In this document: piece after piece, positions 1-36,478 of the stretch
How positions within the stretch are numbered: position 1 is the first letter of the stretch
How the letters are laid out: each line of letters starts with the position of its first letter
Assembly (NCBI GenBank): GCA_017640725.1
Contig: JAEPQB010000005.1
Coordinates: 1-36,478 of the forward strand
DNA: 36,478 nt
Direction of reading: 5' to 3'
DNA from: Kordiimonadaceae bacterium
Lineage (GTDB): Bacteria; Pseudomonadota; Alphaproteobacteria; Sphingomonadales; Kordiimonadaceae
Translations under genes and position numbers: made by a program
The notes under the pieces: generated by a model
What the model was told of the DNA's origin: nothing
The model's database searches: none
The model's input: only the letters and a program-made list of their open reading frames with translations

Positions 1-37
1 AGTACCTGAGGTGATGCTGGCCTTCACCTCACCACCC
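1..37. repeat. 37-bp exact copy of part of the gene at 4220-4636
   Basis: Bases 1-37 are identical, in the same orientation, to 4322-4358, which lie inside the small minus-strand gene at 4220-4636. On the minus strand the copy would encode the GGEVKASITSGT part of that protein. Identity stops abruptly after base 37. The repeat starts at the window edge, so it may extend further left. It may be the remnant of a second gene copy, a rearrangement junction or an assembly artefact. Confidence 0.85.
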
Positions 38-113
38 GCGTCATAAGCCTGAATGTCTTCACCTAAACAAGAACAAGCGGACCAGTTTTGGCTCTTTTCG
101 ATAGTTCACGCCT

Positions 114-148
114 AATCCCGGCTCATCTACCATTTCACGCCGGGGATT
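114..148. repeat. Imperfect palindrome, possible terminator of the secreted-protein gene
   Basis: AATCCCGGC (114-122) pairs with GCCGGGGATT (139-148), with one extra G and a 16-nt loop. It lies just downstream of the minus-strand stop codon at 163-165, so it could end that transcript, although no T-run follows. The ATCCCGG/CCGGGAT arms resemble the palindrome at 4078-4125, so it may instead be another dispersed element. Confidence 0.4.
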
Positions 149-162
149 CAGGGGGGCGATGT

Positions 163-2061
163 CTATTGATTGGACGGCATGCTTGCTCTGATTGCCCAAG
201 GCTGACTTTGCCACTGCCACGGTAGCCGAGATCGAACATATCGACGGGAAACAGAAAAGGGAATCTTTTGTTCTCGGTCCATAAGCCTAAGTTCTTCATT
301 GACAAAGGGATAGAGCAGTCCTCGTTTAACAAGGCTCGCAAAATGTTCCACCAAGTCAGTGTCACGCTCAATAATGCTGGTACGCATAGCTGCTAAGACC
401 GCAAGCGCGTCCATAGAGCGGTAGGAAATATGTGCCCCCGTAGGATTTGCAGTGTCGCCTGCATAGTCTGGAGTGTTAGCCGAGATACCATCTTGGGCAC
501 GCCAGCCCTTGGATGTTACTCCAGTTGCGTAGCCCCATTTCTCCGGGCCATCGGTTAGCGATTCTGTTTTAAGAAAGTCACGGGTCATGCTGCTAGCCAT
601 GTCTAGGGCAACTTCAGTTTGTATCGGAGCCCATGCTACTGCCTCTATCCACCCAGACTGAAAATTCCATGGAACACGCGCTCCATCAGCCCAGAAAGGA
701 AAGAACTTGCGTATGAAACCTTGCGCGGGCTTGTCGTCTTGTGCCGGATCAAAACGTTCAATTGCGTCGCGGGTAGCTAGCGTGTTGTGTCCCACGTCAT
801 CAAATGAAGCTAGAACTTCACTCGGAATTCGCGGCGTTGCGCGCCAAACAATTTTTAGAATTCGGGCATTGTGGAGCAATGACAAATAGGGTTCTCGATC
901 TAGTGCATATCGCCGCACGAGGAAGCCCGGATACATGGTCTCCGCTATTTTGGCAAGCGAAGTGACTTCAAAATAAAAGCGGCGGTCAATCTGTTCTCGC
1001 AGATCATCCGGTAGACCAAGCGGTATGGACAGGTCGAGCAAGCTTAAAAGGCCATTAAGGTAGTACACCTGCGACCAAGCAATTCGACCCTCCATGTTGT
1101 TCTCACCCAAATTAGCGAGGCCGTTCAATCCGCTTCGAGTCAGGTCAAACTTGATCAGATCGTCAATTCCTTCGACGAGCGCATCATCAATCCGAGCCTT
1201 ACCATTTTCAACAGTCAAATTGAAAGGTACAGCTCGTGGGTTCAGGCCTTCACAGGCAGGCACTTCCGAAACATCGCACAGAAAAAAATGCGGGCTGCTC
1301 GCGGGAGCAGGGGCTGCAAACCGGTCATCGATGGTACTTTGGGCAAGTGCGTATGCACGCCCTCCACCACTTGCAGTTTCGAGTATCTCGAGTGCATTGC
1401 CATTCTCTGATACAGACACAGTATCAGTCGAAGTATACGTTCCGTTTTCTTCCAAGATTAAACGTCGGCATATAGACTGGGCGCAAATTAAGACGGTGCC
1501 GTCATCGTCATACTTGGTCACCAATACACCGGCCTCTATACCGACTTCCAAGAAGGCTTCATCTACTATTTCCAAGTGCGCGTCGTTGTCAGTTACGATT
1601 ACTCTGTGAAGGGCCAATACGTTCCGGGGTATTGTGCGTCGGCGTCCTGACGGAAGATTGTCAGTGGTGTTATAAGCAAGAAGGTAATAAGTGCCATCGA
1701 AGACAAATGTTGCTTCCGGGTGGAGCTTGCTTCGTTGGTCAAATGTCAAGTTAACACGCCGAGTTGTTTGGCCGACGTCAAAAAACTCTAAGGCCAAGTA
1801 GTTTGAAACGCTTTCGCGCAAGGTGACGAGGGTAGAAGCGTCATTTAGTCGATCGACCGCCAGCGGGACGTTCTCGCCGGTCGCCAGGTATTCCTGACCG
1901 GATCGCACACAGTATTGCCTTCCGTCACTTAAAACTTTCCAGTTGTGCTGTCCTGCAAAAGGTAAGATTTCCATCGACTGGCAGTCCACAGCGATTACCG
2001 GTTGGGCCGTGCCAAAAAAGATACCTATGACAATGGCGAAACTGAGAGCAAAAAATTTCAT
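163..2061 (-). CDS. Secreted protein of unknown function (632 aa)
   Basis: I do not recognise the family. The open frame reaches up to 2139, but I start it at the internal ATG at 2061 because a clear signal peptide begins there: MKFF, a hydrophobic stretch through about residue 19, and a likely cleavage site after PVIA at residue 24. The first 26 codons of the longer frame would bury that signal. No good Shine-Dalgarno precedes either start. No membrane segments follow the signal, so the mature protein is probably periplasmic or exported. The last third is rich in Trp and aromatic residues, vaguely like alpha-toroid carbohydrate epimerases or lyases, but I see no motif that fixes this. The gene stands alone between a duplicated gene fragment and degenerate DNA, which suggests accessory origin. 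Confidence 0.7.
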   Translation of the reverse strand: MKFFALSFAIVIGIFFGTAQPVIAVDCQSMEILPFAGQHNWKVLSDGRQYCVRSGQEYLATGENVPLAVDRLNDASTLVTLRESVSNYLALEFFDVGQTTRRVNLTFDQRSKLHPEATFVFDGTYYLLAYNTTDNLPSGRRRTIPRNVLALHRVIVTDNDAHLEIVDEAFLEVGIEAGVLVTKYDDDGTVLICAQSICRRLILEENGTYTSTDTVSVSENGNALEILETASGGGRAYALAQSTIDDRFAAPAPASSPHFFLCDVSEVPACEGLNPRAVPFNLTVENGKARIDDALVEGIDDLIKFDLTRSGLNGLANLGENNMEGRIAWSQVYYLNGLLSLLDLSIPLGLPDDLREQIDRRFYFEVTSLAKIAETMYPGFLVRRYALDREPYLSLLHNARILKIVWRATPRIPSEVLASFDDVGHNTLATRDAIERFDPAQDDKPAQGFIRKFFPFWADGARVPWNFQSGWIEAVAWAPIQTEVALDMASSMTRDFLKTESLTDGPEKWGYATGVTSKGWRAQDGISANTPDYAGDTANPTGAHISYRSMDALAVLAAMRTSIIERDTDLVEHFASLVKRGLLYPFVNEELRLMDREQKIPFSVSRRYVRSRLPWQWQSQPWAIRASMPSNQ

Positions 2062-2139
2062 GGAGATACATATCTGTAGTTCATGCGTTAGTTTCCTATT
2101 GATCTTAGTAAAGCGAGCTAATGCCGGTATAAACAACAA

Positions 2140-3229
2140 AGTTTCTCGTCTGTGGTGTTTTGTGCACTAGTTGGGATGATTTTCCATAACACATTGCGAT
2201 GGGAGTGGTGTTAAGTCTTCTGTCTAAGCGGCGAGAGTGGAACCCTCGGGGAGGGGAAAGGAAATGGGACGCCGCATGCCGTCTCCTCTGTTCTCGCTGG
2301 ATGGTCACCCAACCATCAGTATGCCAGACAAGGAAGCGCTTGTGTTACCTGATGTTTTTGCGGCGAGTAGAGTGGGGTATATAGTCGTTCCCACACCTCT
2401 TGATCACCCCGTCGTGTTGCTTCCGAATTTAGTAACCCGCTCAAGGATATCTATCAGTAGACTGTTGTTGTTTCTCCACGACGCCAAAAAGGCGCGATCC
2501 CCCCAGCTCTGTTAATATTGCTGAAAAATCATTGTGTTGCTGATCATGCCAATCAGCATCTCCGCTGTGCTCAAGGTGGTTGCTCACGAAACAGACCAGC
2601 TTGGAAAGCTGCTAAACTAGGCCAGCAGAAAGATTGTTTTCAGGTCAATCGCATACCTCCAAATGCAATGTTGAGAAAGCCTTCGGGTTTTAAGACCGCG
2701 GCCGGTCATCTCAGCCAAGTTGATGGGAAAGCCCTGGGGCGAATGGCATCATTTGTGAGTTTTTCTTTGAATTCCACCATTCGATGTAACTTTTAGTCAG
2801 ACAAAAACGTCGCCACCAACGTGTGCAGTGGTACTCTCATGGCCAATATCTCAACGTTAACAAGTCTTCCTAGGTCGGCGAATGTGCTCGAGGATGTATC
2901 TCTGAAGTGCCTCAGGGTCTTCAGGTGAGGCTCTCGTGTACACGACAATGAACATAGTAAGTGAACTGGCGCATCGGGGGCGCTATCTCACAGGATTAAA
3001 GGGCAGACAGCCTCGGTAGAAATACCAAGAAAAAGATTGAAGCGCGACTCTGGAGTGCGAGGACACTAGTTCAACAAGCGGAATCACAACGTCTGGCAAG
3101 ACAGAGTTGATTTATCGACGTAAAGCACCGGGTAATTATGTGTAGGCTAGTAAAAAAGGTAGGAACTGCCGATTCCACAACTGCATAGCCATCTCCCGGT
3201 CGTGAACGCTCAACCTCCGATTGTCATCC
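2140..3229. other. About 1.1 kb without a supportable gene; degenerate sequence
   Basis: Two adjacent 92-codon plus-strand open frames (2237-2515 and 2518-2796) have no recognisable product, no good ribosome binding site and odd composition. A minus-strand frame across about 2240-2580 reads through plausible protein sequence (for example LIDILERVTKFGSNTTG) but has several in-frame stops, so a decayed gene is possible. From 2810 to 3229 there are only short scraps, including a charged stretch near 3030-3110. The neighbouring transposase wreck suggests this is decayed accessory DNA. Confidence 0.5.
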
Positions 3230-3886
3230 CAATGCGTTTTCCATGAAGTATTGAAGCATGCTCCCTGGCGTGTGTTTGATGATTTGGTTTAAGCTCATGC
3301 TGCGGACCAGCGTGTGTCGACTGACGACTAAATCTCAGTTTGTGGCCCTTTTATACGGGAGGCTTTCTGGGGCAGAGCATATTTGGGAGTTTGTAGGTGC
3401 GCTGGAAAGCCATACGGCATGGCTTTACCATCGGGGTTTACGCCGAATGCTGGGTGATGTTGTTTATCTGGTTGATTCAACAGATTTTCGTTTGAGTGGT
3501 ATGGGCCCTCAATGGCCCTACTTCTCAATCCACGCGAGTAGCGGCAATGTTCGTGTGATCTATGGTACCCATACAGAGAAACCTGTTTATGCTGCTGACA
3601 TGCACGTCAATGTGAATGAGGTTGCTGCTTCAAGTGGATCAAGCAAGCCCTGAAACTCAAGCACTTTCTGGAAAACAATGAGAATGCTGTGCGCATTCAG
3701 GTGGCTATCGCTCTTATCGCCTATCTTCTCCTGCGCCTTGCGCAAACCTCACAGAAGGTAATCGCCCATCGATTAGCCTTTGCACGCCTCATCCGTACAA
3801 ACCCCATGCACAAAAGGTCCATCAATCGGATATTGGAACCTGAACCTATCCTAATCGCAAACATAAATCAGGGAACACTGTTCTGA
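3230..3886 (+). pseudogene. Degenerate IS4-type DDE transposase
   Basis: Three pieces of an IS4-type transposase with a DUF4372-like N-terminus are recognisable in successive frames. The N-terminal piece (VFHEVLKHAPWRVFDDLV) ends in an in-frame TAA near 3290. After a frame change comes KSQFVALLYGRLSGAEHIW and then VYLVDSTDFRLSG, which carries the first catalytic Asp. The frame breaks again near 3625, where text matching the family's HANVND region joins directly to FKWIKQALKLKHFLENN and NAVRIQVAIALIAYLLLRLAQ from the family's C-terminal part. Family members are about 370-400 aa, so roughly 150 codons, including the second Asp and probably the Glu, have been lost. With a stop, two frame changes and a deletion it cannot make an active enzyme. 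I could not find terminal inverted repeats. Confidence 0.85.
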
Positions 3887-3963
3887 CAAAACTTACCCGG
3901 ACGCCAGTGGATTTGTTCCGGCGGTCGAGGGGCGGATCGTGAAGTCTTGATTTGTGGCCCTGG

Positions 3964-3986
3964 ACCCTCGGAACAAGTCCGAGGGT
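3964..3986. repeat. REP-like palindrome, ACCCTCGGA type, copy 1
   Basis: ACCCTCGGA and TCCGAGGGT form 9-bp arms around ACAAG. A near-identical unit, also preceded by TGG and followed by GAC, lies at 4161-4183. The pattern fits a dispersed intergenic palindrome; a transcription-terminating role is possible but there is no T-run. Confidence 0.8.
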
Positions 3987-4023
3987 GACGGTTTGATGTT
4001 GGTATCACCTTATTAGACACGTC

Positions 4024-4046
4024 ATTGCCGGACTTGTTCCGGCAAT
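4024..4046. repeat. REP-like palindrome, ATTGCCGGA type
   Basis: ATTGCCGGA and TCCGGCAAT are 9-bp perfect arms around CTTGT. It has the same length and loop design as the ACCCTCGGA units but in the opposite orientation (loop CTTGT versus ACAAG), so it looks like a diverged relative. Confidence 0.75.
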
Positions 4047-4077
4047 CCAGTGCGGCCTTGCGTTTTTTTCTGATGTC

Positions 4078-4125
4078 ATCCCGGTCGGGCCGAAGGGCCG
4101 AAGGGCCGAAGGGCCGAGCCGGGAT
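4078..4125. repeat. Palindrome with internal 8-bp tandem repeat
   Basis: ATCCCGG (4078-4084) pairs with CCGGGAT (4119-4125). Between the arms the unit GGGCCGAA is repeated perfectly three times (4087-4110), followed by a 7/8 match (4111-4118). The unit looks like a GTCATCCCGG...CCGGGATCCA palindrome whose loop has grown by slippage. Copy number is likely to vary between strains. Confidence 0.8.
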
Positions 4126-4160
4126 CCACAAGCGCGTCGTGTTTCGCTGAGTCAGAATGG

Positions 4161-4183
4161 ACCCTCGGAGCAAGTCCGAGGGT
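4161..4183. repeat. REP-like palindrome, ACCCTCGGA type, copy 2
   Basis: ACCCTCGGA and TCCGAGGGT surround GCAAG, one base different from the copy at 3964-3986. It lies just downstream of the operon-end hairpin at 4196-4219, a common place for such elements. Confidence 0.8.
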
Positions 4184-4195
4184 GACAGACTGAGT

Positions 4196-4219
4196 GTGTT
4201 GCGCACAGGCGCCCAACAC
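4196..4219 (-). terminator. Hairpin directly after the last gene of the amidase operon
   Basis: Read on the minus strand, GTGTTG GG CGC CTGT GCG CAACAC begins at the last base before the hairpin's partner stop codon at 4220-4222. Outer 6-bp and inner 3-bp stems are separated by a 2-nt bulge. No U-run follows, so it may stall polymerase weakly or protect the 3' end. Confidence 0.5.
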
Positions 4220-4636
4220 TCAGCCGATAAACACCAGCCCTGACTGTTGATCGACAAAACGGGCTTCGTCATCGACCGTGAAGTGGAAGAAAAGTGTGCC
4301 TTGCGCGCCCGTAAGGTCGCCAGTACCTGAGGTGATGCTGGCCTTCACCTCACCACCCTGGAGGCTCGGGTCAGCGAGATCGCGGAGAGGTGGTGCCGCC
4401 CCGCTTTCAAAAGAAAGCGTGCCCGTGGGGAACACAATTTCGCCCTGAAGCGAAAAGGCACCATCCTCATCATTGGTGACAAGTGCGCCCATTTGTGCGG
4501 ACGAGCCCGGTTCACCAAACAGGGGATCGCAGCCGAGATCCACAAGCCCGGCTGCCTCAATCCCCATCTCGGTACCCATTTCGTCCTGCGGGCTCACTTT
4601 GCCCTTGAATGTCACTTGGTAGCGATAGGTCTTCAT
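4220..4636 (-). CDS. Small conserved protein, possibly barrel-type (138 aa)
   Basis: A soluble acidic protein without signal peptide, membrane segments or cysteine pairs. It opens MKTYRYQVTFKGKV and alternates short beta-like stretches with Gly-rich turns. The C-terminal GTGDLTGAQGTLFF resembles a motif seen in DUF3224 and allene-oxide-cyclase-like barrel proteins, but I hold that only loosely. Its ATG follows the aminotransferase TGA by two bases, so it is almost certainly translationally coupled to that gene and is the third gene of an operon with the amidase. A 37-bp segment of it is duplicated at the left edge of the window. Function unknown. Confidence 0.75.
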   Translation of the reverse strand: MKTYRYQVTFKGKVSPQDEMGTEMGIEAAGLVDLGCDPLFGEPGSSAQMGALVTNDEDGAFSLQGEIVFPTGTLSFESGAAPPLRDLADPSLQGGEVKASITSGTGDLTGAQGTLFFHFTVDDEARFVDQQSGLVFIG

Positions 4637-4638
4637 GT

Positions 4639-6021
4639 TCAGCGAAGACCTTCTTTTGTGACCCAGGCTTCCGTGTCATCAAGACCTTTTTCGAACTTGT
4701 CGAACATTTCATTGATCTCCGTTTCCGAGATGATGAGCGGCGGACAGAAGGCAACAATGTCGCCACCCATCGCGCGAACAATGAGGCCATGTTTCTGTGC
4801 ATTGTTCATGGCAGCAGGGCCAACGCCTTGTGCGGCTTCGAATGCACGTTTGGTTTTCTTGTCGGCAACAAGCTCAACCGCACCAATGAGGCCTTTGGCA
4901 CGGGCGTGCCCGACGAGTGGGTGATCTGCAAGCCTGGCAACACGCTTCTCGAAAGTGGGGGTGAGTTTGCGCACCATCGAGACAATGTCGCGCTTCTCGT
5001 AAATCTCAAGCGTTTTACAGGCAACGGCTGCGGCGAGAGGGTGTGCGGTATAGGTGAAGCCGTGACCAAACGTGCCGATCTTTTTGCTTTGTTCAAGCAT
5101 CGCTTCATACATATCGCCGCCCACTGTCACGGCCCCAATGGGTACATAGGCTGATGACAGCGCCTTCGCGACGGAAATACTGTCGACCTTCATCCCGAAC
5201 GTCTCGGCCCCGAACATGTTGCCGGTACGGCCGAAGCCACAGATCACCTCGTCAGCAATGTAATAGATGTCATACTTGCTAAGCACAGCCTGGATTTTCG
5301 GGAAGTAGCTATCGGGTGGAATAACAACACCGCCAGCCCCCATAATAGGTTCTGCAATGAAGGCGGCAATCGTGTCCGGGTCTTCACGCTGGATCATTTC
5401 GTCCAGATTGTTGGCAAGCCGCGTCGTGAATTCGTCTTCTGTTTCGCCGGGTTCCGCATAGCGGTAAAAGTGCGGACAATCCGCATGCAGGACGCCGGGC
5501 AGAGGCAGATCAAAGTCAGCATGGTTGGCGGGAAGACCGGTCAGGCTTGCAGAGGCAATGGTGACACCATGATAGCCGCGGATGCGGGAAATGATTTTTT
5601 TCTTCTTCGGCTTGCCCCGTGCATTGTTGTAATACCAGACAAGCTTCATCTGCTGATCATTGGCTTCGGAACCAGAGCCGCAAAACAGTACTTTGGATGC
5701 ATCATGCGGTGCGATGGCTTTTAGTCGCTCCGCCAGCTCTGCCGCTTTCTCATGGCTCTTGCCGCTGAACACATGTGTGAAGGGAAGCTGGTTCATCTGC
5801 GCCATCGCCGCATCAATCAGCTCTTGTTCGCTATAACCGAGCGATGTGCACCAAAGGCCAGCCATACCTTCGATGTAATCATTGCCGTCCGTGTCATAAA
5901 CCCGAACGCCCTCACCCCGGTCGAGGATAAGCGGCCCGGTTTTGCGAAACGCATCGAGATTTGTGTAGGGGTGGATAACGGTCTCGATATCGCGGATAGC
6001 CGCATTGCTCAAGTTCGACAT
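4639..6021 (-). CDS. Class III PLP-dependent aminotransferase (omega-transaminase type)
   Basis: A full-length 460-aa fold-type I enzyme that would move an amino group between an amine or omega-amino acid and a keto acid such as pyruvate. GSGSEAN at 115-121 binds the cofactor phosphate, Asp257 in IADEV contacts the pyridine nitrogen, and Lys286 in SVAKALSSAYVPIGA should form the internal aldimine. GFGRTG at 262-267 and the TFGHGFTYTAHP stretch are typical of the putrescine/taurine:pyruvate subgroup, though the exact substrate cannot be read. The start at 6021 has an AGGAC motif about six bases upstream. It lies 42 bp after the amidase and 2 bp before the small gene at 4220-4636, consistent with a pathway that frees and then deaminates an amine. 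Confidence 0.93.
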   Translation of the reverse strand: MSNLSNAAIRDIETVIHPYTNLDAFRKTGPLILDRGEGVRVYDTDGNDYIEGMAGLWCTSLGYSEQELIDAAMAQMNQLPFTHVFSGKSHEKAAELAERLKAIAPHDASKVLFCGSGSEANDQQMKLVWYYNNARGKPKKKKIISRIRGYHGVTIASASLTGLPANHADFDLPLPGVLHADCPHFYRYAEPGETEDEFTTRLANNLDEMIQREDPDTIAAFIAEPIMGAGGVVIPPDSYFPKIQAVLSKYDIYYIADEVICGFGRTGNMFGAETFGMKVDSISVAKALSSAYVPIGAVTVGGDMYEAMLEQSKKIGTFGHGFTYTAHPLAAAVACKTLEIYEKRDIVSMVRKLTPTFEKRVARLADHPLVGHARAKGLIGAVELVADKKTKRAFEAAQGVGPAAMNNAQKHGLIVRAMGGDIVAFCPPLIISETEINEMFDKFEKGLDDTEAWVTKEGLR

Positions 6022-6063
6022 GTTTTTGTCCTGACTGTAGGAGGGGGACTGTGGACACCGTGT

Positions 6064-7521
6064 CTAGAAGCCGGGCGGTGCGCGGAAGCCGCCATTCAAC
6101 TCTTCCAGCATTCCCGCCACGGCAATGGTGGTTCTGTCTTCAAGATAGGGGCCGATGATCTGAACGCCAATAGGCAATCCGTCGCGGCTGAGCCCGACAG
6201 GTGCAACGCTGGCTGGCAGATAAGACAGCACTGCCGGTCCCGCCCAGATCAGCACGTCCATATAATGGCGCTCTTTGCCATTAACCGTCAGGGTGCGTTG
6301 GCTCCAGTTTGGCGTGTGATCATGCGGGAATGCCGGGCGAACCAGTGTCGGTGCCAGAACCACGTCATAAGACTGAAAGAAGTCAGCCCATTTTGCGCGT
6401 ATCTGCTCACGTTTCTCATGCCAGACAAGCCAGTCACTGTGGGACAAAAGGCCACCGCGTGCCTGCAGCACTTCATGACTGAGATCGTCCGGCGCAGCCG
6501 TGCCAAGCAGGGTGCGCCATTTGTCCCGTACCTTCTCCGGCATGCCTTGGGTGACCACGGAGTGGAGCAGCGTGAGGTAGGCCTCCGTCATTTCCTCCAG
6601 GCTCATTTCCGGGCGCGCATCGAAGTTCACATCGGCACCGGCCGCCTGCAGATCGCGGGCCGCGTGGGTAATCAGATTGATCGTATCTTCATCGATTTCA
6701 CAGAACGGGTCGTCCAGCCAGACGGCAACACGCAGACCCTTGGGGGATGTGGCGCGGGGGGCAGGCAGGGCGAACCGCCAGGCCTTCGCACCGGCAGGGT
6801 TGGGTCCGGCGACAATGCCAAGCAGCAGATCGAGGTCCTTTGCGGAAAGTCCAAGTGGACCGACAACAGACAGATCAGATTCCGACAGGGCCCCGGGCGG
6901 CCCCGGCAGGTGGCCACGTTTAGGCACAATGCCGTAAGTCGGCTTGTGGCCGAAAACGCCACAAAGATGCGCCGGCGTACGAATGGACCCCCCAATATCA
7001 CTACCAAGCTCAAGCGGCGTCAGCCCGGCGGCCAAGGCAGCAGCAGCCCCGCCGGAAGAACCACCGGGGCCACAATTCAGGTCCCAGGGGTTGTTGGTTG
7101 TGCCGTAAACGTCATTGTAGGTCTGGAGGTCGCCTGACAGGAAAGGTACATTTGTTTTGCCAAAAATAATGGCGCCAGCGTCCACAATCCGCTGCACAGC
7201 ATCCGCATGTCGGGTGGGGCGGTGGTTGGCCCACATGGGCGCCCCGCCAACGGCAGGCATGCCCGCTACTTCCAGTGCATCCTTGATTGTCATCGGCAGT
7301 CCATGCAGCGGGCCCCAGCTTTCGCCCCGGGCGCGCGCAGTATCCGCTTCCGCTGCAAGGGCATGTGCTTTCTCAAAATTAGTCGCCACAATTGCGTTAA
7401 TGCCAGGGTTTGTGCGGGCGTAACGCTCCTGAAAATAGCTGACCAACTCTGCCGAACTGACTTCACCATGTGCCATGGCGTCAAGCAGGGTTGTCGCAGA
7501 TTTATGATGCCAGTTTGTCAT
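6064..7521 (-). CDS. Amidase-signature family amidohydrolase
   Basis: A 485-aa cytoplasmic amidase-signature enzyme that hydrolyses a C-N amide bond. The Ser-cisSer-Lys triad is visible: Lys80 in MTIKDA, cis-Ser155 in GPGGSSGG (151-158) and nucleophile Ser179 in GSDIGGSIR. Length and motif order match free-standing amidases rather than GatA, and no GatB or GatC gene is nearby. The ATG at 7521 is preceded by a strong AGAGGGGG motif. It is first in an operon with the aminotransferase and the small protein, and diverges from the acyl-CoA synthetase across a 158-bp region with a perfect dyad. The substrate is unknown; the neighbouring transaminase suggests the released amine is used. Confidence 0.93.
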   Translation of the reverse strand: MTNWHHKSATTLLDAMAHGEVSSAELVSYFQERYARTNPGINAIVATNFEKAHALAAEADTARARGESWGPLHGLPMTIKDALEVAGMPAVGGAPMWANHRPTRHADAVQRIVDAGAIIFGKTNVPFLSGDLQTYNDVYGTTNNPWDLNCGPGGSSGGAAAALAAGLTPLELGSDIGGSIRTPAHLCGVFGHKPTYGIVPKRGHLPGPPGALSESDLSVVGPLGLSAKDLDLLLGIVAGPNPAGAKAWRFALPAPRATSPKGLRVAVWLDDPFCEIDEDTINLITHAARDLQAAGADVNFDARPEMSLEEMTEAYLTLLHSVVTQGMPEKVRDKWRTLLGTAAPDDLSHEVLQARGGLLSHSDWLVWHEKREQIRAKWADFFQSYDVVLAPTLVRPAFPHDHTPNWSQRTLTVNGKERHYMDVLIWAGPAVLSYLPASVAPVGLSRDGLPIGVQIIGPYLEDRTTIAVAGMLEELNGGFRAPPGF

Positions 7522-7579
7522 GGATTTATCCCCCTCTGGATAGTCAGCGATAGACTAGTGTTCTGACCTGTTGCCGCAA

Positions 7580-7596
7580 CACAAAAGGCTTTTGTG
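7580..7596. promoter_or_regulatory. Perfect 17-bp dyad between divergent operons, candidate operator
   Basis: CACAAAAG-G-CTTTTGTG is a perfect inverted repeat in the 158-bp gap between the amidase and acyl-CoA synthetase starts. A direct repeat TTGCCGCA flanks it (7571-7578 and 7611-7618, 40 bp apart, about four helical turns). This fits a site for a dimeric regulator controlling both directions. No regulator gene is adjacent, so its identity is open. Confidence 0.5.
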
Positions 7597-7679
7597 GCTT
7601 AGCCCGTTGTTTGCCGCAGCGGAACACACTAAAGTACCGGAAAACGGGGATAATCCGACTAAAATATAGGGAGAAGAAG

Positions 7680-9320
7680 ATGAAAGGCTTGATGCAGGAT
7701 TGGCCGCTTACGGTCATGAGCATTATCGATCACGCAAAGCGGTTCCACGGCGAGCGCGAAGTGGTCACGCGGACGGTCGAGGGGCCTATTCATCGCACGA
7801 CTTATGCAGATATTCATCTGCGCGCGCGCAAAACAGCACAAGCCCTCACCAAGCTGGGCGTCAAGCAGGGCGACATGGTCGCCACCATGGCCTGGAACAC
7901 ATACCGGCACATGGAGGCCTGGTACGGTATTATGGGTATGGGGGCCGTCTGCCACACCCTGAACCCCCGCCTTTTTGCTGAGCAGCTGACCTATATTATC
8001 AATCATGCCGAAGACAAGTTCATCATCTTCGACACAAGCTTTGTTCCTGTCATCGAAGCGGTTGCGGATACGATCCCCAATGTGAAGGGGTTCATCATCC
8101 TCACAGACAAGGCGCATATGCCCGAAACCAAGTTGAAAAATGTCTATTGCTTTGACGATCTGGTCGAAGCGGAAGATGGTAATTTTGACTGGGCGGATGT
8201 TGACGAAAATGATGCCTGTGGCCTTTGTTACACCAGCGGCACGACAGGCAACCCGAAAGGTGTACTCTATTCGCATCGCTCCAATGTGCTTCACGCCCTG
8301 GCAGCAAACTCCGCAGATGCAATTGGTCTGCGCTCTGTGGATGCGATCATGCCGGTTGTGCCGATGTTCCATGCAAATGCATGGGCGATCACCTTTGCGG
8401 CCCCGGCCGCGGGCGCGAAAATTGTCATGCCGGGCGCGCAAATGGATGGTGCCAGCATTTATGAATTGTTGGATACGGAACAGGTAACAACCACAGCGGC
8501 CGTTCCGACGGTTTGGCTCATGCTGCTTGGTCACCTTGAAAAGACAGGTGCGAAACTTCCCGCCCTTAACAAGGTTGTGATTGGCGGCTCAGCCGCGCCA
8601 CGTTCCATGATCGAGACGTTCGAGCGCGATTACGATGTAACAGTCATGCATGCTTGGGGTATGACGGAGTTGAGCCCGATGGGTACCCTTGGTGCGTTCA
8701 AGGCGGGTATGGAAGACCTGCCTTTTGAGAAGAAGCTCGACATCAAAGTGAAGCAGGGCCGGGCGATCTACACGGTTGAAATGAAGATTACCGATGATGA
8801 TGGCAAGGAACTGCCCAATGATGGCGTTGCCTTTGGTCACTTGATGGTGCGGGGGCCGGCTGTTGCGGCTTCTTACCTCAAGGGAGAGGGCGGCCAGATC
8901 CTTGATGAGGATGGCTGGTTCGACACCGGCGATGTTGCAACGCTTGACCCGCTGGGCTTTATGCAAATCACCGACCGCGCGAAAGACGTTATCAAATCGG
9001 GCGGTGAGTGGATTTCCTCAATCGAGCTGGAGAATACGGCAGTCGGTCACCCGGAGATTGTGGAAGCTGCGGTAATTGGCATTGTGCACCCCAAGTGGGA
9101 TGAGCGCCCGCTGCTGATTGTGGTGCCGAAGCCTGATACGAAGCCAACCAAGGAAAGCGTGTTGGCCTTTATGGAAGGCAAGATCGCAAAATGGTGGATG
9201 CCGGACGATGTGGTATTTGTGGATGAAATTCCCCACACCGCGACCGGAAAAATCCAGAAACTTGCTCTTCGCGAAAAGTTTAAAGACTACAAATTGCCAT
9301 CAGCCAGTGCGGCGGAATAA
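7680..9320 (+). CDS. AMP-forming acyl-CoA synthetase (medium/long-chain, AlkK/DmdB-like)
   Basis: A 546-aa ANL-superfamily ligase that activates a carboxylic acid to its acyl-CoA through an acyl-adenylate. [11 protein letters not shown] (184-194) is the ATP P-loop, WGMTE is at 326-330, the DTGD ribose-binding aspartate is at 415-418, and ATGKIQK holds the adenylating Lys524. The opening [10 protein letters not shown] is typical of the AlkK/DmdB-like subgroup, whose members take fatty acids or methylthiopropionate; the substrate cannot be told here. I start it at 7680 because GGGAG lies seven bases upstream; the frame stays open to 7611 without a better site. A DUF1499 gene follows 35 bp downstream. 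Confidence 0.93.
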
Positions 9321-9355
9321 ACCGTCACACATGGTTTGGCGTGAAAGGAACTGAG

Positions 9356-10090
9356 ATGGAAGACCGGTCGGCATGGGTAAGTTGGGGGTTCCGCTTGGCA
9401 CTTCTTGCAGCGGTGATAGCTGTATTGGCAGTGCTGGGGGTGCGCCTTGGTGTCATGCCGCTTCGGCTTGCGCTTTTTGCAGGGCTGGGCGGAGGGGCTC
9501 TTATTGCCCTCATTGCCGCGCTGGTCTCCGTCATCGGTCTCTTTCTCACATTCAAAAATGGCACAGGCGGTCGCGGTATCGCTTTTGCGGCTCTCTTTCT
9601 GAGCCTGGCGATTGTGTTGCCAATGGGAAGCGCAATGCGGGCTGGCGGTTCGGTGCCTCCAATCCATGATATATCGACGGACCTGACAGACCCGCCTGCT
9701 TTTGCGGCAGTTCGCGCCCAGCGTACGCCCGCACACAATTCGCTCGACCGGTCGCAGCCGGAAAATCTGGGCGCGTTGCAGGTTGCTGCTTATCCTGACC
9801 TGTCGCCGATCATGATTGATAAGCACCCGGGCGAAGTGTTCGAGGCTGCTGTCGTCGTGGCGCAGGATATGGGCTGGGAGATTGTTTCCGTCGCGGTGGA
9901 GGAAGGGCGTATTGAAGCAACCGACACAACATTCATCATGGGCTTCAAGGATGACATTGTGATCCGTGTTCGGGAGGAAGCGGGCAAGGCGCTGGTTGAT
10001 GTGCGTTCCGCCTCGCGTGTCGGCGAGAGTGATCTGGGTGCCAATGCCAATCGCATCCGCGCCTTCCGCACCAAACTGACCGCTCAATGA
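9356..10090 (+). CDS. DUF1499 family membrane protein (244 aa)
   Basis: The N-terminal 100 or so residues hold about three hydrophobic helices. The C-terminal half is the DUF1499 domain, with the recognisable GRIEATDTTFIMGFKDD and VDVRSASRVGESDLGANA stretches. Members are conserved in alphaproteobacteria and have no settled function. I choose the ATG at 9356, preceded by AAAGGA at a seven-base spacing, over a GTG five codons upstream. It probably shares a transcript with the acyl-CoA synthetase and is followed by a good terminator. Confidence 0.9.
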   Translation: MEDRSAWVSWGFRLALLAAVIAVLAVLGVRLGVMPLRLALFAGLGGGALIALIAALVSVIGLFLTFKNGTGGRGIAFAALFLSLAIVLPMGSAMRAGGSVPPIHDISTDLTDPPAFAAVRAQRTPAHNSLDRSQPENLGALQVAAYPDLSPIMIDKHPGEVFEAAVVVAQDMGWEIVSVAVEEGRIEATDTTFIMGFKDDIVIRVREEAGKALVDVRSASRVGESDLGANANRIRAFRTKLTAQ

Positions 10091-10098
10091 CGATCAAG

Positions 10099-10137
10099 GC
10101 TGCCACCCTGATTTGCGTCCGGGTGACAGCCGCTTTT
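10099..10137 (+). terminator. Rho-independent terminator after the DUF1499 gene
   Basis: GCTGCCACCC (10099-10108) pairs with GGGTGACAGC (10121-10130) with one G-U pair across a 12-nt loop, followed by CGCTTTT. It lies 8 bp after the stop codon, between convergent genes. Confidence 0.75.
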
Positions 10138-10138
10138 G

Positions 10139-10585
10139 TCAGGCGGTGGGCATTGCCATTTGCAGCATGATTTCACCTGCCGGTTCAAACACATAGCGTC
10201 CGGTTTCAACAAAACCATATCGGTCATAGAAGCGCCGTCCGATTGCGTTCTTCTCAAACACCTCGACTTTCAACGGTCCCTTCAGGGCCACAGCGTGATC
10301 GACCATCGCACGGCCCAAATCCTGCCCATGAAGGGGAGGGAATAAAAACAGACCGCCGATCTCGTCTTCCAGGAGAGCGATAAAGCCAACCGGCTTTCCC
10401 TCCCATTCCACGACCCAAGTCTCCGCATTGGGGAGGTAGATGTCACGCATGTTCTGGGTTTCCTGTATGAGGAAGCTTTCTGTCAGAAAAGCATGTGCAA
10501 CCGCACTGGCAGATCGCCAAACACTGATGAGTGCGTCGGTATCTTCGGCACTATATTTTCGGATTTTCATTCGAGTATTTCTCAT
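10139..10585 (-). CDS. GNAT-family N-acetyltransferase (YjaB-like)
   Basis: A compact 148-aa single-domain acetyltransferase that would transfer an acetyl group from acetyl-CoA to an amine. The order matches the E. coli YjaB type: IRKYSAEDTDAL, then SASAVAHAFLTESF, the GKPVGFIAL strand, FLFPPLHGQDLGRAMVDHA (acetyl-CoA pyrophosphate loop) and FYDRYGFVETGRY near the end. ATG 10585 has GGCGGGAT just upstream; an internal ATG at 10570 (MKIRKY) lacks a site but would match family starts better. It converges on the DUF1499 gene. The substrate is not predictable. Confidence 0.88.
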   Translation of the reverse strand: MRNTRMKIRKYSAEDTDALISVWRSASAVAHAFLTESFLIQETQNMRDIYLPNAETWVVEWEGKPVGFIALLEDEIGGLFLFPPLHGQDLGRAMVDHAVALKGPLKVEVFEKNAIGRRFYDRYGFVETGRYVFEPAGEIMLQMAMPTA

Positions 10586-10683
10586 ATCCCGCCGCCTCTA
10601 ATGGGCGGCAATGCTAGGTATTGAAAGTTCGGGCAAGCAAAAGGGAGCACAGGTGCTGCGCGGTTTCTCTTGATCGCTTGCGA

Positions 10684-10703
10684 GGACCACGCATTCGTGG
10701 TCC
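10684..10703. repeat. Perfect intergenic hairpin (GGACCACG arms)
   Basis: GGACCACG and CGTGGTCC form 8-bp perfect arms around CATT in the 191-bp gap between the GNAT and hydrolase genes. No T-run follows on either strand. It differs in sequence from the palindromes near 4 kb. It may be a REP-like element or a processing/termination hairpin for the upstream hydrolase mRNA. Confidence 0.55.
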
Positions 10704-10776
10704 GACCTTAGCAGGACATAAAATCTCCGAGTGTGCGCCTATGCTGGGCGCTGAACGACGCGAGTGTAGCGTAAAC

Positions 10777-11679
10777 TCACGCCAACCGGTAAGTCGTTTT
10801 AAGATCAGGCCCCCCATCGCATGTCACGCGGCCATCACCCACCATGCGCACAAGATGTGCGAGCACGGAGCGGGCCGCGGGCGCATGGAGGCGTGGATCA
10901 ACGGCGGCATACATAACCGGCACCATCTCCGGGATCGTTGCACGGCCATCGCTTATCTGCTCGATGATCTGCCGTTCACGATCGTCACGATGATCCATAT
11001 AGGCCTGCACGAAAGGCTTCGGTTCGGTAATCGCCGGACCATGTGTCGGCCAATAGATTTCATCGTCGCGCGTGAGCAGCAATTCAAGCGATGCCATATA
11101 GGTCGCCATGTCCCCATCCGGCGGGCTCACCACCGTGGTGGACCAGCCCATAACATGATCCCCGCTAAAAAGTGCTTTTTCTTCGCGCAGGGCAAAGCAC
11201 ATATGGTTTGACGTGTGGCCCGGGGTAAAGACGCATTCAACCGTCCAGCCATCACCTTCGATCACGTCGCCATGGCGAATCTCAATATCCGGTACGAAGT
11301 CGCGATCGGCCCCGGCCTCGACTTCGACATTGTCTTGCGGCTTGCCGGACCCGTGTGGCCCGTAGGCATAGGTCTTCGCACCCGTTGCCGCTTTGAACGG
11401 TGCAGCCGCAGGGGAGTGATCGGAATGACAATGCGTGATGAGGACATGGGTGACAGTCTCCCCCTCAACGGCTTTGAGAAGGGCGGCGATATGCGCCTCG
11501 TTCAACGGACCCGGGTCGATCACGGCGACATTCCCCTGTCCGACAATGTAGGTACCCGTCCCCTTGAACGTGAAGCCACCAGGATTGTTGGCCGTCACGC
11601 GCCGGATGAGCGGGCTCACCTGATCAACGCGTCCATACTCAATATCAATTTCATGGACGAAAGGAATTTTCACCGCCAT
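10777..11679 (-). CDS. Metallo-beta-lactamase-fold hydrolase (LACTB2-like)
   Basis: A 300-aa cytoplasmic enzyme with the full di-metal ligand set: THCHSDH with His83, His85, Asp87 and His88, then His155 in TPGHTSNH, Asp174 in FSGDHVMGW and His213 in PTHG. A helical C-terminal region (about 230-295) matches the winged-helix tail of the LACTB2/glyoxalase II-like subgroup, whose members cleave thioesters or RNA. The substrate cannot be fixed from sequence. The ATG at 11679 has a textbook AGGAGG five bases upstream. It stands alone on the minus strand, 117 bp downstream of the small membrane protein gene. Confidence 0.92.
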   Translation of the reverse strand: MAVKIPFVHEIDIEYGRVDQVSPLIRRVTANNPGGFTFKGTGTYIVGQGNVAVIDPGPLNEAHIAALLKAVEGETVTHVLITHCHSDHSPAAAPFKAATGAKTYAYGPHGSGKPQDNVEVEAGADRDFVPDIEIRHGDVIEGDGWTVECVFTPGHTSNHMCFALREEKALFSGDHVMGWSTTVVSPPDGDMATYMASLELLLTRDDEIYWPTHGPAITEPKPFVQAYMDHRDDRERQIIEQISDGRATIPEMVPVMYAAVDPRLHAPAARSVLAHLVRMVGDGRVTCDGGPDLKTTYRLA

Positions 11680-11796
11680 GCCGCCTCCTGCGCTTTTTGC
11701 GCAGAATGACGGCAGAGCGGCAGGGCATCAAGCCCAAAGCGACCTGCTGACCGACTTCTCTTTTTGGGGGAGGGAGAGAAACGGTGGTCGCTGAAA

Positions 11797-12000
11797 TTAA
11801 TATTGGCTGATCAGATTGATCACCAGCGTGATCGCGTAGGCACCGACAAAAAGGTAGCCAGCCGCGGTCACAAAGTCGCTCGTATCCTCGATACCGAGCG
11901 ATTTCAGGCTTTCCAGGACCGTGGTTTTTGCAGATGCGAACACATTCTTGTCATCTGCAGGTGCCGTGTTTGGATTGGTTTTCAGGTTTGCGGTAAGCAT
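11797..12000 (-). CDS. Small single-pass membrane protein (67 aa)
   Basis: The first 40 residues are polar (NLKTNPNTAPADDKNVFASAK), and residues about 45-64 form one hydrophobic helix (FVTAAGYLFVGAYAITLVIN), giving a tail-anchored or single-pass protein. I recognise no family. Translation is well supported: GGAG sits eight bases before the ATG, inside the loop of a small hairpin (12001-12017), and a reasonable sigma-70-like promoter lies about 90-125 bases upstream. It is alone on its transcript by position. A role as a small envelope-stress or complex-subunit protein would be guesswork. Confidence 0.75.
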   Translation of the reverse strand: MLTANLKTNPNTAPADDKNVFASAKTTVLESLKSLGIEDTSDFVTAAGYLFVGAYAITLVINLISQY

Positions 12001-12017
12001 GATCTTACTCCAAGATC
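12001..12017 (-). promoter_or_regulatory. Ribosome binding site displayed in a hairpin loop
   Basis: On the minus strand GATCTT-GGAGT-AAGATC directly abuts the ATG of the 67-aa gene. The 6-bp arms are perfect and the GGAG Shine-Dalgarno occupies the 5-nt loop. Stem melting or stabilisation could tune translation. Confidence 0.5.
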
Positions 12018-12096
12018 AAAGGGTTAGCGGATTTAAGCCCGCCAGAAAGCGTTCCTGTTAAAACCGGCTGTTATCCAGCTCTTGTTCAACACCCCC

Positions 12097-12125
12097 TACT
12101 TAGGTGCACTGCACAACAGTTTCAA
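12097..12125 (-). promoter_or_regulatory. Predicted sigma-70-like promoter with palindromic spacer
   Basis: On the minus strand TTGAAA (12120-12125) and TAAGTA (12097-12102) are 17 bp apart, upstream of the 67-aa gene. The spacer contains the palindrome GTGCA-C-TGCAC (12104-12114), which could be an operator. Predicted by eye only. Confidence 0.4.
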
Positions 12126-12386
12126 GACGATATGTTTAAAAGATCGTTAGGAGGGTTAAAAACGCCTGCGACATTTCGACTTCTGAGTGTGCCGGACTGT
12201 AGGGCGTGCATATAAGGTAGCGATGATTACCTTTAAAGGCGGGGAGACCCGGTGCGAGGCTCCCCCGCGCCGGGAATAAATTTTAGGTGAGAACGAGCAG
12301 CATGCTCTCTGAACAGGCCCCGCCGATGAGCCGGATGGTTAGCGGAGAGTGCTGCCAGAGCGTGCAGTCAGACCGTGCTGAAAGAT
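12126..12386. other. Intergenic region with one GC-rich hairpin
   Basis: With the promoter region this makes a 386-bp gap between the 67-aa gene and the S1P-lyase-like gene. I see no gene. CCCGGTGCG (12248-12256) pairs with CGCGCCGGG (12266-12274) with one G-U pair, followed on the plus strand by AATAAATTTTA; on the minus strand it lies about 110 bp after the stop of the downstream-reading gene and may help to end that transcript. Confidence 0.45.
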
Positions 12387-13625
12387 CTAGCTGTACCGGA
12401 CCTCTTTGACGTCACCTGCATTGCCCGCATCAATTTCGGCCATACTGGTTTGAAGGTCGGCAAGATACTGGTCCTGAACCATGGCATGAAAAGGCGAAAG
12501 CATCAGATGCAATGATTTGGGTTCCGTCGTGACGGATGTAAACCAGCCCTTCTCCATCATTTTACCCCAGAGCGCAAAGGCGTCATATTTTGGATGATAG
12601 AAAGCGATGAGGCCAAGCTGCGGATGCCCGACAATCTCGAACCCCATGCGCTTCACACCCCGTTCAATATGTTCGCGTACAGCGCAAACCGTCCCCTGTT
12701 TCTGCTTGTAGCCCTCAACACCCAGATAATTCATGACGGCCCAGGCAGCGGCAATAGCCCCGCCTGGCCGGGTGCCGGCAAGCGTTGGCGTGATCATTCG
12801 TCCGCCGGGCCAATCCGCACAGTCAAAAATCATATGTGACTGCAGTTCAGCTGTGCGGAAGAGCACGGTCGAAGCTCCCTTGGCCGCATAGCCATATTTG
12901 TGAAGGTCAGCAGAGATTGACTTAACTTCCGGCACTTCAAAATCAAAAGGCTTGAGTGGTACGCCATTCATTTTGGCAAACGGAGCAAAATAGCCGCCGA
13001 CGCAGGCATCCACATGCAACCACACATCATGTGCTTTTGCGACAGCGCCCAAACGTTCAATCGGATCCATCAGACCATAGGGGAAGCAGGGAGCAGACCC
13101 CACCATCATGATCGTGTTGTCATCCACGCGCGCACCCATGGCAGCGGCGTCCGCCAGAAAGTCAGGCCCGCATGCAACACGGCGCATCTCGATATCCATC
13201 ATCTTTGCCGCCTTGTCGAAGGCAGGATGAGCGGACCAGGGCGCAACAATATTGGCTTGTCCCTTAAGCTTGCCGGCCGCGCGCGCATAATCACGGGCGG
13301 TCTTGATGGCCATGGTAATGGAATCCGTGCCGCCGGAAGTGATGTTTCCCGCAGCACCGTCGGGCGCGTGTAACAGGTTCAACCCCATGGAAATCACTTC
13401 ATCTTCCATCTGCTTCAGGCTGGGAAAGGCGAGGGGGCCAAGACCGTTCTCCGACATGTACATCGTGTATGCACCTTTTTGCACACGCGTGACGTCATCC
13501 CCCGCATTAAAAACGTAAACGGCCGTTTTGCCGTCCCGCCATTTCACATCTGACCCGCCGCGCTCCAGCATCTCTTTCGAGAGTACATCCCAGGTGCGGC
13601 CCTGTTCCGGCATTGTGAAGCTCAT
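12387..13625 (-). CDS. PLP-dependent lyase/decarboxylase, sphingosine-1-phosphate lyase-like
   Basis: A 412-aa fold-type I PLP enzyme. NITSGGTDSI (94-103) binds cofactor phosphate, SAHPAFDKAA (131-140) is a signature of the sphingosine-phosphate-lyase branch, HVDACVGG (204-211) carries the PLP aspartate, and Lys243 in SADLHKYGYAAKG is the Schiff-base lysine. Bacterial relatives are annotated as aspartate/glutamate/tyrosine decarboxylases or S1P lyases; the substrate here is unknown. Unlike eukaryotic S1P lyase it has no membrane anchor. The ATG at 13625 follows GGGAGG at about six bases. The same-strand crotonase-fold gene ends 57 bp upstream, so the two may be co-transcribed. Confidence 0.9.
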   Translation of the reverse strand: MSFTMPEQGRTWDVLSKEMLERGGSDVKWRDGKTAVYVFNAGDDVTRVQKGAYTMYMSENGLGPLAFPSLKQMEDEVISMGLNLLHAPDGAAGNITSGGTDSITMAIKTARDYARAAGKLKGQANIVAPWSAHPAFDKAAKMMDIEMRRVACGPDFLADAAAMGARVDDNTIMMVGSAPCFPYGLMDPIERLGAVAKAHDVWLHVDACVGGYFAPFAKMNGVPLKPFDFEVPEVKSISADLHKYGYAAKGASTVLFRTAELQSHMIFDCADWPGGRMITPTLAGTRPGGAIAAAWAVMNYLGVEGYKQKQGTVCAVREHIERGVKRMGFEIVGHPQLGLIAFYHPKYDAFALWGKMMEKGWFTSVTTEPKSLHLMLSPFHAMVQDQYLADLQTSMAEIDAGNAGDVKEVRYS

Positions 13626-13681
13626 ACATTCCCTCCCACTTGCGCCCTGACGGGCATTCCAGTTTGAACCCTTGTGAAGTT

Positions 13682-14491
13682 CTATTTCCCCAAAAATTTG
13701 GGGGCACGTTTTTCAAAAAAAGCTTTCACCCCTTCACGAACATCGCTTGAAGGGTTGGTAATCATCACCGCGAGCGCAGCATCGCCCAGAGATTGCTCAA
13801 GCGTCATGTCCTGTCCGCGTTTCATCATCTGCTTGGCAAGCCGTATGGCCAGCGGTGCGCCGGCGGCAATGCGTTCAGCAAGTGCAATTGTCTCGACCTC
13901 AAGCTGCTCATGGGGAACAATCTCCGTCACCAGCCCCAGAGCCTGCGCAGTTGGCGCATCATAGGTTTCGCCGAGCATCGTCATTTTGAGCGCCCGGTCC
14001 GTTCCCATTGCGCGGGGAAACAGCCAGGCCCCGCCTTCGTCCGGCAGGAGGCCAAACCGGCCACTCGTATCACCAAGCTTTGCTTTGTCGGAGGCAATAC
14101 GAATGTCGCAGGAGAGAGCAAGGGCAAGACCGCCTGCAACTGCCGCGCCGTTGATCATGGCGATAACGGGTTTGTCACACCGGGACAGAGCCAAAATGAC
14201 CTTGTGCATGCCATCGCGCATCTCGCGACCATGAGACAATTGCGATGCCATGAGCGCTTTGTGCACCGGATCAGAGTTTCCACTTACGTCACCACCAGAA
14301 CAAAATCCACGGCCTGCACCGGTGAGGATCAGCGCCCGGGCCTCATCATCCCGAAGATATGCATCAATCGCCCGACTGAGCTCTTCACACAGGCGGGTCG
14401 TGTAGGCATTCATCGCCTCCGGGCGATTGAGCGTAATGCGCCGCACATGCGGTCGCACATCATCCACCACAATATCGTGGAAGTCAGTCAA
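13682..14491 (-). CDS. Crotonase-fold enoyl-CoA hydratase/isomerase, TTG start (269 aa)
   Basis: A crotonase-superfamily enzyme acting on an acyl-CoA thioester. Oxyanion-hole segments GRGFCSGGD and NGAAVAGG are intact. The two glutamates of classical enoyl-CoA hydratase are not: the first position is Ala (AGGLALAL) and the second falls in DTSGRFG. An Asp in GLLPDEGG lies where PaaG-type isomerases keep theirs, so isomerase chemistry is more likely than hydration. I start it at the TTG at 14489-14491, because GGGGAGG lies five bases upstream and the length then fits the family; the frame continues open far upstream only because it lies antisense to the divergent paralogue. It diverges from the gene at 14615 across 123 bp. 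Confidence 0.88.
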   Translation of the reverse strand: MTDFHDIVVDDVRPHVRRITLNRPEAMNAYTTRLCEELSRAIDAYLRDDEARALILTGAGRGFCSGGDVSGNSDPVHKALMASQLSHGREMRDGMHKVILALSRCDKPVIAMINGAAVAGGLALALSCDIRIASDKAKLGDTSGRFGLLPDEGGAWLFPRAMGTDRALKMTMLGETYDAPTAQALGLVTEIVPHEQLEVETIALAERIAAGAPLAIRLAKQMMKRGQDMTLEQSLGDAALAVMITNPSSDVREGVKAFFEKRAPKFLGK

Positions 14492-14614
14492 ATGTGCCTC
14501 CCCAAAATGGCCTTCTGTGAGCCTTAAGAGATGATAGGCTATCCGCATCTCAAGAAAAGTCGAAATTGGCCACAGAAGCCTGAAAAGCGGCGGGCCAAAA
14601 AGGAGGGGCACAGG

Positions 14615-15460
14615 ATGGCATATGACGAAATTCTCTACAGTGCGGCAGACGGGGTCGGCACAATCACACTCAACCGGCCGGACCGGCTGAACGCCTGGAC
14701 GGCAACGATGGAAAATGAGATGCGTCGCGCGATCAGCGAAGCCGCCGGGGATGAAGAGGTTCGCGTAATCGTGATTACTGGTGCGGGTCGGGGTTTCTGC
14801 GCAGGTGCGGATATGGGGGGGCTCCAGAAAATTGATGCCAAAGGGGATGGTCGCAAACGAATTGTGGAGCCCGGCGAGGAAGCTGAGGTCTCTTTCGACA
14901 ATGAAAACGGCCCCTCGGTGATGGAGCATTTCGAGGGACGTTTTGGGTATATGTTTGAGTGCCCGAAGCCGATATTGGCCGCTATCAACGGGCCTGTTGC
15001 CGGGATCGGCCTTGTTATGACCATGTTCTGCGACATGCGCTTTGCCAGCGATACCGCGAAATTCACAACCGCCTTCGCCAGCCGTGGCCTGATTGCCGAG
15101 CATGGCATTGCCTGGTTGTTGCCCCGCCTGATCGGTTCCGCCAATGCGCTTGATCTGCTGATGTCCGCGCGTAAGTTCACCGGAGAGGAAGCCGCCCGCA
15201 TGGGACTTGTAAACCGGGCTTATTCCGGCAATGAACTGATGGGCGAGGTGGCGGCCTACGCCAGACATATGGCTCAAATGGTGAGCCCGCGTTCGATGAC
15301 GATTATGAAGCGCCAAGTCTATAAATCCCTGTTTCAGGACTTCAATAACTCCACCTCTATGGCTGATGCCGAAATGCAGAAGAGTTTCGCAAGCGATGAC
15401 TTCAAAGAAGGCGTGGCCCATTTCGTCGAGAAACGTGCCGCCCGTTTCACAGGGCGCTGA
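14615..15460 (+). CDS. Crotonase-fold enoyl-CoA hydratase/isomerase (281 aa)
   Basis: A second crotonase-fold enzyme, divergent from and paralogous to the one at 13682-14491. The opening is YDEILYSAADGVGTITLNRP; oxyanion-hole stretches are GRGFCAGAD and NGPVAGIG. An insertion of about 25 residues after GADMGG makes it slightly longer than its neighbour. The usual first catalytic Glu is replaced by a hydrophobic residue, and a Glu appears in RGLIAEHG, matching a group common in alphaproteobacteria and annotated simply as enoyl-CoA hydratase. The ATG at 14615 follows AGGAGG at eight bases; the frame is open back to 14531 without a better site. A shared divergent promoter in 14492-14614 would couple the two paralogues. 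Confidence 0.9.
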   Translation: MAYDEILYSAADGVGTITLNRPDRLNAWTATMENEMRRAISEAAGDEEVRVIVITGAGRGFCAGADMGGLQKIDAKGDGRKRIVEPGEEAEVSFDNENGPSVMEHFEGRFGYMFECPKPILAAINGPVAGIGLVMTMFCDMRFASDTAKFTTAFASRGLIAEHGIAWLLPRLIGSANALDLLMSARKFTGEEAARMGLVNRAYSGNELMGEVAAYARHMAQMVSPRSMTIMKRQVYKSLFQDFNNSTSMADAEMQKSFASDDFKEGVAHFVEKRAARFTGR

Positions 15461-15492
15461 CCGCCTCCCTCATCAGGGAGTGGGTGGAAAAG

Positions 15493-15521
15493 GGGCGCTC
15501 CTTCGTGAGGAAGAAGCGCCC
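15493..15521 (+). terminator. Hairpin after the enoyl-CoA hydratase gene
   Basis: GGGCGCTCCTT (15493-15503) pairs with AAGAAGCGCCC (15511-15521) with one mismatch and a 7-nt loop, 32 bp after the stop codon. There is no U-run, so termination strength is doubtful. The rest of 15461-15677 holds weaker inverted repeats (for example TGACG-CCTC-CGTCA near 15611) but no gene. Confidence 0.5.
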
Positions 15522-15677
15522 TGATCAGGTGAGAGAGCTGGAGGACTCGTCTCACCCTGGCAGTCATTCCGGCAAGGCCGTGTCTGCAGCTGGCCTTCCG
15601 GGTATTATTAATGACGCCTCCGTCATGTTTGTGCCTTGACGTGGATCAACTGACGATTGTGAGAAAAAGCAGACCGC

Positions 15678-16295
15678 TCAAATGAGGGCAGAGAGCAGTG
15701 CCCATAGACCAAATCCTATGATCACAAGACCAGATGTGCGCGAAATCCTGTGTGCGAATGTGTTGGGTAAGCGGCGTCGACTGAGGGCAACGCCACTGCT
15801 GAGAAGGCACCACCACAGCATAGATCCGCTGAACACGCCGGCAACGACGAGAGTGGCACCCGCTGGTCCCGTTGTTGAAGCGAGTCCCAAGCCTGCAAAC
15901 AAAGCAGCAAAAGACAGGATCGTCATTGGGTTGGTGATTGTCAGTAAAAAAGTAGCCGTCATCGTGCCTACGAGATTACGGCTGGAAGCAGTTATTGCTG
16001 CTTGGGAGTGACCGCTGTGCAAGCACCGCCAGCCGAGCCAGAGCATAAACATACCGCCCACCAGCCGGAGAGGGAGGTCGATTAAGATGAGGATTGATGA
16101 GAAAGTTGCGAACCCGAGAGCAGCGCAAGTTGCATAAATGCCATCTGCTAAGGCCGTTCCCAATCCGCCGACAATGCCGGTTGTTAAACCATGCTCCAGT
16201 GTGCGGTTGATGCAAAGAGCACCTATGGGGCCGAGCGGGGCGGCAATGGCCAGTCCAAGAAACAGACTTTTTGCAAACAAGGTGAAATCCATCAT
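15678..16295 (-). CDS. LysE/RhtB-family amino acid exporter
   Basis: A 205-aa inner-membrane protein with about six hydrophobic segments, matching the usual length of the LysE/RhtB family, which exports amino acids or derivatives. The family signature is visible at the N-terminus (LAIAAPLGPIGALCINRTLEHG) and in the middle (FLLTITNPMTILSF). Its ATG overlaps the stop codon of the Lrp-type regulator gene in an ATGA arrangement, so translation is coupled and there is no independent Shine-Dalgarno. By analogy with other lrp-like/lysE pairs, the regulator probably senses the exported amino acid. The substrate is not predictable. Confidence 0.92.
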   Translation of the reverse strand: MMDFTLFAKSLFLGLAIAAPLGPIGALCINRTLEHGLTTGIVGGLGTALADGIYATCAALGFATFSSILILIDLPLRLVGGMFMLWLGWRCLHSGHSQAAITASSRNLVGTMTATFLLTITNPMTILSFAALFAGLGLASTTGPAGATLVVAGVFSGSMLWWCLLSSGVALSRRRLPNTFAHRISRTSGLVIIGFGLWALLSALI

Positions 16296-16744
16296 GAAGG
16301 AGAGTTCTGAATGAATGCGCCTGAAACAGGAGATGAGAGAGCAATGACCGTCTCGCTCCGACCAAGAACCTTCTGAGCCTTAAGGTCAGCTAGGAAGCTT
16401 TCAACAGCGGGCATTGTACTGACACGAAGTTTGATCAGATAAGACCAAGCACCCGTTACATGGTGGCACTCAAGGATCAACGGATGCTTTTTCACATAGA
16501 CCCTAAAAGTGTCTTCGTCAGCATCGTCACGCAGTGCAATCCAGACAAAAACAAGGGTTTGCATCTCCATCGCACCCGGATCCAATTCGACGGTAAAGCG
16601 GCGGATCACACCTGTGTGGGTCAAGCGGCGTATGCGTTCGTTCACACTGGACGGGGAGAGGCCGACACGATTGCCAATGTCAGCCAGCGACTGCTTTGCG
16701 TCTGTTGATAGGATCTCAATTATTTTGTGGTCTAGGCCATCCAT
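16292..16744 (-). CDS. Lrp/AsnC-family transcriptional regulator
   Basis: A 150-aa regulator with the standard two-part build. The N-terminal winged helix-turn-helix (about 4-60) contains SLADIGNRVGLSPSSVNERIRRL, and the C-terminal RAM domain (about 65-145) binds an amino acid and forms higher-order oligomers. It lies directly upstream of and overlaps the LysE exporter gene by four bases, the usual place for a specific activator of that exporter. No clear Shine-Dalgarno precedes the ATG, so it may be translated from a short leader. An AT-rich dyad (16754-16768) just upstream suggests autoregulation. Confidence 0.92.
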   Translation of the reverse strand: MDGLDHKIIEILSTDAKQSLADIGNRVGLSPSSVNERIRRLTHTGVIRRFTVELDPGAMEMQTLVFVWIALRDDADEDTFRVYVKKHPLILECHHVTGAWSYLIKLRVSTMPAVESFLADLKAQKVLGRSETVIALSSPVSGAFIQNSPS

Positions 16745-16753
16745 AACGGAAAA

Positions 16754-16768
16754 ATATACGGCATATAT
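16754..16768. promoter_or_regulatory. AT-rich dyad, possible Lrp-family operator
   Basis: ATATA-CGGCA-TATAT, an inverted repeat of 5-bp arms, lies ten bases upstream of the regulator start codon, in a strongly AT-rich stretch running to about 16800. Lrp-family proteins favour such 15-bp imperfect palindromes. The promoter itself is not resolvable by eye. Confidence 0.4.
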
Positions 16769-16924
16769 GAAAAATCAAGAAATATTATACGTTGTATCGT
16801 GATTTTATCCGAAAAAAAATCGACGCATAGGAGGGCTGGCCTTGGGTGACTGTAGGTCGACGAAAGACACAAGACCGGCAATAAACAGGTCTGTTTTCCA
16901 GGATGTTGGGAAAAAGCCGTAAAC

Positions 16925-17001
16925 TGGTCGGAGTGAGTGGATTCGAACCACCGACCCCCTCGTCCCGAACGAGGTGCGCTACCAGGCTGCGCTACACTCC
17001 G
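16925..17001 (-). tRNA. tRNA-Pro (anticodon CGG)
   Basis: Complete cloverleaf on the minus strand, 77 nt including an encoded CCA. Acceptor CGGAGTG pairs with CACTCCG, the anticodon arm is CCTCG-TTCGGGA-CGAGG giving anticodon CGG, and the T arm carries GTTCGAATC. The 5' nucleotides overlap the stop codon of the alpha/beta hydrolase gene on the same strand. Confidence 0.96.
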
Positions 17002-17846
17002 ACTGCTGGGGCGGGGTTATAGCGCTCCGTTTTTGCAACTGCAAGAGGGTGTGTGGCGCGTTTTTTCCGAAGGCTGGGTGCTTGTGCGCCCGTATCTGTT
17101 TCCAGCGCGAGAACAGGGTCCGCCCGTGCAATTTCATAGAGATAGGCGGCTGTCTGTTCCGGTTGGGAGAGAAAGGGAGAGTGAGAGCTGTCGAGGGTCA
17201 TCACGCGCGAGAACTCGGCATGCGTTTGCATTTTACGCTGATGGCCGATGGAGATGACCTTGTCGCGCAGACATTCAATATAGGTCTTGGGCACGGCGCC
17301 CAGTCCTTTGGATGTTGCCCAGATCAGATCAACCAGGGGGCGGCCCGCCTGCGAGCACAGCCGTGACTGGGCGAGTGTGGCAACCTCTTCCGGGCAATCA
17401 TGATAAAACAGATCCATGGTGTGCTCCGGGTGCAGGTGAATACGAAAACGCAACCAGTCCGTCCAGACGCCGCGCCACAATTCTGTTCCCTTGTCTTCCA
17501 GAACCAGGTTTCTCAAGTGCGTGGGGCGATAGAGCGGTGGGACATAGCCCGTCAGATAAACCAGATGTTGGAAAAGGTGTGGTTTCGCCTGCGCGGCAGC
17601 GGAAATCACCATGCCACCCATGGAATGACCGACAAGAATGACGGGTTCGGCAATCTGCGCTGCTGCGTCACACACGGCCTGCGCATAGCTTCGAAGCGAA
17701 ATTTGGTAGGAGAAACGGGATTTGTGCCAGTGTCCGGGGAGCGTCAGCGTATGGACATGGTGACCTGTGGCAGCAAGATGAGGGGTCAGACGATCCCAGC
17801 ATCTTTCATCGTGCCAAGCACCATGGACCAATAAATACGCGGCCAT
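16992..17846 (-). CDS. Alpha/beta-fold hydrolase (284 aa)
   Basis: A small cytoplasmic esterase-like hydrolase. HGAWHDERCW near the N-terminus is the oxyanion-hole loop of the EstC/SABP2-like subgroup, Ser75 in GHSMGG is the nucleophile, Asp195 in YIECLRDKVIS the acid and His222 in LDSSHSPFLSQP the base. The last 40 residues or so (ALETDTGAQAPSLRKKRATH) look like a non-conserved extension past the usual end of the fold. The stop codon TAG lies inside the first ten bases of tRNA-Pro, so the mRNA runs into the tRNA and RNase P cleavage would trim its 3' end at the stop codon. GGAGAG precedes the ATG by about six bases. Substrate unknown. Confidence 0.88.
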   Translation of the reverse strand: MAAYLLVHGAWHDERCWDRLTPHLAATGHHVHTLTLPGHWHKSRFSYQISLRSYAQAVCDAAAQIAEPVILVGHSMGGMVISAAAQAKPHLFQHLVYLTGYVPPLYRPTHLRNLVLEDKGTELWRGVWTDWLRFRIHLHPEHTMDLFYHDCPEEVATLAQSRLCSQAGRPLVDLIWATSKGLGAVPKTYIECLRDKVISIGHQRKMQTHAEFSRVMTLDSSHSPFLSQPEQTAAYLYEIARADPVLALETDTGAQAPSLRKKRATHPLAVAKTERYNPAPAVGV

Positions 17847-18205
17847 TCTACTCTCCAGACCCGCGCTCTATTCTCCCCGTGCATGAGAGGATGGAACGCA
17901 CGAAAGGCCGGTTCCTCGGAACCTGGCCCGGACTCTACTGTCAGACTCTTCTCAGGCTGTTGCCTGAAGGGAGCATGACAAACAGGGGTTAACGTCGGGA
18001 TAAGGCGAAGTGGTCTGTGGAGCCGAATCGCCGGCAGGCAGTAGAAATGGCCGGGCTTTCGGCGTTCTCCTGTGCGCCGAGCAAGGCACAAGCCGGAAAA
18101 TAGATGGGCGGGCGACTAAAATGTGGCCAATTTGCTCTATAAATATTGCATATGCGGGGACTTCGAGTTATGTGCTGTGTCCGCGCGGCACAAAGCTGCT
18201 GCTGT
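17847..18205. other. Intergenic region with two strong hairpins
   Basis: No gene is supportable in this 359-bp gap. On the plus strand GGCC GGTTC-CTCG-GAACC T GGCC forms a stem (17906-17928) and TCAGGC-TGTT-GCCTGA another (17952-17967). They lie upstream of the hydrolase on its strand and could be a structured leader, a terminator pair or a small RNA. A promoter for tRNA-Gln should lie in the AT-rich stretch near 18130-18155, but I cannot assign boxes with confidence. Confidence 0.45.
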
Positions 18206-18280
18206 TGGGGCGTCGCCAAGTGGTAAGGCACCGGTTTTTGGTATCGGCATTCGCAGGTTCGAATCCTGCCGCCCCAGCCA
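18206..18280 (+). tRNA. tRNA-Gln (anticodon TTG)
   Basis: Complete cloverleaf of 75 nt with encoded CCA. Acceptor TGGGGCG pairs with CGCCCCA, the anticodon arm is CCGGT-TTTTGGT-ATCGG giving anticodon TTG, and the T arm is GCAGG-TTCGAAT-CCTGC. It is the last feature before the AT-rich glycan locus, so its 3' end is a possible integration point, but I see no integrase and no second copy of the 3' end in the window. Confidence 0.96.
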
Positions 18281-18512
18281 CTTTTGCGCGTTTCTCAATT
18301 AAGATTAAAGCCCGCCGATAATCGAGGTTGCGAGGAAGTTGATTAGCAAGCAGTTTTCAATAACGAACGCAAACAAATAAACTGAGGCAGTGATCTAGCA
18401 AATAATATAGAAGTGTCGGGCCCGACGCGTTATAGCTTCTCGATCGTTAGATTTACTGCGAGCCAGCGTCAATAGTACAGAACTGTCGCGAAAAATAAAC
18501 TGGGGATGCGAA

Positions 18513-19859
18513 GTGAAAGTAAACGGGAATTCGGAGGCTGTGTCGCTGATTTCAGCGATTGAAACTTGTTCTGCGCACGTTGGGGTGATTGGGCTAGGGT
18601 ATGTTGGTCTCCCTCTAGTGGAGCTTTTTTGTTGTCAAGGGTACAAAGTAACCGGTTTTGACATTGATCCCGTCAAAGTTGAAATGCTTCAGAATGGCGA
18701 AAGCTATATCCGACATTTTCGTTCAGAGGTTGTAAAAGAGCTTGTCGCAGTCCGGGGGTTTGAGCCGACTTGTGAGTTTGACAAGCTTTCTGAAGTTGAT
18801 GTGATTATCGTATGCGTGCCGACGCCCTTAACTCGCAATCGCGAACCTGACCTTACTGCCATCGTCGCAACAGCTGAAGCAGTTAAGAAGCGCCTTAGAT
18901 GTGGGCAATTGATTGTTCTGGAATCCAGCACATTTCCAGGGACAACGGATGAAATCGTAAAGCCAATCCTCGAAGCAAGTGGGTTAGTTGCTGGCAAGGA
19001 TTTCTTTCTCGCTTATTCGCCGGAAAGGGAAGATCCCGGTAATAAAACACACACAGCCAAGACCACCCCTAAAGTTGTGGGGGCAGATGGATCAGCAGCC
19101 TTACGGGCTGCGCAGGCGCTTTACAATAAGATCATTGACGGAACGGTAGTTGTTTCGAATAGTCGGACCGCCGAAGCTGTGAAGTTGACGGAGAATATTT
19201 TCCGATCCGTCAATATAGCGCTCGTAAACGAACTAAAAATTATCTTTGACAAGATGGGTATCGATGTTTGGGAAGTGATTGATGCCGCAGCGAGCAAGCC
19301 GTTTGGCTTTATGCCATTCTATCCTGGGCCAGGCTTGGGGGGGCATTGCATTCCGATCGATCCATTTTATCTGACATGGAAAGCTAGAGAATTTGAGGTG
19401 CCCACTCGTTTCATCGAGTTGGCCGGCGAGATCAATACTCACATGCCTTCATACGTTATGACAAAGTTGTCGGATGCGCTTAATGATCATTTTGAAAGAT
19501 CTGTAAAAGGTTCGCGCGTGTTGATCTTGGGTATCGCCTACAAAAGAGATGTTGATGACATGAGAGAGAGTCCGTCTTTAGTGTTGATTGAGCGACTGGA
19601 GGCTGCGGGAGCCAAGGTTGATTTCCATGATCCTTTTATTCCTATTGTACCTCATACAAGGGAGCACGATAATTTGAGTGGAAGACGATCAGTAGAATTG
19701 ACTGAAGATCTTCTGTCCACAACAGATGCTGTGTTGATTCTCACAGATCATACGCCGGTGGATTATCAACTCGTTTCCAAGTTTGCCCCGCTTATTGTAG
19801 ATACCCGGAACAAAGCCTATAGGGGTGATGACGCACGTGCTGTGATTGTTAAGGCATAG
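18513..19859 (+). CDS. wbpA: UDP-N-acetylhexosamine 6-dehydrogenase (WbpA type)
   Basis: A 448-aa member of the UDP-glucose/GDP-mannose dehydrogenase family that oxidises C6 of a UDP-sugar twice with NAD to a uronic acid. The Rossmann motif GLGYVG is at 27-32, SPEREDPGN at 169-177 is typical of the WbpA (UDP-GlcNAc) branch rather than UDP-glucose dehydrogenase, and Cys279 in GGHCIPIDPFYL is the thioester-forming cysteine. The start is a GTG at 18513 with GGGGA about six bases upstream; no in-frame ATG fits better. It opens a tightly packed operon whose next two genes carry out the following steps to a 2,3-diamino uronic acid. Confidence 0.9.
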   Translation: MKVNGNSEAVSLISAIETCSAHVGVIGLGYVGLPLVELFCCQGYKVTGFDIDPVKVEMLQNGESYIRHFRSEVVKELVAVRGFEPTCEFDKLSEVDVIIVCVPTPLTRNREPDLTAIVATAEAVKKRLRCGQLIVLESSTFPGTTDEIVKPILEASGLVAGKDFFLAYSPEREDPGNKTHTAKTTPKVVGADGSAALRAAQALYNKIIDGTVVVSNSRTAEAVKLTENIFRSVNIALVNELKIIFDKMGIDVWEVIDAAASKPFGFMPFYPGPGLGGHCIPIDPFYLTWKAREFEVPTRFIELAGEINTHMPSYVMTKLSDALNDHFERSVKGSRVLILGIAYKRDVDDMRESPSLVLIERLEAAGAKVDFHDPFIPIVPHTREHDNLSGRRSVELTEDLLSTTDAVLILTDHTPVDYQLVSKFAPLIVDTRNKAYRGDDARAVIVKA

Positions 19860-19871
19860 GGGCACGGTAGT

Positions 19872-21434
19872 ATGGAAAACAAGCAATTGTCAGGTGTTCG
19901 GGTTGTTGTGTGTGGGTGCGGCCATTGGGGTAAAAACCTTGTGCGGAATTTTGATGAACTGGGCGTTTTGGTGGGTGTGTCTGACCCAGATAGTGCGCTA
20001 GCTGATAAATTCTCAAAGCAGTACTCGGTTCCCGCTCTCACGTGGGAAGAATGCTTGGAGTCTGATGTATGCACGGCGGTCGTGATCGCCGCCCCCGCTG
20101 CTTTGCATGCGAAGCTGGGCGTTGAAGCTATGAGGGCCGGAAAGCATGTTTACATAGAAAAGCCGCTCGCACTCACTAGAGAAGATGGTAGTAAGCTTGT
20201 CGCGACTTCATTGGAAACTGATAAGCAGATGATGGTTGGGCATTTGTTGCAGTATCATCCTGTTTTTGTTGCGTTGTTGGCGATGACTAAAAGCGGTGAA
20301 CTTGGCCGCCTTCGCTACGTTTATTCCAATCGATTGAGCCTGGGTAAAATACGGCGTGAGGAGAACGTTTTATGGAGTTTCGCTCCACATGACATCTCCA
20401 TGATTTTAGCACTTGTGGGCGAGGAGCCTGGCGAGGTTCGCAGTACTTTCACAAATATTTTGCACGACAAAATTGCGGATACGGCGCAAGTGCAATTTAA
20501 GTTTCCCAGCGGCATAAGGGGGCATGTGTTTGCATCGTGGCTTCATCCGTACAAAGAGCAGAAACTTGTTGTCGTTGGTGACAAGGCAATGGCAGTGTTT
20601 GATGATCGAGCGGATTGGCCAGAAAAATTGGCTATTTACCGTCATGAGGTGTCTTGGGCAGGGCAGGTGCCTCATGTTGTCGCGGCTGACGCGGAATATG
20701 TGCAAGTGGATGTTGAAGAACCACTCAAGGCTGAGTGCCAGCATTTTGTTGATGTTGTTGCTAACAATTCACGTCCGAGAACTGACGGCCATGAGGCACT
20801 AAAAGTGTTGAATTTTATGCTTGCTGCCGACCCTATTCGATGCTCAGAGCAACACGTCGTGAGGTATCCAAACGTTCAAATTCATGAGAGTGCTTATGTA
20901 GATGATGATGTTGAAATTGGTGAAGGAACACGTGTTTGGCATTTCAGCCATTTATTGAGCAATGTGCAGATTGGCAAGAAATGCTCTATCGGCCAGAACG
21001 TTGTTATTGGGCCAAATGTTAGTGTTGGGGATCGTTGTAAAATACAGAATAATGTTAGTTTGTACGATGGCGTCACTCTGGGTGATGGTGTGTTTTGTGG
21101 GCCATCATGTGTTTTTACAAACGTCAACAATCCGCGGTCTGATATTGAACGGAAAGATGAGTTTTTAAAGACGAATGTTGGCAATGGCGCTAGCATTGGA
21201 GCGAATGCAACTATTGTTTGTGGAAACCAGTTAGGGGAGCATTGTTTTATAGCTGCTGGCGCAACCGTAACAAAAGACGTTCCTCCATTTGCTTTGATGG
21301 CCGGCGTTCCCGCAAGGCGTATCGGGTGGATGAGCCTTGCGGGCGGCCGATTGGGCGCTGATCTGGTTTGTCCTATAGATGGTACGAAGTATCGCGAAGT
21401 TGGGAAGGGTTTTATTGAGCCCGTTGGGGAGTGA
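19872..21434 (+). CDS. Fused 3-dehydrogenase / N-acetyltransferase (WbpB + WbpD)
   Basis: One 520-aa polypeptide with two activities usually on separate genes. Residues 1 to about 330 are a Gfo/Idh/MocA oxidoreductase: Rossmann GCGHWG at 15-20 and the EKP motif at 96-98, as in WbpB/WlbA, which oxidises C3 of UDP-GlcNAcA. Residues about 335-485 are a left-handed beta-helix of hexapeptide repeats ([49 protein letters not shown]), matching WbpD/WlbB, which acetylates the 3-amino group. The first and last enzyme of the oxidation, transamination and acetylation sequence are thus joined; the aminotransferase between them is the next gene. A short tail after residue 488 has a CPIDGTKY segment. It lies 12 bp after the dehydrogenase gene. 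Confidence 0.9.
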
Positions 21435-21441
21435 TGTATTT

Positions 21442-22572
21442 ATGAGCGCAAGCAGATCGATGCCATTTATAGATTTGGCGGCGCAACAGCGCCCAATTCG
21501 AGAAAAAATAGATGCTGCTATTTCGCGCGTCCTCGATCATGGTGTCTACATCATGGGACCTGAGGTGAGAGAGTTTGAACAACGGTTAGTTGAGTTTACG
21601 GGCGCGAAGTATGCGCTGAGCTGCGCGAATGGTACCGATGCTCTGGCTATTGTACTGATGGCATGGCAGGTTGGACCGGGGGATGCGGTGTTTGTTCCCT
21701 CATTCACGTATGTTGCCAGTGCCGAGGTTGCGGGCATGTTGGGGGCAACCACGTTTTTTGTGGACGTGCATCAAGATACCTTCAACATTGATGCAGAGAG
21801 CTTCGAACGTGCTATCCAGGACGCTAAGAAGAGTGGGTTAAGACCAGCGGTTGTTGTTCCTGTTGATCTGTTTGGGCAGCCTGCTGATACCCCCGCAATT
21901 GAAGCCGTCGCGCGGGAAAACGGTGTTAAAGTTTTAGTTGATGCAGCGCAAAGCTTTGGTGCGTCGCTCAAGGAGAAGTCTGTAGGTTGTTGGGGCGATG
22001 CTACAACAACTAGCTTCTTTCCCGCAAAGCCGTTGGGATGCTACGGAGACGGCGGCGCAATTTTTACTAATGATAGCGATCTAGCTAAACTCATGGACTC
22101 TATCCGGCTTCACGGAAAAGGCAAAGAAAAGTATGACAATGTGCGTGTGGGTATGAATTCACGACTGGACACATTGCAAGCTGCAATTCTACTTGAAAAG
22201 CTGGCGGTATTTCCCGGAGAAATTGTTGCCCGAAACAAGGTTGCTGATAGGTACACTACGGGACTTAGTGATCTGGTAGCGACACCTAGTTTGATTGCTG
22301 ACTGCTTGTCAGTCTGGGCGCAATATACATTGGTCGTCAACGAACGAGATCGCGTTCAGGAAGCGTGTAGGGGGCAGGGGGTGCCAACCATGGTATATTA
22401 TCCAATGGCGCTGTCGCAGCAAACCGGGTATGGGCATTTGCCCTCGGTGACGGGCGGAACGCCCGTATCGGATGATCTTTCAGGGAGAGTCCTGAGTCTT
22501 CCAATGCATCCTTACCTTCGAGAAGCAGATCAAGACTACATTATTGATGTGGTGCGTAAAGCACTATTCTAG
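21442..22572 (+). CDS. wbpE: DegT/DnrJ/EryC1/StrS sugar aminotransferase (WbpE type)
   Basis: A 376-aa PLP enzyme predicted to transfer an amino group from glutamate to the 3-keto group of the UDP-uronic acid made by the preceding dehydrogenases. MPFIDLAAQQ opens the fold, SCANGTDAL (60-68) and FVPSFTYVASAE (84-95) are the cofactor-phosphate and active-site loops, Asp167 in LVDAAQSFGA binds the pyridine nitrogen, and Lys196 in FFPAKPLGCYGDGGA forms the aldimine. I start at the ATG at 21442, with GGGGAG about ten bases upstream; the open frame extends back into the preceding gene. The spacing to the previous stop is 7 bp. Confidence 0.92.
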   Translation: MSASRSMPFIDLAAQQRPIREKIDAAISRVLDHGVYIMGPEVREFEQRLVEFTGAKYALSCANGTDALAIVLMAWQVGPGDAVFVPSFTYVASAEVAGMLGATTFFVDVHQDTFNIDAESFERAIQDAKKSGLRPAVVVPVDLFGQPADTPAIEAVARENGVKVLVDAAQSFGASLKEKSVGCWGDATTTSFFPAKPLGCYGDGGAIFTNDSDLAKLMDSIRLHGKGKEKYDNVRVGMNSRLDTLQAAILLEKLAVFPGEIVARNKVADRYTTGLSDLVATPSLIADCLSVWAQYTLVVNERDRVQEACRGQGVPTMVYYPMALSQQTGYGHLPSVTGGTPVSDDLSGRVLSLPMHPYLREADQDYIIDVVRKALF

Positions 22573-22574
22573 AG

Positions 22575-23636
22575 GTGCTTGGCCATTGCTTGAAAACACC
22601 TGGCGGAAAGAGAAATGTTTTGTACAGAGATAAAAAAATTGGCGTGGTAGTCCCAGCGTATAACGAAGAAACGCAGATCACAAAAGTGATCGAAACTATG
22701 CCGGAGATAGTAGACTTTATTGTTATTGCAAATGATTGCAGTACTGACCGTACATCACAGATCATCAGGGAACACAGGGAATTTGCGACGGGTCGAATTC
22801 AGTTAATTGAGCATACGATAAACCAAGGAGTGGGGGCCGCCATTGCGTCTGGATACAAATGGTGTCGGGACAATAACATTGATATAGCGACGGTAATGGC
22901 CGGAGACGCGCAGATGGATCCGAAGGATATGCCGTTGCTTTTGGACCCTGTTGTGGAGGGGAGTGCCGATTATTCAAAGGGCAACCGTTTGATCACACAA
23001 AACTCCTTCGATAAAATTCCCAAAGTCCGCTTTTTTGGAAACGCGATACTCTCTCTGCTTACGAAGATTGCATCTGGATATTGGCACGTTTCAGATTCTC
23101 AAACGGGCTATACCGCCATTAACGCAGCGGCGCTACACGCAATTGATTGGGATCGGATGTATAAGCGCTATGGTCAACCAAACGACCTGCTTGTTAAGTT
23201 GAATGTTGCGTCTATGAGGGTTGTTGATGTCCCCGTGGAGCCAGTTTACAACGTTGGCGAAAAGTCGGGTATTAAGGTGGGACGCGTTATTTTTACCATT
23301 GGGTCGCTACTTGTTAGATTGTTTTTCTGGCGGCTTCGCGAGAAATACGTATACCGCAATTTCCATCCTCTTGTTTTCTTCTACCTTTTCGGGTTTTTTG
23401 GCGCGAGCGTCTCAGTTGTTTTGTTCGTAAGGCTGGTTGTTCTTTGGATGGTTCAAGGTCACATTCCAGAGGTGACCTTCCTTGGCCTTATGTTTTCAGT
23501 TTCAATTAGCTTCAATTCGCTCGGTCTAGCAATGTGGTTCGACTACGAAGAAAACAAGCATTTGAATCCCCATGTCGATATCGCAAGGTTACGATCAGAA
23601 TTTGGGCTGAGGTCGAGCAAGTCGTCGCAGGAGTAG
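22575..23636 (+). CDS. Family 2 glycosyltransferase with C-terminal membrane anchor
   Basis: A GT-A-fold enzyme of the polyprenyl-phosphate glycosyltransferase (DPM/GtrB-like) type. VVVPAYNEE (24-32), NDCSTD (53-58) and the acidic GDAQMDP (110-116) make up the nucleotide-sugar and metal site; SQTGYTAI in the middle is the conserved acceptor-side segment. Two hydrophobic helices near residues 255-320 anchor it in the inner membrane. Such enzymes load a sugar onto undecaprenyl phosphate for use by GT-C transferases, and two GT-C-like proteins lie downstream. The start is uncertain: GTG 22575 begins 2 bp after the previous stop, while TTG 22620, with GGAAAGAG upstream, would give a more family-like N-terminus. 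Confidence 0.87.
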   Translation: MLGHCLKTPGGKRNVLYRDKKIGVVVPAYNEETQITKVIETMPEIVDFIVIANDCSTDRTSQIIREHREFATGRIQLIEHTINQGVGAAIASGYKWCRDNNIDIATVMAGDAQMDPKDMPLLLDPVVEGSADYSKGNRLITQNSFDKIPKVRFFGNAILSLLTKIASGYWHVSDSQTGYTAINAAALHAIDWDRMYKRYGQPNDLLVKLNVASMRVVDVPVEPVYNVGEKSGIKVGRVIFTIGSLLVRLFFWRLREKYVYRNFHPLVFFYLFGFFGASVSVVLFVRLVVLWMVQGHIPEVTFLGLMFSVSISFNSLGLAMWFDYEENKHLNPHVDIARLRSEFGLRSSKSSQE

Positions 23637-23640
23637 TGCT

Positions 23641-24984
23641 GTGAAGATTGCACGCCTGTTCACCGAAAAGCTGTCTCAGGATATCGCCTGGACGGTTGGT
23701 AGCTTCGTTATTCTCGCAACCAGCGGCATTTTGATAAACCTCCTTGTAGTGGGCTTCCGAGACACCGAGTCCCTCGGCGTCTTTAATCTCACCTATGCGG
23801 TTTACATCGTTATGTCGCAGTTTGCTGTCGTAGGGGTGCAGTTTTCGGTTCTGAGATATTCGGCGTTTTACGAAGCAAACGAACAGGAGCGTGCCGACCT
23901 GCTGCTCGCGGCGTCTTTGTTGGTCCTCGCGCTGGGAATGATAGCGGCCGTTGTAGTTTTTTTTGCGGCCGAGATGCTCGCTGAGCTTTTTGATAACGAA
24001 TTGGCTGGGCAAAGCATTGAGTTTGCTGCCATGGGCTTGGTGCTCTTTCCCTTAAACAAAATTCTTATTTCCTACTTGAATGGCTTGAGAGAAATGCGCG
24101 CCTTCGCAATTCTACAGGCGTCCCGCTATCTCCTGGTTCTCGCTTGTGTAGGTGTTATTGCGGTATCGAGTATGTCGTTTGCATACGCAGCAGTTTGCTT
24201 TGTGATTGCTGAGGCTGTAACCACGTTCGCGGCTGCTCTCTACATTTGGCGAAAGAAACTCGCGCGCAACGGACGATTAAAAGTACGCTGGGTCCACACT
24301 CATTTAGCATTTGGGCTAAAAAGCTTTTTGGCAGGTATGTTCGTCGAGATGAATTCGCGAGTAGATGTACTACTGCTGGGTATCTATTTGGAAGAATCTC
24401 TAGTGGGAGTTTATAGTTTCGCAGCTATGTTGGTAGACGGTGTTTATCATCTTATTGCAATGATCCGGATAAATTTCAATCCAATTCTAGTGGCAACTGT
24501 GCGAGACCGGCGTTGGGAGCAAGGGCGTTCTCTTCTTCAGACATGCAAAAGGTATGGGTTCTTGGGCGCAGGTTGTGCCGCGGCTTTCGTATTTTGCGGC
24601 TTTTACGTGTTAACAAGTGTGTTGTTGCCGGATCGGGCTTTAGCCCAGGGGGAAACAAGCTTGCTTCTCCTCTTACTCGGTCTCACATGCATTGCTCCGC
24701 TTATTCCATTTGAGAACCTGCTAATGGTGTCTGGCCACCCCGCCTACCAGACTCTGCAGCATCTTTTGGTTGTATTGGCCAACATATGTGTGAATACGCT
24801 TCTGGTACCAACGCTCGGAATCGAAGGCGCTGCTCTCGGTGCTGTCGCAGGTTACTTTGTAGGCATTGGAACGCTAATTTCGCTTAGTCCAAAGCTCGTG
24901 GGCTGGAATTTGTTGACAAACTACGTGTCGGACAATGCCACTGCTGAGGTCAGTGCTATGAAACAGCGGGATTCCGATTGGTAG
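23641..24984 (+). CDS. Wzx-type polysaccharide flippase (MOP superfamily)
   Basis: A 447-aa integral membrane protein with roughly twelve to fourteen hydrophobic segments, the size and profile of Wzx/MurJ-like lipid-linked oligosaccharide flippases. The opening (LSQDIAWTVGSFVILATSGI) and the LGVFNLTYAVY region match polysaccharide-export members. It would flip the undecaprenyl-linked repeat unit across the inner membrane. The GTG start at 23641 follows GGAG at eight bases and lies 4 bp after the glycosyltransferase gene. A hairpin immediately downstream suggests this is the end of the first transcription unit of the locus. Confidence 0.85.
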   Translation: MKIARLFTEKLSQDIAWTVGSFVILATSGILINLLVVGFRDTESLGVFNLTYAVYIVMSQFAVVGVQFSVLRYSAFYEANEQERADLLLAASLLVLALGMIAAVVVFFAAEMLAELFDNELAGQSIEFAAMGLVLFPLNKILISYLNGLREMRAFAILQASRYLLVLACVGVIAVSSMSFAYAAVCFVIAEAVTTFAAALYIWRKKLARNGRLKVRWVHTHLAFGLKSFLAGMFVEMNSRVDVLLLGIYLEESLVGVYSFAAMLVDGVYHLIAMIRINFNPILVATVRDRRWEQGRSLLQTCKRYGFLGAGCAAAFVFCGFYVLTSVLLPDRALAQGETSLLLLLLGLTCIAPLIPFENLLMVSGHPAYQTLQHLLVVLANICVNTLLVPTLGIEGAALGAVAGYFVGIGTLISLSPKLVGWNLLTNYVSDNATAEVSAMKQRDSDW

Positions 24985-24995
24985 TGTGAGAATGC

Positions 24996-25018
24996 CCCGC
25001 TCTTTTTTAGAGAGCGGG
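24996..25018 (+). terminator. Hairpin after the flippase gene
   Basis: CCCGCTCT (24996-25003) and AGAGCGGG (25011-25018) form perfect 8-bp arms around TTTTTAG, 12 bp after the stop codon. The downstream tail TGGTTTAGG is only weakly T-rich, so it may be a partial terminator or attenuator between two parts of the locus. Confidence 0.6.
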
Positions 25019-25112
25019 TGGTTTAGGTCGCTACTTTGCTGAACCACTTCCATTGTAATTTTGTTGAGAATAGGGTGCGCAAACCTGTGTGCGCTGGAAT
25101 AAGGAGGGAATG

Positions 25113-25877
25113 ATGCGAGATTTTACTCTGAATTCGTATGTGAAAATTCTAGACACTCTTGTTGGTGCAGGATTCTCGGTACATGGTGTCGCTAATTGGG
25201 TCGAGGGCAAGCACGAGAGTGGAGCGTGTATACGCCATGATGTTGATCGAAAGCCGAAAAACGCACTGGCGATGGCGAAAAAGGAGTTCGAACTTGGCAT
25301 TGCCTCAACCTATTACTTTCGAATTGTTCGCTCATCATTTTGTGCAAGAACTGTGGAGCAGATTGCTGAGCTGGGGCATGAAATAGGTTACCACTATGAA
25401 GACGTTTCCTTGGCGGGGGGAAATGTGAGCAATGCTGTCGAATTGTTTAAAGCGAACTTATCGCGATTGCGTTCAATTGCGCCTATCAAGACGGTTGTAA
25501 TGCATGGTCGGCCGCTGTCGAAACACAATAATATGGCTATTTGGGACCATATCTCACTTCAGGACGTTGACCTGATTGCCGACGCATTGATGTCAATTAA
25601 TTATGAGAGACTCCCATATTTTACTGATACAGGACGTCAGTGGGGGGCTCTGGCAACCAACTTGAGAGATCGGCCTGAAACTGGCGCTTTCGATATGTCT
25701 TCAAGTATCTCCACTACGGACGATCTTTGTCAGTTCATTCAGGCTGGATCTTGCCGAGCGATTTCACTCGCAGTGCACCCGGAACGCTGGAGTAATGATC
25801 GTATCGATTGGACAGGTCAACTGATAAAAGATACAGGTGCGAATTTGATAAAGCGTGGCTTGCATTTCATTCGATAG
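25113..25877 (+). CDS. Polysaccharide-deacetylase-like protein (254 aa)
   Basis: Resembles the carbohydrate esterase 4 (NodB-like) fold: IRHDVDRKP at 40-48 resembles the metal-binding D-D motif, GHEIGYHYED at 88-97 stands for the H-x-x-x-H metal motif, and VVMHGRPLSKHNN (128-140) holds a further His. Such proteins remove acetyl groups from sugars or act as glycan-binding pseudo-enzymes; the motif spacing is not the classical one, so activity is uncertain. There is no signal peptide, so it may act on cytoplasmic precursors. AAGGAGG precedes two adjacent ATGs; the second (25113) has the better spacing of about five bases. Confidence 0.8.
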   Translation: MRDFTLNSYVKILDTLVGAGFSVHGVANWVEGKHESGACIRHDVDRKPKNALAMAKKEFELGIASTYYFRIVRSSFCARTVEQIAELGHEIGYHYEDVSLAGGNVSNAVELFKANLSRLRSIAPIKTVVMHGRPLSKHNNMAIWDHISLQDVDLIADALMSINYERLPYFTDTGRQWGALATNLRDRPETGAFDMSSSISTTDDLCQFIQAGSCRAISLAVHPERWSNDRIDWTGQLIKDTGANLIKRGLHFIR

Positions 25878-25944
25878 GTATTTGGTAAGGGCTTTGAGCA
25901 CCAATTATGTGCCTAAGCAATTAGTGTAGGAGCTATTAAATCGG

Positions 25945-28395
25945 GTGATTGGCAGTTTTTTTTCTTGGGGGTTGCTTTTTCTGTCATTTGGGTTGGCGAC
26001 TGTGCTGGGTGTGGTCGCCTCCCGAGGGTTGCCATGGACGAAAGAAGCGCAAGTTGCAGGCATACCGTCAGCATTCGGAATCGCATTAGGCCCGTTTGTA
26101 TTCAGCTTTGGCGCGCTCATAGCGATTTTGCTTCCTGATAGCCTGTCAGACTGGAACAGAGTCGCGCTCATCTCAGCAGTGTACGGATCAATGCTATTGA
26201 TTGTACTGGGGCAGCTGCACATTTCAGCAAAACCTCGCTGGAGGACGCAAAGGACTAACTGTCGTGCTTCTCATTTAGGTGCGGCGGCATTACTTGCTTT
26301 TTGTTGTGGTGCCCTAATTTTGTGCGCTGTATTGCTTCCGATTACGCAGAACGATGCCTTAGAGTACGCGACCGTTGGGCGAATTCTATATAATACTCAG
26401 TCTTTGGCCAGCTACCCGCCGATAAACCCTTCTGAAACGGATAGCGGCTTTTTTGGCCCTTGGACGCATCCGCCCCTTTATGTTCTTTCGATTTACTATA
26501 CTTTTTTGCTGCAAGCCGGTTCGCATCACTTGGATTTTATGACGCTGATTGCCCCCTGGTTTGCGATCTGTGGCGTAAAGCTTGTCTTCGCTATTGGTTT
26601 ACTGGAGAGCAGAAAAATTGCCTACATTTCTGCTGCTGTTTTTGCGTCCACTCCTCTTTTCTTTTTGGGAGCGGCGGGTGGGTTGATTGATGCGTTGCCC
26701 ATTCTTGGCTTGGCATTGTTGCTGGCCTCAATCATCGGAATTGACGCACGTGAACCGAAAAGAGCTATAATTTCTGGCGCCGCTTTGGGGTTGGCGTTGT
26801 GGACGCACTCGCAAGCGGTCCTCTTCGTTGGATTGTATGTTGCTGTTGTGTTTTCTTATTGGGGTTGCACTCGTATTGTCCAGGCCACCAAAGAAAGCTT
26901 GGTTGCTGTAGCCGTCGCTTTGATACTCGCCGGGTGGCCCTACCTGAACAATGTCATAACGTTCGGTAGCGTGATTAGTGATAGTCCCGCAGTTTTGAAT
27001 CTCGATCACCTTGACTGGGCTGGCTATTTCGCATCAGGAAGAGGCCTAAACATAATGGCCGCCAAAATCCAGTATGGTGTTTTGAAGGGATGGTTTGCGT
27101 ACGAAGCCTACGGGCTGACGTTCTGGTTCGCGGGCTTCGGGACCTTAGTTCTTGTGTGGGGTAGTAGAAAGAAGCTCTGCACAATTGTATGTGATGGGAT
27201 CTATCATGCAAGGGTCAGCACTTTACATGCGGTTTGTACCGTTATCTTTAGCTGCTATCTGGCTGGGACGATTTTATCAATCTGCCTTGGGTACGACCAT
27301 GTAATAAAGAATGAGCGCTATCTTCTTGGAGTTCTGGCGCCGGTTTCTTTGCTCGCAGGTCTAGGGGGAGCGAAAGTCGTGTCAGGGCTGGAAACGGCCG
27401 CTAGCCGTCTAAACGATCTACGCCTCATTTGTTTTCGTGGGGGCTGGGTTAGGAAAACTCCACTTGTAACACTTTATGTGGCGGTAATTCTTCAGATAAG
27501 TACCCTTTCCGTTTTCTCCTTTCGAACGGAGCGTATCCCACTTTCAGAATCACTTGGTTCTTCGTCGGAGCTTCGTATGCGGAGCGCTTCCTTTCGTGCA
27601 ATGAAGTTTCTTCAAGAAAATGCCAAAGGGGAAGAAAAAGTTCTTACATTAAAGCCAGCCGATATGTTCTTTGCAGAAAGAAAAATGATCAGCTACTTGG
27701 ACACGCGCCTCATCCCTTTTTACAACACTTCTGTGGCGGCTGAGGGGTACGAACTGCTGAAGGGTTTGGATGTGAATTTCATTCACTTGCCTGACTATGG
27801 AATTCCTGTGTTCTACAATAGTGTCCTAATGGAGATTGTTGGAAACCCTCAGTATGCTGATCTTGCATTCTCAGAAGATGGTTATCAAATTTACCGTTTG
27901 AAAAAGGAATCCAATCCTGTCGACGAAATACCTGTGCTTATCGGGAGTGACACTTGGCAAAGTGAGCGTATGTTGGTGATCGGAGGGCGGAAAGCATTGG
28001 AAACTCTTGTTATGAGCACACGCGATTACGTCATCGGTAATCTTTCCTTGGCAAGGAGCGTGCTTGGCCTGTTTCATCGGGATTTTTCTACTAGTCTGGC
28101 AAGCCCAGAGTTTTACTTGGAGCCAAATTCCGAGTATCGAGCGATAGTCAACCTGAGCGGTGAGGGGTTTGTTCGAGTATGGCTATCGTCGAGCGAGATG
28201 CACTGTCAGGAAACTTGTGATGGCGGGAAGGTGAATGAGTTGCTGGGTGAGTTCGTACTTCAACATAACAGGCAGCGGAATTTTGTTAGAAGGTTTATTG
28301 TTGGCGAAGTTGAGCGGAAAGCGAGCCTGAGGGTTGAGCACGTTGGAAATTCGGACGTTACCCTTTATGGGATCGATTTGCATGAACTCCGGTGA
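25945..28395 (+). CDS. Large GT-C-like membrane protein fused to an extracytoplasmic domain (816 aa)
   Basis: The N-terminal 520 residues or so are strongly hydrophobic (ten or more helices) with the layout of a GT-C glycosyltransferase: an acidic motif NDALEY (136-141) after the second or third helix, then THPPLY (174-179) in the first large outer loop. The remaining 290 residues or so are mostly polar and should lie outside the membrane. Residues about 563-656 closely resemble the separate minus-strand protein at 28544-30307 (for example VFYNSVLMEIVGNPQYADL versus TLYNSYFGQLIADPEYTDQ). So this gene looks like a one-piece form of a system that is split on the other strand. It could transfer a sugar from a polyprenyl donor or act as a Wzy-like polymerase. 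GTG start at 25945; TAGGAG lies about 12 bases upstream. Confidence 0.8.
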   Translation: MIGSFFSWGLLFLSFGLATVLGVVASRGLPWTKEAQVAGIPSAFGIALGPFVFSFGALIAILLPDSLSDWNRVALISAVYGSMLLIVLGQLHISAKPRWRTQRTNCRASHLGAAALLAFCCGALILCAVLLPITQNDALEYATVGRILYNTQSLASYPPINPSETDSGFFGPWTHPPLYVLSIYYTFLLQAGSHHLDFMTLIAPWFAICGVKLVFAIGLLESRKIAYISAAVFASTPLFFLGAAGGLIDALPILGLALLLASIIGIDAREPKRAIISGAALGLALWTHSQAVLFVGLYVAVVFSYWGCTRIVQATKESLVAVAVALILAGWPYLNNVITFGSVISDSPAVLNLDHLDWAGYFASGRGLNIMAAKIQYGVLKGWFAYEAYGLTFWFAGFGTLVLVWGSRKKLCTIVCDGIYHARVSTLHAVCTVIFSCYLAGTILSICLGYDHVIKNERYLLGVLAPVSLLAGLGGAKVVSGLETAASRLNDLRLICFRGGWVRKTPLVTLYVAVILQISTLSVFSFRTERIPLSESLGSSSELRMRSASFRAMKFLQENAKGEEKVLTLKPADMFFAERKMISYLDTRLIPFYNTSVAAEGYELLKGLDVNFIHLPDYGIPVFYNSVLMEIVGNPQYADLAFSEDGYQIYRLKKESNPVDEIPVLIGSDTWQSERMLVIGGRKALETLVMSTRDYVIGNLSLARSVLGLFHRDFSTSLASPEFYLEPNSEYRAIVNLSGEGFVRVWLSSSEMHCQETCDGGKVNELLGEFVLQHNRQRNFVRRFIVGEVERKASLRVEHVGNSDVTLYGIDLHELR

Positions 28396-28543
28396 TCTAC
28401 CCTGAAGTAGCAATATAGTTTCGCTAACAATCGCATTGAGTTTTTTACGTATACAGACAATTATCCTGACAGCGGACCAGACGAAAGACGAGAGTAGAAC
28501 TTTGCCAAAGAGGATTGCCCTCATTTTCAAAATGAAGAGCCTC

Positions 28544-30307
28544 CTATTGTTGTGCTGGGGGTGCCTGAATTAGTTTGTGCAGGCTGAGCTCTTTGATTTC
28601 CAACAACAACCCGTCTTCCAAAGCATCGCAACTTGATGGGAGTGATAGTGCAGCCATCAAGGAGATGTCGGTCGCATTCGCTGGTAATCGAGCCAGAGAA
28701 GAACGGGAAGATGTGTCGTCGGTGAGAAGAAACGAGCTTAGAAAGCGAATATTTCGTTCTCCGTCCGCGTTGATCCAATTCGCATAAATACTGACACGTC
28801 CTGTCCCTGAAGCATTCATATGGAGCAAGTATTGTGCTTGGTCGCCAAACAGAAAATCGGCCACCCTATTGCTGAGATTATCGGAAGGAGCGGCGGCGAT
28901 CGAAAGCGAGGTATGATACAACCAGAACAAATATTCCAATATATGCGCATACTGTGACTGGTCGAAGATCTCGTTGCTGGAAAAGAGTATTGTGTGAGCA
29001 CCGTCACCAGTTGTATTGCACATTTCTTGGCGGTCCATGCTAGTAACCGCAATGCCTGGAGAAGATGTTGGAGGCGCTTTAAAAAGGGTGAATGATAACG
29101 TCGACGGCCGCAGTGTCGGATAGTAAGTTCCAGAGATAAAACGACGCATTGGTACTTCAGGCATCTCTCGTAAATCCCATGTCAGCTCCCGCCTGTTCGT
29201 GTTTGGGGTGGTGGGGCGAGATGGCGGTGCTGGAGGGAATTGATTGAGAACATCGCTAATGCCGATTCCAAAGGGGTTCTGAACAACCGGATATGGCTTG
29301 GAAAAAATGCATGCCTGAACACTCTCTATGGAAAAATCTCCATCGACTCCGTTTGCGTAAAATGTAAGCTCGGCTGAGCGCGTCTCAGGTGAAATCAGAC
29401 TTTGAAAAAAGAGCTGGTGAGAGCGAGATCGCTTGGTGCTATTCCAGTTGGAGGAGACCGACAAGCGTGAGTCTAGCCAGTCCAACTGAGTAAGCTCTGC
29501 ACGTAGCTGAGTCGTGCCGTTAACCTGAGCTTCAATGAACAAGCCGCGGCTGGTCAGGCTGTCCTCTAGTAGAGTGTCGTCAGGAAGCGACAGTCTGAGC
29601 GTCATTTTCACTTCGGCATCATCGAGAATCGTCTGCTGGTACTGACGAGGTAGCGGTCCTCTTCGTAAAGGCTTGTCAACAAGCGATGTAGTAGAGACCA
29701 AGTAAACGCTGTCCATTGTTGGGGATTGCGCAGTCGCTAGTGCCGGTAGATGGAGAGGTACGCATTCGACGTCTCGCTTGGCGGGAACAAGTCTAAAAAT
29801 TTTGTACCCATGCGATGAAAGATATACCTGATCGGTGTATTCAGGGTCAGCAATAAGCTGACCGAAGTAAGAATTATAGAGAGTAACAGGCATGTAGTTA
29901 GGGGTGGCAATGTAGGGTATATTCCTTTCCGCCATCACCGTCGAAATTTCCGTCAGTGTACGTAGTTTGTAAAGTTCTTCCATCTCGGGGGCAAAATGTT
30001 GCTGCCATGGACTGAGTGCGTAGAAACCGTAGTCGGACTGACGAAAGGTGAGGGTGCGTTTTTCGTCTGGAGCACCATCTACATAATTCATAAAGAAAGC
30101 AGCATTGCCAACCGGGAAGTTGGGGTGTTGTAACGCTTGGAATTCGTCTACGGCCGCGCCTAAGGGCTTATAGCTGTAACGTAACATTTGTATGCCGCTT
30201 TCAGCAAAGCTCATCGAAACTAAGATTAAAGAAATAAGCAAAAAGACGAGCTTTGCCACGGTGTTTCTCTTTCGGACCTTGACCTTGTTAGCGCTGAAAT
30301 TTTGCAT
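28544..30307 (-). CDS. Membrane-anchored extracytoplasmic protein, partner of the adjacent GT-C-like protein (587 aa)
   Basis: An N-terminal hydrophobic segment (about 16-36, KLVFLLISLILVSMSF) is followed by a long polar part, so it is either secreted or anchored with the bulk outside. Residues about 81-173 resemble residues about 563-656 of the 816-aa protein on the other strand, including SSHGYKIFRL versus SEDGYQIYRL. The rest (about 200-587) is unrecognised and beta-rich in appearance, with a Pro-rich linker near PPAPPSRPTTP. I start at the ATG at 30307, which has GAGG at seven bases; a longer start at 30334 is possible. It overlaps the 3' end of the GT-C-like gene by 20 bp, so the two are translationally coupled and probably act as one unit. 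Confidence 0.75.
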   Translation of the reverse strand: MQNFSANKVKVRKRNTVAKLVFLLISLILVSMSFAESGIQMLRYSYKPLGAAVDEFQALQHPNFPVGNAAFFMNYVDGAPDEKRTLTFRQSDYGFYALSPWQQHFAPEMEELYKLRTLTEISTVMAERNIPYIATPNYMPVTLYNSYFGQLIADPEYTDQVYLSSHGYKIFRLVPAKRDVECVPLHLPALATAQSPTMDSVYLVSTTSLVDKPLRRGPLPRQYQQTILDDAEVKMTLRLSLPDDTLLEDSLTSRGLFIEAQVNGTTQLRAELTQLDWLDSRLSVSSNWNSTKRSRSHQLFFQSLISPETRSAELTFYANGVDGDFSIESVQACIFSKPYPVVQNPFGIGISDVLNQFPPAPPSRPTTPNTNRRELTWDLREMPEVPMRRFISGTYYPTLRPSTLSFTLFKAPPTSSPGIAVTSMDRQEMCNTTGDGAHTILFSSNEIFDQSQYAHILEYLFWLYHTSLSIAAAPSDNLSNRVADFLFGDQAQYLLHMNASGTGRVSIYANWINADGERNIRFLSSFLLTDDTSSRSSLARLPANATDISLMAALSLPSSCDALEDGLLLEIKELSLHKLIQAPPAQQ

Positions 30308-31703
30308 AAAGCGCCTCAAGAAAAATTCCGCCAAAGAAAGCGTACAGTGGCAATATGGTGAGATTGTACCGTTGGTTTTTTATCATAAGCAAAATGCCAA
30401 GGGACGCTGTGGCGATAGTCAGAATGTGATAGCCGACAAGCGTAAAAAAAAATGTTGCGTGTAGAGGATTTTGCTCCCTAAGTGGAAGCTTTCTGTATTT
30501 CGCGAACATCAGTACCATTCCAGCCATGCCTAGCCAAAAAGCAAAACCATGATACTGAACATAGCTGAAGCCTCCTAGCAAACCATTGAATATTAGGTTT
30601 GCTGGAGTCTCGAGTGCTCGGTCCACGCTCAGCGTAAAGTTGTAATCGAAAGCTGGATTGTCCAAAAGTGGCTCGTGATCGCTAATGGGTTTTCCAAACG
30701 TCAGGAAGTTCCGAATATATTGTCCACCACCGACAAGTGTCGAAAAGACGCAAATTTGAAGTGATGATGTGATCTTTTGTCGATAAGGCCCTTCGGCGAG
30801 AGCAAAGAACGCTCCCAAGACAAAAGGGAGTGCAAGCACGCCTGTCGAGTGGGAAAAAATGCTGGCACTCACCATTAAGCTCAGTAAAACTTTGCTGCCA
30901 AGTCCTGGGTTTTTCACGATTGTTGGTAAGAAGCTAAGGGCAGCCAAGAAGAGAAATACACGTTGGGCGTCCGTGTGTGCTCCCGCTACGTGAGAAACGT
31001 ACAAAGGTGCACCAATTAGGCAGAGAATCGAGAACATTCTTGCGCGTGGTGCGTGGGACGACAGCGTGAACCAGAGCAATGCAATTGTAAGTATAAAGTA
31101 GAACGCTGCGATAACCCGGGCAGGTAGGGTTGATTCATCGCCAGCATACAGCATCCCCCAAACGAGCATCATATTATAGCCGGGCGGATGGGTAATGTTG
31201 GCGTAAAGACCGAATAGAGTAGATTGGTTTACGGGGTATACTTCCATCGTTTTGTTGGCGTAGATGTGTTTCGCAACCAGAAAGTATTCTTGCGAGTCAT
31301 TCATCCACATTGGAAACGAAAAAACTTGAAACAGAACGAGTGCTGCTGAGAGCCCTGCTAGTAAAAAGAGTATAACATTGACGCCGTCAAAAGATTTTTT
31401 GCGTTTGCGCCACGCTAGATTAATGGCCCGCATCGTTGCTGGATTGCGTGTCGCGATTTCGACTCCGACTGTCCCTGCAACAGTTAGTGATATTGCCATA
31501 AGATAAAATCTATCTGATTGGAAAGGCAGGACCTGGAATAGCCACCACAGCATGATTGCTATAAGGGCGGGCGCCATACCCATGGCGCAAACAACGGCAA
31601 TAGCGAGGTGGTCTTTATTGTTGTACTTGAGGCGGCCGGCACACATGGCTGCGCCAATGGGGGCCACAACAAAGGTTACGATCAATCCGACGATGGTTAT
31701 CAA
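30288..31703 (-). CDS. GT-C-like multi-pass membrane protein (471 aa)
   Basis: About eleven hydrophobic segments and GT-C-like features: NDSQEY (135-140) after the third or fourth helix and THPPGYN (171-177) in the following loop. These match NDALEY and THPPLY of the 816-aa plus-strand protein, as do YIRNFLTFGKPISD versus YLNNVITFGSVISD and MIKNQRYNLTILPL versus VIKNERYLLGVLAP. The two are therefore paralogues, but this one ends after the membrane part and the outer domain is a separate overlapping gene. The start is a TTG at 31703 with AGGGG about ten bases upstream; no better codon is available. Likely role: transfer of a sugar from a polyprenyl donor at the outer face, or polymerisation. 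Confidence 0.8.
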   Translation of the reverse strand: MITIVGLIVTFVVAPIGAAMCAGRLKYNNKDHLAIAVVCAMGMAPALIAIMLWWLFQVLPFQSDRFYLMAISLTVAGTVGVEIATRNPATMRAINLAWRKRKKSFDGVNVILFLLAGLSAALVLFQVFSFPMWMNDSQEYFLVAKHIYANKTMEVYPVNQSTLFGLYANITHPPGYNMMLVWGMLYAGDESTLPARVIAAFYFILTIALLWFTLSSHAPRARMFSILCLIGAPLYVSHVAGAHTDAQRVFLFLAALSFLPTIVKNPGLGSKVLLSLMVSASIFSHSTGVLALPFVLGAFFALAEGPYRQKITSSLQICVFSTLVGGGQYIRNFLTFGKPISDHEPLLDNPAFDYNFTLSVDRALETPANLIFNGLLGGFSYVQYHGFAFWLGMAGMVLMFAKYRKLPLREQNPLHATFFFTLVGYHILTIATASLGILLMIKNQRYNLTILPLYAFFGGIFLEALYAKFQR

Positions 31704-32049
31704 CTTTAGATACCCCTTTTGTGGTGACCCTGCGGGATGTGACGAGATGGGAAATAAGTAGATTTCAAACCGCCACGGAATACGTTGGCGGCGATTCGCT
31801 GATCTTGTGCGATTGAAACCTACATCAAGATCGTAGGTTGAGAGAGGCGTAAAATACTAGAGGGGCCCTTCGGTCGAGTTTAGGGAATGGTCGTGCCAAA
31901 ACGATCCATCAAAAAGGAGAATTTAGCTTGGAACTTGCCACCGGTTTTGAGTATCCTGCCTTCTAGCGGAGTTCTTCCGGTGTGTTAACAGGGTGAGCAA
32001 CGCATGCAAACGGGTGCGTATAGCCCAAAGAATAGGCTACTTAGAAAGC
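31704..32049. promoter_or_regulatory. Divergent intergenic region rich in inverted repeats
   Basis: This 346-bp gap separates the minus-strand GT-C-like gene from the plus-strand amidotransferase and should hold both promoters. CCGCCA (31770-31775) pairs with TGGCGG (31786-31791) and the stem can extend inwards around GAATA. Next come two overlapping inverted repeats at 31801-31839 (separate entry). From 31840 to 32049 I see only weak purine-rich stretches, one of which (AAAAAGGAGA near 31911-31920) is too far from the chosen start to serve it. Confidence 0.45.
31801..31839. repeat. Two interlocked inverted repeats
   Basis: GATCTTG (31801-31807) matches CAAGATC (31826-31832), and AACCTAC (31817-31823) matches GTAGGTT (31833-31839). 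All arms are perfect 7-mers, in the order A, B, A', B'. With no nucleotide between A' and B', the two stems could hardly form together as an H-type pseudoknot, so as RNA they would be alternative structures; as DNA they would be overlapping operators. Confidence 0.6.
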
Positions 32050-34023
32050 ATGTGCGGAATATTTGGTGTTGTGGTTCTAGGTCAGTCAAAGCTTCCCCGG
32101 AAGCGCTGGGTCAATACCATTGAGCAGGTTTTTGCGCTTTCGGAGACGCGAGGTAAGGAAGCCGCAGGGTTGGCGGTTGCGACGCAATCCAAGATCAGTG
32201 TTTATAAGGATTCGATTGCTGCAACTCAGATGCTGAATACGCTTGAGTATACGGCATTTGTAGACAAGGCAGTCGGTGCCTTTTTTGACGATAATGCCCC
32301 AGGTAGTTCGCTGGCATCGATCGGGCACTCGAGGCTTGTAACAAATGGTTTGCAAGGCATTGATGCGAACAACCAACCCGTTCGCCATGGAGGAACGGTC
32401 CTGGTTCACAATGGAATCGTTGTGAACAATGAGGATTTGTGGCTGGGGAAGCCGGCCTTGAAGCGTAGTTCTGATGTCGATACTGAGATTGTGGCGGCAT
32501 TGTTGGATAGCTACCGTGGCCAAGGAATGTCAGTTGTTGAAGCAACTTCCCAGATATTCAATGAGGTTGTCGGCGAGTGTTCGGTTGCAGCTGTTTTTGA
32601 AGACCTGAACTTGCTCCTCATGGCGACGAATACCGGCTCGTTGTACGTTGCGCTGGATGCAAATGGCACTGAGTTTTATTTTGTTTCAGAGCGGTACATT
32701 TGCCAGGAGATAATTGATGCGCAGTATAGCGGGAATGATCGGAACCGGTTCGAAATTCGACAGGTGAAGGCGGGGAGCGGAATGATCTTGGATCTTTCGA
32801 CGCTTTCGGTGACTGAATTTACCTTTAACTCGGCCGTAGCTACTGGCTCAAGCTTGGCTAAACCTAGCGTTGCGCCCCTTCTCGGTGTGCAACGGCAAAT
32901 CGAGGATAAGGCGGAGCACATCATTAGAGCCCGTGAAAAAATGGTCCGTTGTTCGAAGTGTTTGTTGCCCGAAACGATGCCGTTTATTGCTTTCGATGAG
33001 CAGGGTGTGTGTAATTATTGTCATAGCTATGTTCCAATGGTTCGCCAGGATCGTAGCGTGCTGGAAGGGCATCTTTCGCGGTATAGAAAAACTGACGGAG
33101 CGCCGGACTGTTTGGTGGCATTTTCCGGAGGGCGCGATAGCTCTTATGGGTTGCATTTGTTGCGCACTGAATTTGATATGCACCCTGTGGCATATACATA
33201 TGATTGGGGGATGGTTACGGATCTCGGTCGGAGGAATCAGGCGCGGCTCTGTGGGAAACTTGGAATTGAGCACATTTGGGTTTCCGCGGACATCAAGAGG
33301 AAGCGGGAGTACGTCCGAAAGAATATTTCAGCTTGGATGAAAAAACCTGATTTGGGAATGGTGCCGCTGTTTATTGCGGGCGACAAGCATACTTTCGCCG
33401 AGGGAAACAAAGTGATGGAGCAGTGCGGTGTCGATTTGATCGTGTACTGTCCCAACAAGCTGGAGAAGACTGACTTTAAGACAGGTTTTTGTGGAGTGAA
33501 GCCTGACGCAAGTGAGGGGCAGCCGTTCGCTCTGGGGGCGTTGAAGAAGTATCAGTTAGCGCTCTACTATGGTAGCCAGTTTCTCCGTAATCCCCATTAT
33601 ATCAATAAGTCTATGATGGATACCTTCGCTGGTTTTTATTCACTTTACTATCAGGCAAAAGACTACACCTATCTATATGATTATGTGGATTGGGAAGAAA
33701 GTGTTGTTGATAGGACAATAATTGACGAATACGGCTGGGAATTGGCTGCTGATACCAAATGTGCGTGGCGTATTGGCGACGGAACCGCGCCATTTTACAA
33801 TTATGTTTATTACACTATAGCTGGCTTCACTGAGCACGATACCTTTAGGAGTAATCAGATACGCGAGGGGCAGCTAACGAGAAGTGAAGGTATGAAGTTA
33901 GTTAATGAAGAGAACCAGCCTAGATGGGATAGTTTTCGGGAGTACACGCGAATGATCAATCTGGATTTTGATGAGCTGGTCCGTACGATTGACAGGATGC
34001 CCAAGTTGTACATGCATTCGTGA
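32050..34023 (+). CDS. Fused class II glutaminase / PP-loop N-acetyl-sugar amidotransferase (WbpG-like)
   Basis: A 657-aa two-domain enzyme. Residues 1 to about 240 are a class II (Ntn) glutaminase: Cys2 in MCGIFGV must become the N-terminal nucleophile, GHSRLVTNG (92-100) and HNG (120-122) bind glutamine. Residues about 298-657 match the WbpG/WbuX N-acetyl-sugar amidotransferase family: paired cysteines C301/C304 and C321/C324 in RCSKCLLPET...VCNYC and the ATP pyrophosphatase loop SGGRDSS (359-365). WbpG normally takes ammonia from separate HisH/HisF-like partners and turns an acetamido group into an acetamidino group; here the ammonia source is built in. The catalytic Cys decides the start at 32050, although the frame is open back to 31993 and the Shine-Dalgarno is weak. 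Confidence 0.85.
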   Translation: MCGIFGVVVLGQSKLPRKRWVNTIEQVFALSETRGKEAAGLAVATQSKISVYKDSIAATQMLNTLEYTAFVDKAVGAFFDDNAPGSSLASIGHSRLVTNGLQGIDANNQPVRHGGTVLVHNGIVVNNEDLWLGKPALKRSSDVDTEIVAALLDSYRGQGMSVVEATSQIFNEVVGECSVAAVFEDLNLLLMATNTGSLYVALDANGTEFYFVSERYICQEIIDAQYSGNDRNRFEIRQVKAGSGMILDLSTLSVTEFTFNSAVATGSSLAKPSVAPLLGVQRQIEDKAEHIIRAREKMVRCSKCLLPETMPFIAFDEQGVCNYCHSYVPMVRQDRSVLEGHLSRYRKTDGAPDCLVAFSGGRDSSYGLHLLRTEFDMHPVAYTYDWGMVTDLGRRNQARLCGKLGIEHIWVSADIKRKREYVRKNISAWMKKPDLGMVPLFIAGDKHTFAEGNKVMEQCGVDLIVYCPNKLEKTDFKTGFCGVKPDASEGQPFALGALKKYQLALYYGSQFLRNPHYINKSMMDTFAGFYSLYYQAKDYTYLYDYVDWEESVVDRTIIDEYGWELAADTKCAWRIGDGTAPFYNYVYYTIAGFTEHDTFRSNQIREGQLTRSEGMKLVNEENQPRWDSFREYTRMINLDFDELVRTIDRMPKLYMHS

Positions 34024-34071
34024 CGTCAAGAGGCGTCAATAATAACGCTGGTACGGAGAATTTTGTTTGTG

Positions 34072-34845
34072 ATGAAATACAAATCTATTGCCAAAACGGC
34101 ACTTAGAAAGATGGGATTGGCAATATATCGTATTCCAACAGAACGTCAGAGCGTTTCTTCTGGTTACAATTATGCCGTCAGTTACCCGAATGCTACTCTA
34201 GCCCCTTGGTTGGGGGATCGAGTATTTATGCAAACGTATGAGAGAGTGAAGCATAACACGCTCGTAGATATCTATAGGATGTATGAGCTTTGGGAGTTAG
34301 CTGGGCAAGCGCTACAAGCCGGCGGAGATATAGTTGAGGTTGGTGTTTGGCGGGGGGGGACAGGGTGTTTAATGGCGAAGCGTGCTGAGACGATGAATGC
34401 GTCTTCACGCGTTTTCTTATGTGATACCTTTTCTGGTGTGGTAAAGGCGGGTGCCGAAGATTCTAGTTATAAGGGTGGCGAGCACAGTGATACGGGCGTC
34501 ACGGTTCTTCGTAAGTTGGAAGCTGATCTTTCTCTCGACAATACGGAAGTTCTTGTAGGGGTTTTTCCGGATGCCACTGGCAACCTTCTTGCGACTAAGA
34601 ATATTTGCCTATGCCACATCGATGTCGATGTGTATCAGTCTGCGAAAGATGCGGTTGAGTTTGTTTGGGACCGGATACCTGCAGGTGGAGTGATCGTATT
34701 TGATGATTACGGCTTTGCTGGATGCGAGGGTGTGACCCGCTACGTTGATGAGCTTCGTACGCGTGATGACGTGTTTTTCTTTAATAATTTGAACGGCCAC
34801 GCCGTTATTCTGAAGCAGGGAGTTTTGCATGGCGACGTTTGCTAA
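34072..34845 (+). CDS. TylF/MycF-family O-methyltransferase
   Basis: A class I SAM-dependent methyltransferase of the TylF (macrocin O-methyltransferase) family, which methylates sugar hydroxyls using a metal ion. EVGVWRGG (89-96) is the SAM-binding loop, CDTF at 117-120 binds the ribose, and HIDVDVY (182-188) with DDYG (211-214) provide the metal and catalytic acids. In this locus it probably methylates a sugar of the glycan. The start is uncertain: ATG 34072, GTG 34069 and TTG 34063 all lie downstream of GGAGAA at 34055-34060. It follows the amidotransferase by about 50 bp and overlaps the next methyltransferase gene by 17 bp. Confidence 0.88.
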   Translation: MKYKSIAKTALRKMGLAIYRIPTERQSVSSGYNYAVSYPNATLAPWLGDRVFMQTYERVKHNTLVDIYRMYELWELAGQALQAGGDIVEVGVWRGGTGCLMAKRAETMNASSRVFLCDTFSGVVKAGAEDSSYKGGEHSDTGVTVLRKLEADLSLDNTEVLVGVFPDATGNLLATKNICLCHIDVDVYQSAKDAVEFVWDRIPAGGVIVFDDYGFAGCEGVTRYVDELRTRDDVFFFNNLNGHAVILKQGVLHGDVC

Positions 34846-35617
34846 CCTCAAAAAGATACTGGTTAACATTCCGCGCGCCGTGCGAGATCCTGGGCGGGCA
34901 GTCTCACTCGCGTATAGGAGGATGTTTCCATTTGGAATTTCGCCCAAAGACCCAGAGGCTTATCGGATCGGTGCCTGGTCGTTTGGTGATTTACCTAGGG
35001 TTGATCTTAGAGAGATTTTCCCTGGAATCGATGCTGCGGAAGTAAGGGTTCTGAGAAGTTACGACCGAAAAAGAGATCTTTCGCTGGATGCGCAAGAGGT
35101 TCTTGCTTTGATGGCGATTGCATCATTCATACAGCCAAAAAAAATAATCGAAATTGGAACCTCCGATGGAAATACGACGGTTAATTTGCTTGCGAATGCT
35201 GCCGATGAAGCCGTGATCACTACATTTGACTTGCCAGTTGATTGGAGTGGTGATTTTGAAATCTACGTGCCTGAAATGATGAGGAATGTGACTGATCGAA
35301 GTGCTGTAGGGAGGCAATATCGCAGTAGTGTGTATGCGGACCGTGTGATCCAAGTGCTGGGCGATAGTGCGCAAGTAGACTTTGATCAATTGGATGGGCC
35401 ATTCGATTTGGCATTCATTGATGGCTGCCATTTTTACGACTATGTGAAGAAGGACACTGAGAATGTGTTAGGGAGAATGTCTCCGGGAGGGGTCGTTGTG
35501 TGGCATGATTACGGCATGCTCAGCGATGTAAGCCGTGCGGTTGACGAATTGCCGAGAGACATGAACATTAAGGTAGTGGCTGGTACTAGGCTAGCAATCG
35601 CGCGTCTTGCGTCGTGA
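34829..35617 (+). CDS. Class I SAM-dependent methyltransferase (262 aa)
   Basis: A second methyltransferase with a different fold family from its neighbour (Methyltransf_24-like). EIGTSDGNTTVNL (108-120) is the SAM-binding loop, FIDGCHFYDYV (196-206) the metal/acidic segment and VVWHDYG (223-229) the catalytic-side strand. The first 80 residues are an N-terminal extension with a basic start (ANLKKILVNIPRAVRDPGR). The ATG at 34829 lies inside the 3' end of the TylF gene, with GGGAG seven bases upstream, so the two are coupled. Its target is probably another hydroxyl or amine of the same glycan; the sequence does not say which. Confidence 0.85.
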   Translation: MATFANLKKILVNIPRAVRDPGRAVSLAYRRMFPFGISPKDPEAYRIGAWSFGDLPRVDLREIFPGIDAAEVRVLRSYDRKRDLSLDAQEVLALMAIASFIQPKKIIEIGTSDGNTTVNLLANAADEAVITTFDLPVDWSGDFEIYVPEMMRNVTDRSAVGRQYRSSVYADRVIQVLGDSAQVDFDQLDGPFDLAFIDGCHFYDYVKKDTENVLGRMSPGGVVVWHDYGMLSDVSRAVDELPRDMNIKVVAGTRLAIARLAS

Positions 35618-35632
35618 GGCGGCATTGAAGCA

Positions 35633-36478
35633 ATGAGAATTGGGATAACAGACTTTTCAAGTTACAAGGCTGTAGTAATTGCGAGATATTTGAAAGAGAA
35701 TTATCCTGAAGTCCAAATTGTATCTATTGATACGAGGCCTTTTACCAAATTTCTGCGATCACGCTATTCAGATCATCATTTGGTCGTGTCAAACGGCTCT
35801 ATTGATGGATATATTCACGCAGTTGCAAAGATAGTTGAGCAATACAGTGTCGACGTACTGCTTCCGGTAAATTCGCAAGAATTGGGGCCATTTCTACGAG
35901 CTAGAACCAAATTTGGTCGGGCGTTGGAGTACTGGGGTAGTTACAAAGACTATTGCACGCTGCACGATAAAGCTAAATTTCAGGCTTTAGTCGAAGGTGC
36001 GAACCTACCGATTCCGAGATACTACGCGAAGCTATCTGATTGCATGGTACCTGCTGTCCTGAAGCCGGTTGGCAAATCATCCTCTAAGGGAGTGCGCTAT
36101 TTCTTAAGTGAGATGGAGTTAGACGAGTTCAAACGCGAATTCGTTGATGATAAAAGTGATTATATAATCCAAGAGTATAAAGACGGTTATGGTGCCGGAT
36201 TTTCCGGTTTTTTTAGAGATGGTATGATCGTGACAGGCTATGCTCATACCCGTCTAGCGGAATACCCAGTTTCTGGCGGATCAAGTGTGTATAGGAAGGG
36301 GGCGGATCCGGACAAGGCCGTCATCCTCGAGGGGCTCGTTCGTCGACTGCTTGGGCACGTGAAATGGTCTGGTTTTGGAATGTTTGAGTTTAAGGTGACG
36401 ACCTCTGGCGAAGTTGTGTTTATCGAATGTAACCCTCGCATCTGGGGGTCAATTGGTCAGGGACTCGCTAATCGAGTC
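35633..36478 (+). CDS. ATP-grasp ligase, cut by the window edge
   Basis: The first 282 codons of an ATP-grasp enzyme are open to the last base of the window with no stop. The N-terminal pre-ATP domain is residues 1 to about 105; VLKPVGKSSSKGV (142-154) is the ATP-binding loop, IIQEYKDG (178-185) the hinge, and FIECNPRIWGS (263-273) contains the metal-binding Glu265 and Asn267. Such carbohydrate/amino-acid ATP-grasp ligases join a carboxylate to an amine through an acyl-phosphate. In a uronic-acid-containing locus it might add an amino acid to a uronate carboxyl. The ATG at 35633 is 15 bp after the methyltransferase stop; its Shine-Dalgarno is weak. Confidence 0.85.
   Translation, partial: MRIGITDFSSYKAVVIARYLKENYPEVQIVSIDTRPFTKFLRSRYSDHHLVVSNGSIDGYIHAVAKIVEQYSVDVLLPVNSQELGPFLRARTKFGRALEYWGSYKDYCTLHDKAKFQALVEGANLPIPRYYAKLSDCMVPAVLKPVGKSSSKGVRYFLSEMELDEFKREFVDDKSDYIIQEYKDGYGAGFSGFFRDGMIVTGYAHTRLAEYPVSGGSSVYRKGADPDKAVILEGLVRRLLGHVKWSGFGMFEFKVTTSGEVVFIECNPRIWGSIGQGLANRV

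Follow-up and report, generated by a model that had tools for sequence, protein, structure and literature searches.

Fused and split forms of a GT-C enzyme in a bacterial surface-sugar gene cluster

The window analyzed here (the whole stretch of 36,478 nucleotides, contig JAEPQB010000005.1 of a Kordiimonadaceae bacterium) carries a bacterial surface-sugar gene cluster in which a GT-C enzyme is encoded as a single chain and, facing it, a distant relative as two separate chains with overlapping genes. The unusual feature of the locus is the split form, which by alignment is cut in the loop ahead of the last membrane helix. On balance, we favor the explanation that two old outward-facing GT-C paralogues stand side by side, one fused and the other split into a catalytic and an acceptor-recognizing subunit. 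The genes concerned are the following:

25945..28395, plus strand: fused, one-piece GT-C enzyme P0001, 816 aa (ORF confirmed)
30288..31703, minus strand: P0003, split-form membrane subunit, 471 aa, homologous to P0001 up to the loop preceding the last helix
28544..30307, minus strand: P0002, split-form outer subunit, 587 aa from the ATG at 30307 (alternatively 596 aa from a TTG at 30334)
30305..30317, minus strand: GAGG, 6-nt spacer, and ATG of P0002, within the 3' end of P0003

The coordinates of the three ORFs agree with a preliminary description of this DNA. Because a GAGG is found 6 nt upstream, the ATG at 30307 is likely the true start of P0002, and this start yields the 20-bp overlap with the P0003 frame that had been described. 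P0001 and the split genes are convergent and 148 bp apart; a scan of both intergenic stretches for promoters and terminators gave no match.

The 471-aa protein and the outer protein had been taken as two parts of the 816-aa protein, and pairwise, shuffled, and profile comparisons all agree with this. In BLASTP, P0001 matches P0003 with 80.1 bits (E 5e-20, 26% over 379 columns) and P0002 with 44.3 bits (E 1e-8, 24% over 109 columns). Among 200 comparisons with shuffled sequence, the highest score was 25.4 bits for the membrane part (residues permuted inside 10-residue blocks) and, again out of 200, 24.6 bits for the outer part. Profile-profile alignment (hhalign) of 21 one-piece rows with the 2 split rows is significant for the membrane part (probability 99.96, E 3.5e-39) and for the outer part (98.8, E 6.6e-17). 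HMMs made from the 21 one-piece rows alone match both halves in the window, with 161.0 bits for the membrane half and 52.7 bits for the outer half. Relatives of P0002 come to light just through profiles or through BLASTP matches of lower significance (best E 2.4e-6), and tblastn with P0002 left all 21 related loci without a match at E <= 1e-8. The P0003 and P0002 halves may work as one unit, which the preliminary description took as shown.

The structure model of P0001 (pLDDT 87.5, pTM 0.89) gives a one-piece build made up of a GT-C core, an outer alpha/beta domain, and a CBM-like domain, on which ArnT and AglB superpose over most of the length. The superposition of the membrane core and the following outer domain indicates a class A GT-C fold and bears out the GT-C-like membrane part proposed earlier. 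The ArnT-like core starts near residue 106, with three model helices N-terminal to it, and the stretch aligned to ArnT (residues 106-657) includes the alpha/beta domain. The membrane part carries N136-D137..E140-Y141, H175-P-P, H288, and R458-Y459. The model of P0002 is poor (pLDDT 58.5, pTM 0.51). The domains are placed as follows:

25945..27528, plus strand: membrane part of P0001, residues 1-528
27562..27915, plus strand: P0001 alpha/beta outer domain, approximately residues 540-657 (model; structural superposition)
27922..28392, plus strand: C-terminal CBM-like beta-sandwich of P0001, residues 660-816
30179..30268, minus strand: the one membrane helix of P0002, residues 23-52 (numbering of the 596-aa model), which aligns with P0001 helix 500-528
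29780..30067, minus strand: P0002 alpha/beta domain, approximately residues 90-185, with homology to its P0001 counterpart
29294..29767, minus strand: beta-sandwich of P0002, residues about 190-347
28670..28963, minus strand: a second such P0002 stretch, approximately residues 458-555, matching the CBM-like part of fused family members in sequence (E 6e-7); the model is poor here

P0002 had been described as an anchored outer protein. It does have a single helix, but this helix is not a mere anchor, as it aligns with the last membrane helix of the one-piece enzyme. Since the split form is cut before that helix, the "anchor" of P0002 would be the enzyme's own last helix.

Split pairs were found in two loci only, the window and locus L028 of a Bdellovibrionia MAG, where the cut is at the same place and the pair also stands opposite a fused paralogue; no split pair was seen in loci L008-L027. 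In the 526-aa outer protein of L028, a hydropathy scan called no membrane helix and the helix is placed by alignment alone; outside the parts already matched, the outer proteins of the two split pairs showed no detectable homology. It is very improbable that a frameshift, an assembly error, or a decaying gene mimics the split. The frames do overlap where relatives are fused, but two diverged pairs from different genomes, with membrane subunits 26% identical, are cut in the same loop, each with a Shine-Dalgarno-like sequence and an ATG. Moreover, a tree test rejects P0001 and P0003 as sisters (p-AU 0.00076). This result also rules out a recent break or duplication of P0001 as the source of the split. 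On the tree, the fused and split proteins of the window are old paralogues, in line with the divergence noted in the preliminary description. Grouping of P0003 with the fused rows is compatible with the data (p-AU 0.33), and a single origin for all splits is not proven by these sequences.

Three other candidates were set aside. In Rhizobium sp. Root1203 (L040), an ORF of 459 aa with a membrane part only resembled a solitary split half, but it abuts a transposase-like ORF, with an outer-domain ORF on another contig, and may be a broken gene; a 434-aa ORF (L041) runs off the contig end; and the ORF of L044 is truncated and nearly identical (99.7%) to the L028 fused gene. Plain protein queries found no match in viral contigs or plasmids, and a two-row alignment gave 15 pattern matches in viral contigs, none of them a relative. 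Searches of genome samples from the order (296 genomes, P0001 query), the class (385 genomes, P0003 query), the phylum (398 genomes, A2 query), and the genus (19 genomes, A2 query) returned the window's own genome alone.

Paralogues such as EmbA-EmbB and Pmt1-Pmt2 are found in heteromeric complexes. In the same way, the split pair could serve the fused enzyme as a partner, either non-catalytic or regulatory, with both paralogues in one heteromeric complex. Both split pairs stand opposite a fused paralogue, and two family members are also present in L024 and in L042, the latter with two fused genes in tandem. However, the split copies of the window and of L028 keep the conserved catalytic-type residues, and the copy that departs from them is the fused one of L028 (E140 to Q, P177 to L). 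We consider this reading improbable.

ArnT transfers aminoarabinose from UndP to lipid A. ArnT (PDB 5ezm, 5f15) has no sequence-profile match to the present family: the membrane profile of the 21 fused proteins retrieved no ArnT chain from the PDB at E <= 10, and profiles gave no credible match to PDB sequences. The family further differs from ArnT by its three extra N-terminal model helices, its CBM-like domain, and the existence of a split version. Among 23 members, PMT_2 (PF13231) is the sole Pfam family matched at E <= 0.01 (2/23). Fragments of P0003 score 27.2 and 26.2 bits, for a curated cut-off of 26.1, and a fragment of P0001 scores 22.3 bits, under it; full-length proteins gave no match to PMT_2, nor did a PMT_2 search of the window's own genome, though fragments score close to the cut-off. 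The mycobacterial arabinosyltransferases AftD and EmbA/B/C, which are known as single chains, show no sequence-profile match either. The earlier statement that no named family has this build is not supported: the one-piece build superposes on ArnT/AglB and resembles GT136, AftD, and EmbC by their descriptions in PMC11127046, and the fragments of P0003 reach the PMT_2 cut-off.

The genes surrounding the two forms are the following:

18513..22572, plus strand: three sugar-nucleotide genes (nucleotide-sugar dehydrogenase; oxidoreductase plus hexapeptide acyltransferase; DegT aminotransferase)
22575..23636, plus strand: GT2 of the dolichol-phosphate-mannose-synthase/ArnC-like type, which would make the lipid-linked sugar donor (profile/sequence matches)
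23641..24984, plus strand: MOP-type flippase (Polysacc_synt, Pfam), proposed carrier of the lipid-linked sugar
31993..34023, plus strand: glutamine amidotransferase domain and WbuX/WbpG-type N-acetyl sugar amidotransferase

The sugar-nucleotide genes probably lead to a UDP-2,3-diacetamido-uronic acid. The best PDB match of the GT2 is dolichol-phosphate mannose synthase (E 9.5e-10), with ArnC at E 9e-4, by sequence only. The flippase scores 46.4 bits against Polysacc_synt (cut-off 28.2). By tblastn, relatives of the GT2, the flippase, and the amidotransferase occur in 14, 16, and 18 of the 21 related loci, respectively, and the neighbor most similar across loci is the GT2 (61-74% in 13 of the 14 where it occurs). 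In the 17-kb L028 locus, tblastn found no relative of any of the three; beyond this locus, the contig shows just a weak GT2 match. The GT2 and flippase neighbors suggest a multi-component system adding a lipid-phosphate-linked sugar to a surface glycan.

Alternatively, the GT-C enzymes could be oligosaccharyltransferases or polymerases that transfer a polyprenyl-diphosphate oligosaccharide, initiated by a PglC-like transferase, en bloc, with a protein or a growing chain as the recipient. PglC-type relatives, present in 17 of the 21 loci, would equally suit a diphosphate-linked oligosaccharide donor. However, the GT2 resembles polyprenyl-monophosphate sugar synthases. STT3, PglB, and AglB carry a WWDYG-type motif in the outer domain. 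In the present family, PMT_2 is the only Pfam match, no STT3 family of Pfam is matched by any of the 23 members at E <= 0.01, and archaeo_STT3, the sole STT3-type NCBIfam model seen, gives E 7.9 and 9.6. As for the polymerase reading, raised in the preliminary description, it is less likely because separate Wzy_C proteins are found in the L011 and L016 loci, with a relative of the L011 protein in the L008 contig. Altogether, we consider this alternative unlikely, with a probability of about one chance among four.

GT136 (Citrobacter youngae ORF12) carries out a three-component pentofuranose addition (PMC11127046). It is likewise a GT-C enzyme with a CBM, associated with a polyprenyl-phosphate sugar maker and a MATE-family flippase. 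The present family has the CBM-like domain, and its conserved D, Y, H, H, R, Y residues are in the same order, matched by motif order to PMC11127046 and not by alignment. In contrast, the GT136 donor maker is of phosphoribosyl type, not GT2, and ORF12 is described as one protein, a comparison by description and not by sequence (PMC11127046). The membrane-linked C55-P-sugar maker, the flippase, and the GT-C enzyme of multi-component transmembrane glycosylation systems (PMC8035078) all have counterparts in the window. The systems of PMC8035078 concern Gram-positive wall polymers; some small GT-C enzymes are speculated there to need a second, acceptor-binding protein, none being named in the excerpts. 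No split GT-C enzyme was recognized in the literature among the matches listed, judged by title and start of abstract.

Returning to the two-paralogue explanation, P0001 would be a whole enzyme in one chain, with the active-site membrane core, the alpha/beta domain, and the CBM-like domain. P0003 and P0002 would be the same enzyme cut in the loop, P0003 retaining the catalytic-type residues and P0002 supplying the last helix, the alpha/beta domain, and the sugar-binding-type beta-sandwich(es). As their frames overlap, the two subunits are probably made by coupled translation and should assemble into one enzyme with a catalytic (P0003) and an acceptor-recognizing (P0002) subunit. Most likely, the GT2 would load an (amidated) diamino-uronic sugar onto polyprenyl phosphate, the flippase would turn the lipid-linked sugar outward, and the two GT-C enzymes would share the labor, each transferring the sugar to a different position of a surface glycan. 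Slightly short of an even chance, this may represent a natural two-subunit GT-C enzyme in which one chain holds the active site and every membrane helix except the last, and the other chain carries that last helix and the outer acceptor-recognition domains, the two being translationally coupled and obligately assembled, occurring in two distant bacterial groups and perhaps complexed with the fused paralogue.

Whether some smaller GT-C enzymes need extra proteins for acceptor recognition or binding is an open question (PMC8035078). A split enzyme beside its fused cousin offers a direct test of a catalytic part with a separate target-recognizing part, since the two halves can be expressed or removed separately without an engineered cut. 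Finally, a sequence family with no Pfam or NCBIfam model to name it and with a recurring gene neighborhood is a candidate for CAZy-type classification.

The fused and split GT-C genes of the window are arranged tail to tail with 148 bp between them, at the positions first reported for the three open reading frames:

25945-28395, + strand: P0001, one-piece GT-C protein, 816 aa
30288-31703, - strand: P0003, membrane subunit of the split form, 471 aa
30307 (start ATG) to 28544 (end), - strand: P0002, outer subunit of the split form, 587 aa

P0001 resembles both split proteins, as the preliminary description had proposed. It matches P0003 with 80.1 bits (E 5e-20) and P0002 with 44.3 bits (E 1e-8), the best of 200 shuffled controls reaching 25.4 bits for the membrane part (shuffling inside 10-residue blocks) and 24.6 bits for the outer part. 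The two split pairs, compared profile against profile with 21 one-piece rows, give the same result (membrane E 3.5e-39, outer 6.6e-17).

In the P0001 structure model, built from a 23-row alignment (pLDDT 87.5, pTM 0.89), long helices extend to residue 491. Residues 494-498 make up a loop of low prediction quality and 500-528 the final long helix; an alpha/beta domain comes next, then a beta-sandwich at 660-816. The C-terminal end of P0003 falls at loop 494-498, before the last helix, with which the single membrane helix of P0002 is aligned. The ATG of P0002 lies 20 bp within P0003, confirming the overlap initially described, and has GAGG 6 nt upstream. In L028, a Bdellovibrionia MAG locus with a second split pair, the ATG of the outer gene lies 14 bp within the gene before it, and GGGGAG precedes this ATG by 6 nt; the hydropathy scan called no membrane helix in its product, which is predicted from the alignment to carry the last one. 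The membrane subunits of the two pairs are 26% identical. A sequencing error is an unlikely source of the split, since two diverged pairs have the same cut site and proper starts.

The 21 related loci come from one genome-contig scan with the P0001/P0003 alignment, which demands that two short peptide patterns match exactly and thus undercounts. One-piece proteins (797-990 aa) are found in 20 of them (L008-L027), two being present in L024, and L028 has a 744-aa one-piece protein together with its split pair (495 and 526 aa). Since the scan caught L028 via its split gene, the presence of a fused gene facing it does not depend on how the locus was found. A split-profile search of the same phylum gave matches in 5 of 290 genomes, that of L028 included. 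There, L042 carries two tandem one-piece genes (772 and 787 aa, 8-bp overlap; 7610-12284 +), L043 a single one, L044 a cut-off near copy of the L028 fused gene, and in L041 the ORF extends past the contig end. Other sequences were also noted. Two ORFs come from Rhizobium sp. Root1203: a further membrane-part one, abutting a transposase-like ORF (L040, 7740-9119 -), and an outer-domain one on a distinct contig (L060, 141-1145 +). In L047, a match to the CBM-like part of the profile for outer domains (E 1.7e-16, with one stop in the matched stretch) overlaps an ORF of 193 aa that has a single hydrophobic segment (3276-3857 -). Between the split and fused genes of L028, overlapping the latter, a polytopic 649-aa protein (10691-12640 -) is perhaps a third GT-C; its similarity to P0001 is weak and confined to the outer domain (E 0.017).

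A tree was built from 24 membrane parts, omitting the second L024 copy. In it, the 21 one-piece rows constitute a clade with support 100/99, separate from the L028 fused copy. P0003 groups with the 495-aa protein of L028 (95/86), both on long branches flagged by a tree warning. A sister relationship of P0001 and P0003 is rejected (p-AU 0.00076). Two alternatives, P0003 grouped with the 21 one-piece rows and the two L028 copies as sisters, are not rejected (p-AU 0.33 each); hence, one or more origins of the split are compatible with the data.

D137, Y141, H175, H288, R458 and Y459 are identical in 23/23 rows of the fused alignment and also occur in both split membrane subunits; residue 140 is E in 22 of the 23 rows and Q in the L028 fused copy. 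The available part of PMC11127046 discusses D31, Y35, H106, H174, R349 and Y350 of the GT136 enzyme ORF12, which, matched by motif order, come in the same succession with equal D-to-Y spacing. GT-C enzymes in one piece with CBMs are already known from that source. The suggestion that no named family has this build is therefore not supported for the one-piece form. Among the literature matches listed, none was recognised as describing a GT-C enzyme with its last helix and outer domains on a separate chain. Pfam PMT_2 matches 2 of 23 family members at E <= 0.01, and only fragments of P0003 reach it (27.2 and 26.2 against a cut-off of 26.1 bits). None of the NCBIfam models attains its cut-off; the two nearest ones, still far under it, bear Leptospira-type names (LIC_10190, E 0.0011; LA_3751, E 0.0084).

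Window proteins were compared with the 21 loci, some of them short (L015, 4.9 kb), by tblastn. Relatives were found for the amidotransferase (18/21), the flippase and the DegT aminotransferase (16 each), the GT2 (14, one at 28%), the oxidoreductase/acyltransferase (10) and the nucleotide-sugar dehydrogenase (6), and for P0002 in none at E <= 1e-8. PglC-type relatives occur in 17 loci and PglE-type in 16, weak matches counted. Among PDB entries, the GT2 matches dolichol-phosphate mannose synthase best (E 9.5e-10), and ArnC ranks lower; AglJ and PpgS, its best NCBIfam matches, are far under cut-off. Among 72 neighbour ORFs scanned, out of a selection of 194, three match Wzy_C, two of them above cut-off (L011 and L016); a 468-aa, 10-segment relative of the L011 protein lies upstream on the L008 contig. 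Extra flippases are present in L014 and L018, and 5 of 10 proteins in a follow-up scan had no match. Outside its locus, the L028 contig encodes an 8-segment protein whose kind was not recognised and a GT2 that contains two hydrophobic segments and matches the window GT2 at 33% over 82 aa. Other contigs of the window's genome hold two matches of PglC type and two to Wzy_C above its cut-off. On a contig other than the window's, a transferase of PglC type and a Wzy_C match that stays under the cut-off lie within 6 kb (G000:C12:8382-14090), possibly the remainder of the window's cluster.

The window amidotransferase (31993-34023 +) joins a glutamine amidotransferase domain and a WbuX/WbpG-type N-acetyl sugar amidotransferase in a single chain; a Sphingomonas gene table in the accessible part of PMC11340318 has WbuX-, HisF- and HisH-type genes as separate entries. 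A 658-aa protein (163-2139 -), 16 kb from the cluster here, has relatives (28-32%) in 6/21 loci and matches neither a Pfam nor an NCBIfam model at E <= 0.01. L010 encodes a 747-aa protein (10246-12489 +) in which a polytopic part, of a family not recognised, is fused to a PglC-type sugar transferase. The polysaccharide locus (18513-35617) is probably an acquired island, given its lower G+C (about 0.48 vs. 0.544 in window positions 1-18000) and the absence of the GT-C family from all 18 other genomes searched in the genus.

The GT2 type, the flippases and the separate Wzy_C proteins among the neighbours favour, at the level of gene content, a decorating role, with a lipid-phosphate sugar as the donor. 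Of the two functions first put forward, glycosyltransferase or polymerase, the former is thus favoured and the latter disfavoured; the GT-C enzymes might also possibly be oligosaccharyltransferases. In the window, a single GT2 and a single flippase stand alongside two GT-C enzymes, which suggests that one donor would serve two linkages, one per enzyme. Whether smaller GT-C enzymes require a second, acceptor-binding protein is a question raised in the part of PMC8035078 available, and the P0003 and P0002 pair is a candidate for such a system.
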